Of a stretch of 64,000 bases of DNA, positions 1-64,000 are shown in pieces. Made by a program: the position numbers and the translations under genes. This stretch comes from Burkholderiaceae bacterium (GTDB lineage Bacteria; Pseudomonadota; Gammaproteobacteria; Burkholderiales; Burkholderiaceae_B). The notes beneath the pieces were generated by a model. The model was not told the origin of the DNA and did no database searches. It worked only from the letters and a program-made list of their open reading frames with translations. Position 1 is the first letter of the stretch; each line of letters begins with the position of its first letter. The stretch is from assembly GCA_017983955.1 (NCBI GenBank), contig JAGOAJ010000004.1:62001-126000 (forward strand), in the 5' to 3' direction.

Positions 1-154
1 CAGCACCCGCCAGATAAGCACCGGTTAGGAACCAGCCCGCCACCGTCAACAGCCCCACCCCCGCCAGCACCGTCACCAAGGCCAGCGCCAATGCCGCGAT
101 CAATAGCTTGCGGTGGGCACGCAGCCAGGGCCACATCAACCGCCATAGCATCAT
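1..154 (-). CDS. cydC: CydC, cysteine/glutathione exporter subunit (N-terminal 51 residues only)
   Basis: This is the 5' end of the partner half-transporter of CydD; the rest lies outside the window. The ATG shares one base with the cydD stop (TGATG), which is typical of the cydDC pair. The visible residues start MMLWRLMWPWLRAH and continue into a hydrophobic first membrane helix with the motif GVGLLTVAGWFL, very close to the start of Escherichia coli CydC. CydDC exports cysteine and glutathione to the periplasm and is needed for cytochrome bd assembly. Transcription comes from cydA upstream. The identification rests on a short fragment plus context. Confidence 0.85.
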   Translation of the reverse strand, partial: MMLWRLMWPWLRAHRKLLIAALALALVTVLAGVGLLTVAGWFLTGAYLAGA

Positions 155-1905
155 CACGTAAACACCTGCTGGTCTTGAATACGCCAGATACAGTCCAGAC
201 GCTGGGCGACGGCAGGATCATGCGTAGCCACCAGTAAAGTGCGGCCTTCAGAAAATGCCAACAAAGCGCTGATGACGCGATCACGGCTGTCGCCATCCAA
301 GTGAGCAGTGGGTTCATCCAGCAATAACACCCTGGCCTGGCTTAGGAACACCCTGGCCAGCGCCAAACGCTGCAACTGACCGCCAGACATCCCGTATCCA
401 CCGGCTTGCAGCGGGGTAGACAGTCCCAGGGGCAAGGCACGTATCGCTGCGTCCATATCGGCCTGCGCCAACGCGGTCCATAGCTGGGTGTCACTGGCCA
501 TAGGCGCGGCCAGTTTCAGATTATCCGCCACGGTCGTCGCCATAAAAAAAGGCTGCTGACTAGACAGCACCAAGCCATCAGACAAACTAAGTATCTGCTT
601 ATCCAGCAGCGGCACACCGTCATAAAACACGTCACCACCCGCCTTGGCCCGCATGCCGGTCAAGGCCTCCAGCAGGGTGGTCTTGCCGCTACCGCTACTT
701 CCCATCAAGGCAATTTTCTGGCCTTGCCGTATGGACAGAGACACATCGCGCAAGACCGCCAGTCTATGGCTGCCAGCCATTACCACCAGGCGGTGCACGT
801 CGAACACGACGGTGTCCGCCGCGCCCGATGATGCCATTCGGGTGCGATCCCGCTTGGCCGCATGTTGTGTAGCAATACCCGTATCCGCGAAGGCCAAGCA
901 CGTCCCTGCATTCTCTGTTTTTTGCACCATAGGCAGTTCGCCAAACAGTGTTTGAATTTGAGCCATGGCAGCACGTGCGGCAGCCCTGTCGTGGTAATTG
1001 GCCGCAAACTGGCGCAAGGGGCTGTAGACCTCGGGCGCCAGCAATAGACAAAACAGCCCTGCCTGCAAGCTGGACGGCCCAGCCGTGGGACCCAAATAGC
1101 CCAGGAAGCTTAAGCCCACATATACCGCGACCCCGGCCACACCTAAGGCCGCAAACAACTCCAGCACTGCAGAAGACAAGAATGCCAGACGCAACACCAC
1201 CATGGTTTTTTGGCTTAAGTCCAGGCTGGCCTGGCGCACGCGGCCTACTTCAGCGTCAGTGCGCCCAAACAGCTTTAGCGTCAAGGCGCCACGCATGCGA
1301 TCGGCGAAGTAACCCGAAAGACGGGTCATCGCCGTTTGGTGTCGCTGGCTGGCGGCCTGGGCGCCCAGGCCGATCAAGGCCATAAAAACAGGTATCAAAG
1401 GCGCAGTCAGCAACAGCAACAAGGCAACTATCCAGTCCACAGGCAACAGCACTATGCCAAAGGCCAGGGGCAAAAATACCGCAGCAATGACAGACGGCAG
1501 ATAGCGTATAAAAAAACCGTCCAGAACATCAATCTGGTCAACCAGAGTGCTGGACAACTCACCCGCCACCAAGTGCCGAGTCGCTGCCGGACCTTGCGCC
1601 AGCAGGTAAGCAAACAAGGTGCTGCGCAACTGAGTTTTGATGTTTTCTGCCGCCCAACTGGCAGCCCGCTCGCCCACCCAGCTAATCGCCGCACGCAACA
1701 TCATCAGTGCCACTATGGCCGCAATCAGGTAGCTGGCCTGTGCAGGTGCCAGGCCAGCGGTAATCGCCACGCCTAGCAGTTGCGCCATCAGCCAAGCTTG
1801 CACCAACAACAGCACACCAGCCAACACCGGTGCAACCATAGCCACAGTCATGCTGACTGGCGCCAAACGCCATAACGACGTTAACTGGCCAGACGAAGGA
1901 CCCAC
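154..1905 (-). CDS. cydD: CydD, cysteine/glutathione ABC exporter, fused membrane and ATPase domains
   Basis: CydD is the other half of the heterodimeric inner-membrane exporter CydDC, which sets periplasmic thiol levels for cytochrome bd biogenesis. About 583 residues, the usual length. The first 300 or so residues are a six-helix exporter membrane domain; the C-terminal ATPase has Walker A GSSGSGKTT, signature MSGGQLQR and Walker B LLLDEPTAHLD. I place the start at GTG 1905, just after the cydX stop, with GAAGG about 10 bases upstream. A TTG at 1932 is in frame, but it lies inside cydX and has no ribosome binding site. The order cydA-cydB-cydX-cydD-cydC puts oxidase and assembly factor in one operon. 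Confidence 0.9.
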   Translation of the reverse strand: MGPSSGQLTSLWRLAPVSMTVAMVAPVLAGVLLLVQAWLMAQLLGVAITAGLAPAQASYLIAAIVALMMLRAAISWVGERAASWAAENIKTQLRSTLFAYLLAQGPAATRHLVAGELSSTLVDQIDVLDGFFIRYLPSVIAAVFLPLAFGIVLLPVDWIVALLLLLTAPLIPVFMALIGLGAQAASQRHQTAMTRLSGYFADRMRGALTLKLFGRTDAEVGRVRQASLDLSQKTMVVLRLAFLSSAVLELFAALGVAGVAVYVGLSFLGYLGPTAGPSSLQAGLFCLLLAPEVYSPLRQFAANYHDRAAARAAMAQIQTLFGELPMVQKTENAGTCLAFADTGIATQHAAKRDRTRMASSGAADTVVFDVHRLVVMAGSHRLAVLRDVSLSIRQGQKIALMGSSGSGKTTLLEALTGMRAKAGGDVFYDGVPLLDKQILSLSDGLVLSSQQPFFMATTVADNLKLAAPMASDTQLWTALAQADMDAAIRALPLGLSTPLQAGGYGMSGGQLQRLALARVFLSQARVLLLDEPTAHLDGDSRDRVISALLAFSEGRTLLVATHDPAVAQRLDCIWRIQDQQVFT

Positions 1906-1909
1906 AGTA

Positions 1910-2002
1910 TTACGTGCCTTCGCGCAACTCAAACCACATAGCGTTCAAAATAGAAAATGCGCATGCCAGGCCCAAACCCAATATCCACGAAAAATACCAC
2001 AT
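1910..2002 (-). CDS. cydX: CydX, small membrane subunit of cytochrome bd oxidase (30 aa)
   Basis: A 30-codon gene reads MWYFSWILGLGLACAFSILN and ends in the residues AMWFELREGT. This matches the CydX/CbdX family: start MWY.SW, one membrane helix, and a conserved N..W.E near the end. CydX binds CydA and stabilises the haems of cytochrome bd. It starts 18 bases after the cydB stop, with AAGGA about 8 bases before the ATG. It ends just before the preferred cydD start. Genes this short are often skipped by gene callers. A cysteine in the helix (residue 14) is a detail of this copy. Confidence 0.9.
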   Translation of the reverse strand: MWYFSWILGLGLACAFSILNAMWFELREGT

Positions 2003-2020
2003 GGTCAGTATCCTTATTAG

Positions 2021-3178
2021 TTAATAGGTGTGATGAGCGTCCTTCAGACTTTGCTCGGTCACCTTGCCGCGCAATACCCGGTATACCCAGATGGTGTAGA
2101 GCATCACTATGGGTAACAGTATGCTGGAAACCAACAGCATGATCCACAAACTAAAATGGCTGGCCGATGCGTCCCAAATCGTCAGACTGACATTCGGCGC
2201 CAAGGACGATGGCAGCAGAAAGGGAAACAATGCAAAGCCGAAAGTCAGCACTATGCCTATTAACGACAGCGACGAAAACAACCAGGTCATACGGGTAGGA
2301 CGCCGCGCCATCATCAGCACCATGGTTAAGAAAGCTCCGCCCAGACCCAGCACGGGGCCCCATTGCATAAACGGCCATAGCAGGAAGTTATCCAGCCAGC
2401 CGCCCCTGGCCAGAACTACGGCCTTGCCCAGCGGATTGGATGCCAGCGACATATCGACACCGCTGACGATCGCATAACCGTCTATCCCCCAGGCGATCCA
2501 AAGCCCACCCAGGCCAAACAGCAGCCAGGTCGCCAAGGCCAGCCAGCGCCCGGCGCGTCTAGCGCGACTGGCCACTGCCCCATCGGTCTTCCAGGTTAAG
2601 CAGGCAGCCCCCTGCATCGCCATCATGCAGATACTTAATAGCCCGACAAACAGCGGAAATGGCGTAAACAAGGCGAAGAACCCGCCCTGATACATAGGCC
2701 GTAGGTTATTAGGATCGAATTCAAAGGGGACGCCCACCATGACATTACCCACGGCAACGCCAAACACCAGCGCCGTGATGAAACCGGTCACGCACCATAA
2801 AGTGTCCCAGGTATTACGCCATCGGGCCTCGGGGCGTTTGCTGCGATAGGTAATCGCCACTGGCCTGATAATCAGCGCAATCAGCAATAACATCATTGCC
2901 AGATAAAAGCCCGAAAACGCCATCGCATAAAGCAATGGCCAAGCTGCGAATATGACACCGCCCGCCACGATCAGCCATACTTGACCGCCCTCCCAGACCG
3001 GCCCTATGACATTCAATAAGGTGCGCCGTTCCAGGTCGTTCTTAGCCACCAAAGGCAGCATGATGGCCACGCCCAACGTAGTGCCATCCATAACGGCGAA
3101 GGCTGCCATCAACAGGCCTAGCAAGGCCCACCATACTACCCTTAGTGTGGGGTAATCCAGCAATACCCAGGCTTCCAT
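2021..3178 (-). CDS. cydB: CydB, cytochrome bd ubiquinol oxidase subunit II
   Basis: Subunit II of the cytochrome bd quinol oxidase, an inner-membrane terminal oxidase with high oxygen affinity that does not pump protons. It is 385 residues, close to the 379 of E. coli CydB, with a series of hydrophobic helices. The start resembles CydB (DYPTLRVVWWALLGLL), followed by a conserved region with FAVMDGTTLGVAIMLP and VIGPVWEGGQVWLI. It begins 13 bases after the cydA stop and is followed by cydX, so cydABX is co-transcribed. Confidence 0.95.
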   Translation of the reverse strand: MEAWVLLDYPTLRVVWWALLGLLMAAFAVMDGTTLGVAIMLPLVAKNDLERRTLLNVIGPVWEGGQVWLIVAGGVIFAAWPLLYAMAFSGFYLAMMLLLIALIIRPVAITYRSKRPEARWRNTWDTLWCVTGFITALVFGVAVGNVMVGVPFEFDPNNLRPMYQGGFFALFTPFPLFVGLLSICMMAMQGAACLTWKTDGAVASRARRAGRWLALATWLLFGLGGLWIAWGIDGYAIVSGVDMSLASNPLGKAVVLARGGWLDNFLLWPFMQWGPVLGLGGAFLTMVLMMARRPTRMTWLFSSLSLIGIVLTFGFALFPFLLPSSLAPNVSLTIWDASASHFSLWIMLLVSSILLPIVMLYTIWVYRVLRGKVTEQSLKDAHHTY

Positions 3179-3191
3179 GACATATCCCCTA

Positions 3192-4763
3192 TCAGTATTC
3201 TGTACTGGTCAACGGGCTACGCTGGGCCAGCGCCTGCCCTGGCGGTAGGTCCTCGGGACCTGTGCGTATTGCATGCAGCATGACCTTAACGCCGACGATA
3301 AATAAAATCGTATACAGCACAAAAAAGATGCCCAGACTAATCAACAGATCACTAACGGCTAGCCCCGAAGCCGCGTAATACGTAGGTAACACGCCTTCTA
3401 TCACCCAGGGCTGGCGACCAAACTCGGCCACAAACCAACCACACTCTATGGCTACCCAGGGCAAGGGCAAACTATACAAAGCCAGCTTCAACAGGCGCGG
3501 ATACTTCTGTAGGCGCCCGGTAGACGCCATCCAGAAAAACAGGGCAAACAAAGCGATGAAGTAAAGCCCCAGCCCCACCATGATGCGAAAGGTCCAGAAC
3601 AGCGGCAATACCTGAGGCACCGTATCCAGCGCCGCCAGGGCAATCTGCTGATCCGTGGCCGTGCTGACATTATCCGTATGGCGCTGCAGTAACAAGGCAT
3701 AGCCCATATCCCTCCAGTTCTGGCCAAACACGACGCGCGCCTCGGCATCCTTGGGGTCGGCCCTGATTCTAGCCAGCGCATCCCAGGCCACAATGCCCGA
3801 GCGTATGCGCTGCTCGGCGAGCACGATCAGGTCTTTAATTCCCAGCATAGGCTCAGTCAACGTCCGCGTGCCAATAATCCCCATCACATAGGGAATGGAC
3901 AAGGTATAGCTATTGGACTGGGTTTTCTGATCGGGTACGGTAAACACATGAAAGCTGGCAGGCGCTGGCTCTGTTTCCCACATGGCCTCTAGCGAGGCTA
4001 TCTTCATTTTTTGATGTTCCGTGGTTAAGTAGCCGCTTTCATCACCCAGCACCACCACCGACAACGCCGAAGCCAAGCCAAAGCTGGCTGCCACCACCAT
4101 GGATCGTTTGGCAATTTGCACGTGGCGCCCATGCAATAGATACCAGGCGCTGACCGACAGTACAAACATGGCCCCCATGACATAACCGGCACTTACGGTA
4201 TGCACAAACTTGGCCTGAGCCACTGGATTGAATATCAATTGGACGAAATCCGTCATTTCCATGCGCATGGTGTGCGGATTAAATACCGCCCCCACAGGAT
4301 TTTGCATCCAGCCATTGGCGATCAGTATCCAAAGGGCAGAAAAGTTCGCCCCAAAAGCCACCAGCCACGTCACGGCCAAGTGCCCCACTTTAGACAGGCG
4401 ATCCCAACCAAAAAAGAACAGGCCTACAAACGTCGCTTCCAGGAAAAACGCCATCAGGCCTTCTATGGCCAGCGGTGCGCCAAAAACATCACCCACATAA
4501 TGGCTGTAATAAGCCCAGTTCATGCCAAACTGGAATTCCATGACGACGCCCGTAGCAACGCCCAGCGCAAAGTTGATGCCAAACAGCACGCCCCAGAATA
4601 CCGTCATGCGACGCCAGACATCGCGTCCTGTCATCACGTAAACGCTTTCCATGATGGCCAGCAGAAATGACAAGCCCAGGGTTAGCGGCACGAATAAAAA
4701 GTGATACAGGGCCGTCGCGGCGAATTGCAGCCGGGACAAATTCACTACATCAATGTCTATCAT
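3192..4763 (-). CDS. cydA: CydA, cytochrome bd ubiquinol oxidase subunit I
   Basis: Subunit I carries haems b558, b595 and d and the quinol site. It is 523 residues, almost exactly the E. coli length, which implies the long Q-loop form. The first helix has the haem-ligand histidine in ALYHFLFVPLTLG, and the characteristic GRQPW motif occurs near the C terminus (FGRQPWVIEGVLPTYY). It is the first gene of the cyd operon; the 102 bases between it and divergent kdsD must hold its promoter. I could not recognise a convincing Fnr or ArcA site there. Confidence 0.96.
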   Translation of the reverse strand: MIDIDVVNLSRLQFAATALYHFLFVPLTLGLSFLLAIMESVYVMTGRDVWRRMTVFWGVLFGINFALGVATGVVMEFQFGMNWAYYSHYVGDVFGAPLAIEGLMAFFLEATFVGLFFFGWDRLSKVGHLAVTWLVAFGANFSALWILIANGWMQNPVGAVFNPHTMRMEMTDFVQLIFNPVAQAKFVHTVSAGYVMGAMFVLSVSAWYLLHGRHVQIAKRSMVVAASFGLASALSVVVLGDESGYLTTEHQKMKIASLEAMWETEPAPASFHVFTVPDQKTQSNSYTLSIPYVMGIIGTRTLTEPMLGIKDLIVLAEQRIRSGIVAWDALARIRADPKDAEARVVFGQNWRDMGYALLLQRHTDNVSTATDQQIALAALDTVPQVLPLFWTFRIMVGLGLYFIALFALFFWMASTGRLQKYPRLLKLALYSLPLPWVAIECGWFVAEFGRQPWVIEGVLPTYYAASGLAVSDLLISLGIFFVLYTILFIVGVKVMLHAIRTGPEDLPPGQALAQRSPLTSTEY

Positions 4764-4865
4764 GCGACTTACTCCGTATAACGGCTGTACATTGAGTGAC
4801 TGTCGGTTGCAGGATTTTTTTGACGGTTATTACTGAGTTAGCGCGACTACGCGTAAAATCCCTGC

Positions 4866-5855
4866 ATGGAAAATAATACACCCTTCGCAGCCGATACCGT
4901 ACTGGAATCGGCCAGGCGCAGTTTCAGCATAGAAATTAATGCACTGCAGGCGCTGCACGATCGCCTGGATCAGTCCTTCGTTCAGGCTGTCAGCCTGTTG
5001 TTGGCCTGCCATGGCCGAGTCGTGGTGACTGGCATAGGAAAGTCTGGTCACATTGCCCGCAAAATTGCAGCCACGCTGGCATCTACGGGCACTCCCGCAT
5101 TTTTCATGCATGCTGCCGAAGCCATACATGGCGATCTGGGCATGTTGACCAAACAAGATATCGTCCTGGCTATTTCGTATTCTGGCGCGGCCAACGAACT
5201 GGTCACCATACTGACAGTAGCCAAGCGCATGGGCGCGCAAGTCATTGCCATCACTGGTCACCCTGACTCCCCTTTGGCTAGCAGCGCCGACTTGCACCTT
5301 AATGCGTATGTGCAGCAAGAGGCATGCCCGCTTAACCTGGCACCTACTGCCAGCACCACGGCCGCCCTGGTACTGGGCGATGCCTTGGCTGTCGCCTGCC
5401 TGGAAGCGCGTGGATTTGGCCCTGACGACTTTGCCCGTTCGCATCCTGGCGGCGCCCTGGGTCGTCGCTTGCTAACCTTGGTGCGCGATGTCATGCGCCA
5501 GGGTGACGCCCTGCCGCTGGTAAATCTAAACACCTCCATACCTGATGCGCTGGTAGAAATGTCGGCCAAAGGCATGGGCATGACCATAGTGACAGACGCG
5601 CAGCAGCACCCCATAGGTATATTTACCGATGGTGACTTACGCCGCCTGATAGGACGCTACGGAGATATCCGCGCACTTAAAGTCAGCGACGGCATGAGCT
5701 CGCATCCTCGCACGGTCGCACCGGGCCTGCTGGCAGTAGAAGCTGCCAGGCTCATGGATGCAGAGCGTCTCAACCAGATACTGGTCGCGGACGATGCCGG
5801 GCTATTATTAGGCGCATTACATATGCACGACTTGCTTGCAGCAAAGGTAATTTGA
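4866..5855 (+). CDS. kdsD: KdsD, arabinose-5-phosphate isomerase
   Basis: It interconverts ribulose 5-phosphate and arabinose 5-phosphate, the first step of Kdo synthesis for lipopolysaccharide. 329 residues in the KpsF/GutQ layout: an N-terminal SIS sugar-isomerase domain (roughly 35-175, with TGIGKSGHIARK and ISYSG) and two CBS domains (roughly 205-325). It starts the run kdsD-kdsC-lptC-lptA-lptB, whose genes touch or overlap; the kdsC start lies in its stop codon (TGATG). Divergent from cydA. Confidence 0.95.
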   Translation: MENNTPFAADTVLESARRSFSIEINALQALHDRLDQSFVQAVSLLLACHGRVVVTGIGKSGHIARKIAATLASTGTPAFFMHAAEAIHGDLGMLTKQDIVLAISYSGAANELVTILTVAKRMGAQVIAITGHPDSPLASSADLHLNAYVQQEACPLNLAPTASTTAALVLGDALAVACLEARGFGPDDFARSHPGGALGRRLLTLVRDVMRQGDALPLVNLNTSIPDALVEMSAKGMGMTIVTDAQQHPIGIFTDGDLRRLIGRYGDIRALKVSDGMSSHPRTVAPGLLAVEAARLMDAERLNQILVADDAGLLLGALHMHDLLAAKVI

Positions 5856-6457
5856 TGATGACACCGGCCCGTTCCCCCCATCCTGTCGAAGCCCAGATTC
5901 TGGCAAAAACATCCGCCACCGTGATTGAGCGCGTGCGCCAATTACGCGTCATGGCATTCGATGTTGACGGTGTACTAACCGATGGCAGCCTCTGGTATGG
6001 CGAACATGGTGAAATTGCCAAGGGCTTTCATGCCCTGGATGGCCATGGTTTGCGTTTGATGCGCGAAAGCGGCATCACCGTCGCTCTGATTACTGGCCGC
6101 GAAGGCGCCATCGTGGCGCGCCGCGCCGCCGAACTGGGCATAGCCCTAGTCTATCAAGGCGTCCGGGACAAAACCCAGACCATAGCCACCCTGGCCCAGG
6201 AAAACAACTGCAGCCTGAATGAAATCGGCTATATGGGCGACGACATCATAGACTTGGCCGCCATGCAACGCGTGGGCTTCGCTGCCAGCGTACCCAATGC
6301 GCCCGCCTATGTTTCCCAAATTGCCCACTGGGTATCCACGCGCGCAGGCGGTTCCGGCGCGGTGCGCGAGTGCTGCGATCTGATACTGGCCGCCCAGGGA
6401 CGCTTGGGTGCATTTTTTTCTCCGCAGGCACGGCCTTTGACCGGCAACATCCAATAA
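5855..6457 (+). CDS. kdsC: KdsC, 3-deoxy-manno-octulosonate-8-phosphate phosphatase
   Basis: A HAD-family phosphatase without a cap domain that removes phosphate from Kdo 8-phosphate. About 200 residues. The nucleophile motif is FDVDGVLTDG (Asp36 and Asp38), followed by the substrate loop ITGREGAIVARRA and a late motif YMGDDIIDLAAM. The ATG at 5855 overlaps the kdsD stop; a TTG one codon upstream is in frame but unlikely to be used. KdsD and KdsC flank the KdsA condensation step, and kdsA is not in this window. Confidence 0.95.
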   Translation: MMTPARSPHPVEAQILAKTSATVIERVRQLRVMAFDVDGVLTDGSLWYGEHGEIAKGFHALDGHGLRLMRESGITVALITGREGAIVARRAAELGIALVYQGVRDKTQTIATLAQENNCSLNEIGYMGDDIIDLAAMQRVGFAASVPNAPAYVSQIAHWVSTRAGGSGAVRECCDLILAAQGRLGAFFSPQARPLTGNIQ

Positions 6458-6461
6458 CGCC

Positions 6462-7085
6462 ATGAAAGACCGCGCACCATCGTTGATTGCCCTGGTATTG
6501 CTGCTGGTGCTGGTAAGCGGTACCTGGTGGGCTGCCGACTACGCCCAACGCTCTATCGCCACCGATCCGCCCCGGCGCGTCACCCACGAACCCGATTCCT
6601 GGGCGAAAAGCTTCGTCATGGTACGCACTGACGTTACTGGCGTGGCCATCAATCGGCTGGAAGGCGACGCCATGCAGCACTACCCTGACGACGATTCTTA
6701 TGAAATCACCACGGCCAAAGCCACTGGCCAGCAGCCGGGCACGCCAGTTACGGTAGGCACCTCTAAAACCGCTGTCATGGACGAGGACGGCGCACGTATT
6801 ATCATGACGGGCGACGCCCATGTACACCGCTATGCCGACCAGGAAAGACCGGCCCTGGATGTGCGCAGCGAACAACTTACGCTACGACCCGACGACAACC
6901 TGGTGCTGACCGACTTACCCGCTCATGTGGTCAATGGCTCATCCACCATGAACGGCACAGGCATGCGTTACGATAACAACACCCGGCAGCTGCAGGTGTT
7001 TTCAGCCTCCGACGTAAAAATCTCGGGCCAGGAAGGTACGCGTACGCGTTCTGACCAGCCCCCGCCGACTCCAGGAAAACCATGA
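6462..7085 (+). CDS. lptC: LptC, lipopolysaccharide export protein, bitopic inner-membrane
   Basis: LptC takes lipopolysaccharide from the LptBFG ATPase and hands it to LptA. 207 residues: one N-terminal membrane helix (LIALVLLLVLVSGTWW) and then a periplasmic beta-jellyroll with motifs such as VRTDVTGVAINRLEGDAMQHYP. It sits 4 bases after kdsC and overlaps lptA by ATGA, so the two are probably translationally coupled. The proline-rich tail after about residue 195 looks disordered. Confidence 0.9.
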   Translation: MKDRAPSLIALVLLLVLVSGTWWAADYAQRSIATDPPRRVTHEPDSWAKSFVMVRTDVTGVAINRLEGDAMQHYPDDDSYEITTAKATGQQPGTPVTVGTSKTAVMDEDGARIIMTGDAHVHRYADQERPALDVRSEQLTLRPDDNLVLTDLPAHVVNGSSTMNGTGMRYDNNTRQLQVFSASDVKISGQEGTRTRSDQPPPTPGKP

Positions 7086-7678
7086 ACCTGACACGCCCTT
7101 CTGTTTTCAGCCTCTGGCTGGGCTCTGTGGCCCTGATGGCCGCAAGCAGCCTAGCCTATGCCCAAACAGCCGCCGCCCCTGCCGAAGAACCCGACACGCT
7201 GGTGCTCTCGGACACGCTGAATTACGACGACATCAAAAAAGAAAGCATCTTCACGGGCAACGTCATCATGACGCGCGGCGCTATGACCTTGCATTCCGAC
7301 AAACTGGTCATGCACGAGGACGCCGAAGGCTTCCAGCATGGCACAGCCACAGTCGATGGCAACAAATTGGTGTTGATACGCCAGGAAGATCCTAGCAAAT
7401 TTGAAGTCATAGAGGCCAAAGGCCTGCGCGGCGATTACAACGGAAAAACCGAAGAAGTCATCATGACAGGGCAGGCTGTGGTGACCCGCTATCTATGCGG
7501 CAAGCCCTTTGACACCATCAAGGGCGAGCGCGTCATCTACAAGCAAAAAACCGATACTTACCAAGCCTTCGGCGGCCCGAACTCGGCCGCTGCGGGTGGC
7601 CGCGTGCGCTCAGTCGCCCAGGCCCGCGGTAAAGCCGATGCCGCCATTGCCGAATGCCAAAAAAAATCTGCCGGCTAA
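7082..7678 (+). CDS. lptA: LptA, periplasmic lipopolysaccharide bridge protein
   Basis: LptA polymerises across the periplasm to carry lipopolysaccharide to LptD. 198 residues: a signal peptide ending near SSLAYAQT, then the OstA-like jellyroll ([40 protein letters not shown]). The start overlaps the lptC stop (ATGA). The C terminus is basic and lysine-rich. lptB follows 37 bases later. Confidence 0.92.
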
Positions 7679-7715
7679 CCACGGCTACGGCCTTACTCTG
7701 AATTCCGCACACTTT

Positions 7716-8510
7716 ATGCTCGCAACCTCTGCTACTTCGTCACGCGCCAGCCGTCCGGCCAATGACACACCCGGCCGCCTGGTGGCTACCGGCCTGCAAA
7801 AAACCTACGGCAAGCGCACGGTCGTACATGATGTATCCATGTCGGTCGACAGCGGTGAAGTCGTGGGTTTACTGGGCCCCAACGGGGCAGGAAAAACCAC
7901 CAGTTTTTACATGATAGTCGGCATAGTCCCTACCGATGCCGGACGCATACTTATCGACAACGTCGACATCACCAGCATGCCCATGCACAAGCGCGCTCGC
8001 CTGGGCCTGTCTTATTTACCCCAGGATGCGTCGGTGTTTCGCCGCCTTACTGTCGAAGAAAACATACGTGCCGTCCTGGAGCTACAGGTGGACGCCCAGG
8101 GTCGCCCCCCTACCAAGCAACAGATCGACACCAGCCTGGCCTCGCTGATAGACGAACTGCAAATCGGTCACATACAAAGCAACACCGCCATATCGCTATC
8201 GGGTGGCGAGCGTCGTCGCGTAGAAATTGCCCGGGCGCTGGCCACCCGGCCCCGCTTTATTTTGCTGGATGAACCCTTTGCCGGGGTAGATCCCATCGCA
8301 GTCATTGAAATCCAGCGCATCGTGCAATTTCTGAAAAGTCGCAATATTGGGGTGCTGATTACTGACCACAACGTGCGTGAAACTCTGGGCATTTGCGACC
8401 GGGCCTACATTATCAGCGAAGGCAAAGTCCTTACCAGCGGCCATCCCAACGAAATCATTGATGACGAAGCGGTGCGTCAAGTTTATCTGGGCAAGAATTT
8501 CCGCATGTAA
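7716..8510 (+). CDS. lptB: LptB, lipopolysaccharide export ABC ATPase
   Basis: The cytoplasmic ATPase that powers lipopolysaccharide extraction with LptFG. 264 residues from ATG 7716; a much earlier in-frame ATG at 7509 lies inside lptA and would add 69 residues unlike the family, so I reject it. Walker A is GPNGAGKTT, the signature is [15 protein letters not shown] and Walker B is [13 protein letters not shown], with [11 protein letters not shown] as the H-loop. The first 25 residues are a serine- and threonine-rich extension before the usual LptB start. In relatives rpoN normally follows; here hpf does. Confidence 0.94.
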
Positions 8511-8526
8511 AGTTTGATCTAGCCCC

Positions 8527-8554
8527 TTGATTTTGGCCACATAAGCGATACACT
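8527..8554 (+). promoter_or_regulatory. Candidate sigma-70 promoter for hpf
   Basis: TTGATT (8527-8532), a 16-base spacer and TACACT (8549-8554) lie in the 128-base gap between lptB and hpf. This would give hpf-ptsN its own transcript, independent of the lpt operon. Both hexamers are imperfect. I saw no sigma-54 (GG-N10-GC) element. Confidence 0.35.
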
Positions 8555-8638
8555 GAAGTCATTACCAACACATTGCAAGGAGTCCTAGCCCCATCCCCAT
8601 GCGCATATTGCGCGCCACTGTTTTCCAGGAGTCCAACT

Positions 8639-8965
8639 ATGAACCTGAGCATCACTGGTCGTCATCTAGAACTTACCCCTGCCATACGTGAATACGTGCT
8701 TAGCAAGTTATCTCGTGTGGGCCGCCGTTTCGATAATGTGATCGATTCGCAGGTTTTGCTCTCCACCGAGCGACTGCAACATACGGCTGAAGTCACTATG
8801 CGATTGCCGGGCAAAGACCTTCATTGCGCTGCCACTGACGAAAACCTGTATGCAGCCATAGACTTACTGTCCGACAAAATCGACCGCCAGGTTATCAAGT
8901 ACAAAACCAAGGCGCATAACCATGCTCACGAAGCAGTCAAACGGCAGGAAATCCCCGCTGAATGA
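8639..8965 (+). CDS. hpf: Hpf/RaiA-family ribosome hibernation factor (short form)
   Basis: Binds the 30S subunit and promotes inactive 100S ribosome dimers in stationary phase. 108 residues, the short HPF type, with the family start MNLSITGRHLELTPAIREYV and the pattern TEVTMRLPGKDLHCAATDENLYA in slightly varied form. The start is set by AGGAG 7 bases upstream of ATG 8639. It is followed by ptsN, as in many proteobacteria, where hpf and ptsN sit downstream of rpoN. Confidence 0.93.
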   Translation: MNLSITGRHLELTPAIREYVLSKLSRVGRRFDNVIDSQVLLSTERLQHTAEVTMRLPGKDLHCAATDENLYAAIDLLSDKIDRQVIKYKTKAHNHAHEAVKRQEIPAE

Positions 8966-9074
8966 CACAACCCGGACCTAAACGATATCTGCAGGGCGTA
9001 CTAAACTCCCTCTCGGTGTATCCTTAACTTCCGGCACCATGGCCTCAATCGCACACGCTGATTGGGGCCTTAGT

Positions 9075-9080
9075 TATAAT
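9075..9080 (+). promoter_or_regulatory. Perfect TATAAT hexamer abutting the ptsN start
   Basis: A consensus -10 element ends 6 bases before ATG 9087, so initiation at the usual distance would fall on the start codon and give a leaderless transcript. No -35 match lies 15-18 bases upstream. It may be chance. Confidence 0.25.
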
Positions 9081-9086
9081 GGAATC

Positions 9087-9554
9087 ATGAATCTCACGTC
9101 GCGTATCTTGCCGCTCTCCAATGTGGTGCTTGATCTGGCTGCTACCAGCAAAAAGCGAGCCTTCGAGCAAGCTGGCCTGCTTTTCGAAAATCACCATGGC
9201 ATTGCTCGCACTGCCGTCTTCCACAGCCTGATCTCGCGCGAGCGTCTGGGGTCTACTGCGCTGGGGCATCACGTTGCGGTACCGCACGGGCGCATCAAAG
9301 ACCTTAAAGAACCACACGCCGCCTTTATACGGCTGGCCGATCCTGTGCGTTTCGACGCCTCCGACGGGCGCATGGCCAGCTTGCTGTTCATTCTGCTGGT
9401 CCCCGAAGCCGCAACTCAGTTGCACTTGGACTTGCTTGCAGAAATTGCTCGGCTCATGTCCGACGCTAGCTTGCGGCAAGCGCTGGCCACCGAAACCGAT
9501 CCAGCCGTTATTCACAAGCTTCTTACTACGGCCCCCGAACCCGAAGGCGACTAA
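9087..9554 (+). CDS. ptsN: PtsN, EIIA-Ntr nitrogen-type phosphotransferase protein
   Basis: The output protein of the nitrogen PTS; its phosphorylation state regulates K+ transport and other targets. 155 residues from ATG 9087 (MNLTSRILPLSNVVLDL). The phosphorylated histidine lies in ALGHHVAVPHGRI. The preferred start has no clear ribosome binding site; an in-frame ATG at 9039 would add 16 residues without family support. It is followed 6 bases later by hprK. Confidence 0.9.
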   Translation: MNLTSRILPLSNVVLDLAATSKKRAFEQAGLLFENHHGIARTAVFHSLISRERLGSTALGHHVAVPHGRIKDLKEPHAAFIRLADPVRFDASDGRMASLLFILLVPEAATQLHLDLLAEIARLMSDASLRQALATETDPAVIHKLLTTAPEPEGD

Positions 9555-9560
9555 CTTACT

Positions 9561-10490
9561 ATGCTTACTATCCAGGAACTGGTCAGCGACAATGCCGAAA
9601 AAATTCCATTCACCTGGGTAGCTGGAGTAGACGCAGCGCACCGGCTAATACCGGATGTGGGCATGTCAGCCTCCGACTTGGTCGGCCACTTGAACCTGAT
9701 ACACCCATCGCGCATACAGGTGTTTGGCGCTGAAGAACTCTCTTACTACGCCCGCCTGGACAGCAAGCGCCGCCTGCATCACCTTGAAGAGCTGATTACT
9801 GGCGGCGTGCCCGCTATCCTAATCGCCGAAAGCATGGCGGCACCGGCCGACATGCGCGAATTCTGTAACGCCCAACAAATTCCGGTACTTGCCACCCCCG
9901 TCCCAGCTGCCCAGCTTATTGACCTGCTACGCATTTATCTGGGTAAGCGGCTAGCCCCAAAAACCACCGTACATGGCGTGTTCATGGATGTGCTGGGTTT
10001 AGGCGTGCTTATCATGGGCGAATCTGGCCTGGGCAAAAGCGAACTGGCGCTGGAACTGATATCACGCGGACATGGCCTGGTGGCCGATGACGCGGTAGAA
10101 CTGATGCGGTCAGCACCCAACATGATAGAAGGCCAATGCCCGGCGTTGCTGCAAAATCTTCTGGAAGTGCGCGGCCTGGGCCTACTGGACATACGCACCA
10201 TTTTTGGTGAAACGTCAGTACGCCGCAAAAAGAAACTTAAGCTTATCGTACAGTTGGTGCGCGCCTCGCAAGACCACTTTGAGCGCCTGCCTGTGCAGGA
10301 TCAAACCCAGGACGTACTGGGCATACCCATACGCCGAGTTATGCTGCAGGTTGCCGCCGGACGTAACTTGGCGGTGCTGGTCGAGGCCGCTGTGCGCAAC
10401 ACCATACTGACCCTACGCGGTATAGACACCATGGGTGAATTCATTGAAAGGCAGGCTCTTGCTATCATGGAAAGCAGCCGCCAGGACTAA
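9561..10490 (+). CDS. hprK: HPr kinase/phosphorylase
   Basis: HprK phosphorylates HPr on serine and reverses the reaction; in proteobacteria it works in the nitrogen PTS. 309 residues: an N-terminal domain (to about 130) and a C-terminal kinase domain with Walker A GESGLGKS (153-160) and the HprK signature [20 protein letters not shown]. The neighbours ptsN and rapZ fit the usual betaproteobacterial order. HPr and enzyme I genes are not in the window. Confidence 0.95.
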
Positions 10491-10504
10491 GAACCACTAT
10501 TACT

Positions 10505-11377
10505 ATGCTTAACATCGTTTTAATTACAGGTATTTCAGGCTCAGGAAAATCCGTCGCCTTGCGCCTGCTGGAAGATGCAGGCTACACCTGTGTAGACAAC
10601 CTGCCTGTGCGCTTTCTGCACGAGTTCATCGCCAGCACTCGGGAAAGCGGACTTAGCCTAGTCGCCGTCGCCATCGACGTACGCTCGCCCGGCGAGCTCG
10701 ACGAGCTCCCCGACGTTATTACCAGCTTACGAGCCATGGGCACACCTTTCCGGGTTATTTTCCTGGATGCCAATGACCACACTCTGCGGCAGCGTTATTC
10801 AGAATCCCGCCGCCGTCACCCGCTCACCGACAGACTGCAACGCGGTGGCAAGTCGCCATCGCTGCAAGAGTGCATAGACACTGAACGCGAAATGTTGGCC
10901 CCGCTGCGCGAACAAGAACATGTCATAGACACATCAGACCTGACACCGGGCCAACTGCGCGCCTGGGTACGTGATCTGGTGCAAGCCGACAGGGCCCCAG
11001 TGGTCCTAACTTTCGAGTCCTTTGCCTACAAACGCGGCGTGCCGGGTGATGCAGATCTGGTGTTCGATGTACGTTGCCTGCCCAATCCGCATTATGACCG
11101 CGACCTGCGCCCCCTGACCGGGCGCGACGAACCCGTGGCACGTTGGCTGGCTCAGTTTGGCACTGTGGAAACCATGATAGAAGACATCGCTGGCTTCATA
11201 CGACGCTGGCTGCCGCTATATATGCAAGACACCCGTAACTACCTGACCGTTGCCATAGGATGCACAGGCGGCAAGCATCGCTCGGTATATGTCACTGAAC
11301 AACTGGCGCTAAGGTTTGCCGACCATTCACCCTTGCTGATACGCCATCGCAATCAACCGCCACCCGACATCCCATGA
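10505..11377 (+). CDS. rapZ: RapZ, RNase adapter / nucleotide-binding protein
   Basis: In E. coli RapZ directs RNase E to the small RNA GlmZ and so controls glucosamine-6-phosphate synthase. 290 residues with Walker A GISGSGKS (9-16), the DANDHTLRQRYSESRRRHPL segment, and the C-terminal domain motif GCTGGKHRSVYVTEQLA. Whether a GlmZ-like RNA exists in this lineage cannot be judged here. It overlaps the following rlpA by ATGA. Confidence 0.93.
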   Translation: MLNIVLITGISGSGKSVALRLLEDAGYTCVDNLPVRFLHEFIASTRESGLSLVAVAIDVRSPGELDELPDVITSLRAMGTPFRVIFLDANDHTLRQRYSESRRRHPLTDRLQRGGKSPSLQECIDTEREMLAPLREQEHVIDTSDLTPGQLRAWVRDLVQADRAPVVLTFESFAYKRGVPGDADLVFDVRCLPNPHYDRDLRPLTGRDEPVARWLAQFGTVETMIEDIAGFIRRWLPLYMQDTRNYLTVAIGCTGGKHRSVYVTEQLALRFADHSPLLIRHRNQPPPDIP

Positions 11378-12420
11378 GGCGGCCACGTTACCTAATCGTT
11401 ACGGCGCTATGCCTGACCATGGCAATCATGGCGGGGTGCTCCAGTTCAGGTCGCAGTACGCGCAGCAGCGGTGGCGGTGGTTATTACAAAGACGATGGCC
11501 CAGGTTCCAACATACCGGCCAACATTGCCGCCATCCCTGATGCTGTCCCTCGCCTGGAAGACCATAGACCGGCCAACGCCAGGCCTTATGTCGTCTTTGG
11601 CAAGCGTTATGTGCCCATTAGTGAAGAAACCACCTTTCGCCAGCAAGGTACTGCCTCTTGGTATGGCCGTAAATTTCATGGCAATAAAACGGCCAACGGT
11701 GAAACCTACGACATGTACGCCATGACGGCAGCCCACCCCACCTTGCCCCTGCCCAGCTACGCTCGGGTTACCCATGCAGGCACCAAGAAGTCCGTCATAG
11801 TCCGCATTAATGATCGCGGCCCATTTCACAGCGCGCGCATTATTGATTTGTCTTACGTAGCGGCCGCCAAGCTGGATCTGATAGGACCGGGCAGCGGTCA
11901 GGTCATCGTTGAGGCCATCACCAGCTCAGATATACGTAATAATGCATGGTACCAACCCGGCAATACGCCCAAGGCTCAGCCTCTGGCCCCTGCCGCACCG
12001 CCCCAGCCATATGCCGCCCCGGTGCTGATTACACAAGCACCAGTACCCAATGCGCTGGATGCCATCCAAGAAGTTGACGGTCCACCCACGTACAGTAGCT
12101 TTGCCGATAACACAGCGGCCCAGCCTTTGGGTCAAACCGTGATGTACCAGCCCTCAGGGGCCAACCAACGCGCCACCGACAGCGGCAACCAGATCTTTCT
12201 GCAGTTTGGTGCTTTTGGCGCGCAACAAAGCGCGGATATCCTGGTCACTCAGCTAAATCATGATTTACAAAACGTCGAAAGCCGTAACGCTCATGTGACG
12301 ACGGGTGGCAACCTGTACCGCGTACAAATTGGCCCCTACCCATCTCGCACAGCAGCGGTCAACGCCGCGCTACGCATACAGCAGCAAACCGGGTTAGCCG
12401 GATCAATTGCCGTACGCTGA
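11374..12420 (+). CDS. rlpA: RlpA-like septal lipoprotein with SPOR domain
   Basis: RlpA cleaves naked glycan strands and acts at the division septum. 348 residues: a lipoprotein signal with lipobox IMAGC (Cys22), a low-complexity Ser/Gly linker, the double-psi beta-barrel (roughly 85-175: GTASWYGRKFHGNKTANGE, then VRINDRGPF and IDLSYVAA), a proline/alanine-rich linker and a SPOR domain (about 270-348) that binds denuded peptidoglycan. The ATG overlaps the rapZ stop (ATGA), so an envelope gene is tied to rapZ. Confidence 0.92.
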   Translation: MRRPRYLIVTALCLTMAIMAGCSSSGRSTRSSGGGGYYKDDGPGSNIPANIAAIPDAVPRLEDHRPANARPYVVFGKRYVPISEETTFRQQGTASWYGRKFHGNKTANGETYDMYAMTAAHPTLPLPSYARVTHAGTKKSVIVRINDRGPFHSARIIDLSYVAAAKLDLIGPGSGQVIVEAITSSDIRNNAWYQPGNTPKAQPLAPAAPPQPYAAPVLITQAPVPNALDAIQEVDGPPTYSSFADNTAAQPLGQTVMYQPSGANQRATDSGNQIFLQFGAFGAQQSADILVTQLNHDLQNVESRNAHVTTGGNLYRVQIGPYPSRTAAVNAALRIQQQTGLAGSIAVR

Positions 12421-12462
12421 ACCACCCTAGCAGCTGCCAGGCAGTCGGCCCAAAATCGCTGA

Positions 12463-13389
12463 CTACTTCTGCCTGGCCAAGGCCTGGGCATACAAAGTGT
12501 CACGCGGAAAACCAGTCACTTTGGCAGCAATACGCGCCGCATCACGCACAGACACGCTTTCCAGCAATGCATCCAGCAGCACCGCGGTGCTGCCATCCAG
12601 ATCACCATCGTCGGGCTGTGCTGGCGCCTGATGAACGATTAGTACAAACTCACCCTGGCTGCGATGACTATCTTCAGCCAGCCAGGCCTGAGCCTGGCCT
12701 GCCGGCAAAGTATGTACCTGCTCGAAACGCTTGGTCAGCTCGCGGGCAAAGGTCAGCAGGCGCTCTGGCCCACAAACCGTAACAATATCGCCAACCGCGG
12801 CCGACAGCCTATGAGGTGACTCGAACATCACCACGGGTGCGGCAATCGCGGTCCACTGGCGCAACCACTTTTGCCGCGCCGCCGCTTTATTCGGCATAAA
12901 GCCGGCGAAAACAAACGCCGGATTTTCATCGGTAGTAACGCCGCTGGCCATAAGCGCTGCCATAACGGCGCTAGCGCCGGGGATGGCAACCACGCCAAAA
13001 CCAGCCTCGCGTACGCTGCGCACTATGCGTGCTCCGGGATCGCTCACGGCTGGCGAACCAGCGTCCGACACCAGCCCCACGCGCTGGCCTTGGGCCAGTC
13101 TTGCCACGATATCCTGAGCCGCCCCCGCTTCATTATGGCGGTGGGCCGCAATCAGCGGCGTAGTGATGCCCCAGGCATCCATCAAGGTACGGCTGGCGCG
13201 AGTGTCCTCGGCGGCAATCACATCGCAACGCAGCAAGGTCTGCCAGGCACGCACGCTTAAATCGCCCAGATTGCCTATAGGCGTGGCCACCACATATAAA
13301 GTAGCAGTTGGCCACTGTTGAGCGTCCATGCGTTGAGTGAGACGTTTCCATGTCTCCGATGAGTCGGCGGTCGGGCTAAATTCGTTCAT
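12463..13389 (-). CDS. rsmI: RsmI, 16S rRNA (cytidine-1402-2'-O)-methyltransferase
   Basis: It methylates C1402 in the decoding centre of 16S rRNA with S-adenosylmethionine. About 308 residues. The family start is LYVVATPIGNLGDLS, followed by IAAEDTRASRTL, GLVSDAGSPAVSDPG and FVFAGFMPNK. I use ATG 13389 (MNEFSPTADSS); ATG 13401 four codons upstream is also possible, and anything longer reaches into divergent yraN. The divergent pair rsmI/yraN is conserved in proteobacteria. Confidence 0.93.
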   Translation of the reverse strand: MNEFSPTADSSETWKRLTQRMDAQQWPTATLYVVATPIGNLGDLSVRAWQTLLRCDVIAAEDTRASRTLMDAWGITTPLIAAHRHNEAGAAQDIVARLAQGQRVGLVSDAGSPAVSDPGARIVRSVREAGFGVVAIPGASAVMAALMASGVTTDENPAFVFAGFMPNKAAARQKWLRQWTAIAAPVVMFESPHRLSAAVGDIVTVCGPERLLTFARELTKRFEQVHTLPAGQAQAWLAEDSHRSQGEFVLIVHQAPAQPDDGDLDGSTAVLLDALLESVSVRDAARIAAKVTGFPRDTLYAQALARQK

Positions 13390-13433
13390 ACTGATCAACA
13401 TTGTCCTAAACACAGGGAAAAAGGCCAGCCGCC

Positions 13434-13931
13434 ATGCCTGACGACAACTCGGCTTACCAACTGGCGCATCAGGCCCAACGCTTGGCAGTGCGTAAGCGCC
13501 ATCGCCGCACACTGACCCAGTCGCGCCGTGCGGCGCGTCAGCCAACAAACACCCACGAACTTAAGTATTCACCTACGCAACGCGCAGGCCAGGCTGCGGA
13601 AACACTTGCCGCCCAGGAACTAACACAGGCAGGACTGCTGTTGCTGGCGCAAAACTTGCGCTGCAAGGCAGGTGAAATCGACCTGATCGCCATGGATGGT
13701 GCAACACTGGTATTTATTGAGGTGCGCAAGCGCCAGTCGCTACACTACGGTGGTGCCGCCGCTAGTGTAAACCGCCGCAAGCAGCAGCGGCTGATACGTG
13801 CCGCCCAGTATTTTCTACCGTTGCTGACACGGCGCTACTTTGCCGGACTGACACCGCCCTGCCGATTTGACGTCATCAGCATAGAACCGAATGGCATCAA
13901 CTGGATCAAACAAGCTTTCTGCGTAACATGA
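13434..13931 (+). CDS. yraN: YraN family protein (UPF0102), nuclease-like fold
   Basis: A small protein of the UPF0102 family with a restriction-endonuclease-like fold; its biochemical role is not settled. 165 residues. The core begins near residue 45 (GQAAETLAAQELTQAG) with the typical NLRCKAGEIDLIAMDG and VFIEVRKRQS segments, where E, D and E-x-K resemble a nuclease active site. The first 45 residues are a basic extension, longer than E. coli YraN. The order rsmI < > yraN-diaA-dolP matches E. coli apart from the absence of lpoA. Confidence 0.88.
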   Translation: MPDDNSAYQLAHQAQRLAVRKRHRRTLTQSRRAARQPTNTHELKYSPTQRAGQAAETLAAQELTQAGLLLLAQNLRCKAGEIDLIAMDGATLVFIEVRKRQSLHYGGAAASVNRRKQQRLIRAAQYFLPLLTRRYFAGLTPPCRFDVISIEPNGINWIKQAFCVT

Positions 13932-13938
13932 GATAATT

Positions 13939-14538
13939 ATGCCTATGGACATGAAATCCCACATGACATCGCATTTTGACGATGCAATTGACGCCTTCAG
14001 GGCCAGCTCTGTTGAACTGACCCAACCACTGGCCGACGCCGTCGAGCTTCTATTCGGCGCTTTGGCCAATAACGCTAAAATTCTAGCCTGCGGTAACGGT
14101 GGCTCGGCGGCCGATGCCCAGCACTTCATCGCCGAACTGGTCGGACGCTTTGAACGCGACCGTCTGCCGCTGGCAGGCATCGCTCTGAACACCGACACTG
14201 CCATACTTACCGCTGTCGGCAACGACTACGGATTCGACGCCATCTTCGAACGCCAGGTTACCGCCCTAGGCCAGCCCGGCGATGTGCTGGTGGCCATTTC
14301 CACCAGCGGCAACTCGGCCAACGTCATGCGCGCCATCGCTGCTGCGCATGACCGCGACATGAATATCATTGCCATCACTGGCAAAGGCGGCGGTAAAATG
14401 GCTGGCATGCTGAACGCCGCCGATATCCACCTGTGCGTCCCCCATGATCGCACCATGCGCATACAGGAAGTACACATCGTATTACTGCATGCCTTGTGCG
14501 ACGGGATAGACGCCCTACTACTCGGAGATACCCTGTAA
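13939..14538 (+). CDS. diaA: DiaA/GmhA-type SIS-domain protein
   Basis: Either DiaA, which helps DnaA assemble at the origin, or sedoheptulose-7-phosphate isomerase GmhA; the two are close paralogues. 199 residues, a single SIS domain with CGNGGSAADAQHFIAELVGRF, ISTSGNSANVMRA and the C-terminal VHIVLLHALCDGID. Position between yraN and the BON lipoprotein favours DiaA, but the isomerase residues look largely kept, so isomerase activity is not excluded. Its stop overlaps the next start (TAATG). Confidence 0.8.
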   Translation: MPMDMKSHMTSHFDDAIDAFRASSVELTQPLADAVELLFGALANNAKILACGNGGSAADAQHFIAELVGRFERDRLPLAGIALNTDTAILTAVGNDYGFDAIFERQVTALGQPGDVLVAISTSGNSANVMRAIAAAHDRDMNIIAITGKGGGKMAGMLNAADIHLCVPHDRTMRIQEVHIVLLHALCDGIDALLLGDTL

Positions 14539-15236
14539 TGCTTGCTAACTCACGCGCACCACGCTATGTTTTTGCCAGTCTGGCACTGGCCGGACTCACC
14601 TTGCTATCGGGCTGTGGCGCCCTGGTTATAGGCGGCGCTGCCGCCACCACGGCCGTCGTCGCAACCGACAGGCGCACCACTGGCGAGCAGGTCGAAGACC
14701 GCGCCATAGACATGAAAGTTGCCGCCCAAATGCGCACCCTGTTTGACGACAAGGCCCGCGTCAATAGCTTGTCATATGCAGGCCTGGTGTTGCTGACTGG
14801 TGATGTACCCACAGCAGCCGACAAACAGCGCGCTGGCGAGGCCGCCGCCAAGGTCGAAAAAGTCGTCAAAGTGGTCAACGAACTGCGCGTGGGCGATATC
14901 ACTCCGCTTACCGTACGCACCAACGACACTTGGCTGACCTCGAAAGTTAAAACTGCCCTGATCAACACCAAAGAAGTCCCCAGCCGCACTATAGCCGTCA
15001 CGACAGAACGTGGTGTGGTCTATTTGTTGGGCCGGGTTACCCAGGAAGAAGGACAACGCGCCGCTATTGCCGCATCATCCGTGGGTGGCGTCAATCGGGT
15101 AGTTAAGGGCTTTGATATTGTGTCGGCAGCCAGCCTGGCAGATACCCCCGCCCCTATACAGGATGCCAATACCAACAGCCCTGCCCCTATGTCCCAGCCT
15201 GACTCAGGCGATATTCAGGCGATGCCCGTAAACTAA
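14538..15236 (+). CDS. dolP: DolP-like outer-membrane lipoprotein with two BON domains
   Basis: DolP (YraP) is an outer-membrane lipoprotein that localises to division sites and supports envelope integrity. 232 residues with lipobox LLSGC (Cys22), followed by two BON domains (about 50-120 and 125-200; DTWLTSKVKTALINTKEV marks the second). The last 30 residues are a proline/asparagine-rich tail. ATG 14538 lies in the diaA stop (TAATG), and its own stop overlaps the next start, so diaA, dolP and the thioredoxin gene form a coupled set. Confidence 0.88.
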   Translation: MLANSRAPRYVFASLALAGLTLLSGCGALVIGGAAATTAVVATDRRTTGEQVEDRAIDMKVAAQMRTLFDDKARVNSLSYAGLVLLTGDVPTAADKQRAGEAAAKVEKVVKVVNELRVGDITPLTVRTNDTWLTSKVKTALINTKEVPSRTIAVTTERGVVYLLGRVTQEEGQRAAIAASSVGGVNRVVKGFDIVSAASLADTPAPIQDANTNSPAPMSQPDSGDIQAMPVN

Positions 15237-15733
15237 TGAAAAAGATTTTTATTGCAGTCATTGCCGTACTGGTGCTAGGTGCTGGCGCCTACTGGCAGTT
15301 CCAGGGGTCAGCCAAGGCCGCCGCGCCCGATGTTGTCTACACTACCCTGGACGGCAAACAAATAAGCTCGCAGGACCTGCGCGGCAAAGTCGTACTAGTC
15401 AAATTCTGGGCCACCAGCTGCACCACCTGTATCGCCCAGATGCCGGGTAATATTGAAACCTATAACGCCCTGCATTCCAAAGGCTACGAAGTCATTGCCG
15501 TCGCCATGGATTACGACCCACCCGCTTATGTTAGAAATTTTGCCAGCAGCCGTGAACTTCCCTTCCCGGTCGCCATGGACACCGATGGCAGCATTGCCAA
15601 GGCGTTCGGCGATGTGAAGCTGACACCCACTGCCTTCCTGATCGACAAGCAGGGCAACATTATCAAGCGCTATTTGGGCAACTACGACAAGCAGGCTTTT
15701 TTAAGCACTGTCGACCAAGCCCTGAAGGGCTAA
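15236..15733 (+). CDS. TlpA/ResA-like membrane-anchored thioredoxin-fold protein
   Basis: A periplasmic thiol-disulfide protein. 165 residues: an N-terminal membrane anchor or signal (residues 5-20), then a thioredoxin fold with active site SCTTC (Cys62 and Cys65) and the cis-proline segment TPTAFLID. Family members reduce apocytochrome c, copper-centre or other envelope cysteines; the partner cannot be named. The C-T-T-C pair differs from the usual CEPC or CVPC. Start overlaps the dolP stop. Confidence 0.88.
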   Translation: MKKIFIAVIAVLVLGAGAYWQFQGSAKAAAPDVVYTTLDGKQISSQDLRGKVVLVKFWATSCTTCIAQMPGNIETYNALHSKGYEVIAVAMDYDPPAYVRNFASSRELPFPVAMDTDGSIAKAFGDVKLTPTAFLIDKQGNIIKRYLGNYDKQAFLSTVDQALKG

Positions 15734-16635
<902 letters not shown>

Positions 16636-16636
<1 letters not shown>

Positions 16637-17400
16637 TGTCGCCGTTACGCAGCACCCTAGCGCTGCACCGGCCTCGTCGCGCTCGCGCCAGCAGCGACGG
16701 GCAGGCAGAGACGGTCTGGTTGTTCGATCTGGACAACACCTTGCACGATGCATCGCATGCTATCTTTGGCGCCATCAACAGCGCCATGACCCAGGCGGTA
16801 GCGTCCACGCTGGATCTGGACTTGGCCGCCGCCAGCACGCTGCGCACCCGCTACTGGCAACGCTACGGCGCCACAGTAATAGGCATGGTGCGACACCATC
16901 ATGCCGACCCCCATGAATTTCTACGCTTAAGCCATGACTTCAATGTGGCCGAACTGGTGCGGGCCGAACCCGGCCTGGGCCGCAAACTGCAAGCCCTGCC
17001 AGGACGCAAGATATTGTTCACCAATGCCCCGGCCGACTACGCCCGCCAGGTGCTAAAGACCTTAAGACTGCTACCGCACTTTGAAGCCATATACAGTATC
17101 AACGACATGTCCCTACAGGGCAGGATACGTCCCAAGCCCTCGCTGGCACTCATGCACCAGGTGCTGGCGCGACTGAAAACACCCGCCCACCGCGTGGTAC
17201 TGGTTGAGGACACCTTAAAAAATCTGAAAACGGCGCGTCAGGCCGGCATGCGTACCGTGCATATCTACCATCCCGGTACGCCGTTTGCGTCAGCCCGGCA
17301 AGGTCGCAACAGTTATGTAGACTTGCGCTTCAAGGCGGTAGAAAACCTGCTGGTCAGACGTCACGCCCTGCGCACACCAGACAGGCTGGATCACGTCTAA
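16636..17400 (+). CDS. HAD-superfamily pyrimidine 5'-nucleotidase
   Basis: A HAD phosphatase of the pyrimidine 5'-nucleotidase type (Sdt1-like). 254 residues from GTG 16636. The nucleophile motif is LFDLDNTLHDAS (Asp31 and Asp33), with motif II ILFTNAPADYA and motif III/IV VVLVEDTLKNLKTA. The first 25 residues are basic and poorly conserved. Its last 47 bases overlap the end of moeB on the opposite strand, coding on both strands. It follows argB in many Burkholderiales. Confidence 0.85.
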
Positions 17401-18112
17401 AACGCACGGTATGCCACTGCATGGTCAGGGCGTCCACGCTAAGCAAACGCCCCACCAGGGGCTCACCCATGCCTGTCAGCACTTTGATGGCCTCAGCGGC
17501 CTGTACGCTGCCCACAATGCCCACCAGCGGTGCAAACACCCCAGTAGTCGCGCAACGTAGCTCTTCGACATCGTCAGCCTCGGGAAACAGGCAGTGATAG
17601 CACGGCGCCTGAGGCTGGCGTAAATCAAATACCGTGATTTGGCCCGCGAAACGTATGGCTGCACCCGACACCAGCGGCTTGCCATGCTGCACGCAAGCCC
17701 GATTCACTGCATGGCGAGTCGCGAAGTTATCGCAGCAGTCCAGCACCAGATCCGCCTGAGCCACCTGATCAGACAATGCCTGACCATCCAGTCGCTGCAC
17801 CAGCGCTTGCACCGGCACTTCGGGGTTCAAATCAGCCAGCATATGTTTGGCTGATTCCGCTTTGGACCAACCTACCCGCGATGTGGTGTGCAGGATTTGA
17901 CGTTGTAAGTTACTAAGTTCGACCTCGTCATCGTCGGCCAGCACCAACTGACCCACGCCCGAGGCCGCCAAATACAGGGCCACAGGGGAACCCAGCCCGC
18001 CCGCGCCTACCACCAGCACACGGGCAGCCAACAAACGTTCCTGGCCTTCAATGCCGAACTCATCAAGCAGGATATGCCGCGCATAGCGCAGCAGATGCTG
18101 GTCGGTAATCAC
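17354..18112 (-). CDS. moeB: MoeB/ThiF-type adenylyltransferase (molybdopterin-synthase activator)
   Basis: It adenylates the C-terminal glycine of a ubiquitin-like sulfur carrier (MoaD or ThiS). 252 residues from GTG 18112: Rossmann loop VVGAGGLGSPVALYLAA, ATP residues DDDEVELSNLQRQI, the cysteine in LRCATTGVFAPL, and zinc pairs CYHC and CLVC. The second zinc pair falls inside the 3' overlap with the nucleotidase gene, which supports the overlapping end as real. The start overlaps the ctpA stop. MoeB and ThiF cannot be separated from sequence alone. Confidence 0.85.
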   Translation of the reverse strand: MITDQHLLRYARHILLDEFGIEGQERLLAARVLVVGAGGLGSPVALYLAASGVGQLVLADDDEVELSNLQRQILHTTSRVGWSKAESAKHMLADLNPEVPVQALVQRLDGQALSDQVAQADLVLDCCDNFATRHAVNRACVQHGKPLVSGAAIRFAGQITVFDLRQPQAPCYHCLFPEADDVEELRCATTGVFAPLVGIVGSVQAAEAIKVLTGMGEPLVGRLLSVDALTMQWHTVRFRRDPACLVCAGRDV

Positions 18113-19632
18113 GGCGCTTTTATCACCCCTTCTGGGGTAATACGGTAGCGATTAATAACTTCAGGGATTACTACTCTTTTTTTTTCAGCATCAGCATCTG
18201 GCTGCGGCGCAACGGCAACATCAGCACTGCCCGCATCCGTCTTGGCAGCAGTCACAGTCAACGGCGCGTTCTTTTTCACCGGACGGCCTTCCAGCTGATT
18301 GACTGCCTGCTGCAACTGAAAGTCGTCTGCGCCGCCGAACTCAAACATTTTCATGTCAGCGTCTTTATTTTGTTCTTCGGTGCTTTTGCTGGCAGCCTCG
18401 GGTTCGACACCGTTCACCAAGTGGCGCTGCAAATCAATTTCGCGAGGCAAGCGGAATAAATTCCCCTGAGCGGTATCGTCCACCGTGATATCAGGTTCTA
18501 CACCAGTGACCTGTATAGAGCGCCCCTTGGGGGTGTAATAACGCGCCGTGGTCAGCTTGATACCAGTGTCTTCGCTAAGCGGCAGCACGCTTTGTACCGA
18601 GCCCTTACCGAAGGTGCGGTTGCCCATGATGGTGGCGCGCCCATGGTCCTGCAAGGCGCCAGCCACAATTTCCGATGCCGAGGCTGAGCCCACGTTGACC
18701 AGCACCACCATAGGTATGGTGCGCAGCCATTTGGGTGCAGATGACAGGGACATCGAATCCAGCACATTGGTGCTTAGGTAATTGCTGCTGCCACTGCCAG
18801 CCTTAGAGAAAAATTCGCGATTCGACGATGGTATACGGCCCTTGGTGGATACCACCAGTTTGCCTGGCTCCAGAAAGGCCGACGACACACCGATCGCGCT
18901 ATCCAGCAAACCACCTGGATCATTGCGCAAATCCAGAATTAAACCTTTGGGAATGGATTGCGCGCCCATATCAGCTAACTGCTTTTGCAGATCGGCCACG
19001 GTGCGATCCTGAAACTGCGAAACACGTGCGTAAGCAATGCCGTTATCCAGCATTTTGCTGCGCACGCTACGTACCTTGATTAGGTCGCGCACGATATGTA
19101 TAACGATGGGCTGATCTTTGCCATCCCGTTTTACCGTCAGGACTATGGGCGTTTTGGGCTCGCCGCGCATCAGCTTGATGGCGTCGTTCAGTGTCATGCC
19201 CTTAGTGGGCTTGCCGTCGATATGGGTAATCAGGTCGCCCGACAATATGCCCGCACGAGCCGCTGGCGTGTCTTCTATGGGGGCGATGACCTTGGGCATG
19301 CCATCTTCGCTGCCAATTTCTATGCCCAAGCCGCCAAAGCCGCCCTGGGTGATGTTTTCCATTTCCTTGAAAGCATCAGCATCCAGGTAGCTAGAGTGCG
19401 GGTCCAGTTCGCTGAACATCCCCTGTATGGCGTCGCCTATCAGCTTCTGATCGCTGACAGGTTCCACATAGCTGCTTTTGATGGCCGAAAAGACGTTGGC
19501 AAATTGCTGCAGGTCTTTCAAGGGCAAGGGTTCGCCGCGCTGGGCAACCGCCGAGATACCCACGCTAATCAGCACACCGCCTAAAGCGCCTAAAACCACC
19601 AAGCCGATACGGCTAAACCTGCGAGTGCTCAT
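18109..19632 (-). CDS. ctpA: CtpA/Prc-type carboxy-terminal processing protease (S41)
   Basis: A serine protease of the S41 family acting in the periplasm. 507 residues from ATG 19632: signal or anchor (LGALGGVLISVGISAV), N-terminal helical part, PDZ domain (about 85-170, GIEIGSEDGMPKVIAPI), and the protease core with the nucleophile in GSASASEIVAGAL and the lysine in TFGKGSVQSVLPL. The last 110 residues are a charged extension. It follows envC and precedes moeB, a conserved betaproteobacterial order. Confidence 0.93.
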   Translation of the reverse strand: MSTRRFSRIGLVVLGALGGVLISVGISAVAQRGEPLPLKDLQQFANVFSAIKSSYVEPVSDQKLIGDAIQGMFSELDPHSSYLDADAFKEMENITQGGFGGLGIEIGSEDGMPKVIAPIEDTPAARAGILSGDLITHIDGKPTKGMTLNDAIKLMRGEPKTPIVLTVKRDGKDQPIVIHIVRDLIKVRSVRSKMLDNGIAYARVSQFQDRTVADLQKQLADMGAQSIPKGLILDLRNDPGGLLDSAIGVSSAFLEPGKLVVSTKGRIPSSNREFFSKAGSGSSNYLSTNVLDSMSLSSAPKWLRTIPMVVLVNVGSASASEIVAGALQDHGRATIMGNRTFGKGSVQSVLPLSEDTGIKLTTARYYTPKGRSIQVTGVEPDITVDDTAQGNLFRLPREIDLQRHLVNGVEPEAASKSTEEQNKDADMKMFEFGGADDFQLQQAVNQLEGRPVKKNAPLTVTAAKTDAGSADVAVAPQPDADAEKKRVVIPEVINRYRITPEGVIKAP

Positions 19633-19697
19633 GCACAATCCCGAGTAAAGTCAAAAAATAGAATCCGCCCGCAAGCGGCAGGCAAATAATAACGACA

Positions 19698-21167
19698 TTA
19701 TGGCCTTAACCAAAGCAAAGGATTCACTGGAACCCCATTGTGTCGTATTTCAAAGTATAGACCGGAGTCCACTTGCCCACCGGTTGCACCTACAGTAGCG
19801 ATGGTGTCGCCAGCCCCTACAACGTCGCCCGCCTGTTTCAGCAAGCTTTGATTGTGCGCATAGACGCTAAGGTAGCCTGCCCCATGATCAACAATAATGA
19901 TATTGCCAAAGCCGGACAGCCAACTGGAATAGGCGACTTTGCCGCCCGAGATCACATGGACCGGGGTGCCTTCTGGCGACCTTAACACAACACCACGCCA
20001 TACGCCGCCATCGGGGCGCTGTGCGCCAAAACGACCCAGCACATCACCACCACGCACAGGATGTGGCCTGCCTTTGCTTAGGCCTGCCGTGCTGGCAGCC
20101 TGTGCTTTTCCTTGCTGATCCAAGCGGGCGCGCTCCACTGCCGCCTGTTCGGCAGCCAAACGTTGCTGCTGCTGTTCGGCTGCCTGGGCCTGTTCAGCCG
20201 CTTTTGACTGAGCCCTGGCTTGTTCTACCTGCAAGCGCGCCTGTTCGGCTTCTTTGGTATCGCGTTCACGCTGGGCACGTTCTTGCGCCGCCCTGGCCGT
20301 TAATTCAGCCTGACGCGCTTGCTCGCGTTGTTCATCCAGCACACGCTGGCGTGCAATAGCGGCCAACCTGGCCTGTTCAGCCTGGCGCGCCGCTTCGGCC
20401 TGGCGTTTTTGTTCCGCGATGCGAGCTTCTTCGGCCAGCCTGGCCATGGTGGTTTCCAGGCCAGAAATCAATTCACCCAGTCGCTGATCATTCTGGGCCA
20501 ACCTGCCAGCCTGCCCGCGCTGCTGCTTAAGCTGTGCTTCTATACGCTGCAGCACTTCTTGGCGTTCAGCCTGCTGTTCCTGTAGGGCCTGCTTCTGTTC
20601 GCTGCTGTTTGCTGCCAGTCCCAGCAGCTCTGTTTCATTGGCTTGAGTCTTTTTACGTAGATCGGCCAGCTTGGCAATGCCCTGACGCACCTGCAGCACA
20701 GCATCTGCCTGGGCAGCAGAGATATAACCCAGGTAAGCCATGTCGCGCCCTATGGTGCGCGGATCATCGCCTGACAACAACGCCGTCCAAGGCGACAGGC
20801 CACTGGCATATTGTGCCCTTAGCTGATCGCCCAATTCGTCCTGGCGTTGACTAAGCTGGCTTTGCTCCTGGGCGGTCTGGCGTTTTAATACGTCCAGTTC
20901 GCGCTGAACGGCAGTGGTTTGCGTGCTTAGGTCAGCCAGTTTGGCATTGATATCCGAAATCGCCGATTCCGACGTCTTCAGGGCGTTGGCCGCATCGCGC
21001 CGCGCCGACTCCTGGCTTTCTATTTCTTTCTGCAGCGCCTTGATCTGAGTACGCAGCTCTGTCTGCTGCTGTTTGGCCTGCGCCTGTTGCTGGGCAAGAT
21101 CGGGCGGGGCGGCCCACGCCATTCCCGCCCAGGTCAACAAAACCACAGGACCAAATCGCAGACGCAT
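19698..21167 (-). CDS. envC: EnvC-like murein hydrolase activator (degenerate LytM domain)
   Basis: EnvC activates the amidases AmiA/AmiB for daughter-cell separation. 489 residues: a signal peptide (VVLLTWAGMAWA), long glutamine- and alanine-rich coiled coil (about 22-350), then a LytM/M23 domain (about 370-489). The usual zinc-binding residues are missing: the first site reads GGVWRGVVLRS and the last motif LYFEIRH has no H-x-H, as in E. coli EnvC. It is therefore predicted to be an activator rather than a peptidase. The ATG lies one base after the gpmA stop. Confidence 0.9.
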   Translation of the reverse strand: MRLRFGPVVLLTWAGMAWAAPPDLAQQQAQAKQQQTELRTQIKALQKEIESQESARRDAANALKTSESAISDINAKLADLSTQTTAVQRELDVLKRQTAQEQSQLSQRQDELGDQLRAQYASGLSPWTALLSGDDPRTIGRDMAYLGYISAAQADAVLQVRQGIAKLADLRKKTQANETELLGLAANSSEQKQALQEQQAERQEVLQRIEAQLKQQRGQAGRLAQNDQRLGELISGLETTMARLAEEARIAEQKRQAEAARQAEQARLAAIARQRVLDEQREQARQAELTARAAQERAQRERDTKEAEQARLQVEQARAQSKAAEQAQAAEQQQQRLAAEQAAVERARLDQQGKAQAASTAGLSKGRPHPVRGGDVLGRFGAQRPDGGVWRGVVLRSPEGTPVHVISGGKVAYSSWLSGFGNIIIVDHGAGYLSVYAHNQSLLKQAGDVVGAGDTIATVGATGGQVDSGLYFEIRHNGVPVNPLLWLRP

Positions 21168-21168
21168 A

Positions 21169-21921
21169 TTAGGCCTTAGCGGCCTTGCCCTGGTTAGCGA
21201 CCGCCGCCATGGCTGCCTGAATTTCTTCGGGATCAGCCAGATAGTAATGGCGTATGGGGCGCAGGTCGTCGTCCAGTTCGTATACCAACGGCTGGCCAGT
21301 TGGTATATTCAAATGCACGATGTCCTCTTCGGAAATATTGTCCAGGTGTTTGATCAGGGCCCGCAAGCTATTACCATGCGCAGCAACCAATACACGACGA
21401 CCTGCACGTATTGCCGGCGCTATGGATTCATTCCAGAAGGGCAATACCCGAGCAACCGTGTCTTTAAGGCATTCGGTGCCAGGCAACTGATCAGGGGTCA
21501 GTTTGCTGTAGCGACGGTCGAAACGCGGGTGGCGTGCGTCATCCAGGCTTATGGGGTTAGGCGCAATAGCGTAAGCACGACGCCAAATCAACACTTGCTC
21601 GTCGCCAAACTTGGCCGCAGTTTCGGCTTTGTTCAAGCCTTGCAGGTCGCCGTAGTGGCGCTCGTTCAGGCGCCAGCTTAGGCCCACAGGGGTATACATG
21701 GCGTCCATAGAGTCCAGCGCTATCCACAAAGTGCGGATGGCGCGCTTAAGAACCGACGAGTACGCCAGGTCGAATTCAAAGCCGTGCTGCTTCAGGAGCT
21801 CGCCTGCCGTTGCCGCCTGCATGCGCCCGGTATCCGTAAGGTCTACATCAGTCCAGCCGGTGAAACGATTTTCAAGATTCCACTGGCTTTCGCCGTGGCG
21901 CATCAGAACAAGTTTATGCAT
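21169..21921 (-). CDS. gpmA: 2,3-bisphosphoglycerate-dependent phosphoglycerate mutase
   Basis: It interconverts 3- and 2-phosphoglycerate in glycolysis and gluconeogenesis. 250 residues with the phosphohistidine motif [10 protein letters not shown] (His9), the following [12 protein letters not shown], and the second histidine in [15 protein letters not shown]. The first gene of gpmA-envC-ctpA-moeB, divergent from the rhodanese gene across an 89-base gap. Confidence 0.96.
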
Positions 21922-21945
21922 GATAATTAACGCCTAAAAGATGAA

Positions 21946-21974
21946 TTTACCGGTCCATTTTATAATCGTATGAT
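21946..21974 (+). promoter_or_regulatory. Candidate sigma-70 promoter for the rhodanese-grxC-secB-gpsA run
   Basis: TTTACC (21946-21951), a 17-base spacer, and TATGAT (21969-21974). Initiation near 21981 would leave a 30-base leader before GTG 22011. A nearby TATAAT at 21961 has no matching -35. Confidence 0.4.
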
Positions 21975-22010
21975 GGAGTCCTTTTTCCAAGGGCCTATTC
22001 GGGATACATC

Positions 22011-22421
22011 GTGGACTTTTTTCTTGATCAGAACAACCTTCTTATTTTAGCCGTTGCTGCCACTTCAGGTTTTATGTTGCTGCTGCCAATGCTTATCAAA
22101 GCACGTGGCGGCAAGACTGTGGACGTACAAGAGGCCGTAAGATTGGTTAACCATAGTCAGGGGGTTTTCCTTGACATACGCAGCCCTGAACAGTTCAAGG
22201 CTGGCACCATACCGCAAGCACGCAACATACCGGGGGCTGACTTGGCCACCAAAATGTCGTCGCTTCCCAAAGACAAACCCATCATCGTCGTGTGCGATCA
22301 GGGCAACACTGCTACGCGCATTGCCGCTACGCTGCGTAAAGAAGGCTATACCGAAGCCGTCGTCCTGGAAGGCGGTTTACGCGCCTGGCTCAAAGACGGC
22401 ATGCCTTTGTCTAAAAAATAG
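22011..22421 (+). CDS. Membrane-anchored rhodanese-like protein
   Basis: A single-domain rhodanese (sulfur transfer or a related thiol role). 136 residues from GTG 22011: an N-terminal membrane helix (about 10-28) and the rhodanese domain with DIRSPEQFKAGTIPQARNIPG and the active-site loop VVCDQGNTATRIA, whose cysteine is present. In many betaproteobacteria this gene precedes grxC and secB, as here (20-base gap to grxC). The substrate is unknown; E. coli YibN has the same layout and context. Confidence 0.9.
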   Translation: MDFFLDQNNLLILAVAATSGFMLLLPMLIKARGGKTVDVQEAVRLVNHSQGVFLDIRSPEQFKAGTIPQARNIPGADLATKMSSLPKDKPIIVVCDQGNTATRIAATLRKEGYTEAVVLEGGLRAWLKDGMPLSKK

Positions 22422-22441
22422 TAACCGTCGAAAGGAAAATC

Positions 22442-22699
22442 ATGGCAACCGTAACCATGTATACCACGGCCGTCTGCCCGTACTGTGTACGCGCTGAAAT
22501 GCTGCTTAAGCAGCGCGGCGTGGCTGAAATTGAAAAAATTCGCATTGATCTGGACCCAGAACAGCGCGGATTGATGATGGAACGCACAAACCGGCGCACC
22601 GTGCCACAGATTTATATCGGTGAAACCCACGTGGGGGGCTACGATGATTTGGCCGCTCTGGATCGCTCGGGCGAACTTGCTAAGCTGCTAAGCGCCTGA
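22442..22699 (+). CDS. grxC: Glutaredoxin 3
   Basis: A glutathione-dependent dithiol reductase. 85 residues, with active site CPYC (Cys12 and Cys15), the cis-proline segment TVPQIYIG and the glutathione-contact motif HVGGYDDLAAL. AAAGGAAAATC upstream of ATG 22442 supplies the ribosome binding site. The next gene, secB, starts 39 bases later. Confidence 0.96.
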   Translation: MATVTMYTTAVCPYCVRAEMLLKQRGVAEIEKIRIDLDPEQRGLMMERTNRRTVPQIYIGETHVGGYDDLAALDRSGELAKLLSA

Positions 22700-22738
22700 C
22701 CCCTTACACGTCACCTATACACATACACAGGAAACTTT

Positions 22739-23266
22739 ATGACCGACACCAACACCACTACCAATTCTCAGGCCGAAGAAAGCCAAGATCCCAGCTTCAG
22801 CCTACAGCGCACCTTCGTCAAAGATCTGTCGCTGGAAATGCCCAATGCCCCACAAATCTTCCTAGAGCAGGAAGGCCCTACGGTGGAAGTCTCCATCAAT
22901 GTGGGTGGTCAGCGCCTGGCCGACACCGTGTACGAGTCCACAGTGACCGCCACCGTCACCACACGCATCGCCGACAAGGTCTTGTACCTGGTCGAAGCCA
23001 CGCAATCAGGCATTTTCGAAGCGGCCAACATCCCGGCTGACCAGTTGGACCCTTTGTTGGGCATAGTGTGTCCAACCATGCTTTACCCCTACCTGCGCGC
23101 CAACATCGCCGATGCGATTAACCGTACATCCTTGCCACCGCTGCACTTGGCTGAAGTCAACTTCCAAAGCCTGTACGAACAGCGCCTGGCACAAATAGCT
23201 GAAGACCAGCCAGCAGGCACCAACGACTCGGGTCTGATCCTGCCTCCTGGCGCAACACGTCAGTAA
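22739..23266 (+). CDS. secB: SecB export chaperone
   Basis: A tetrameric cytosolic chaperone that keeps preproteins unfolded and delivers them to SecA. 175 residues with [33 protein letters not shown] and the acidic, conserved [19 protein letters not shown] segment. Grouping with grxC and gpsA is conserved from E. coli to Burkholderiales. gpsA follows after 7 bases. Confidence 0.96.
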
Positions 23267-23273
23267 GACGATC

Positions 23274-24320
23274 ATGACTACACAGCGCCAACCCATGCAT
23301 GTCGCCGTTCTGGGCGGCGGCAGTTGGGGGACAGCGCTGGCTGCGCTGGCAAGCCCTCAGGCCAATACCCTGCTGTGGGCTCGTGATGCTGCACTAGCAG
23401 AACACATCACTAGCCACCACCAAAACCCGCGCTATCTGCCTGGCATCACCTTGCCAATCACGTTGCGGGCCACGGCCAGCTTTCAGGACGCGATCGACCA
23501 TGTCTGTCAGTCACCTGATGGCCAGGGTCTAATTATTCTGGGTGTACCCGTGGCTGGGCTGGGACTAACATGCAGCCGACTCGCACTAGCCTTGTCCGGC
23601 CTGCCCGTGTCCAAGCTACCCGCCATAGTCTGGACGTGCAAAGGCTTCCAGCCAGACAGCGGACAATTACCCCATGAGATTGCGCAAGCAGCACTAGCCA
23701 GTCTGCCAAATATAGGTCTGGGTGTGGTATCCGGCCCTTCCTTTGCTGACGAAGTGGCTCGTGGCCTGCCTGTGGCCCTGACAGTGGCCTCTGGCGACCC
23801 CCAGGTCTGCCAGCGCGTCACGGCCGCTTTGCATGGCCCTAACGCCCGTATCTACAGCAGCACGGACATCATAGGCGTCGAGGTTGGCGGTGCCCTGAAA
23901 AACATTGTGGCTATCGCCTGCGGAATTTCCGATGGGCTGGGCCTGGGCGCCAATGCCCGTGCTGCCCTGATCACCCGCGGTCTGGCTGAAATTCAACGAC
24001 TGGGCATGGCTTTGGGCGGAAACGCCGACACGTTTTTTGGCCTGACTGGCCTAGGCGATCTGGTGCTATCGGCCACAGGGCTATCACGCAATCGCCAGGT
24101 AGGTCTGGCCATAGGCCAGGGGCAGTCGCTGGATAGCATATTGGCTGGCGGCATCACCGCCGAAGGCGTGCGCTGCGCCCAGGCCGCCCTGGCGCTGGGC
24201 CAGCAACACGGGGTCAGCATGCCCATTACCCAGGCCGTATGCCAGGTCCTTTTTCACGACACGCCAGCGGCGGTCGCGGTGGCGGCGCTACTGGCTCGCG
24301 ATGCCAGACCTGAAGCCTAA
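23274..24320 (+). CDS. gpsA: Glycerol-3-phosphate dehydrogenase [NAD(P)+]
   Basis: It makes sn-glycerol 3-phosphate from dihydroxyacetone phosphate for phospholipid synthesis. 348 residues, with dinucleotide loop [27 protein letters not shown] and the catalytic-lysine segment [16 protein letters not shown]; the substrate-binding part has [12 protein letters not shown]. Last gene of the rhodanese-grxC-secB-gpsA group. Confidence 0.96.
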
Positions 24321-24342
24321 CTTATCAACAGGAATTAATCTC

Positions 24343-25344
24343 ATGTCCGCGTTCTTGAATTCTCGTCGTCGCCTAAGCGCCATAATGCTAGGCCTGCTGG
24401 GCGCTACCGGCCTGGCGATAGCCCCGCTAACGGCCGCAGCCGCTTGGCCAGATCGTCCTATACAGCTGGTTGTGCCCTTCCCCGCGGGTTCATCGCCCGA
24501 CACCTTGGCACGCGCCATCGCTGAACCTTTAGCCGCCAAGCTGGGTCAACCCGTCGTTATATCCAACAAGCCTGGTGCAGGCGGCAACATAGGTACGCGT
24601 CTGGTCAGCCAAGCCAAGCCCGATGGCTACACCTTGCTGGCCACCATCAATGGCCCCATGGTCACAGCCCCCACCTTGTACAAAAAATCATTGGGCTACG
24701 ATCCGCTGAAGGATCTGGCACCCATCAGCCTGATAGGCACCAGCCCCAATGTGCTGGTCGTTCCTGCCAGCTCCCCTGCCACCACTGTCGCTGAATTCAT
24801 CAGTCTGGCCAAAGCTAACCCCGGACACCTGAATTACGGCACTGTAGGACCAGGTAGCTCGGCGCACTTGGGCATGGCCATGCTGGAACACGACGCTGGC
24901 ATCAGCCTGATGCAAATCCCTTACCCTGGCTTCCCGCAAATTATCACGTCCATGATTGCTGGCGACATACAGGCTGGTTTCATGGTGCCAGGCATTGCCA
25001 TGCCCCAGGTCAACGCAGGCAAGGTACGCGCCCTGGCCATTACTAGCCTGGAGCCCAGCCCCTTGCTGCCTGGCTTGCCCACCATGGCCTCTGCCGGCTA
25101 CCCGGGTTTTGAATCTATCTCTTGGAATGCCATGTTCGTACCTGCAGGCACGCCCGCTGACATTGTCGAACGTCTGAACCAGGCCGTCACCAGCATCATT
25201 GCCCAAGACGATATCAAGCAAAAGATGGCAAATCTGTACTTCGATCCTAAGTCATCTACGCCTGCTGCAATGACAGATATGATCAAATCCGAAACAGCCC
25301 GCTGGGAAGCCGTCATTAATCGCCTGGGTCTGTCGCTGGACTAA
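24343..25344 (+). CDS. Bug/TctC-family tripartite tricarboxylate-type binding protein (orphan)
   Basis: A periplasmic solute-binding protein of the Bug family, expanded in Bordetella and relatives; ligands are usually small carboxylates, and that of this one is unknown. 333 residues from ATG 24343 (AGGAA 8 bases upstream): signal peptide ending around TAAAAW, then WPDRPIQLVVPFPAGSSPD, VISNKPGAGGNIGTRLVSQAKPDGYTLL cut here in two parts (KPGAGGNIGTRLV and KPDGYTLLATINGPM), and GTVGPGSSAHLGM. No TctA/TctB permease genes lie beside it. It separates gpsA from trmL, so it may be an insertion into a housekeeping array. Confidence 0.9.
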   Translation: MSAFLNSRRRLSAIMLGLLGATGLAIAPLTAAAAWPDRPIQLVVPFPAGSSPDTLARAIAEPLAAKLGQPVVISNKPGAGGNIGTRLVSQAKPDGYTLLATINGPMVTAPTLYKKSLGYDPLKDLAPISLIGTSPNVLVVPASSPATTVAEFISLAKANPGHLNYGTVGPGSSAHLGMAMLEHDAGISLMQIPYPGFPQIITSMIAGDIQAGFMVPGIAMPQVNAGKVRALAITSLEPSPLLPGLPTMASAGYPGFESISWNAMFVPAGTPADIVERLNQAVTSIIAQDDIKQKMANLYFDPKSSTPAAMTDMIKSETARWEAVINRLGLSLD

Positions 25345-25389
25345 GACCCTTATCCAGTCGCAGTCCACGGCGTTGATGACCTTGACGCC

Positions 25390-25860
25390 CTAGACTGCGC
25401 CCTGGTACTCCATTTGGCGCCAGGCCTCGTATACAGTGACCGCGACGGCGTTAGACAGGTTCAAGCTGCGCTGCTGCGGCATCATAGGCAGCCTCAAGCG
25501 CTGTTCAGGCGGGAAACACGCTGTTTGTTCAGGCGATAACCCGGCAGTTTCGCGGCCAAATACAAATACATCGCCAGGCTGGAAGCGTATATGCCCCAAC
25601 AGACGGCTGGCGTGAGTGGTCAGTGCAAAGCGGCGACTGGCATCGCCACCGATTGCCTCAAACGCCTGCTCCAGGCTGTCATGCACCCGCATATTGGCCC
25701 ATTCGTGATAATCCAGTCCGGCTCGCTTGAGCTTTTTATCATCCAGATCAAAACCCAAAGGCCGTATCAGGTGCAGACTGGAACCGCTATTGGCCGCCAG
25801 CCTGATCACATTGCCTGTGTTAGGTGGAATTTCCGGCGATACCAGCACGATATGAAACAT
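25390..25860 (-). CDS. trmL: TrmL, tRNA (cytidine/uridine-34-2'-O)-methyltransferase
   Basis: A SPOUT methyltransferase that modifies the wobble base of tRNA-Leu isoacceptors. 156 residues from ATG 25860 (MFHIVLVSPEIPPNTGNVIR), with the knot motifs VFVFGRETAGLSPE and LRLPMMPQQRSLNLSNAVAV. Two in-frame starts slightly upstream (25872, 25878) are possible but not family-like. It follows comF by about 14 bases. Confidence 0.93.
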   Translation of the reverse strand: MFHIVLVSPEIPPNTGNVIRLAANSGSSLHLIRPLGFDLDDKKLKRAGLDYHEWANMRVHDSLEQAFEAIGGDASRRFALTTHASRLLGHIRFQPGDVFVFGRETAGLSPEQTACFPPEQRLRLPMMPQQRSLNLSNAVAVTVYEAWRQMEYQGAV

Positions 25861-25874
25861 AGTTACACTCATTA

Positions 25875-26642
25875 TCAAAAAAGATCAGTCCCTTGCCTAT
25901 ACGGCGTACGCGCCACCACCAGCCCGCACACTGACGCCGCACCAGCAGCCCGTAACTGACGGGCTATGCCTTGCAAGGTACTGCCTGTGGTCAAGACATC
26001 GTCCACCACGGCAATATGGGCGCCCGGCACATAACGAGTACAGGCATATAGCGACTGCGTGCTGCGTGCACGTTCAGTACGGCTTAGCTGGGCCTGCTTG
26101 GCACCTTCTCGGGCTCGACGCAGTAACTGCGGCTGATACGGCAGACCCAACTGGCTAGCCAAACTACGGGCCACAGCAGCGGCCGGATTAAAGCCACGAC
26201 GCAAGACGGAAGCACGGCTGGCAGGAACGCAAAGCAGTATTGTATTCTTAGGCAAAGGCAGTGGGGCCTGCCGTATCGCCTGAGCCAGCAACTCAGCCAG
26301 CATGGGTGCCATGGAAAACCGTCGCTGCGACTTCAGGCGATGGATAAGCAGATCGCCAGGCTCATGATAGTCAAAAGCGGCTACCACCCTGTCGTAAGCA
26401 GGCTGTAGCAAGGCGCAATCAGGACAGGGTCCAAGCTGGGGCAAGGCCAGACAACAGACGGGGCAGCGCGGCTGGCTGCTATGCATGGACTGTGTCACCC
26501 ACTGTCTGCAACTGTCGCATAGCCGGCCACCACGCGCGGAACAACGGCACAGGGGACAATCCGCAGGAATGCGTTGCGCGCAGTAGCTGACGCCATGCCT
26601 CAAGCGCAGCAGGGATTCGCGCCAGACAGATAGATAGGCCAT
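25875..26642 (-). CDS. ComF/GntX-family phosphoribosyltransferase-like protein
   Basis: A ComF-family protein, linked to DNA uptake or use of external DNA in competent bacteria (ComFC, GntX); the activity is not well defined. 255 residues: a cysteine-rich N-terminal part that probably binds zinc (CPLCRC, CDSC, CPVCC, CPDC), and a C-terminal phosphoribosyltransferase fold with the pyrophosphate motif VVDDVLTTGSTLQGIA. Divergent from the methyltransferase gene. Confidence 0.9.
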   Translation of the reverse strand: MAYLSVWRESLLRLRHGVSYCAQRIPADCPLCRCSARGGRLCDSCRQWVTQSMHSSQPRCPVCCLALPQLGPCPDCALLQPAYDRVVAAFDYHEPGDLLIHRLKSQRRFSMAPMLAELLAQAIRQAPLPLPKNTILLCVPASRASVLRRGFNPAAAVARSLASQLGLPYQPQLLRRAREGAKQAQLSRTERARSTQSLYACTRYVPGAHIAVVDDVLTTGSTLQGIARQLRAAGAASVCGLVVARTPYRQGTDLF

Positions 26643-26724
26643 AATAGAACCTCAGGCAGACCTTGTTAAGGACTGCATATATCAGCATATACCGCCGTCC
26701 AATTCCAGCCTCCCGAGCACGTAA

Positions 26725-27672
26725 ATGTCACAGTCACCTTCACTGCGCGTCAGCTCCGCCAACGTCAACTTGCAATTTGCTCGTCGCGCCCCTCTGGATG
26801 CCGCCCAGTTCTTATATGGTGAAATTGCCCAGCGCATGTTGCAGCGCCTAAGCTATATACGCATCAACCCCAAGGCCGTGCTGGATGCAGGCTGCGGCGC
26901 AGGCCATGCGTTAGAACCTTTGCGCGCACGTTATCCCGAATTGAACTACATAGGGCTGGACGCCTGTCTGCCCTTGCTGGATGTCGCGAAACAGCGCTAC
27001 CAGTCCAAGCCTGGCCTGTGGCAAAAACTACGCAACAAGCCTACCCTGCCCCTGGAATTCATACATGCCGACATGGCTCAGTCTGGCCTACCTACGCAAA
27101 GCCTGGATCTGATCTGGTCCAATATGGCCTTGCACTGGCACCCAGAACCTCACGAAGTGCTGGCCGAATGGCGACGTACCCTAAGCGTAGGCGGCTTGGT
27201 GATGTTTTCCTGCATGGGCCCGGGTTCCTTGGCGGAATTACGCGCGGCTATCGTCCAAGCTGATCTGGGCACCGCCACGCCGCAGTTTGTTGATATGCAT
27301 GATTTTGGTGATCTGCTAATCGATCATGGCTTTCTTGACCCGGTAATGGATCAGGAAATTATTACCCTGACCTACCGCACGCCTGACAAACTGCTGGAAG
27401 ATATGCAAGTGCTGGGCGGCAATCCCAGCATAGACCGTCGCCCCAGCCTGGTAGGCAGGTCATGGCGACAACGGCTGATGCAGGCACTAGAAAGCCAGCG
27501 TCACAAAGACGGCACCATACATTTAACCCTGGAAGTGTCCTACGGCCACGCCTGGCGGTCGGCAGCCGAACACACACGGGGTGAAGCCCGCATGGCCATG
27601 GGCGCTGTGGGGCGTCAACGATCCCCCACAGCAACAGGGCCTACGGTCAAGCCCCGTTCCACAGATAACTAA
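26725..27672 (+). CDS. BioC-like SAM-dependent methyltransferase
   Basis: A class I methyltransferase resembling BioC, which methylates malonyl-ACP to start biotin synthesis. 315 residues: a RRAPLDAAQFLYGEIAQRML start, the SAM loop VLDAGCGAGHALEPL (about 52-66), YIGLDACLPLLD and the later LIWSNMALHW. A C-terminal tail of about 30 residues is low in complexity. The start segment and lack of other specific motifs favour BioC, but no other bio gene is nearby and other small-molecule substrates are possible. Confidence 0.7.
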   Translation: MSQSPSLRVSSANVNLQFARRAPLDAAQFLYGEIAQRMLQRLSYIRINPKAVLDAGCGAGHALEPLRARYPELNYIGLDACLPLLDVAKQRYQSKPGLWQKLRNKPTLPLEFIHADMAQSGLPTQSLDLIWSNMALHWHPEPHEVLAEWRRTLSVGGLVMFSCMGPGSLAELRAAIVQADLGTATPQFVDMHDFGDLLIDHGFLDPVMDQEIITLTYRTPDKLLEDMQVLGGNPSIDRRPSLVGRSWRQRLMQALESQRHKDGTIHLTLEVSYGHAWRSAAEHTRGEARMAMGAVGRQRSPTATGPTVKPRSTDN

Positions 27673-28689
27673 TTAGCGTATAGGCAAGGCGTACATCAAA
27701 CCGCCTTTTGTCCATTGGGCATTCAAGCCGCGCTGAATTTGCAGTGCGCTGCCTAGGCCAACGTTGCGCTCGAAGCTTTCACCGTAGTTACCCACCTGCT
27801 TGATGATGTTATAAGCCCATTTTTCATCAACACCCATATTTTTGCCCGCGCCTTCGGTAACGCCCAGCATGCGCTGGATATTCGGGTTGGTGCTTTTGAG
27901 TTGCTCATCCACATTGGCAGAAGTAACACCCAGTTCTTCAGCACCCACCATAGCGTGCAAAGACCACTTGACCACATTCAGCCAGCGGTCATCGCCCTGG
28001 CGTACATACGGCCCTAGAGGTTCTTTGGAAATAATTTCAGGCAAGACCACGTAGTCGTCGGGTTTTTCCAGCTTGGAAATGCGTATGGACGCCAGTCCCG
28101 ATGCGTCAGTGGTAAATACGTCGCAACGGCCTGCGGCGAAGGCATTAACCACTTCATTAAATTGTTCTAGCACCACGGGCTTATAGTTGACGTTGTTCGC
28201 CCTGGCCCAGTCAGCCATAGTATTTTCATTGGATGTACCTGTTTGCATGCAAACACTGGCGCCATTGATATCCTTGGCGCTGGTCACACCCAAGGACTTA
28301 GGCACCAGAAAACCCTGGCCATCGTAAAAGTTAATGCCTGTGTGAATGGCACCTACAGCGGTATCACGTTGCTGCGTCACGGTGGTATTGCGCGCCAACA
28401 AATCGATTTCACCGGACTGCAATGCGGTAAAACGCTGCTGGGCATTCAACGGCACGGCCTTGTACTTAGTAGCATCGCCCAAAACGGCAGCAGCCACCGC
28501 TCGACACATATCAATATCCAGCCCTTGCCATACGCCCTTGGAGTCAGGGGCGGAAAAGCCAGCAAACCCCGTGGTGACACCACAATGCACCACGCCACGT
28601 TGTTTAACAATGTCCAGCGTGTCTGCCTGTGCCACCTGCATACCCGCCAGCGTCACAAGCAACCCAACTGCGATTTTTATTTTGCGCAT
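27673..28689 (-). CDS. General L-amino-acid ABC transporter binding protein (AapJ-like), orphan
   Basis: A periplasmic amino-acid binding protein of the AapJ/YhdW type. 338 residues from ATG 28689: signal peptide ending at AQA, then LDIVKQRGVVHCGVTTGFAGFS and LARNTTVTQQRDTAVG, with the C terminus ending in GLMYALPIR. The ATPase and permeases that usually follow in aapJQMP are absent on either side. It may serve a transporter elsewhere or be a relic. The AACCGTT heptamer is tandemly doubled at 28708-28721, just ahead of its ribosome binding site. Confidence 0.88.
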   Translation of the reverse strand: MRKIKIAVGLLVTLAGMQVAQADTLDIVKQRGVVHCGVTTGFAGFSAPDSKGVWQGLDIDMCRAVAAAVLGDATKYKAVPLNAQQRFTALQSGEIDLLARNTTVTQQRDTAVGAIHTGINFYDGQGFLVPKSLGVTSAKDINGASVCMQTGTSNENTMADWARANNVNYKPVVLEQFNEVVNAFAAGRCDVFTTDASGLASIRISKLEKPDDYVVLPEIISKEPLGPYVRQGDDRWLNVVKWSLHAMVGAEELGVTSANVDEQLKSTNPNIQRMLGVTEGAGKNMGVDEKWAYNIIKQVGNYGESFERNVGLGSALQIQRGLNAQWTKGGLMYALPIR

Positions 28690-28767
28690 GATAATAACTC
28701 CTGTGTGAACCGTTAACCGTTCAGGCATATTACCGCAATCACTGCACTGCCAAGCTAGCGACTCGAC

Positions 28768-30042
28768 TTAGTCATAACTACGTATATCGTCAATGACCTT
28801 GCCGTCGTTGGGCAAGCTGCCCGGCTCGACCACCTGTATGTCGGCTCGCAACTTGGTCAACTCTCGGACCGACGCCGTTAACTGTTCCAGATAGCTATCG
28901 GTGGCCTGAGCCAATTCAGCCTGCAGCACCATGATGTCGCTGCCCACCTGACCACTAACCACCAACCTGGCCTTGCTTACTTCAGGATGGCGTTGCAATA
29001 CCTGTGCAATTTGTTCTGGATGGACAAACATGCCCCGGACTTTGGTGGTCTGGTCGGCTCGCCCCATCCAGCCTTTGATGCGTCTGTTAGTGCGTCCGCA
29101 GGGCGACACACCCGCCATGATGGCAGATAGATCGCCAGTACCAAAGCGCACTAGCGGATAGTCTGGATTCAAGGTGGTCACCACCACTTCACCGACTTCG
29201 CCATCTGGAACAGCCTGGTTGGTACCTGGACGCACAATTTCCAGAATAATGTCTTCGTTCACCACCAAGCCTTCCCGGGCGGACGTCTCATAGGCCATCA
29301 TGCCCAGATCGGCACTGCCATAAGCTTGGTAGCCCTCGATGCCATGTTCAGCAAACCAGGTGCGCAAAGAAGGTGGGAACGCCTCGCCAGAAAACAGCGC
29401 CCTGGTCAGAGACGGTAGGCGCACCTCCATTTCAGCCGCCTTTTCCAGAATGATCTTTAGAAAGCTAGGCGTGCCGGTATAGCCTGTAGGCGCCAAATCG
29501 GCGATGGTGTGAACCTGCATTTCGGTTTGCCCTACCCCGCCCGGGAACACGGTACAACCCAGGGCGTGCCCGGCCGTTTCCATCATGGAGCCCGCCGGCG
29601 TAAAGTGATAGGAAAAACAATTATGTATCAATTGGCCGGGGCGAAACCCTGCCGCGTGCAGAGCACGTCCAAACCCCCAATAGTCGGGCCGCTTACTTTC
29701 CGGTTCGTACATGGGTCCGGGCGAAGAAAACACGCGCACGGCATCGCCCCAGCCTATCGCCGAAAAACCGCCAAAGATACGGGTCGGGTCCGACTCGGCA
29801 GGATCAGTTCTGGCATTACGCGCGGCCAACTGAGCTTGCAGCAAATCGCTTTTGCGTACGACTGGAATTTGTTCCAGGTCAGAGCGTTGTTTGATGCTTG
29901 CAGGGTCTAACCCCTGGAGTTGCTGCGCTATTGCGGGCGCCCGCTCGCAGGCGCGTTGTAGTGCCACTGGCAAGCGCCGCATCAAAAGCTGCTCGCGCTC
30001 GTCAGGAGACGCCGACTCGCGCCCTTCGAAATAGTTACTCAT
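28768..30042 (-). CDS. Phenylacetate-CoA ligase-like AMP-forming enzyme
   Basis: An adenylate-forming ligase of the PaaK type, last gene of the transporter operon. 424 residues from ATG 30042, which has a G-rich site (GGGGG) just upstream; in-frame starts further upstream would lie inside livF. It carries GYTGTPSFLKIILEKA, the adenylate-binding QAYGSADLGMMAYE and a C-terminal hinge RGMFVHPEQIAQVL. PaaK enzymes activate phenylacetate; here no paa catabolic genes are present, so the acid could be another aromatic or aliphatic one. Confidence 0.8.
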   Translation of the reverse strand: MSNYFEGRESASPDEREQLLMRRLPVALQRACERAPAIAQQLQGLDPASIKQRSDLEQIPVVRKSDLLQAQLAARNARTDPAESDPTRIFGGFSAIGWGDAVRVFSSPGPMYEPESKRPDYWGFGRALHAAGFRPGQLIHNCFSYHFTPAGSMMETAGHALGCTVFPGGVGQTEMQVHTIADLAPTGYTGTPSFLKIILEKAAEMEVRLPSLTRALFSGEAFPPSLRTWFAEHGIEGYQAYGSADLGMMAYETSAREGLVVNEDIILEIVRPGTNQAVPDGEVGEVVVTTLNPDYPLVRFGTGDLSAIMAGVSPCGRTNRRIKGWMGRADQTTKVRGMFVHPEQIAQVLQRHPEVSKARLVVSGQVGSDIMVLQAELAQATDSYLEQLTASVRELTKLRADIQVVEPGSLPNDGKVIDDIRSYD

Positions 30043-30067
30043 GGTGCCCCCTAGGTAGCGGTCGCCG

Positions 30068-30898
30068 TTACGCCAGCCAGCGCTTGCGACGACGATAGAA
30101 TTTTGTATCGCGGAAGTTTTTGCGCTCGCCGCTAGAAACACCCAAGTAGAATTCCTTGACGTCTTCATTTTCAGCCAATTCTTTGGCTTCACCGTCCATC
30201 ATGACTCGGCCATTTTCAAGAATGTAGCCATAGTCGGAATAACGCAGGGCAATATTGGTGTTCTGTTCAGCCAGCAGAAAGCTGACACCTTCGCGCTGAT
30301 TAAGATCACGCACGATTTCAAAAATCTCGACCACAATTTGCGGCGCCAAGCCCATAGAGGGCTCATCCAGCAATATCATGTTGGGGTTGGCCATCAGGGC
30401 TCGCCCTATAGCGGTCATTTGTTGCTCACCACCCGAGGTATAGCCTGCCTGACTAGTACGTCGCTGCTTGAGTCGGGGGAAATACTGGTAAACCTTATCC
30501 AAAGACGCCGCAAGTTCGCCACGACTAATATTGCGCGTGTAGGCGCCGGTCAACAAATTGTCTTCTATAGTCAGGTGGGCGAAGCAATGTCGTCCTTCCA
30601 TGACCTGAATCACGCCACGCTTGACCAGATCAGCAGGTGTCAACCTGTCTATGCGTTCGCCACGATAATCAATGCTGCCTTTGGTGACATCACCGCGTTC
30701 AGCCCTAAGCAAGTTGGATACAGCACGCAACGTGGTGGTTTTACCCGCTCCGTTGGCCCCCAGCAATGCCACAATCTTGCCTTCCGGCACCACCAGCGAC
30801 ACCCCTTTCAGCACCAGGATAACGTGGTTGTATATGACCTCTATGCCATTGACACTAAGGAGGATATTCGGCGTTTCCGCCTGGACATGCGCATTCAT
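30068..30898 (-). CDS. livF: LivF-type ATPase of branched-chain-type ABC importer
   Basis: One of two ATPases of the operon's importer. 276 residues: Walker A GANGAGKTT, signature YTSGGEQQM (a variant of LSGGE), Walker B MILLDEPSMGLAP. Compared with LivF the protein has a basic C-terminal tail of about 25 residues (GERKNFRDTKFYRRRKR). It follows the binding-protein gene after a 62-base gap that contains a strong hairpin. Confidence 0.9.
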   Translation of the reverse strand: MNAHVQAETPNILLSVNGIEVIYNHVILVLKGVSLVVPEGKIVALLGANGAGKTTTLRAVSNLLRAERGDVTKGSIDYRGERIDRLTPADLVKRGVIQVMEGRHCFAHLTIEDNLLTGAYTRNISRGELAASLDKVYQYFPRLKQRRTSQAGYTSGGEQQMTAIGRALMANPNMILLDEPSMGLAPQIVVEIFEIVRDLNQREGVSFLLAEQNTNIALRYSDYGYILENGRVMMDGEAKELAENEDVKEFYLGVSSGERKNFRDTKFYRRRKRWLA

Positions 30899-30922
30899 AA
30901 GTAGTCCCTGCTGTCAATTCAA

Positions 30923-30950
30923 CCGGCAGGCGCACTGCTGCGCCTGCCGG
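30923..30950 (-). promoter_or_regulatory. Perfect 12-bp hairpin between binding protein and livF
   Basis: CCGGCAGGCGCA (30923-30934), loop CTGC, TGCGCCTGCCGG (30939-30950). It lies 10 bases after the stop of the binding-protein gene and is not followed by a U tract, so it reads as an mRNA-stabilising or partial-termination stem that keeps the binding protein more abundant than downstream products. This is inference. Confidence 0.6.
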
Positions 30951-30960
30951 ACTTGCTACA

Positions 30961-32286
30961 TTACCCTTCGCAGGTGCGAGGTGTTATTTTCTTCTCGGCG
31001 GCGTATTTCTCGGCTAGCTCTTTGACCAGAGGATCGATAAATTTCTTATCGGCCTGATACCAGTCTGAAACCAGGTTGAATTTAGCGCCATCCCACTGAA
31101 TGATGCGGGACCAGTCGTCGCCCTTGTGATCTTGGCAACTAGTTTTCACGGGGCGCATCAATTCGCCAAAGCCCAGTTCATTCAAACGCTCTTGGGTCAG
31201 GTCCAGGTTTTCAAAGCCCCACCGGACTTGCTCGGGGGTCATGTGCTTGCCCTTGCCGTACTTTTCCTGGGCAGCGCGTATGGCTTCAACCTGCAGCATG
31301 GAAATCATCATGCCACGTGTATGCGCAAGGGAACCCACGCCTTTGCCACCATCTGCTGTGCCCTGACCCTTGTCATACACCAGGGTTTTCAAGTCTTCAT
31401 GAACGCGACCTTTTTCCAGGCTGTTATGTATGGTGATGCCGTTATAGCCTTTGGCCACTGCACCCAGATCCTGCACGTCAGTTTCTGAACTGGCCCACCA
31501 GATGCCATACATTTTGTCGCGTGGATAACCGACAGCCTGTGCTTCACGAATCGCGGTAGGCGTCATAATGCCTGCGCTCCATAGCAGCACGTAGTCGGGT
31601 TTACTTTGACGAATTTGCAGCCAGGTGGACTTTTGCTGTACGCCAGGTGCAGTTACGGGGTAAAGCTGTAAGTCAAAGCCGTGGGCCTTGGCACGCGACT
31701 CCAGTAGCACTATTGGCTCTTTGCCATAGGGCGAGTCATGAAAAACCAGGGCAATTTTTTTGCCTTTCAGCTTGTCTTCACCGCCTTCTTTTTTGGCAAT
31801 GTCCTGAATCATGGAATCAGCCGCGGTCCAGTAGTTACCCAATAGCGGGAAGTTCCACTTAAACACCGCGCCGTTAGCCGACTGCGACAGGCCGTAGCCC
31901 ATGGTAACCACGGGGTAGCCATCAACGGTTGCCTTATCGGTCACCGCAAACGTAATACCTGTGGACTGGGTGTCAAAGCCCGAAGCGCCGCCGTGCTTTT
32001 CTTTCAGACGCTCGTAGCATTCAACACCGCGGTCAGTGGCGTAAGCCGTTTCGCACTCTTCGTAAACGATTTTTACGCCGTTAACACCACCGTCACGTGC
32101 ATTGACCAGCTTTAGGTAATCCATCTTGCCGTCAGCCCAAGGTATGCCCAAAGGTGCAAACGAGCCTGTGCGGTAAGCCAACAGGGGAATGAATTGCTCT
32201 TCAGCGGCGGCGGCGGGCGTAGCGACCGTTGCCATCGCTCCGGCGACAGCCACGATGGCAGCGGCAAATTTAAAGGAACGTTTCAT
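30961..32286 (-). CDS. Periplasmic binding protein of branched-chain-type ABC importer
   Basis: Solute receptor for the livHMGF-type importer. 441 residues, longer than LivK (about 370): a signal peptide with AVAGAMATVATPAAAAEE, then IPLLAYRTGSFAPLG and the lobe motif KKIALVFHDSPYGKEP. Cysteines at CETAY and ECYERL and near CQD may form disulfides. Ligand unknown; the flanking CoA ligases suggest an organic acid rather than leucine. Confidence 0.88.
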   Translation of the reverse strand: MKRSFKFAAAIVAVAGAMATVATPAAAAEEQFIPLLAYRTGSFAPLGIPWADGKMDYLKLVNARDGGVNGVKIVYEECETAYATDRGVECYERLKEKHGGASGFDTQSTGITFAVTDKATVDGYPVVTMGYGLSQSANGAVFKWNFPLLGNYWTAADSMIQDIAKKEGGEDKLKGKKIALVFHDSPYGKEPIVLLESRAKAHGFDLQLYPVTAPGVQQKSTWLQIRQSKPDYVLLWSAGIMTPTAIREAQAVGYPRDKMYGIWWASSETDVQDLGAVAKGYNGITIHNSLEKGRVHEDLKTLVYDKGQGTADGGKGVGSLAHTRGMMISMLQVEAIRAAQEKYGKGKHMTPEQVRWGFENLDLTQERLNELGFGELMRPVKTSCQDHKGDDWSRIIQWDGAKFNLVSDWYQADKKFIDPLVKELAEKYAAEKKITPRTCEG

Positions 32287-32375
32287 GTCTAAGTCCTCCT
32301 TGGTGTCTGTTGCACCGTTTATTGACGGCGTGACCGGGTCTGGTCAACCGGATACTGAAATTAACTACAACAAAA

Positions 32376-33440
32376 TTAATGCGGGAACGGCCATATACGA
32401 AGTTTTTCCTTGCCTATGCTCCAGAGTCGCGCCAAACCGTGGGGTTCGACGATCAAGAAAAACACAATCAATGCGCCAAACACCATATGTTCTATATGTG
32501 ACGCCGTATCAATGCCTAGGGGCAAACCAAACCATCCGGGTACATTAGTCAGTAGCACAGGCACCAGCACCATAAAGGCCGCGCCGAAAAAACTGCCGAC
32601 GATGGAACCCAGGCCGCCAATAATTACAATAAACAGCAATTGCAAGGACCGGTTCAAGTCAAAAGCCAACGGTTCCCAGGAGCCCAGGTGTATATACGCC
32701 CACAACGCACCCGCCACGCCGATGATGAAAGAGCTGACCGCAAACGCCGTCAACTTGGCATACACCGGGCGTATGCCGATAACCGAGGCTGCAACGTCCA
32801 TGTCACGTATCGCCATCCACTGCCGCCCTATGGCGCCACGCACTAGGTTTTTGGCCAGCAACGCAAACACCACCACGAACGTCAATACAAACAAATAGCG
32901 CTGTATGGGGGTTTGAATAGGCAGGCCAAACGCAGTCAATGGCGGCACGGACACGTTGCCCGAGGCCGAATAATTGGTAAAAAATGGTATGCGTAAAAAA
33001 GCCCAGTCTATAAAGAACTGCGCTGCCAAGGTGGTGACCGCCAGGTACAGCCCCCGAATTCGCAGGCTAGGCACCCCAAACACGACGCCGACCAGGGTGG
33101 CAAACACCCCGCCCAGCAATATCTGGATAACCAGTGGCGTTGCAGGCATGCGAACGCCAAAGTTCCAGGCTGCATAAGCGCCCACCGCCATGAAAGCCCC
33201 AGATCCTATGGAAATTTGCCCACAGTATCCAACCAGGATATTCAGGCCTATCGCCGCCAGCGACAGGATCAAAAAGGGCGTAAGTATGGCTTGCAGAAAA
33301 TAGTTGGATGCTATAAATGGCACAAGCACAAAGGCCAGCGCCAATAGACCCAGAATAAAGACACGATCTTGCCGGATCGGGAAAATCTGCTGGTCAGACC
33401 GATACGTGCTTTTGAACTGGCCGTTTTCACGATAAAACAT
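32376..33440 (-). CDS. livM: LivM-type permease
   Basis: Inner-membrane permease, 354 residues and about 8-10 hydrophobic segments. The conserved motif LSLAAIGLNILVGYCGQISIGSGAF and the late GGLGSIVGSFFGAAF are typical of LivM (quoted in parts: GLNILVGYCGQISIG). It lies between livH and the binding-protein gene with gaps of about 70-90 bases. Confidence 0.9.
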   Translation of the reverse strand: MFYRENGQFKSTYRSDQQIFPIRQDRVFILGLLALAFVLVPFIASNYFLQAILTPFLILSLAAIGLNILVGYCGQISIGSGAFMAVGAYAAWNFGVRMPATPLVIQILLGGVFATLVGVVFGVPSLRIRGLYLAVTTLAAQFFIDWAFLRIPFFTNYSASGNVSVPPLTAFGLPIQTPIQRYLFVLTFVVVFALLAKNLVRGAIGRQWMAIRDMDVAASVIGIRPVYAKLTAFAVSSFIIGVAGALWAYIHLGSWEPLAFDLNRSLQLLFIVIIGGLGSIVGSFFGAAFMVLVPVLLTNVPGWFGLPLGIDTASHIEHMVFGALIVFFLIVEPHGLARLWSIGKEKLRIWPFPH

Positions 33441-33511
33441 AGTAGCTACCTGATTCTTTATTGAGACTGTTACAGGGTGACCGCCAACGGAGTATCCGAA
33501 GACGGGGCAAC

Positions 33512-34441
33512 CTAAACGCGGTCAATGATTTTTTCGCCAAACAACCCTTGGGGACGGAACAGCAGAAACACCAGAGCCAGGACATAAGCAAACCAGATCT
33601 CGATGCCACCGCCCACAAAAGGCCCTAGGTAGACTTCGGAAATCTTTTCACCCACACCTATGATGAGGCCGCCAATAATGGCACCTGGAACCGATGTCAG
33701 GCCGCCCAATATGACCACCGGCAAGGCGCGCAAGGCTGCCGTTGACAAGGTGAACTGCACCCCGAACTTGGACCCCCAGATAATGCCTGCGACCAAAGCC
33801 ACCAGCCCAGCGACAGTCCAGACCACCACCCAAATACGGTTCAGCGGAATACCTATGGATTGAGCGGCTTGGTGATCGTCGGCTACCGCGCGCAGAGCAC
33901 GTCCCAACGAGGTGTACTGAAAGAAGAAGGCCAGCACAGCCACCAACAAGGCTGCAACTGCCGCTGCTGTCAGGTCTTCCAGACTGATCAATATGCCGCC
34001 TTCAAACAGGCTTTCCATAATGAAAACCGGGTCTTTGGGCATGCCCACATCGATGGTGTAGACGCTGCTGCCGAAGATCATCTGACCCATGCCATCCAGG
34101 AAGTAGGCGATACCGATGGTGGCCATCAGTAGCGTAGTGCCTTCTTGGTTGACCAAGTAGCGCAAGGCGTAGCGTTCAATGACGACAGCAATAAGCCACA
34201 TGAAGACGGAACACACCGCGAATGCCAGGATGTTGGCCAGCAGCAGGCTTTCAAAGCCCAGCCATAGCGGTATCCAGGCCGAAAACCTGGCCATGGCCAG
34301 GGCGGCGATCAGCACCATAGCGCCCTGGGCAAAGTTAAATACCCCGGAAGCCTTGAAAATAAGCACAAACCCCAGCGCCACCAACGAGTACAACATACCC
34401 GTCATCAGGCCGCCAAACAGGGTTTCAAGAAAAAATGCCAT
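33512..34441 (-). CDS. livH: LivH-type permease
   Basis: Second inner-membrane permease, 309 residues, with the family start FLETLFGGLMTGMLYSLVAL, FNFAQGAMVLIAAL, and a C-terminal GGLTSVPGAIIGGLIIGVGE, the conserved cytoplasmic loop that touches the ATPase. It starts 15 bases after the livG stop. The livG-livH-livM-receptor-livF order is common in Betaproteobacteria. Confidence 0.92.
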   Translation of the reverse strand: MAFFLETLFGGLMTGMLYSLVALGFVLIFKASGVFNFAQGAMVLIAALAMARFSAWIPLWLGFESLLLANILAFAVCSVFMWLIAVVIERYALRYLVNQEGTTLLMATIGIAYFLDGMGQMIFGSSVYTIDVGMPKDPVFIMESLFEGGILISLEDLTAAAVAALLVAVLAFFFQYTSLGRALRAVADDHQAAQSIGIPLNRIWVVVWTVAGLVALVAGIIWGSKFGVQFTLSTAALRALPVVILGGLTSVPGAIIGGLIIGVGEKISEVYLGPFVGGGIEIWFAYVLALVFLLFRPQGLFGEKIIDRV

Positions 34442-34456
34442 GTCGATTTCCCCTGA

Positions 34457-35251
34457 TTAATCGTTGGCGCCAAGATAGGCACGAATTACATCTGGATTGT
34501 TGCGAACATCGTCGGGCAAGCCGTCGCCAATTTTCTTACCGTAATCCAGCACCACGACACGATCAGAAATATCCATGACCACCGCCATATCGTGTTCAAT
34601 CAGAACAATGGTGGTACCGTATTCATCGTTGACATCCAGGATAAAACGGCTCATGTCCTGTTTTTCCTCGATGTTCATGCCTGCCATGGGTTCATCCAGC
34701 AACAAAATACGCGGTTCCATGGCCAGGGCACGGCCCAAGTCAACGCGCTTTTGCAAACCGTAGGGCAAACGCCCTACCGGCGTTTTCCGATAGGCCTGAA
34801 TTTCCAAGAAGTCGATGATGTTTTCGACAACCTCACGGTTGGCATTTTCTTCGCGTTCGGCCGACCCCAGACGGAAAGCCTGGGCCAGTATGCCGCTGTT
34901 CATGCGCAGGTTGCGCCCCGTCATGATGTTATCCAGCACGCTCATGCCCTTGAACAAGGCCAGGTTCTGGAAAGTACGGGCAATCCCCATTTCAGCGGCC
35001 CGGCGCGAGTTCATTTTGGCGAACTTGATGCCAGACAAGGTGATTTCACCCTGTTGCGCCGTGTAAACCCCATTGATCACGTTCAACATAGAGCTTTTAC
35101 CAGCCCCGTTAGGACCGATAATTGAGCGGATCTCGTGTTCTTTGACGTCAAACGAGATATCGGTCAACGCCTTTACACCGCCAAATGCCAGCGAAATATT
35201 CTTCAGGTCCAATATAACGTCACCGACCCGGTGGTTGCGATCTTGACTCAT
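34457..35251 (-). CDS. livG: LivG-type ATPase of branched-chain-type ABC importer
   Basis: 264 residues: Walker A GPNGAGKSS, LSGIKFAKMNSR, the signature region LPYGLQKRVDLGRALA (a variant found in LivG), Walker B ILLLDEPMAGMN and H-loop LIEHDMAVVMD. Its ATG overlaps the stop of the acyl-CoA ligase gene (TAATG), so transport and activation are translationally coupled. Confidence 0.92.
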   Translation of the reverse strand: MSQDRNHRVGDVILDLKNISLAFGGVKALTDISFDVKEHEIRSIIGPNGAGKSSMLNVINGVYTAQQGEITLSGIKFAKMNSRRAAEMGIARTFQNLALFKGMSVLDNIMTGRNLRMNSGILAQAFRLGSAEREENANREVVENIIDFLEIQAYRKTPVGRLPYGLQKRVDLGRALAMEPRILLLDEPMAGMNIEEKQDMSRFILDVNDEYGTTIVLIEHDMAVVMDISDRVVVLDYGKKIGDGLPDDVRNNPDVIRAYLGAND

Positions 35252-37227
35252 TACGCAGCCTTCTGTTTGTTACTGGGAAATACCTTGGCGCTTGCAATTT
35301 TCAGGTCGGCGGAAATCATCCCAGAGCGACCATCTTCAAACTTGACCTCGGTTTCAATAAACTGGTTCGGCTTGTTCTGAAACAAGGCGTCGACCAGCAC
35401 GCCGTACTTCTGGGCGATAAATGCCCGACGGACCTTGCGTGTACGCGTCAGTTCGTCGTCATCGGGGTCCAGTTCTTTGTGCAGTATCAGGAAGCGCGCC
35501 ACTTGCGAACCAGCCAACTTGGGATCTGCCGCCAGATCGGCATTCACCTGATCAACACAGTCGCAAATCAGCTTATAGACTTCGGGCTTGGCCGCCAAGT
35601 CGGTATATCCCGCATAGGGCAGGCCTTGACGTTCGGCCCAGTTGCCCACGGCTTCGAGGTCAATATTGATAAAGGCACAGACTTCAGGCATGCCGTTGCC
35701 AAAGGCGACAACTTCTTTGATGAATTGAAAAAACTTAAGCTTGTTTTCTATGTATTTAGGTGCAAACAAACTGCCATCAGCCAACTTGCCGACGTCTTTG
35801 GCGCGGTCAATAATTTTTAATTGGCCATCCACATCCAAATAGCCCGCGTCGCCCGTGTGGTACCAGCCATCAGCCGTGTAGGATTCGGCCGTGTCCTTGG
35901 GGTTGCGATAGTATTCCTTGAACATGCCTGGGCTTTTGATCTGGATTTCGCCGTTATCGGCGATACGCAGCTCTACCCCTTGGACGGGCGGCCCCACGCT
36001 ATCGGAACGCACTTGACCGTCTGACTGCACGCACACAAACACCGAGGTTTCGGTTGAACCGTACAACTGCTTAAGGTTGATGCCTATAGAGCGATAAAAC
36101 GTAAACAGGTCGGGGCCTATGGCTTCACCAGCGGTATAGGCAATACGTATCCGGCTCATGCCCAGAGCATTACGCAGGGGGCCATAAACCATAAAGTTAC
36201 CCAACTGGTACTTGACGCGATCCCACCAGCTGACGCCACTGTCTTTATCCAGAATACGGGTGCCCACGCGACGCGCCAAATCCATGCAGCTATGGAACAG
36301 CTTGCGCTTGATAGCGCTGGCGTCTTCCATACGTATCATGACGTGAGTCAGCAAATCTTCCAGAACCCGGGGTGGTGCGAAATAATAAGTTGGGCCTATG
36401 TCGTGCATGTCTATGGACACGGTTTCAGGCGATTCCGGATGATTGACCGTGAAGCCTGTGACCAAAAACTGCGTGTACGAGAACATGTTCTGGCCTATCC
36501 AGGCCGGCGGCAGGTAAGCCAGGACCTCTTCGTGGTCAGTCAGCCTTTCCAGTTCCTGTATGACCCTGGCCCGGTCAATCAGGGCATGGTGGCTAAGCAC
36601 TACGCCCTTGGGCTTGCCCGTGGTGCCAGAGGTATAAAACATGGCAGCGGTGTCTTCAGGGGTCAACGCCGCGGTTTTGTCATCAACATAGCTGGGATTA
36701 GCGGCTTTGTGCTGAGCACCCATTTCCAGCAGGGCATCGAACGACAGCAGCCCGTCTTCGTTGTAATTACGTAAGCCGCGTGGATCATCGTAGGCGATGT
36801 ATTTCAGTCCCGGACAGCTGTCACGGATTTCCAGCATTTTGTCGACCTGTTCCTGGTTTTCGACCACGGCCAGGTGAATGTCGGCATCTTGTAAAACAAA
36901 CAGCATTTCCTGCGCGACCGCATCCTGATATAAAGGCACAGGTATAGCGCCTATGGCCTGAGCGGCCATCATGGATAAGTAAAGCCGTGGTCGGTTCTCG
37001 CCTACAATAGCAATGTGCTGACCGGCTTGTACGCCCAGGGCCGCAAAACCGTGCGCCAACAGGTGTACATTTTGCGCCAGATCGGACCACGTCATGGTTT
37101 GCCATATGCCTAGATCTTTTTCACGCATGGCGGGCCGCGACCCGCGTACGGCGGCATGATGGCGTACCAAGGCGGGAAACGTATCAGGCCCCGCTTGGGC
37201 AGCTTGTGCAGACAGGTTTTGTCCCAC
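35251..37227 (-). CDS. FadD15-like acyl-CoA ligase (AMP-forming)
   Basis: First gene of the importer operon. 658 residues from GTG 37227, chosen because AAGGAG lies 5 bases upstream; an earlier GTG at 37245 precedes this site. Motifs: MFYTSGTTGKPKGVVLSHH (adenylate loop), LKQLYGSTETSV and DGWYHTGDAGYLD. Length and motifs fit long-chain acyl-CoA synthetases of the FadD15 group, but paired with an ABC importer and a PaaK-like ligase the acid may be medium-chain or aromatic. Confidence 0.82.
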   Translation of the reverse strand: MGQNLSAQAAQAGPDTFPALVRHHAAVRGSRPAMREKDLGIWQTMTWSDLAQNVHLLAHGFAALGVQAGQHIAIVGENRPRLYLSMMAAQAIGAIPVPLYQDAVAQEMLFVLQDADIHLAVVENQEQVDKMLEIRDSCPGLKYIAYDDPRGLRNYNEDGLLSFDALLEMGAQHKAANPSYVDDKTAALTPEDTAAMFYTSGTTGKPKGVVLSHHALIDRARVIQELERLTDHEEVLAYLPPAWIGQNMFSYTQFLVTGFTVNHPESPETVSIDMHDIGPTYYFAPPRVLEDLLTHVMIRMEDASAIKRKLFHSCMDLARRVGTRILDKDSGVSWWDRVKYQLGNFMVYGPLRNALGMSRIRIAYTAGEAIGPDLFTFYRSIGINLKQLYGSTETSVFVCVQSDGQVRSDSVGPPVQGVELRIADNGEIQIKSPGMFKEYYRNPKDTAESYTADGWYHTGDAGYLDVDGQLKIIDRAKDVGKLADGSLFAPKYIENKLKFFQFIKEVVAFGNGMPEVCAFINIDLEAVGNWAERQGLPYAGYTDLAAKPEVYKLICDCVDQVNADLAADPKLAGSQVARFLILHKELDPDDDELTRTRKVRRAFIAQKYGVLVDALFQNKPNQFIETEVKFEDGRSGMISADLKIASAKVFPSNKQKAA

Positions 37228-37365
37228 GATGTCTCCTTGAAGCACTATCTGAAACCGGCTCAGGTGGCCGGCGCATGATAACTACAGTATCTAAACACTA
37301 CTGATTAATTTGGCTTGTTTTATTTTTATATAGCAGTCAAGGTAAAGAATTACGCTAACACTAAC

Positions 37366-37381
37366 TGTCATGGATATGACA
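37366..37381. promoter_or_regulatory. Crp/Fnr-type palindromic operator candidate
   Basis: TGTCATGGATATGACA is a perfect inverted repeat (TGTCAT, 4 bases, ATGACA). The half-site spacing equals that of Fnr-family sites (5-4-5), and it lies 27 bases before the divergent Crp/Fnr regulator gene, in the 181-base gap shared with the acyl-CoA ligase operon. Autoregulation or control of the operon is inferred. Confidence 0.55.
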
Positions 37382-37408
37382 TTCCCGCCTTAACTAGGGT
37401 AAATCCCC

Positions 37409-38083
37409 ATGCAAGTAACACAGTCATTGCAAGAAGCAGCCGCCTGGTTCGCGCTACTGACCCCAGAACAACAATTACGGGTCATCCAGGACACAACCAT
37501 CTCCAGCTATCCAGCTGGCGCCATGGTGGAGCTTAAAGGCGAGCAGGCCTACACGTGGCTAGGCGTAAAAAGCGGCTTGATTAAAGTATCAGTGGGCACC
37601 CCGGACGGTAAGCTGGCCTCGCTGACAGGCGTACCAGCCGGTGGCTGGATAGGCGAAGGCAGTCTGCTGAAAAATGAAAAGCGTAAATTCGATGTGGTGG
37701 CGCTACGCGACTCGGTCATTATGCGGCTCTCGGTGAGCACGTTCAACTGGTTGCTTGACAGCAGCATACCCTTTAACCGCTACTTACTGCACCAACTTAA
37801 TGAACGGGTGGGGCAGTTTATTGGCAAGGCTGAACACGACCGCCTGTTGGCGCCTGATGCCCGAGTAGCGCGATGTCTGGCCGAACTATTCAATCCCTTG
37901 CTGTATCCATGCAAAGATATGCGGCTGGATATCACCCAAGAAGAAATCGGCTATCTGGCGCGTATATCGCGCCAACGCACCAATCAGGCCCTACGTGCCC
38001 TAGAGGCCGCCAATATGCTGCAAATTGAATACGGAGCGGTTAAAGTTCTGGATCTGGATGGCCTGAAGAACTATGGTTTGTGA
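37409..38083 (+). CDS. Crp/Fnr-family transcription regulator
   Basis: 224 residues: an N-terminal cyclic-nucleotide-binding-like domain (about 10-130) and a C-terminal winged helix (about 150-224) with helix-turn-helix LDITQEEIGYLARISRQRTNQ in the region 170-195 (recognition helix around SRQRTNQAL). No N-terminal cysteine cluster for an Fe-S centre is seen, so it is not an Fnr oxygen sensor. It is divergent from the ligase/importer operon and probably regulates it. The effector is unknown. Confidence 0.88.
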   Translation: MQVTQSLQEAAAWFALLTPEQQLRVIQDTTISSYPAGAMVELKGEQAYTWLGVKSGLIKVSVGTPDGKLASLTGVPAGGWIGEGSLLKNEKRKFDVVALRDSVIMRLSVSTFNWLLDSSIPFNRYLLHQLNERVGQFIGKAEHDRLLAPDARVARCLAELFNPLLYPCKDMRLDITQEEIGYLARISRQRTNQALRALEAANMLQIEYGAVKVLDLDGLKNYGL

Positions 38084-38098
38084 ATCCCGACCAAGGCA

Positions 38099-38127
38099 TT
38101 GGGCGACATCCAATAAAATACTAGAAT
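38099..38127 (+). promoter_or_regulatory. Candidate sigma-70 promoter for the glutamate dehydrogenase gene
   Basis: TTGGGC (38099-38104), 17 bases, TAGAAT (38122-38127). A 10-base palindrome ACTAATTAGT (38147-38156) lies just downstream of the expected start and could be an operator. The leader to ATG 38223 is about 90 bases. Confidence 0.45.
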
Positions 38128-38222
38128 AGCTGTTTGCTTATTTCCAACTAATTAGTGGCTTCTGCACGTACACAGGCGCGCACCAGTCCCATTGTTTTTC
38201 ATATCAACTAAGGTCCTGAACC

Positions 38223-39512
38223 ATGTCAGACAATCAAGTGCACGCGCTGCCGTCTTATTTAAACCCCGACGATCTAGGTGCGTGGGGTTCCTATCTAGAG
38301 CAGGTAGAGCGCGTCACGCCTTACCTGGGTCACCTGACCCGCTGGGTGGAAACCCTAAAACGCCCCAAGCGCACCCTAATTGTGGATGTGCCTGTAGAAC
38401 TCGATAACGGCCAAATCGCCCACTTCGAAGGCTACCGTGTACAACACAACACCAGTCGTGGCCCCGGCAAGGGCGGCGTACGCTATCACCAGGACGTCAC
38501 CCTGCCGGAAGTCATGGCACTGTCGGCCTGGATGTCGGTGAAAACTGCCGCAGTCGATATCCCCTTTGGTGGTGCCAAAGGCGGTATACGTCTGGACCCA
38601 CGCAACTACTCACGTGGTGAACTGGAACGTATTACGCGTCGCTACACCACAGAAATCGGCCTAATCATAGGTCCCGACAAAGACATCCCCGCACCAGACG
38701 TCAACACCAACGGCCAGACCATGGCCTGGATGATGGACACCTACTCCATGAACGTGGGCGCAACCACGCGCGGCGTAGTCACCGGCAAGCCGGTATCGCT
38801 AGGCGGCAGCCTGGGTCGCGTTGAAGCTACAGGCCGCGGCGTATTCGTGGTCGCATGCGAAGCTGCACGTGACGCTGGCATCAGCCTGGACGGCGCACGC
38901 GTCGTTGTACAGGGGTTTGGTAACGTAGGCGGCACCGCTGCACGGCTGTTGCACCAAGCAGGCGCCAAAGTCATTGCAGTTCAAGACCACACCGCCTGCC
39001 TGCATAACGCCAACGGTTTGAACATCCTGGCACTTATGCAGCAAGCCGAAGAAACCGGCGGCATTCTGGGTAGCCCCAACGCTGAAAACATCAGCGCTGC
39101 CGACTTCTGGGCGCTGGAAACCGAACTGCTGATACCTGCCGCCCTGGAAGGCCAGCTGAACAAAAGCAACGCCAATTCAGTACGCGCACGCATCATCGTC
39201 GAAGGCGCCAATGGCCCCACCACGCCAGAAGCCGACGATATCCTGACCTCCAACGGCACCATCATTATTCCTGACGTGCTGGCGAATGCGGGCGGCGTAA
39301 CCGTCAGCTATTTCGAATGGGTACAGAACTTCTCCAGCTTCTTCTGGACCGAAGCAGAAATCAACACTCGTCTGGAAGCCATGATGCGTTCCGCCTATGC
39401 CGGTATTTCCAGCACGGCAAAACAGCACGATGTAACCATGCGGACGGCAGCTTTTATCACCGCCTGCACGCGCATCCTTGAGGCCCGTGAAGTACGCGGC
39501 CTATACCCTTAA
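38223..39512 (+). CDS. Glu/Leu/Phe/Val dehydrogenase family, probably glutamate dehydrogenase
   Basis: It catalyses reversible oxidative deamination, most likely of glutamate to 2-oxoglutarate. 429 residues, hexameric type: the substrate region [19 protein letters not shown] and the catalytic-lysine motif [13 protein letters not shown], then the dinucleotide loop [16 protein letters not shown]. This length suits the NAD-dependent group. It sits next to asparaginase, so the pair feeds on amino acids. Confidence 0.9.
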
Positions 39513-39525
39513 TCAGGACGCGTAT

Positions 39526-40518
39526 ATGACCAGCCCCCCTCGCCCACGCATTATGGTGCTAGGAACGGGGGGCACTATCGCCGCTACCGCCCAGCATGCC
39601 ACCATGCTGGCGGACTACGCCGTCACGGAAAACATTAATTCTGTGCTGACGGCGGTACCTGAACTGCACAAGCTGGCCGATATCCAATGCCAGCAGGTGT
39701 GTAACGTCGATAGTCGCGACATGAGCAACACGCTGCTGTTGCTGATCGCTGGTCACGCCCTGGATGCCCTGCGTCGTCCTGATGTAGACGGCATAGTCAT
39801 TACCCACGGCACCGATACCCTGGAAGAAACTGCTTATTTTCTGGACTTGGTGCTGCCTCTGGGCAAGCCCGTGGTGCTGACAGGCGCCATGCGCCCAGCC
39901 ACCGCGCTTAGCCCTGACGGCCCCTTAAACCTGTATAACGCGGTCCTGCTGGCCACCAGCCCACTGGCCCATCAACGTGGTGTCATGGTGTTGATGAACG
40001 ACCAGGTGCATGCCGCCCGGTTTGTCACTAAAACACATACTACTCAGCCAGACGCTTTCCGGTCTGCCGACCATGGCTGCTTAGGGCTAATCGCCAATGG
40101 GCAGTTGCACATGGCGCAGTCGCCAGTACCACGCAGCGGCGCGGCTGGCCATTTCGATGCTTCTGCCCTGCATAGCCTGCCTTTGGTGGACATCATCTAC
40201 GACCATCAAAATGCGGGACAGCATCTATATACGGCATCTGTAGCGGCTGGAGCACGTGGCATCGTCTTCGCAGGCACCGGTAATGGCAGCCTGTCAGCAA
40301 GCGCTGTGGCAGGTGCGGCATATGCGGTCCAACACGGGGTGATGTGTGTGCGCGCCAGCCGGGTAGGCGCAGGCCTGGTCAGCGCCAGCAACCAGGACGC
40401 TGAACAAGGTCTGATTTGCGCAGGTGCGCTGAACCCCCAAAAGGCCAGGATACTGCTAATGCTTTCCCTGGCGCTAGACCGTGATATCCAGCAAATTCAG
40501 GGCTATTTTTTAGCCTAA
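39526..40518 (+). CDS. L-asparaginase (cytoplasmic type, no signal peptide)
   Basis: It hydrolyses asparagine (and possibly glutamine) to the acid and ammonia. 330 residues from ATG 39526 with AGGA 7 bases upstream. The two threonine motifs are VLGTGGTIAATA (near residue 12) and ITHGTDTLEETAYF, both intact. No signal sequence is seen, so it should be cytoplasmic. It follows the glutamate dehydrogenase gene by 13 bases, likely in one transcript. Confidence 0.9.
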   Translation: MTSPPRPRIMVLGTGGTIAATAQHATMLADYAVTENINSVLTAVPELHKLADIQCQQVCNVDSRDMSNTLLLLIAGHALDALRRPDVDGIVITHGTDTLEETAYFLDLVLPLGKPVVLTGAMRPATALSPDGPLNLYNAVLLATSPLAHQRGVMVLMNDQVHAARFVTKTHTTQPDAFRSADHGCLGLIANGQLHMAQSPVPRSGAAGHFDASALHSLPLVDIIYDHQNAGQHLYTASVAAGARGIVFAGTGNGSLSASAVAGAAYAVQHGVMCVRASRVGAGLVSASNQDAEQGLICAGALNPQKARILLMLSLALDRDIQQIQGYFLA

Positions 40519-40519
40519 G

Positions 40520-41440
40520 CTAAGCGATGCCCTGCAAAGTGCGCAGGCTTTCAAAGCGCCGCGCCACCCCACTGACCGGGTCGGTAAAGGCTATAGCACG
40601 CGCCAACAACTGCAAGGGCCGCTTAAAGTCATCGACATCGCTGCGCTGACACAGCTCTGGATAAAACATATCGTGCCGTATGGGTATGCCCAGCGCCGCC
40701 ATATGCGCCCTAAGCTGATGCTTGCGCCCCGTTACCGGCTGCAGCCGGTAATGCCCCCAAACGTCCGCAGCAATCAGATCTATACCCGTTTCGCTATTGT
40801 GCTCACCCGGCACTTCCTGAACGGTAAAGTGTCCAGCCCGCTGTTGCAAGCGGCTGCGATAGACTTGCGGCAGAACCACCTGCGACGCTAGCGGGGCAAT
40901 GGCTTCGTATTCCTTGTGCACGGCACGGGATTGAAACAAGGTCTGGTAAGCACCACGGCTGGCCGGGTCGGCACAAAACAGCATCACCCCGGCGGTATCC
41001 CTATCCAGTCGGTGTATGGGGCTAAGGTCAGGCATATTCAATGCGCGGCGCAGCCGTATCAAGGCCGTTTCCTGTAAATATCGGCCACCCGGTATGCTGG
41101 CCAGGAAATGGGGCTTGTCCACCGCCACCAGATAGCGATCGCGAAATAGCACAGGCAAGTCAAATGGGATGGCAGCCTCGGTCGGCACTTGGCGGTAATA
41201 CCACAGCCAACGCAAGGGAAGATACGGACTATCACCCCTTTGGGCTACCCCGTGTTCATCCACGATATCACCCCGCGCCAAACGCGCCAACAGGATATCT
41301 GGCGACAGGTGGACAAAACGTTCCAGCAGAAAGTCAGCCAGCGTTGCCCAAACGCCTTGCGGCAACCATACACGGCTAGGTGTAACCCCATCGCGCACCG
41401 GCAAAGGCGCGCGATGCGCAGCCTTAGGTAGTCCAGTCAA
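40520..41440 (-). CDS. RluA-family RNA pseudouridine synthase
   Basis: An enzyme of the RluA family; its target RNA is not known. 306 residues with the catalytic motif [14 protein letters not shown] and the domain segment [11 protein letters not shown]. The N-terminal 90 residues differ from RluA/C/D and lack an obvious S4 domain. The start is uncertain: TTG 41440 overlaps tdh by 17 bases, and in-frame TTG or GTG codons lie about 12-15 codons later. Last gene in the TAXI-TRAP-kbl-tdh run, convergent with asparaginase. Confidence 0.85.
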
Positions 41441-42452
41441 GAATCACCTTGCCGCTTTGCCCAGACAGCATAGCCTCGAAGCCTGTCTTGTAATCCTCCA
41501 CCCCAAAATGGTGAGTAATGATGGGTGACAAATCCAGGCCGCTTTGCAGCATAGCGACCATTTTGTACCAGGTCTCGAACATTTCACGGCCATAAATGCC
41601 CTTGATGACCAGGCCTTTGAAAATTACTTTGGTCCAATCGATGCCAAAGCCTGCAGGCAAGATACCCAGCATGGCGATTTTGCCACCGTGATTCATGTTG
41701 TCCAGCATGGACGTAAAGGCGCTAGGTACGCCAGACATTTCCATGCCCACATCAAAACCTTCCGTCATGCCTAGTTCCTGCATCACGTCTGGCAAGGATT
41801 CACGCGCCACGTTAACTGTGCGGGTGGCACCCATTTTGGCAGCCAACTCCAGCCGGTAGTCATTCACATCGGTAATCACGATGTTACGCGCGCCCACATG
41901 ACGTGCGATGGCTGCCGCCATGGCGCCTATGGGGCCAGCGCCAGTAATCAATACGTCTTCGCCCACCAGGTCAAAAGACAAGGCTGTATGGGTGGCATTA
42001 CCAAAGGGATCAAAAATGGCGGCCAGATCATCGGACACGTCATCGGGGATTTTGAAGGCATTAAATGCCGGTATAACCAGGTAATCAGCAAACGCACCGG
42101 GTCGATCCACACCCACGCCCGTGGTATTGCGACACAAGTGACGGCGCCCTGCGCGACAATTCCGACAAAACCCACAGGTGATATGCCCTTCACCAGAAAC
42201 GCGGTCGCCTATGCTGAAACCACTGACCTCTTGGCCTATCTGGACGATTTCGCCTACATACTCGTGACCCACATGCATAGGCACAGGCACAGTACGGCTA
42301 GCCCAGTCATCCCACTTCCAGATGTGAATATCGGTGCCGCAAATAGCAGTTTTACGTATCTTGATCAAGACATCGTTGTGGCCGACCTCGGGGCGGCTGA
42401 CCCGGGTCAGGGTCAGGCCAGGGGCGGGTTCAAGTTTGGCTAGGGCTCGCAT
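41424..42452 (-). CDS. tdh: L-threonine 3-dehydrogenase
   Basis: It oxidises threonine to 2-amino-3-oxobutyrate with NAD. 342 residues: catalytic zinc residues in [14 protein letters not shown] and [12 protein letters not shown], the structural zinc cluster [15 protein letters not shown], and the dinucleotide region [15 protein letters not shown]. It lies 40 bases after kbl, which encodes the next enzyme. Confidence 0.96.
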
Positions 42453-42492
42453 AGCGGCCTCCGATAATAAATCAGTCTAAATTATAGAAGGC

Positions 42493-43695
42493 CTAAGCAA
42501 TAACGCCCAGATCACGCCCTACTTTGGCAAACGCAGCTACTGCTTGCTGGATCTGTTCTGAGGTGTGGGCGGCGCTCATTTGGGTACGGATACGTGCCTG
42601 CCCCTTAGGTACTACGGGATAGGAAAAGCCGATCACGTAGACGCCTTCGTCCAATAGCTGAGTCGACATTTGCGCAGCCAGTTGAGCATCGCCCAACATG
42701 ACGGGAATAATGGGGTGTTCACCAGGCACCAGGTCAAAGCCCAGCGCCGCCATGGCGCTGCGAAACTGCTGTCCATTGGCAGCCACCTGCTGACGTAATT
42801 TCTGACCTTCGGCGCTTTGCAGCAATTCCAGCACACGCAAGGATGCGGCTACGATGGCGGGCGCCAGCGTATTGGAAAACAGATAGGGGCGTGAACGCTG
42901 ACGCAACAGTTCAACCACTGAAGCATGAGCCGCCGTGTAGCCACCTGACGCACCGCCCAAGGCCTTGCCCAGGGTACCGGTCAAAATATGCACCCGGCCT
43001 TCGACACCGCAGTATTCCGGCGTGCCGCGGCCATGCTGTCCCACAAAGCCCACAGCATGGGAGTCATCAACCATGACCATGGCATTGAATTCATCAGCCA
43101 GATCACAAATAGACTTAAGGTCGGCAATGATGCCGTCCATAGAAAATACGCCATCTGTGGCGATCAGTTTATAGCGTGCCCCGGCAGCGTCTGCGGCGAC
43201 CAGTTGGGCGCGTAAGTCGGCCATATTGTTATTGCTGTAGCGATAGCGACGCGCTTTGCACAAACGTATGCCATCAATGATGCTGGCATGGTTCAGGGCG
43301 TCGCTGATGATGGCATCGTTCTCGTCGAACAAGGTGTCGAACAGCCCGCCATTGGCATCGTAGCAACTGGAATACAGTATGACGTCGTCCATGCGCAAAA
43401 AGCGCGCCAACGACTGCTCCAGCTGTTTGTGCCCGGTTTGCGTGCCACAAATAAACCGCACCGACGCCACCCCAAAGCCGGCCTCGTCCAGGCCGTCTTT
43501 GGCAGCCTGGATCAGCCGCGCATCGTTAGCTAGACCCAGGTAGTTATTGGCGCAGAAATTCAACAGGCGGCTGCCGTCAGTCAAAGCTACCTGAGCCGCC
43601 TGCTGGCCTTGCATTACCCGTTCGGCTTTGTAGAAACCATCAGAGCGTATTTGCTGTATCTGATTTTCCACATGGAGGACGAAGGGGTCTTGCAT
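42493..43695 (-). CDS. kbl: 2-amino-3-ketobutyrate CoA ligase (glycine C-acetyltransferase)
   Basis: It splits 2-amino-3-oxobutyrate with CoA into glycine and acetyl-CoA. 400 residues, PLP fold I, with the lysine in [18 protein letters not shown] and [12 protein letters not shown] near the start. Its ribosome binding site (AAGGA, 43702-43706) overlaps the stop codon of the upstream TRAP permease gene, so translation of kbl probably depends on that gene. Confidence 0.96.
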
Positions 43696-43705
43696 GACAG
43701 TTCCT

Positions 43706-46345
43706 TTAAGTAGCGGCTGCGAACTCCAAAGGTTCCAAGGCGCGTAAACGTACGCCCTGTCGCCACCAGATCAACAGCAAAAGCATTAGTGCCGGGATAT
43801 ACGTCCAGAACTCCGAAGGACGTTCTGGATTGGGTATTTTAACCTCTGCAATATCCCAACCTTGCTCCCAACTGGAACGATAGGCCTGGCTGCCAAAACG
43901 TACACTGACAACCTGTGCCTGTTCACCCAGCATCATCACGGACAAACCCGCTCCCGACAGGCGCTGCATCGCTGCCGCATCACCCGTTGCCGTGCTGTCA
44001 ACAGGCAAGGCGGCAAGTGGTACAGCCACCGTTTTGACCAAATCATCGCCCTCCAGGTTCATGCCTTTAATCACCACCGTCAACCGACCTCCCGGTGGCA
44101 TGTCAGCCGCTATTTGCATAAGTTCAGAACCTGGGCGGGTTTCATACTTGGGCGCGACAAAGTTCATAAACCAGTCTGGCCGGAACAGCGCAAACGTAAT
44201 TGCAAACAGCAGTATGACTTCGGCCCATGAACACTTGACGCGCATCCAACGCATGGTGGCGGCGGCAAAGGTTAAAGATGCCAATGTCGCCCCTCCAACC
44301 ACAAGCAGGGTTTCAGCCCAGCCTTGTACGTCGATCAGCAACAACAAGGGATTGAAGACAAACATAAAGGGCAGGACCGCCGTGCGCATGGCGTAGGTTG
44401 TTCCCTGTATTCCGGTCTTGATGGGGTCTTCACCAGAGATCGCGGCCGCCGCAAAGGTTGCCAAGCCTACAGGCGGGGTAATGTCGGCCATGATCCCAAA
44501 ATAAAACACAAACATATGGACCGCAATTAACGGTATGACCAAGCCACTTTGGGCACCCAGTTCCACCACCACCGGAGCCATCAGCGTAGCCATCAGTATG
44601 TAGTTGGCAGTGGTAGGCATACCCAGCCCAAGTACCAAACACACGCCAGCGGTAAAGAACAGCATGACTAATACATTACCCATGGACACCAGTTCCACGA
44701 ATTCCGTCATGCGCCCGCCTAGGCCAGTCAGTGTGATGGCACCAACAATCAGGCCTGCCGTGCCACAAGCGATGGCAATGCCCACCATATTGCGTGCGCC
44801 TTCTTGTAAGCCCTTTACGGTTTCACTTAGCCCCTGACGAGTGGCGGACGCCACCTCTTGCTTGCGGAACCAGGCGATCAAGGGCCGCTGGGTCGCCATC
44901 TGCACCATCATGGACACCGCTGCCCAGAACGCCGACAAACCGGCGGACAGCATTTCTACGGTCAAACACCATACCAGGATGCCTATGGGAATCAGAAAAT
45001 AGAGACCCGCCCGTACCGTGGGCCAAGTTTCAGGCTTAACGGGATTGGTAATACTGATTTCTGTTGGCAGATCAGGATGGCTGGCAGCAATGCGTAACAG
45101 CCACACGTACAACACCACTAACAAGCTCGTCAGTATCCAAATGGCTGCGTCACCGGCTACCGACTGCACGCCCACACCTATCCAGTAAATAAGTCCGGAA
45201 ACAATAAGGGTGCCGGAAATACCCATGCCCCAGCCCGCTAGTTTTTGCAGGACGGTACGCGGCTTGCCCGCTGACATCATGGGTTGTATGCCCAACTTCA
45301 AGGCTTCGATGTGCACGATATAAAACAGTGCAATATACGAAATGGACGCTGGCAAGATCGCATGCCGGATAATATCGGTATAAGGTATGCCAACGTACTC
45401 TATCATCAGGAAGGCTGCCGCCCCCATCACCGGCGGCATAATCTGCCCGTTGACCGACGACGCGGTTTCTATGGCCCCAGCGCGTATGCCTCCGTAACCT
45501 GCCCGTTTCATCAAGGGTATGGTAAAAATGCCACCGGTAACCACGTTGGCCACCGACGAGGCTGACACTATGCCATTAACCGCGGATGAAACCACGGCGA
45601 CTTTGGCGGGACCGCCCCGCAAATGTCCTAGCAAGGCAAAAGAGACCTGCATCATGTAATTGCCTGCCCCGCACCTATCCAGCAAAGAGCCCAACAACAC
45701 AAAAATGAAAATATAAGAAACCGACACGCCCAGCGCGACGCCGTAGACACCCTCTGTGGTCAACCACATATGTGACATCAAGCGTTCAATGGAGGCGCCC
45801 CGATGCGCTAGGGCATCAGGCATCCAGGGCCCCAGCAAGGCATAGGCCACAAACACAGCGCCCAACACAGCCATAGGTGCGCCCAAAGCACGGCGCGTGA
45901 CTTCTAGCAGCAGTACTAGACCAGTGCAGGCCACCACAACGTCCATGGTTGTAGGTATGCCGGGACGTGTGGCCAACTGGTTGTAAAACAAATATAGATA
46001 GGCGCCACAAAAGCCACCAACCAGCGCCAACACCCAGTCGTACCAGGGCATAATGTCGCGCGGCGAGCTTTTGCGAGCTGGATAGGCCAGATAGCCCAGG
46101 AACATGGCAATACCCAAATGCAGGGCACGCGCTTCGGTATCGTTGAAGATACCCAGCCTAAGCGAAAATGGTAACGGCGAGGCGTACCAGAGCTGAAACA
46201 GAGACCATAACACCGCGCCAATAAATAGGACGGCGCCAGGAAAGCCACCGACCTCTCGACCACCGCGATCGACATCAGCGACCAGTTGTTCAAGGTTGGC
46301 GTTGGCTTCCTGCTGAGCAGCAGATAATGATGGGGATGTTGTCAT
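43706..46345 (-). CDS. TRAP transporter fused permease (4TM + 12TM) with C-terminal DUF3394
   Basis: A membrane protein joining the small (DctQ-like) and large (DctM-like) TRAP subunits in one chain. 879 residues: several N-terminal helices, then the large-subunit motifs [20 protein letters not shown] and [16 protein letters not shown]. After about residue 700 there is a C-terminal soluble part with a last helix near the end (LMLLLLIWW), fitting DUF3394. It pairs with the TAXI receptor upstream and is followed 10 bases later by kbl. Ligand unknown; context suggests an amino or keto acid. Confidence 0.9.
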
Positions 46346-46376
46346 GCTTTATTCCCAATAATGGCTTTATAGCGTA

Positions 46377-46402
46377 GCAATGGCGCCCTAGGGCGCCATT
46401 GC
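46377..46402 (-). promoter_or_regulatory. 26-bp perfect palindrome between TAXI receptor and TRAP permease
   Basis: The arms GCAATGGCGCC and GGCGCCATTGC flank CTAG. It begins 3 bases after the receptor stop (46406) and can form an 11-bp hairpin with a four-base loop. No U tract follows. It is placed like the hairpin after the binding-protein gene at 30961, suggesting the same role in raising receptor level. Confidence 0.6.
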
Positions 46403-46405
46403 CTC

Positions 46406-47407
46406 TTACAACAGACCTTTTTCTTGATAGTACTTCTGAGCGCCAGGGTGTAATGGCGCAGACAAACCATTTTTAACCATGTCCTTGGCGTCCAGATGAC
46501 CTAATGCTGGGTGCAATTTTTTAAAGTCGTCGAAATTTTCGAAAACGGCTTTTACCACCAGATAGACAGTTTCATCAGGCACGTCAGCCGAAGTAACAAA
46601 GGTGGCTAACACACCATAAGTTGGCGTGTCATCAGGATTGTTAGCATACAGACCGCCAGGAATGCTGACTTTGGCGTAATAGGGGTACTGTTCAACCAGC
46701 TTATCCACTACGGGGCCGGTCAGGGGCGTGAGTTTGGCGCCACACGTGGTGGTGGGGTCCTGAATGTTGGCTGATGGGTGACCTACGCCATAGAAAAAGC
46801 CATCGATCTTGCCATCACACACGGCGGAACCGTGTTCATCGGGACGCAGTTCCGATGCCAACGAAAAGAAATCAAGGCCATCGCCACGGGCTTTAAGCAG
46901 TTGTTCCATAGAAGCACGCGTGCCTGAGCCGGGGTTGCCCACGTTGAAACGCTTACCTTTCAGGTCCTCGAAACTTTTAATATTGGCGTCTTTGCGTGTC
47001 ACCACAGTGAAGGGTTCGGGGTGCAAGGAAAACACCGAGCGAAGCTTTTCAAATTTGCCAGCCTCTTTGAACTGACCATCGCCGTTATAGGCGTTATAGC
47101 CAACGTCGGACTGAACCACGCCCAGATCTAATTCGCCCGCCTTGATCGTGTTGATGTTAAACACCGAACCACCCGTGGACTCTACCGAGCAACGCACACC
47201 ATGTTGAGCGCGGTCTTTATTGACCAAGCGACAAATAGCGCCACCGGCCGCGTAATACACGCCAGTTACGCCACCGGTGCCGATGCTAACAAACTTTTGC
47301 TGGGCCGCTGCCGGCAAGGGTGCAGCCATTACGGCAAACAGCGCGGTGGCGCTAGCCACAGCAGTCAGATATTTCTTATTGAACGGGTTTTTTAAGCGTT
47401 TTTGCAT
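46406..47407 (-). CDS. TAXI-family TRAP substrate-binding protein
   Basis: Periplasmic receptor of the fused TRAP permease. 333 residues from ATG 47407 (AGGAG about 10 bases upstream): signal peptide ending PLPAAAQQ, then [20 protein letters not shown] and the [13 protein letters not shown] region. TAXI receptors with fused permeases have been linked to glutamate or 2-oxoglutarate uptake in some bacteria, but the ligand here is not predictable. First gene of the run that ends with kbl-tdh. Confidence 0.9.
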
Positions 47408-47442
47408 AATTATTGTCTCCTGGGGGTTAGCCCTTATTGTTA

Positions 47443-47456
47443 CCAGTGGCCACTGG
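47443..47456. promoter_or_regulatory. 14-bp perfect palindrome upstream of the TAXI gene
   Basis: CCAGTGGCCACTGG lies 36 bases before the TAXI start codon. A second inverted repeat, CTATTAG and CTAATAG separated by 13 bases (47520-47546), lies further upstream in the same 285-base gap. Either could bind a dimeric regulator; no regulator gene is adjacent. The rest of the gap, to 47692, shows nothing I can name. Confidence 0.4.
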
Positions 47457-47692
47457 CAATCTCCTGGCAGCCATAAACTGAGTGCCAGCATCTATCTAAC
47501 CATCTACTTACCTAGACCGCTATTAGTACATTCCACACGCTAATAGGGTTATATGTCACTATTTTCAGCAAATCTCGAAACGAAAAGATACATTTAGAGT
47601 AAATTTGACTTTTTCTGGACCAATAACAGTATAGTTGTAATAATTCCGGCCTAATTCTGCCTGCTGACTTCAGTAAAAACCATTATTCCAAC

Positions 47693-50293
47693 ATGACTCT
47701 CTGGCGGCGCTACATCAGACAGTGCGTAAAACTCAGCTTACTGGCAGTGGTTTTACTTACTGGTCTACCTGCCAACACCGCTTGGGCTAACTCTCAGCCT
47801 GTCCGTGTGGGCACCTTTGACAACGCACCTAACTTGTTGCTGTCCGATGACGGGCGCCCTGCAGGCATATTGGGCGAAATCTTGCAGGAAATCGCCCGCC
47901 GTGAACAATGGCAACTAGAGGCTGTTCCATGCGAATGGCAGGAATGCATACACAAGCTGCAAACTGGCCAGATAGACCTGCTACCCGATGTGGCGTACAC
48001 CCCCGAGCGCGAATTCCTATACAGTTTTCACGAAGTTCCAGCCCTGCACAATTGGTCCCAGGTGTATGTTGCGCCCGGCACGGAAATACATTCTGTACTG
48101 GATATGGAGGGCAAGCGTGTCGTTGCATTAACGGCTTCCGTCCAATATATCTTCACTAAATCATTGCTAAGTAATTTTGGCGTCCAAGCAACCTTATTAG
48201 GTGTGCCTAACCAAGAAGACGCCTTTGCTCTGGTAAGCAACAGCCAAGCTGATGCCGTTGTGGCCAGCTATTACTATGGCGAGACCCATGCCTCACGCTA
48301 TGGCCTAACAGCCACCAGCCTGATGTACGAACCAACCCGTTCATTTTATGCCGCCAAGAAAAATCACAACCCACAGCTACTGGCCGCCATAGATAAGCAC
48401 CTGGCCGCCTGGCAAAGCGATCCTCAATCCATCTACTTCACTATTTTGCATCGCTGGGGCAAAGTGGCAACACCCAGCCCGATACCGCTGATGTTTTGGT
48501 GGGGCGTAGCCGCCTTGGTCGTATTGTTGTTGCTGGCACTAAGCATAGCCGCATTACTGAAAAACCAGGTTGCACGGCAAACACGCCATATCAAGGCCCG
48601 GGAAATATGGCTCAATACCGTACTGGAAAGCGTTGACGCCTTTATCTACATCAAAGACAAAAATTTCCGCTACAAATACTGCAATCAAAAAGCCACTGAT
48701 TTTCTAGGTCTACAACCCAGTGAAATGATAGGTCGCACCGACAGCGAAATATTTGTGGGTCACGCCAGGTTAGCAGGCATCGAAGAAAGCGACAGACGCA
48801 TCTTGGACAAGGGCGGTCGGGTAGTCACCGAGGACGGCGTGGTGTCCTTTGCCGAACGCAACGAAACCCGCTCACTGGTCACCGTCAAACTGCCTTTGTT
48901 GGATGCCAAGGGAAATATCAGCGGTATCTGCGGCATAGCCACAGACATCACTGAACTCAAAGCTGCCCGTGACACCGTGCATCAACTGGCCTATTACGAC
49001 CCTCTGACCAAGCTGCCCAACCGGCAACTGTTACTGGCTAAACTTGAACAGGCGCTGCAGGCGGCACAGGACAACAACTTTAGCTCGGCCGTGCTGTTTA
49101 TCGACCTAGACGATTTCAAAAAGCTCAATGATGCACGCGGCCACCTGACAGGCGACATCTTGCTGTGCCATGTGGGCGAGCGCCTGCAATATGTCATACG
49201 TAACAACGACACTGTCGCCCGTATTGGTGGCGATGAATTCGTCGTGCTGCTGACCCAGCTAGGGTCGAATCCCGACGCGGCCATCAACAAAGCCATGTAT
49301 GTCGCTGAAAAAATCCGTATTGCGCTGACCCAGCCCTTTCAGATTGATGGTCAGCCCTTCTGGTCAGGCGCCAGCATAGGCGTCACTATGCTCTACGGCG
49401 GAACAAAATCCACCGAAGACCTGCTGCGCGAGGCAGACACCGCCATGTACCGATCCAAGGCGGCCGGACGCAATCGGGTAACCTTGTACCTGACCAGCAT
49501 GCAAACCGAAACAGAAGAGCGCCTGTCCCTGGAACACGATATCGCCCAGGCAGTCAATGACGAACAATTTGAAATCTATATACAGCCACAATTCAATCCG
49601 GCTCGTGAGATTACCGGAGCCGAGCTGTTAATACGCTGGCGGCATCCAGAGCGCGGCATGGTCCCACCTAGCTTGTTTATCCCTGTGGCTGAACAGACCG
49701 GCGCCATCATACGCATAGGTGAATGGACACTGTATCAAGCCTGTAAAGCATTAATGATGCCCAGCATCGCCAGCGCCAGTTATCCACTGTCAATTAACGT
49801 CAGCCCCAACCAGTTCAACGAACCTAGCTTTGTGCAGAAGGTCAAACGTACCTTACTGGAAACAGGTGCACCAGGCCATAGACTAATTTTTGAAATTACG
49901 GAAGGTGTGCTGATACATAATCTGCAAGAAACCCTGCCGCGCATGGCCGACTTGGCAATGCTAGGCATACGTTTCTCGATTGATGACTTTGGCACCGGTT
50001 ATTCCAACTTAAGCAATCTGAAGCGCCTGCCCCTGTTCGAGCTGAAAATCGATCAAAGCCTTACCCAAGACACGCCACATGACCCCGACAGTACGGTCAT
50101 CGTTAAGTTGATACTGGCCATGGCCCAGCAACTAGGCATACAAGTCGTGGCCGAGGGTGTAGAGACCACTGAACAGGCCGAGTTCCTGATCGACCATGGC
50201 TGCCAGGCCCTGCAAGGCTATCTGTTCATGCGCCCCATGCCCCTAAGCGCATGGCCGCCTGAAGACCAAAAGCTACTGAGCAACCCACTTTAG
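47693..50293 (+). CDS. GGDEF/EAL cyclic-di-GMP protein with periplasmic binding-protein sensor and PAS
   Basis: 866 residues. Order: signal/anchor (LSLLAVVLLTGLPANTAWA), a periplasmic type-3 solute-binding domain (about 35-255), one membrane helix (LMFWWGVAALVVLLLLALS), PAS (about 300-420), GGDEF (about 430-600) and EAL (610-860). GGDEF is canonical (RIGGDEFVVLL) with the inhibitory I-site RNND five residues upstream. The EAL domain has AEL in place of EAL but keeps SINVSPNQF, FEITEG, IDDFGTGYSNL, LKIDQS and VVAEGVE, so hydrolysis is plausible. A small ligand in the periplasm probably sets cyclic-di-GMP output. Its stop overlaps that of the ZIP gene. Confidence 0.9.
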   Translation: MTLWRRYIRQCVKLSLLAVVLLTGLPANTAWANSQPVRVGTFDNAPNLLLSDDGRPAGILGEILQEIARREQWQLEAVPCEWQECIHKLQTGQIDLLPDVAYTPEREFLYSFHEVPALHNWSQVYVAPGTEIHSVLDMEGKRVVALTASVQYIFTKSLLSNFGVQATLLGVPNQEDAFALVSNSQADAVVASYYYGETHASRYGLTATSLMYEPTRSFYAAKKNHNPQLLAAIDKHLAAWQSDPQSIYFTILHRWGKVATPSPIPLMFWWGVAALVVLLLLALSIAALLKNQVARQTRHIKAREIWLNTVLESVDAFIYIKDKNFRYKYCNQKATDFLGLQPSEMIGRTDSEIFVGHARLAGIEESDRRILDKGGRVVTEDGVVSFAERNETRSLVTVKLPLLDAKGNISGICGIATDITELKAARDTVHQLAYYDPLTKLPNRQLLLAKLEQALQAAQDNNFSSAVLFIDLDDFKKLNDARGHLTGDILLCHVGERLQYVIRNNDTVARIGGDEFVVLLTQLGSNPDAAINKAMYVAEKIRIALTQPFQIDGQPFWSGASIGVTMLYGGTKSTEDLLREADTAMYRSKAAGRNRVTLYLTSMQTETEERLSLEHDIAQAVNDEQFEIYIQPQFNPAREITGAELLIRWRHPERGMVPPSLFIPVAEQTGAIIRIGEWTLYQACKALMMPSIASASYPLSINVSPNQFNEPSFVQKVKRTLLETGAPGHRLIFEITEGVLIHNLQETLPRMADLAMLGIRFSIDDFGTGYSNLSNLKRLPLFELKIDQSLTQDTPHDPDSTVIVKLILAMAQQLGIQVVAEGVETTEQAEFLIDHGCQALQGYLFMRPMPLSAWPPEDQKLLSNPL

Positions 50294-51153
50294 CCTAAGG
50301 CAGTATCCAACAACATCATCATGACAAAGCCTATCAATAGCCCACCAGTGGCGCTGGCCTCGTGACCCTGGCGGTGTGATTCCGGAATAATTTCATGGCT
50401 GACCACAAACAGCATGGCACCAGCCGCTGCCGCCAGTCCCCAAGGCAGCAAAGCAGCCGACATCCCTATCAAGGCGACTCCCAGCACAGCGGCCACGGGC
50501 TCAACCAAGCCGGACAATATGCCCACCGACACCGCCAGCCACTTGCTATAACCCACACCCATCAAGGCCAACGCCACCACCAACCCTTCAGGGATATCTT
50601 GTATCGCAATGCCAACCGTCAACGCCTGGGCACCCACCAAATCCGGCCCCGCAAAAGCCACACCTATCGCCAGGCCTTCCGGAAAATTATGCAAGGTAAT
50701 TGCCAGGACAAACAGCCACACCCGTTTAAGCTTTTTAGCCTGGCTGCCCTCGACGCCTTTGATGAAATGTTCGTGCGGCACCGCCCTGTCGATTAACAAT
50801 AAAAACAAGGCACCCAGCAAGATTCCAGCGCCAACAATCGCACCCGCCCCCCAGGGCCCTGCGCCCTGATCACGGGCGATGGCCAAACTAGGAATAACTA
50901 ATGAGAACGAGGTAGCGGCCAGCATGACGCCTGCACCAAAACCCAGCAAGGTGTCGTTAACCCGCTGCGACAGCCCACGCGTGACAATAGCGGGCACCGT
51001 ACCCAAAGCGGTCGCGGCGGCGGCTAGCAAGCCACCCCACAAAGCACCCTGCACATGCGGGTCATTGGCCAAGAGCCGAACATAAACATCGTTCAGCAAT
51101 AGGGCTATACCCACCAAGACAATGGTAAAACCTACCCAATAACGCATCGTCAT
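50290..51153 (-). CDS. ZIP-family divalent metal transporter (ZupT/GufA-like)
   Basis: A metal importer, probably for zinc, possibly iron or manganese. 287 residues and about 8 helices. The metal helices carry TLHNFPEGLAIGVAF and IAIQDIPEGLVVALAL, the paired H-N-x-P-E-G and Q-D-x-P-E-G motifs, and LFVVSHEIIPESHRQG. The stop overlaps the stop of the cyclic-di-GMP gene on the other strand. The possible start at ATG 51147 two codons later cannot be excluded. Confidence 0.92.
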   Translation of the reverse strand: MTMRYWVGFTIVLVGIALLLNDVYVRLLANDPHVQGALWGGLLAAAATALGTVPAIVTRGLSQRVNDTLLGFGAGVMLAATSFSLVIPSLAIARDQGAGPWGAGAIVGAGILLGALFLLLIDRAVPHEHFIKGVEGSQAKKLKRVWLFVLAITLHNFPEGLAIGVAFAGPDLVGAQALTVGIAIQDIPEGLVVALALMGVGYSKWLAVSVGILSGLVEPVAAVLGVALIGMSAALLPWGLAAAAGAMLFVVSHEIIPESHRQGHEASATGGLLIGFVMMMLLDTALG

Positions 51154-51229
51154 CGCAACGACCTAATGTGTATAAGGATTACCTATTATGCACGCATGCG
51201 GCTCAATAGTTACAGCACGCGGGTGTCGA

Positions 51230-51258
51230 TTGCTCCGAAATAGGAAAAATGCTATACG
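51230..51258 (+). promoter_or_regulatory. Candidate extended -10 promoter for the DUF2799 lipoprotein
   Basis: TTGCTC (51230-51235), 17 bases ending in TGC, then TATACG (51253-51258), an extended -10 (TGnTATA). It gives a 40-base leader with a strong ribosome binding site GGAGGAAGC before ATG 51304. Confidence 0.4.
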
Positions 51259-51303
51259 GAAGGGTGCCTGCCAGGAAAAATAACAAACACCGGAGGAAGC
51301 AGC

Positions 51304-51846
51304 ATGTGGTCGTGGATACCCAAATACCGGCTGGCAGTAATCGCCACCGCCGTACTGATTAGCGGTTGCGCCAGCCTATCGCCAGAAGAATGTCGTACCG
51401 TGCAGTGGCACGAGCAAGGTATGCGCGATGGCCAAAATGGTCACCCGCGCGCGCGCGCAGACCAGCACCGCGAAGCCTGTGGAAAAGTTGGGGTCGCCCT
51501 GGACATGCAGCAATACGAAGCCGGACGGGCCATAGGCATACGCCGATATTGCACCCCGGAAAACGGTCTGCAAGCAGGACGGCTGGGGCGCTCTTACCAG
51601 AACTCTTGTCCGCCCGAACTGGAAGGTCCCTTTCTGGACAACTACCGTAGCGGCTACCGCGTCTACGAAGCCCAGCAATATGTAGAACGCCTGGACCGCG
51701 AACTTAGCAGCAAGGAATACAGTTTACGCAAGGCGAAAGACGACCGCGAACGTTCCAGGCTACGTTCCGACCTTAGGGATCTGGATCGCCGACTGCGCCA
51801 CGCCCGAGACGATGTTTACCAGGCGGAACGGCGTTTGCGTAATTAA
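51304..51846 (+). CDS. DUF2799 family lipoprotein
   Basis: A predicted lipoprotein of unknown function. 180 residues: signal with lipobox LISGC (Cys22), then the DUF2799 body with CRTVQWHEQGMRDGQNG, CGKVGVALDMQQYEAG and CTPENGLQAGRLG, three cysteine-starting repeats. The last 55 residues are a highly charged coiled coil (Arg, Glu, Asp; for example RSRLRSDLRDLDRRLRHA). It stands alone, convergent with the TSUP gene. Confidence 0.85.
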   Translation: MWSWIPKYRLAVIATAVLISGCASLSPEECRTVQWHEQGMRDGQNGHPRARADQHREACGKVGVALDMQQYEAGRAIGIRRYCTPENGLQAGRLGRSYQNSCPPELEGPFLDNYRSGYRVYEAQQYVERLDRELSSKEYSLRKAKDDRERSRLRSDLRDLDRRLRHARDDVYQAERRLRN

Positions 51847-51913
51847 ACTGCACCAGCTGTTTTCCAAGCGCCATTAGACTTTCGGCACGTAGCTGATCGC
51901 TGCAACGTACAGT

Positions 51914-52714
51914 TCAACCCAACAACATATAAATGCCGACAACAAAGACTGTCGTTGCGAACACCATGTTTAGTACGCCGCGTTTACTCGCAAGGCGCGT
52001 CGCAAGCTGCGCACCACCCCACCCCCCCATCACCCCGCCCGCTATAAACTCCAGAGCAATAGGCCAATCGACCAAACCAGATCGAGCATAGTTAAGTGCC
52101 GTTGTTAGTCCGAAGCTGCCAACACCAAACAATGACGTTCCAATAGCCTCAATAATCGGTAGCCGGGCAGATAGCATCAGTCCGGGAACGATAAGAAAGC
52201 CACCGCCGATACCGAAAAATCCTGCTAATGCCCCGGTGCCTATACCTGTACTCGATAGCCTCACTCCCAACTGTGCTGAAGAGGGCATCTGTATAGATGC
52301 ATCCACCGTTTGACGCGCACGGACCATAAAAATAGACATAATGATCATTAGCATTGCGAAGAGGCTGATCAAACGGCTCCCATCCATCAACTTTCCAAGT
52401 TGAGAGCCCGCCAAAGCCCCGACTATACCCATGCTGGTAAAAAGGAATGCCTTACGCCAATGCACATGTTTGGCACGTGCGTGAGGAATCAAGTTGACAT
52501 AAGCATTGATGGAAACAGCCAAAGCACTAGTGCCGATCACAAGATGGATGTTGTCCATGCCAACAACATAGATAAGTAATGGCACGGCGAGAATCGAGCC
52601 GCCGCCTCCCGTCAGTGCCAGTGCAAATCCCGTCACCCCGCCACAGGCAAGAACCAATGCATGAAAAGTCCATAGGCCTTCCATCACTGCCACCATGCTG
52701 GTGTTTGTAGTCAT
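51914..52714 (-). CDS. TSUP (TauE/SafE) family exporter, candidate sulfite exporter
   Basis: TSUP proteins move sulfur or organic anions; TauE, SafE and CuyZ are linked to sulfite or sulfoacetate export during sulfonate breakdown. 266 residues from ATG 52714 (a GTG one codon upstream is possible). About 8 helices; the repeated motifs are FALALTGGGGSILAVPLL and GALAGFFGIGGGFLIVPG. It is divergent from the TAXI-TRAP/lyase operon, and their promoters interlock. The sulfite role is inferred from the neighbours. Confidence 0.82.
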   Translation of the reverse strand: MTTNTSMVAVMEGLWTFHALVLACGGVTGFALALTGGGGSILAVPLLIYVVGMDNIHLVIGTSALAVSINAYVNLIPHARAKHVHWRKAFLFTSMGIVGALAGSQLGKLMDGSRLISLFAMLMIIMSIFMVRARQTVDASIQMPSSAQLGVRLSSTGIGTGALAGFFGIGGGFLIVPGLMLSARLPIIEAIGTSLFGVGSFGLTTALNYARSGLVDWPIALEFIAGGVMGGWGGAQLATRLASKRGVLNMVFATTVFVVGIYMLLG

Positions 52715-52759
52715 CACAGTTGCACGCCATATTTAAACTTTTGGTTATAAGCAAATAGC

Positions 52760-52788
52760 TTGACGTAATATACAGAGACAGTTATAAA
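52760..52788 (+). promoter_or_regulatory. Sigma-70 promoter of the TRAP/lyase operon
   Basis: TTGACG (52760-52765), a 17-base spacer, and TATAAA (52783-52788), a close match to consensus. The transcript would start near 52795, leaving about 128 bases of leader before TTG 52923, with two perfect inverted repeats. Confidence 0.6.
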
Positions 52789-52796
52789 CTTGTCAA
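52767..52796 (-). promoter_or_regulatory. Sigma-70 promoter of the TSUP exporter, interlocked with the opposite promoter
   Basis: On the minus strand TTGACA (52796-52791, perfect consensus), an 18-base spacer and TATATT (52772-52767). It occupies the same DNA as the rightward promoter, so two polymerases cannot bind together. The transcript would start near 52760, 46 bases before ATG 52714. Confidence 0.55.
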
Positions 52797-52800
52797 TCGA

Positions 52801-52844
52801 CCCATTTCAAAGAATCCTGCCCAGGAATGATTCTTTGAAATGGG
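52801..52844. promoter_or_regulatory. 16-bp perfect inverted repeat in the TRAP operon leader
   Basis: CCCATTTCAAAGAATC (52801-52816), a 12-base spacer and GATTCTTTGAAATGGG (52829-52844). It begins just after the predicted rightward transcription start and lies behind the leftward -35. It could be an operator for a dimeric regulator or an RNA stem; no U tract follows. Confidence 0.6.
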
Positions 52845-52865
52845 CTTGCTAAACATTAGCAAGCC
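52843..52865. promoter_or_regulatory. Second perfect inverted repeat in the TRAP operon leader
   Basis: GGCTTGCTAA, loop ACA, TTAGCAAGCC: a 10-bp stem sharing its first two bases with the end of the 16-bp repeat. In RNA the two stems could compete or stack. It ends 57 bases before the first codon. Confidence 0.55.
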
Positions 52866-52922
52866 AGCATTTCTATCGAATAACTAAACTAAAAATCAAC
52901 AACTAAATCACGGAGAAACAAC

Positions 52923-54794
52923 TTGGTCTCACAAAAAATTCAAGGCATGGGGGTTACGACGATAGCGGTTGTGTGGGGGATCTTCCAGCTGTATACCGCC
53001 TATGATCCGGTGCTTGACCCCATCCGCCTTGGCGCGGTACACCTAGCTTTTGCGTTGACCTTGGTGTTCATCCGTTTCCCACTGTTTTCAGGTCGTTTGA
53101 AAACTTTAGGCAACGTAATCAGTGCTGTCGAAATTGCACTTACGATAGCCACCACCATCTATATCTGCAAAGAAATATACGAGCTTTCATCTCGTATTGG
53201 CATGTTTGAGCCACTCGATACATTTTTTGGTTCATTGGCCATCATTCTTGTGCTCGACGGATGCCGTCGGGTCATGGGGCTGGGGCTGGTCTCGCTGGTG
53301 ATGGTCTTTCTGGCGTACGCGTACTGGGGCCACCTGATCCCCGGACTGGCCGGCCACGTCGAACTGAGCCACGACTATATTGTCAGTGAGCTTTTCATGG
53401 GCTCAAGCGGTATCTTCGGCACACCTATGATGGTTGCCGCATCTTACGTAATGTTGTTTGTGTTGTTTGGCACCTTCATGGAGGCAACCGAGGGAACTGA
53501 ACTACTGATGCGTGTAGCCCAAAGAGCAATGGGATGGGCACGTGGCGGCGCTGCAAAAATGGCGGTTTTAGTTAGTGGCCTTTTCGGTACGATTTCCGGT
53601 GCGTCGGTAGCAAACGTCGCCACGGTGGGTTCATTGACAATCCCCCTGATGCAACGCTCCGGATTCTCTGGAAAAGTTGCTGGTGGGATCGAAGCGGCTG
53701 CGTCTACAGGCGGGCAGATCATGCCACCTGTGATGGGCGCCGCCGCGTTTATTATGGCCGCCATGCTTGGTATTCCTTACTCCGACGTTGCCATGGGTGC
53801 CCTGATACCTGCTATTTTGTTTTATGTCAGTCTTCTCCTGGCTGTCGACTTGGAAGCCAAGCAACTAGACATCCGTGGTATTCCGGTTAAGGACTTGCCT
53901 AAGCTCAAATCGGTACCGTTACGATCCTGGATACTTCTGAGCCCTATTGCTGTCCTGGTTTACCTTTTAATGGTTGTGGGCATCAGCGCTACTTTGGCCG
54001 GTCTGTATGCCTTGCTGGCGACAGTTGCCGTGGGCGTCATTAGCTTAGGCTGGAAATTCCTGCCGCGTATGATAGGTGCCTTTCGTGCTGGGGCAGCGGC
54101 AATGCTACAGGTGTCGGTCGCCGTCGCTGCCGCTGGCATCATCATTGGGGTCATCAGTTCTACGGGGCTAGACAGCAAGTTTTCGACCATTATCCTGCAG
54201 GCCACGGAAGGCAACTTATTGCTTACTCTTATCGCTACGGCAGTTGCGGCCATCGTGCTAGGAATGGGCATGCCCACTGTAGGTGTCTACTTGATACTGG
54301 CGATACTTGTGGCGCCTGCCTTGGTCGACCTGGGTGTCACGCCGCTGGCTGCGCATATGTTCATCTTTTATTTCGGCATTATGTCGACCATCACCCCTCC
54401 AGTCGCTCTTAGCGCGTTTGCAGCAGCTGGAATTTCAGGGGCCAACCCGACAGCTACCGGATTCTATGCTTTCAAATTGGCGATTGCCGGATTTGTGATT
54501 CCCTTTCTTTTCGTTTATTCACCGAGCCTACTATTTGCCGATGGCGCGGGAGTCGATGTATTCAGGATTGCGGGCGCCACGCTGGCGATCATTGCCATGA
54601 CGATCGCCATGGCAGGCACTTGGTTCGTCACAATGTCACGCCTGGAGCGGCTCCTAACCGGATTGGGTGCAGTTCTGCTGATATTCCCTGAACGTACGTC
54701 CAGCATAGTGGCGATCGTTCTATTGGTTGCATTGTTTTTCTACCAAAAGCAGAAGGCGCGTCGAATGATAAATCAGACCGGCTTAGTGACTTAA
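52923..54794 (+). CDS. TRAP transporter fused permease (4TM + 12TM), TAXI type
   Basis: Permease of the second TAXI-TRAP importer. 623 residues from TTG 52923, with GGAG 7 bases upstream. It has DctQ-like helices in the first 130 residues, then the large-subunit motifs LFGTISGASVANVATVGS and [18 protein letters not shown], and later MGMPTVGVYLILAILVAP. It lacks the DUF3394 tail of the 879-residue paralogue in this window. First gene of a run with the receptor, dehydrogenase and lyase genes, so it probably imports the substrate of the lyase pathway. Confidence 0.9.
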   Translation: MVSQKIQGMGVTTIAVVWGIFQLYTAYDPVLDPIRLGAVHLAFALTLVFIRFPLFSGRLKTLGNVISAVEIALTIATTIYICKEIYELSSRIGMFEPLDTFFGSLAIILVLDGCRRVMGLGLVSLVMVFLAYAYWGHLIPGLAGHVELSHDYIVSELFMGSSGIFGTPMMVAASYVMLFVLFGTFMEATEGTELLMRVAQRAMGWARGGAAKMAVLVSGLFGTISGASVANVATVGSLTIPLMQRSGFSGKVAGGIEAAASTGGQIMPPVMGAAAFIMAAMLGIPYSDVAMGALIPAILFYVSLLLAVDLEAKQLDIRGIPVKDLPKLKSVPLRSWILLSPIAVLVYLLMVVGISATLAGLYALLATVAVGVISLGWKFLPRMIGAFRAGAAAMLQVSVAVAAAGIIIGVISSTGLDSKFSTIILQATEGNLLLTLIATAVAAIVLGMGMPTVGVYLILAILVAPALVDLGVTPLAAHMFIFYFGIMSTITPPVALSAFAAAGISGANPTATGFYAFKLAIAGFVIPFLFVYSPSLLFADGAGVDVFRIAGATLAIIAMTIAMAGTWFVTMSRLERLLTGLGAVLLIFPERTSSIVAIVLLVALFFYQKQKARRMINQTGLVT

Positions 54795-54836
54795 CGCTAA
54801 CAAAGAAGTGCTAATTAATAAATATTGGAGATGAAT

Positions 54837-55814
54837 ATGAAGACGGAGATATTTCACGGTAAGGCCGGCATACTCGCAAGTTCACTGCTGGCGCTTTCCA
54901 TGATGCTGTGCCAACCAACGGCAGAAGCGGCAAATCGCTATGCCTTCGCCACGGCTGGGCAAGGCGGCACCTATCACATTCTTGGTGCAGCCATCGCAGA
55001 CTTGATCAACAAAAATAGCGACAACATCCAACTAACGGCTACAGCGACCTCAGGAACTGCAGCAAACGTACCCCTGATTCATTCCGGGCAAATGAAAATG
55101 GGCTTTGGCAACTCCCCGTCAGACAAGGCGGCCGCCGATGGCTCGCCTCCCTTTAAAAAGCCATTTGATAACCTGCGCGTCATGATGATCGGTTATACAA
55201 ACCCGGGCGCTTTCATTGCGCGCGCTGACTCCGACATCAAAACAATTGAGGATTTCCGCGGCAAGCGGATTTCCATGCCTGTGGGTGCTCCTGCCACGAA
55301 GGTCATGCAAACCTTGCTCTCCGCATATGGCATGGAGGCTGGCAAAGACTACACCGCAATCCCAATCAACTTTGGGCAAGCCGTCGAAGCGCTACAGGAC
55401 CGACGTATCGACGTCTCTTTGCAGTGGGCCGCTCCGCCATCACCTGCAGTGTTGCAAATGGCAGAGCTATTCCCGATTCGGATTATTCCTATCGACAATG
55501 AAAAAGCCCTTGCAGCCGTTAAGGAAAAGTTGGGCGTTATTCCCTACACATTCAAGGCACAGGTCTATAAAGGCATTGATGAGCCTGTCGCGTCGATTGC
55601 CATGCAGCAAAGCTTCCTGGTCAATAAAGACGTGCCCAATGAGGATGTGCAAGAGTTCATCAGGTTGGTTACAGAGAATACTGCCACATTGGCAAAGTCG
55701 CATTCTGTTGGGGCAGAGCTGACTTTGGAAAATGCAGCACGTGCTCTGGACTATGAGTTACCACCGCATCCGGGCGCTGTGGAGTATTTCAAGGAAAAGG
55801 GCTTTTCCAAGTAA
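54837..55814 (+). CDS. TAXI-family TRAP substrate-binding protein, candidate sulfonate receptor
   Basis: Periplasmic receptor, 325 residues from ATG 54837 (TTGGAG 6 bases upstream; ATG 54831 two codons earlier lies directly on that site). Signal peptide ends PTAEAAN, then YAFATAGQGGTYHILGAAIA and TATATSGTAANVPLIHSG. Distant from the other TAXI protein at 46406. A C3 sulfonate ligand such as sulfolactate is inferred from the downstream lyase. Confidence 0.88.
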   Translation: MKTEIFHGKAGILASSLLALSMMLCQPTAEAANRYAFATAGQGGTYHILGAAIADLINKNSDNIQLTATATSGTAANVPLIHSGQMKMGFGNSPSDKAAADGSPPFKKPFDNLRVMMIGYTNPGAFIARADSDIKTIEDFRGKRISMPVGAPATKVMQTLLSAYGMEAGKDYTAIPINFGQAVEALQDRRIDVSLQWAAPPSPAVLQMAELFPIRIIPIDNEKALAAVKEKLGVIPYTFKAQVYKGIDEPVASIAMQQSFLVNKDVPNEDVQEFIRLVTENTATLAKSHSVGAELTLENAARALDYELPPHPGAVEYFKEKGFSK

Positions 55815-55919
55815 TAGACCACGCAATCCACCAAGTCATCGGCACGCGACTGATCAATGGATAGCAATCGGTTCTGATGACTCCAAATAAAATCTGACTA
55901 TTAAAAGAGCTAATAAATT

Positions 55920-56972
55920 ATGGAAAAAAACATATCGTATTCCGACCTAATCGAGATATGCGCCGCTGTTTTTAGAGCAGTGGGTGTGCCGTCCGATGTC
56001 GCCGAAGTCGTAGCGGAAAATCTGGCATATGGGGACCTGAGAGGCGTGAGCTCACATGGCGTTGTGCGAGTGCCAATCTATGTACGCAGGGTTGAGGAAG
56101 GAGTAATAGATCCGAATAGCCAAATTGTCGTGGAAAAAGAGAGTGGCAGCACATTACTCGTGGATGGTTCCAACAATTTTGGAGCGTACGTCGGCATTAG
56201 CGCTCTTAGATTAGGGATTAAAAAAGCTAAAGACCAAGGGGTATGTGCAATAGGCATCAAAGGATCTAATCATTACGGCTTGGGGGCCTATTATGCAGCT
56301 GAAGCCATAAAGCATGGGTGCTTGCTAATCGCCGCTTCTAATGCTCCTCAGACCATGGCTCCCGTTGGGGGCGTACGCCCATTTCTGGGAACGAACCCAC
56401 TGACCATTGGAGTGCCCACCAAGAATGGCGCACCATTCATGCTGGATATGGCAACTAGCGTGGTTGCTCGTGGCCGCATGATGGTCGCCGAAAAACAGGG
56501 CACACAAATCCCCAATGACTGGGCCATAGACACTGAGGGAAATCCGACCAGCGATCCGACGCTTGCACTTCAAGGATCTCTACTTCCGCTTGGCGGATTC
56601 AAGGGGTTTGGATTAGCTATGGCCCTTGATATCTTGTCAGGCGTTTTGACCGGCGCAGGTTACGGACCAAGCGTAAATAGCTTATACGAAGATTTCTCTA
56701 AGTCCCAAAACGTGGGGCACTTTTTTATTGTGGTGGATATTTCCAAGTTTATTGATATCAATGAATTTCAGGACAGGATGCAACACTACATTGATTTGCT
56801 CAAGAAAGAGCCAGTACATCAGGATACCACCGAGCTTTTTTATGCAGGCGAGCTAGAGCACAAGAAAGAGCAAAACTCACGTAAAGAAGGCATCGTTATC
56901 CCATCGCAGATCCGTGAAAGCCTGATGGCCCTTGCCCAGAAGTACGAGATAGATGTAGATGTATTGAACTAA
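55920..56972 (+). CDS. Malate/L-lactate/sulfolactate dehydrogenase family (ComC-like)
   Basis: An NAD(P)-dependent 2-hydroxyacid dehydrogenase of the Ldh2 family, which includes malate, ureidoglycolate and (R)-sulfolactate dehydrogenase (ComC). 350 residues. Family motifs: GVSSHGVVRVPIYV (catalytic histidine), GSNHYGLGAYYAAEAIKHG, FLGTNPLTIGVPT and GFKGFGLAMALDILSG. In Chromohalobacter salexigens ComC makes (R)-sulfolactate from sulfopyruvate for SuyAB; position before a SuyAB-like lyase suggests the same here. Malate, lactate or another 2-hydroxyacid is the alternative. A C-terminal tail (KKEQNSRKEG) is charged. Confidence 0.8.
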   Translation: MEKNISYSDLIEICAAVFRAVGVPSDVAEVVAENLAYGDLRGVSSHGVVRVPIYVRRVEEGVIDPNSQIVVEKESGSTLLVDGSNNFGAYVGISALRLGIKKAKDQGVCAIGIKGSNHYGLGAYYAAEAIKHGCLLIAASNAPQTMAPVGGVRPFLGTNPLTIGVPTKNGAPFMLDMATSVVARGRMMVAEKQGTQIPNDWAIDTEGNPTSDPTLALQGSLLPLGGFKGFGLAMALDILSGVLTGAGYGPSVNSLYEDFSKSQNVGHFFIVVDISKFIDINEFQDRMQHYIDLLKKEPVHQDTTELFYAGELEHKKEQNSRKEGIVIPSQIRESLMALAQKYEIDVDVLN

Positions 56973-57040
56973 TCAGCCTTTCTAAAAAACATTCCTTCTT
57001 TAATTAGATAAGTGAACCACTGATAACGGAGATAGTAGTT

Positions 57041-57295
57041 ATGAAAAAAGCAAGTGGGCGGGTGAGCATAATAGTCCACTGTAACGACAACGTAGCCACC
57101 CTGCTGGATAACGATGTCGATAGTGACCATCTTATAACCGGAATGGCATTGCAAACAGGGGTTGCAATGGGCCATAAGATCGCTCTAATTGATATCGCTA
57201 CCGGAGAGACAATTACCAAGTACGGCGTCACTATCGGTGTCGCAACACAACCAATATCAAAAGGAGACCACGTCCATGTTCACAACTGCGCCTAA
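57041..57295 (+). CDS. suyA: Lyase small subunit, SAF domain, candidate (2R)-sulfolactate sulfo-lyase alpha
   Basis: 84 residues forming one UxaA N-terminal SAF domain (IVHCNDNVATLL; ATGETITKYGVTIGVAT; ending HVHVHN). Two-gene members of this family are altronate or related hydro-lyases and SuyA/SuyB, which cleaves (R)-sulfolactate to pyruvate and sulfite. SuyA is about 8 kDa, which fits. The adjacent sulfite-type exporter and ComC-like dehydrogenase favour SuyA; no sugar-acid gene is near. It overlaps the next gene by 20 bases. Confidence 0.6.
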   Translation: MKKASGRVSIIVHCNDNVATLLDNDVDSDHLITGMALQTGVAMGHKIALIDIATGETITKYGVTIGVATQPISKGDHVHVHNCA

Positions 57296-58478
57296 ACAAA
57301 CTCAGCCTGTTCTCTCCGATGATTCGGGATGGTTTCAAGGATTTCACCGCGAAGATGGCTCGGTAGGTGTGCGCAATCATATGGTTGTGCTGTCCACTGT
57401 TGCGCTAACAAATAGATGGGCAGAGCTCGCCGCCGAAGAAAATACAGAGGCGTATGTTCTTTCTGGGGATTTTTTGCGTGGACTGCGTGGGGAAGATGCT
57501 GCAGTTCAGGACACCGTGTTGCGTACCTTTGTAACGCATCCCAACGTCGGGGCAACACTCATCTTATGTTTTGATCGTGTTAGTGGTAAAAGCTGGCGCG
57601 ACTGGGCCAAGAGCGTCGGTCGCCCCGTTGAAGTGTTGACCATGATAGAACAAGACGGCATGAGCGCGGCGGTACAGCATGCAAGGCAGGCACTGGCCCG
57701 ACTCGATACAGAACGTCAGAAGGCGAGCAGAAAGCCAGCTCCGTTATCTGCCCTGACTATAGCGCTTGAGTGTGGAGGTTCGGATGCGACAAGCGCCTTA
57801 TGTTCAAACCCTGCGGTGGGGCGATTCGTAGAGCGAGTCATTGACGCCGGAGGTACAGCGATTGTATCCGAGACTGCCGAGTTTATTGGTACCGAACCTA
57901 TCATCGAGCAACGGGCAGTGAATGATGATGTTCGTCGAAAAATCATCGAAAGCATTTCGAATGCCGATCAACGAATGCACGATGACAGCTCACGTTATAG
58001 AGGGATCAATCCTACAGCCGAAAATATCGAAGCCGGGCTTACGACCCTAGTTGAGAAATCCATGGGTGCGGTATGCAAAATCGGTGATTGCAAGCTTGAT
58101 GGTTGGTTAGCGTTTGGCGAAGCGGCAGGATCGCCTGGTATGTACTTTATGGACACTCCGTTTTTCAGCCCCATATCGCTCACTGGTATGGTGGCGGCCA
58201 GAGCTCAGATTGTCCTGTTCACCATAGGCGTGTTTAATCCTTCAGGAAATCCGATTGCCCCTACCATCAAAATATGCGGGAACTCGAATACTATAAAAAC
58301 GTGGCATGAGGCCATCGATCTCGATGTCTCGGCGGTTGTTTTCGGTTTAGAGACATTAGATGATTCAGCCGACCGCATCGAGGCATCTGTGATGAATGTG
58401 GCAAACGGAGCTGTAACGAAAAACGAGAGCCTGGGTGACGGTCAGATTATCATTCCAAAGACCTGCCCTCTAATCTAG
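57276..58478 (+). CDS. suyB: Lyase large subunit, UxaA family, candidate (2R)-sulfolactate sulfo-lyase beta
   Basis: The catalytic subunit, 400 residues from ATG 57276 (AAGGAG 9 bases upstream); an earlier in-frame ATG lies inside suyA. Family motifs: GFHREDGSVGVRNHMVV, LECGGSDATSALCSNPAVG, NIEAGLTTLVEKSMGA and FMDTPFFSPISLTGM. Where sugar-acid dehydratases read GRGSxFG and PSIKLATN, this protein has GVFNPSGNPIAPTIKICGN, so it is off the altronate/galactarate line. That, its size (SuyB is about 42 kDa) and its neighbours support a sulfo-lyase. Its exact substrate is unproven. Confidence 0.6.
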   Translation: MFTTAPKQTQPVLSDDSGWFQGFHREDGSVGVRNHMVVLSTVALTNRWAELAAEENTEAYVLSGDFLRGLRGEDAAVQDTVLRTFVTHPNVGATLILCFDRVSGKSWRDWAKSVGRPVEVLTMIEQDGMSAAVQHARQALARLDTERQKASRKPAPLSALTIALECGGSDATSALCSNPAVGRFVERVIDAGGTAIVSETAEFIGTEPIIEQRAVNDDVRRKIIESISNADQRMHDDSSRYRGINPTAENIEAGLTTLVEKSMGAVCKIGDCKLDGWLAFGEAAGSPGMYFMDTPFFSPISLTGMVAARAQIVLFTIGVFNPSGNPIAPTIKICGNSNTIKTWHEAIDLDVSAVVFGLETLDDSADRIEASVMNVANGAVTKNESLGDGQIIIPKTCPLI

Positions 58479-58480
58479 TT

Positions 58481-58517
58481 AAGTCGACAAAGCGCTAGAC
58501 GGGCGCGGCGTCGACTT
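58481..58517. terminator. Inverted repeat between converging lyase and rfbB genes
   Basis: AAGTCGAC (58481-58488) and GTCGACTT (58510-58517) flank 21 bases. It starts 3 bases after the suyB stop, is followed by TAATAATAA on the plus strand, and touches the rfbB stop. The large loop makes it a weak terminator at best; it also marks the right edge of the A+T-richer block. Confidence 0.35.
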
Positions 58518-59539
58518 TAATAATAACCCGCACGGCTCAGGCTCACGGACCGCCCCAAAAACCACCTGACCGTCTCCGCAATCCCTTCCTTAAACGTATG
58601 GGTCGCCCGCCAGCCCAGCTCCTGCTGGGCCTTACTGGCATCGATGGCGTAACGCAGATCATGGCCGGGACGGTCGCTAACATGAGTAATCAGATCACGG
58701 TAAGGCCGTCCAGGGGATGGGTGCAGTTCTTGTAAGACGTCGCAAATAGTCAGGACCACATCCATGTTGTGTTGCTGGTCGTGGCCGCCTAAGTTGTAGC
58801 TGGCCCCGACCACGCCTTTAGTCAGTACGGTGTACAGGCCCAAAGCGTGGTCTGCCACGTATAGCCAGTCGCGTACTTGCTGGCCGTTGCCATAGATGGG
58901 TATGGGCTGGCCGACCATGGCATTTAGTATGACGGTGGGGATTAGCTTTTCGGCATGCTGCCAAGGGCCGTAGTTGTTGGCGCAGTTGCTAATCACCACA
59001 GGCAGGCCATAGCTGCGATGCCAAGCACGCACTAGGTGGTCGGCGCTGGCTTTGCTGGCCGCATAGGGTGAACTGGGGGCGTAAGGGCTGGCTTCGGTGA
59101 ACAGCCCGGCGCTGTCGCCCAGGTCGCCATACACCTCGTCAGTGGATACATGGTGAAAGCGAAAGCTGGCCTGGCGCTGTGGCGATAGCTGCTGCCAGTA
59201 ACAACGACTGGCTTCCAATAAATGAAAGCTGCCCATGATGTTGGTGTTCATGAAGACGGCTGGACCGTGTAATGAACGGTCTACATGGGATTCGGCGGCC
59301 AGGTGCATGACGGCATCGGGTTGATGTTGCTGGAAAATACGGTCTAGCGAAGCACGGTCGCAGATGTCTGCTTGCTCGAATACATAACGGGGGTTTTGCG
59401 TGACGCTAGCGATAGCGGCCAGGTTGCTGGCGTAGGTCAGTTTGTCCAGGTTAACCACAGAGTCTGTTGTATGGTTAATAAGATGACGGACAACTGCTGA
59501 GCCAATAAAACCCGCGCCACCAGTGATCAGTATTTTCAT
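58517..59539 (-). CDS. rfbB: dTDP-glucose 4,6-dehydratase (orphan)
   Basis: It makes dTDP-4-keto-6-deoxyglucose, a precursor of rhamnose and other deoxysugars in surface polysaccharides. 340 residues from ATG 59539: dinucleotide loop [28 protein letters not shown], the T-D-E triad HVSTDEVYG and the Y-x-x-x-[15 protein letters not shown]. No rfbA, rfbC or rfbD gene is close. No ribosome binding site is seen; TATAAT lies 7 bases upstream. Confidence 0.93.
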
Positions 59540-59546
59540 GGGGGAA

Positions 59547-59552
59547 ATTATA
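59547..59552 (-). promoter_or_regulatory. Perfect TATAAT 7 bases before the rfbB start
   Basis: A -10 consensus ends 7 bases before ATG 59539, so initiation would occur at or next to the A of the start codon, giving a leaderless or nearly leaderless mRNA. The 17-base-spaced -35 is poor (TTAATG). Confidence 0.3.
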
Positions 59553-59636
59553 CTCAGCAACGGTGCCACCATTAACTACAACAGCAGCACCGCCAGATAC
59601 GACTCGCGGATCAAGCCCGCTATAGCTATAGATTAC

Positions 59637-62528
<2,892 letters not shown>

Positions 62529-64000
62529 CTAGTGCGGTAAATGGCCTGGGAAACCCTGCAAATAGCGCTCACGGAATTCGTCAGGAGGCAGCGGCCGGCT
62601 GAAATAATAGCCCTGCATATGGTCGCAACCATGGGCGTGCAGAAACTGGGCTTGCTCCAGGGTTTCAACGCCCTCGGCGACTACCGCCAATTCCATCCCA
62701 TGGGCCAGAGCGACGATGGCGCGGACTATGGCGGCATCATCAGGGTTGGTCATGACGTCTTTAATAAAAGCACGGTCAATTTTCAGCACATGAATGGGGA
62801 ACTGTTTAAGGTAGCTTAAGGACGAATAGCCGGTACCGAAGTCGTCGATAGACAAACTAAGACCCAGCTTATTCAAAGACTCCAGGGCTATCACCGCAGC
62901 GCCTGTGTCGCGCATGACAGTGCTTTCGGTCAGCTCCAGTTCTAGCAAGGTGGGGTCCAGACCCGTAGTCTGCAACACTTGACATATCTGCCCAGGCAGA
63001 TCAGGTTGCTGGAACTGGCGCGCCGATAAATTCACTGACATTTGCAAGGGCGGTAAACCCTGGGCCTGCCACTTACCAACCTGGGAGCAGGCTTCATTCA
63101 GCACCCACATGCCTATGCTGGCGATCAGGCCGCTGTGTTCAGCCACGGGTATGAAACGATCTGGCGGCACCAGGCCCAACTTGGGATGTCGCCAGCGCAA
63201 TAAAGCCTCGACCCCGACCACAGCGCCAGTGGTAAAGCTGATTTTAGGTTGATATTCCAGCAGTAGCTCTTGGTTATCTACAGCGTTGTGCAGATACCCT
63301 TCAATTTGTAGACGCTCGCGCAGGCTTTGATCCATGTCTGGCGTATAAAAACAGTAGGTGTCCCGCCCTTCTTCTTTAGCGCTGCCCATGGCCACATTGG
63401 CTTTCTGCAACAGACCATCCTCGGTCTTATCGTCATCCGGGTATACGACCAGGCCTATGCTGGCGCTTAGGAAAACATCCTGGCCACGTATTGCAAAAGG
63501 CTTGCGCATAGCATCCAGCAGACGGTCGGCCATATCGGACGCCTGATCCATCTGATCGACCTTGTTTTGCACAATAATGAATTCATCCCCACCATGGCGT
63601 GCCAGAGTGTCGCCCTCTGGTAATAGCGCGGAAAGGCGCTGCACACAAATACGCAACACCTCGTTACCGTGGCTATGGCCAAAGGTATCATTGATTTTCT
63701 TGAAAAAATCCACATCCAGGAAGTGCACCACCACGCGATCAGAGCTGATCTTGGCTTGGGCCAGGGCTTCATGCAACTTGCTAATAATCAGCGTACGGTT
63801 GGGCAGACCGGTAAGTGCATCATGGGTCAACTGATCAACCAGAGCGCGCTGCAAGCGCTTACGCTCGGAGATATCCCGTACCACCACCATTGTGGTGGTA
63901 CGTCCATAGGTAAAAGGAATCTCGCCTCGGCTTACTTCTGCTGGAAACCACGCCCCCGACATGCGCTGGCACAGAACTTCAGTGTTGGCCTGCCCAGCTT
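62529..64000 (-). CDS. GGDEF/EAL cyclic-di-GMP protein (5' end outside window)
   Basis: The C-terminal 490 or so residues of a larger sensor; the reading frame is open through 64000. The visible N-terminal part is the end of a PAS/PAC sensor (MVVVRDISERKRLQ). The GGDEF domain keeps RHGGDEFIIVQ but has no I-site (PEGD at the expected place). The EAL domain is canonical: VEALLRWRHP, SVNLSARQF, LELELTES, IDDFGTGYSSLSYL, LKIDRAFIKD and VVAEGVE. It may make and degrade cyclic-di-GMP, or mainly degrade it. Confidence 0.93.
   Translation of the reverse strand, partial: AGQANTEVLCQRMSGAWFPAEVSRGEIPFTYGRTTTMVVVRDISERKRLQRALVDQLTHDALTGLPNRTLIISKLHEALAQAKISSDRVVVHFLDVDFFKKINDTFGHSHGNEVLRICVQRLSALLPEGDTLARHGGDEFIIVQNKVDQMDQASDMADRLLDAMRKPFAIRGQDVFLSASIGLVVYPDDDKTEDGLLQKANVAMGSAKEEGRDTYCFYTPDMDQSLRERLQIEGYLHNAVDNQELLLEYQPKISFTTGAVVGVEALLRWRHPKLGLVPPDRFIPVAEHSGLIASIGMWVLNEACSQVGKWQAQGLPPLQMSVNLSARQFQQPDLPGQICQVLQTTGLDPTLLELELTESTVMRDTGAAVIALESLNKLGLSLSIDDFGTGYSSLSYLKQFPIHVLKIDRAFIKDVMTNPDDAAIVRAIVALAHGMELAVVAEGVETLEQAQFLHAHGCDHMQGYYFSRPLPPDEFRERYLQGFPGHLPH

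Follow-up and report, generated by a model that had tools for sequence, protein, structure and literature searches.

Organization of the locus

The locus lies in a stretch of 64,000 nucleotides from a Burkholderiaceae bacterium, hereafter called the window, to which all positions refer. It comprises six genes, and the open frames found at these positions match, by profile, the families given in the initial annotation:

51914-52717, minus strand: TSUP (TauE/SafE) protein, by sequence a probable exporter of sulfite or a related anion (PF01925, 152.7 bits)
52923-54794, plus strand: fused TRAP permease of the DctQM type, TAXI-associated (TIGR02123, TRAP_fused, 597.9 bits; PF06808, DctM, 268 bits)
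54825-55814, plus strand: TAXI solute receptor (NMT1_3, 200 bits; TIGR02122, TRAP_TAXI, 206.6 bits)
55920-56972, plus strand: Ldh2-family NAD(P)-dependent 2-hydroxyacid dehydrogenase (PF02615, Ldh_2, 396 bits)
57041-57295, plus strand: lyase small subunit of 84 residues, SAF domain, SuyA/UxaA-N-like (PF08666, 23.0 bits, narrowly above the cut-off of 21)
57276-58478, plus strand: lyase large subunit, UxaA/GarD superfamily (GD_AH_second, 64.5 bits; GD_AH_C, 240.6 bits)

The five plus-strand genes are spaced, in order, by 30, 105, 68 and -20 bases, and the fused TRAP permease gene is probably the first gene of an operon. The TSUP gene is divergent from it at a distance of 205 bases. Two starts can be considered for the large subunit, either ATG at 57276, with an AAGGAG stretch upstream, or an earlier TTG at 57189. 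None of the listed open frames within 51914-58478 remains for an SlcC-like gene, which confirms that such a gene is missing here.

The lyase

The large subunit was expected to fall with SuyB in a tree of the superfamily, the alternative being a grouping with the sugar-acid dehydratases. Neither was seen, as the large subunit and 28 relatives form a third clade of their own (29 rows, support 100/100), separate from the SuyB clade (15 rows, 100/100). This clade lies on the SuyB side: the branch holding it, SuyB and five further rows is split from the other 33 rows with a support of 100/96, which is kept at only 95/60 after dropping the diagnostic columns, their neighbours and E. coli UxaA. The SuyB and large-subunit clades are again separate when the diagnostic columns are left out, and two long branches (0.92 and 1.15) are involved in joining them. 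The SuyB reference, whose label is inferred from the adjoining hpsN and hpsO on plasmid p2 of Cupriavidus pinatubonensis, is 32% identical to the large subunit and has counterparts of 77-86% identity in 14 related genomes. The gene for one member of the five-row sister group lies some 2.9 kb away from a SuyAB cluster, which has a SuyB-type protein 61% identical to that of C. pinatubonensis and an SlcC-like protein at 59%.

The residues give a similar division. Four aligned columns hold Cys in 10 of 10 fused UxaA/GarD-type rows at each position, and in 21, 21, 21 and 23 of the 23 further rows. At the same columns all 15 SuyB rows have Leu or Ile, Arg, a gap and Cys, and the large subunit and 28/28 relatives have Leu, Arg, a gap and Cys. 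The large subunit keeps one of the four marker Cys, and in the alignment one of the lost Cys is replaced by Arg68. The superfamily is described as having four conserved Cys, sulfolactate sulfo-lyase excepted (Watanabe et al., PMC6336799), and we infer that these are the four columns aligned here. Among 17 columns that separate SuyB from the dehydratases, the large subunit follows SuyB at 4, the dehydratases at 6 and neither at 7, and two of the four SuyB-like columns are one common two-residue gap. The dehydratase markers Asp (column 482) and Arg (column 503) are missing. The large subunit was modelled with high confidence by AlphaFold2 (pLDDT 90.9), and the best PDB match of the model is GarD (6u7l, TMq 0.77). 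The lyase resembles the iron-containing UxaA, GarD and D-arabinonate dehydratases in fold and domain order, whereas these enzymes keep the four Cys and the Asp and Arg of columns 482 and 503 and lie on the opposite side of the tree. An iron-type sugar-acid dehydratase was rejected because three of the four Cys are gone and the clade is off the dehydratase side, and SuyAB was rejected because the two clades are separate and the large subunit is SuyB-like at just 4 of the 17 columns. The lyase very probably represents a non-iron subfamily on the SuyB side of the superfamily.

A further match of the small subunit is 3k3s, the small domain of altronate hydrolase (1.3e-12), and it shares 28 of 58 positions with the C. 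pinatubonensis SuyA-type protein. The combination of SAF and GD_AH subunits is shared with SuyAB, as are the loss of three iron-ligand Cys and the Cys-to-Arg change. Other two-subunit groups occur in the superfamily, and since a heteromeric L-fuconate dehydratase is mentioned as unpublished data by Watanabe et al. (PMC6336799), having two subunits does not by itself identify a lyase as SuyAB. SuyAB is also often encoded near Ldh genes, and in one fetched case, that of Methylobacterium radiotolerans, the SuyAB-type cluster holds a TSUP gene, two UxaA-family genes, an NAD(P)-dependent oxidoreductase gene (SlcC-like) and an Ldh gene.

Few members of the UxaA/GarD superfamily are characterised, and most two-subunit ones in the plasmid records examined are named merely UxaA family hydrolase. 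By their residue pattern, the rows sampled here fall on either an iron-Cys or a Cys-poor side, with SuyB, the small sister group and the large-subunit clade on the latter. This Cys split provides a testable rule for which members of the superfamily cleave C-S bonds.

The dehydrogenase

The Ldh2 protein had been proposed to be a ComC-like enzyme that makes (R)-sulfolactate. Like ComC, it is a 2-hydroxyacid dehydrogenase of the Ldh_2 family, and its best NCBIfam match is L-sulfolactate dehydrogenase (NF040650), with 303 bits against a cut-off of 500. In a tree of 15 Ldh proteins, in which the ComC-like labels rest on gene neighbourhood and no assayed ComC is included, it groups instead with Ldh proteins encoded beside RraA (support 95/96, and 98/96 for a larger set including L099), and it shares about 31% identity with the M. 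radiotolerans ComC-like protein. A ComC identity was rejected on the basis of this placement and the low NF040650 score. The Ldh proteins of SuyAB clusters do not form one clade either; L041, from the SuyAB cluster of genome G367, is likewise separate from the M. radiotolerans type, so that Ldh placement is not a strict criterion. The closest Ldh2 proteins have RraA, iron alcohol dehydrogenase and aldehyde dehydrogenase genes nearby in five of five cases and glycerate kinase in three of five, which suggests sugar-acid-like chemistry. The clade of the Ldh2 protein also includes L099, whose gene overlaps with the end of a lyase pair that the lyase tree places on the dehydratase side.

The transporters

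The importer is TAXI-TRAP, as initially annotated, since the permease and receptor profiles are both TRAP; it is unlike the sulfolactate importer SlcHFG, which is a tripartite tricarboxylate transporter (TctABC-type). The receptor gene adjoins the fused permease gene, so that receptor and fused permease are found together as in known TAXI-TRAP transporters. These include the glutamate receptor VC0430 and the phthalate importer of Azoarcus (PMC11574862). The receptor matches 1us4, 8u79 and five other solved sequences (5e-30 to 1.5e-16, best 108 bits), but is only distant kin of these.

The TSUP protein is 54.7-57.3% identical, over about 84% of its length, to exporters of Agrobacterium pAt3 (blh-bigR operon, 54.7%) and Paraburkholderia fungorum (sulfur operon), and a TauE-related sulfite transporter has been described for the bigR operon (PMC5823870). 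Unlike in the bigR operon, no Blh, BigR or YeeE gene was seen by eye near the TSUP gene, which here is divergent from the importer operon. The TSUP protein is also 51% identical to the TSUP encoded next to the lyase orthologue of Afipia birgiae (L050), and at 1e-3 it does not hit its counterpart in the M. radiotolerans cluster. Since the source genome has nine TauE-family matches (eight above cut-off, the TSUP of the locus counted), one more TSUP is weak evidence. The suggested export of sulfite is consistent with the close kin in sulfur operons, but a TSUP gene was found at only one of 41 loci with a related lyase.

Proposed function and alternatives

According to record titles, the large-subunit clade occurs in Beta-, Alpha- and Gammaproteobacteria. 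Of 41 fetched loci with an orthologous lyase (42-59% identity to the large subunit), 33 encode a GMC oxidoreductase, 18 an MR_MLE enolase-superfamily protein and 13 an aldehyde dehydrogenase. Ldh2, like TSUP, occurs at one locus, and Ldh2 and TAXI together at none of the 41. An IseJ-like role was considered as a possibility for the GMC proteins, IseJ being a GMC enzyme itself.

We tentatively favour a horizontally gained module for organic-acid uptake, 2-keto/2-hydroxy interconversion and iron-independent beta-elimination, with sulfite as the likeliest leaving group. Judging from its family, the TAXI-TRAP importer would take up an organic anion, and the Ldh2 enzyme would use NAD(P)(H) to convert the 2-keto form of this anion to the 2-hydroxy form or back. 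The lyase residues suggest that the SAF and large subunits may abstract the proton at C2 of the 2-hydroxy acid and expel the C3 group, giving an enol and then a 2-keto acid; the rubredoxin-like iron site that has been proposed for sugar-acid dehydratases would play no part. Arg68, at the former ligand-Cys position, might serve to bind either an anionic leaving group or a second acid group. The leaving group would then be exported by the divergent TSUP; sulfite is the most likely candidate, although its assignment from sequence is uncertain. As substrate we would expect a 2-hydroxy-3-sulfo acid that differs from the (R)-sulfolactate of SuyAB or is handled in another way, and (R)-sulfolactate itself is unlikely. 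Should the clade prove active on sulfonates, it would provide a step of sulfite release that escapes searches with SuyB; if it does not, it calls for caution in deducing sulfonate use from gene sets of Ldh2, UxaA and TauE.

Only slightly less probable is a dehydratase route, in which water is removed, free of iron, from a hydroxylated acid of the sugar-acid or small-polyol type, and the TSUP exports another anion or is a mere neighbour. The frequent GMC, MR_MLE and aldehyde dehydrogenase genes fit a conversion of alcohol to aldehyde to acid followed by dehydration, and the neighbours of the Ldh2 kin point in the same direction. A representative MR_MLE protein scores best against talarate/galactarate (94.9 of 500 bits) and arabinonate dehydratases (84.7 of 650), in both cases far under the cut-off. 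However, the lyase lacks three of the four Cys as well as the Asp and Arg of columns 482 and 503, and its clade is outside the dehydratase side of the tree (100/96, weaker at 95/60 without the diagnostic columns).

More speculatively, and with rather low probability, the large-subunit clade might be a new class of C-S (or C-X) lyases ending a GMC and aldehyde dehydrogenase route, which would convert a hydroxysulfonate of the DHPS kind to a 2-hydroxy-3-sulfo acid. The six-gene locus would then be a stripped variant in which TAXI-TRAP, Ldh2 and a sulfite exporter replace the GMC and ABC parts.

The compact sulfolactate pathway proposed initially, in which a ComC-like enzyme reduces sulfopyruvate to (R)-sulfolactate, followed by SuyAB-type cleavage and TSUP export, now appears improbable. 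Its gene families are those of the M. radiotolerans SuyAB-type cluster, the lyase shares the Cys loss and the Cys-to-Arg change with SuyB and lies on the SuyB side, the TSUP has kin in sulfur operons, L-sulfolactate dehydrogenase is the best NCBIfam match of Ldh2 despite the score below cut-off, and the scatter of Ldh proteins from SuyAB clusters weakens the Ldh test. These points support the proposal in part, but the lyase is outside the SuyB clade, with 32% identity to a reference that has 77-86% counterparts elsewhere, and is unlike SuyB at 13 of the 17 columns; Ldh2 is apart from the ComC-like proteins, no SlcC is near, the TSUP does not match that of M. radiotolerans, and the lyase relatives are mostly beside GMC genes, not sulfolactate genes. 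Least probable is the expulsion of another charged group, such as sulfate from an O-sulfo hydroxy acid, or an amine: choline-sulfatase-like genes occur at 9 of the 41 loci (one representative at 616 bits, cut-off 433), the highest score of a representative GMC protein is that against choline dehydrogenase (525 bits, under the cut-off of 605), and a GMC gene and a sulfatase-like gene (by eye) are found together on another contig of the source genome, but no sulfatase or GMC gene adjoins the six genes, no GMC gene was found on the contig of the locus, and the TSUP similarity favours sulfite over sulfate.

Distribution and acquisition

The genomes and loci searched gave no further instance of this exact gene set, and the combination is not named in the titles or abstract openings of the literature searched, which mostly excluded subscription journals. 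With at most five candidates scored per genome, Ldh2 was found at E<=1e-85 only in the source genome among 399 genomes of the order, and the TAXI receptor had no match at E<=1e-70 in the 398 others. With respect to a sulfoacetaldehyde route, no Xsc above cut-off was found in the source genome, a point against the favoured reading, or in a second genome of the genus. No suyAB is annotated in the examined stretch of the R. pomeroyi megaplasmid.

In that second genome, the one other of the genus searched, the block 51847-59636 is missing and the lyase has no match anywhere, which shows that the six genes were gained or lost as one block. Their G+C content is 0.475-0.528 compared to 0.551 for the window. 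Because of this lower G+C and the missing block, the six genes look like a horizontally acquired unit.

Gene set and layout

All six genes named in the initial annotation are present in the window, and the gene set is real:

51914-52717, minus strand, TSUP exporter
52923-54794, plus strand, fused TRAP permease
54825-55814, plus strand, TAXI receptor
55920-56972, plus strand, Ldh2-family dehydrogenase
57041-57295, plus strand, SAF small subunit of the lyase
57276-58478, plus strand, large subunit of the lyase

The five plus-strand genes are spaced by 30, 105, 68 and -20 bases, and the TSUP gene diverges from them across a gap of 205 bases. The small subunit barely exceeds the SAF cut-off; it also shows matches to a SuyA-type protein and to the small domains of UxaA and GarD. 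No report of this gene combination was named in the titles and abstract openings found by literature searches.

The lyase large subunit

As SuyB reference we used plasmid p2 of Cupriavidus pinatubonensis, which carries two UxaA-family genes near hpsN and hpsO; the record itself gives no SuyAB name, and the label is taken from this neighbourhood. It is supported by a Sinorhizobium mexicanum protein with 69% identity to the reference (L123), since an excerpt of PMC12421959 counts this species among bacteria with SuyA, SuyB, SlcC and ComC homologues. Plasmid SuyB-type proteins form a block of 13 records (62-100%), with the next matches at 40%. SuyB was found at 77-86% in 14 of 29 lyase loci from related genomes, one per genome, the 29 covering part of the lyase matches there.

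The window large subunit shows 32% identity to this SuyB reference. A tree was built from 82 of 129 collected frames; the other 47 were near copies, cut frames, extra members of sampled groups and two distant second frames. Here the window protein and 28 of 41 fetched close relatives form a clade (support 100/100) and SuyB a separate one (15 rows, 100/100), which together with the low identity rules out SuyB. Two lyases labelled Akkermansia muciniphila (L047) and Bordetella parapertussis (L054) are nested among betaproteobacterial ones, and these metagenome-bin labels look doubtful.

An iron-type dehydratase is also ruled out, as only one of four diagnostic Cys is kept. Each of the four columns is Cys in 10/10 fused UxaA/GarD-type rows and in 21, 21, 21 and 23 of 23 further rows. 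They are presumably the four Cys which, in an excerpt of Watanabe et al. (PMC6336799), are conserved in the superfamily with sulfolactate sulfo-lyase as the exception. Only the last is kept in SuyB (15/15), the window protein and its relatives (28/28), and the second is Arg in all of these and in a small sister group (5/5). In a control tree built without E. coli UxaA, the Cys columns or the columns next to them, the 49 Arg rows still fall on one side of a branch, with support down to 95/60. On this tree a single change accounts for Arg versus Cys (30 rows), with neither residue in L092 or L129. Seventeen columns distinguish SuyB from dehydratases when the sister group, L092 and L129 are excluded; there the window protein agrees with SuyB at 4, with dehydratases at 6 and with neither at 7. 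It has 69/155 SuyB-invariant columns and 77/78 of those invariant among its own relatives. The Arg/Cys pattern, the control tree and the column counts therefore make the window clade a third kind, on SuyB's side. Judged by its sequence, the lyase is a member of a Cys-poor subfamily beside SuyB that is so far unstudied. The predicted model of the large subunit is good (pLDDT 90.9) and resembles GarD (6u7l) in fold, with TMq 0.77 and 24% identity.

On plasmid L129 of the halophilic archaeon Haladaptatus (4992-7614), two large-subunit-like proteins flank one small UxaA-family protein; the first of the two lacks both Cys and Arg at diagnostic column two.

Neighbourhoods of related lyases

The sister group comprises five rows sharing the Arg (L007, L008, L010, L037, L128). 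One has a SuyAB cluster at a distance of ~2.9 kb, with SuyB-type (61%) and SlcC-like (59%) proteins. Another, on a Variovorax sp. SRS16 plasmid (L128, 3515-8276), has a two-subunit lyase with a hydroxyacid dehydrogenase, an Ldh and a tripartite tricarboxylate receptor. By neighbourhood alone, these loci tie the Cys-poor side to sulfonate genes. In L128 an SlcC/ComC-like pair surrounds a non-SuyB lyase. Locus L041 (7473-12973) has a Cys-poor sister-group lyase near a SuyAB cluster with SlcC-like, Ldh and two NMT1-look receptor genes.

The relatives' own loci (n=41, several incomplete, L062 and L063 nearly identical) were scored with limits of our own. They carry SAF (40/41; ~3 kb off in L068), GMC oxidoreductase (33), MR_MLE (18), aldehyde dehydrogenase (13) and choline-sulfatase-like (9) genes, with SsuA-like ABC (24) and DctP (12) receptors. 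TSUP, Ldh2, SlcC-like and TAXI genes occur once each, and the Ldh2 gene is also the sole ComC match. These sets fit a route from alcohol to acid to elimination, and neither indicate nor exclude a sulfonate on the acid. Three observations are hints only: the sole TSUP gene (51% identical to the window's), which ends an array of aldehyde dehydrogenase, SAF, lyase, ABC and GMC genes in Afipia birgiae (L050); an Ldh in L053, ~7.5 kb from the lyase, near tripartite tricarboxylate-looking genes (by eye) and 47% identical to an M. radiotolerans ComC-like protein; and a thiamine-diphosphate enzyme in L075, L076, L078 and L080, which shares 39-42% identity with one encoded by the M. radiotolerans cluster.

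No GMC match was found on the window's contig; the nearest in the genome (49% to that of L072) is on another contig and adjoins a sulfatase-like gene. L163 of this genome (G000 C26:121000-140000) is a cluster with GMC oxidoreductase, sulfatase-like, GntR, SulP-like, GlcDEF-like, aldehyde dehydrogenase and Rieske-like genes, most of them named by eye, and several of these families recur beside the lyase in other genomes.

Ldh2, TSUP and TAXI components

Our best single guess, a tentative one, is that the set performs hydroxysulfonate cleavage with sulfite export. The sulfolactate pathway as first written, joining a ComC-like Ldh2 and a SuyAB-type lyase to TSUP sulfite export, is improbable. The window Ldh2 groups apart from the ComC-like clade, which holds the proteins of three SuyAB clusters and L053. 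This comparison is limited by a tree containing no assayed ComC and by a SuyAB-cluster Ldh (G367) that also falls outside that clade. Instead, L099 and five Ldh proteins join the window Ldh2 in a clade (98/96); the gene clusters of these five have RraA, aldehyde dehydrogenase and iron alcohol dehydrogenase (5/5 each), a TRAP importer (4/5) and glycerate kinase (3/5).

The window TSUP shows 54.7-57.3% identity over ~84% to exporters in Agrobacterium pAt3, adjoining Blh, BigR and YeeE genes, and in Paraburkholderia fungorum, adjoining an MBL-fold gene. An excerpt of PMC5823870 reports sulfite excretion by Agrobacterium and a TauE-related sulfite transporter encoded by the bigR operon. The presence of TSUP alone means little, because the window's genome has 8 TauE matches over the cut-off (and 1 below). 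According to an excerpt of PMC11574862, few ligands of TAXI receptors are known: glutamate, phthalate and, deduced from a knockout, some acids.

Acquisition

The six genes look as if acquired together as a single catabolic unit. In G001, the one congeneric genome compared, aconitase is followed directly by a lipoprotein gene, the counterpart of window 51304-51846, and no lyase match was found in that genome. Since G001 lacks both 51847-59636 and the lyase, this block is a gain in the window's genome (3.32 Mb, 62 contigs) or a loss in G001. The G+C of the six genes (0.475-0.528; window 0.551) fits joint acquisition; the block also contains an epimerase gene (58517-59572, named by eye) at 0.56. 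A ZIP-family-like metal transporter gene (50290-51153, by eye), adjoining the block but separate from it, is absent from the same place in G001. A second TAXI-TRAP system in the window, with a fused permease at 43706-46345 and a receptor at 46406-47491 on the minus strand (named by eye), also occurs in G001, unlike that of the six-gene set.
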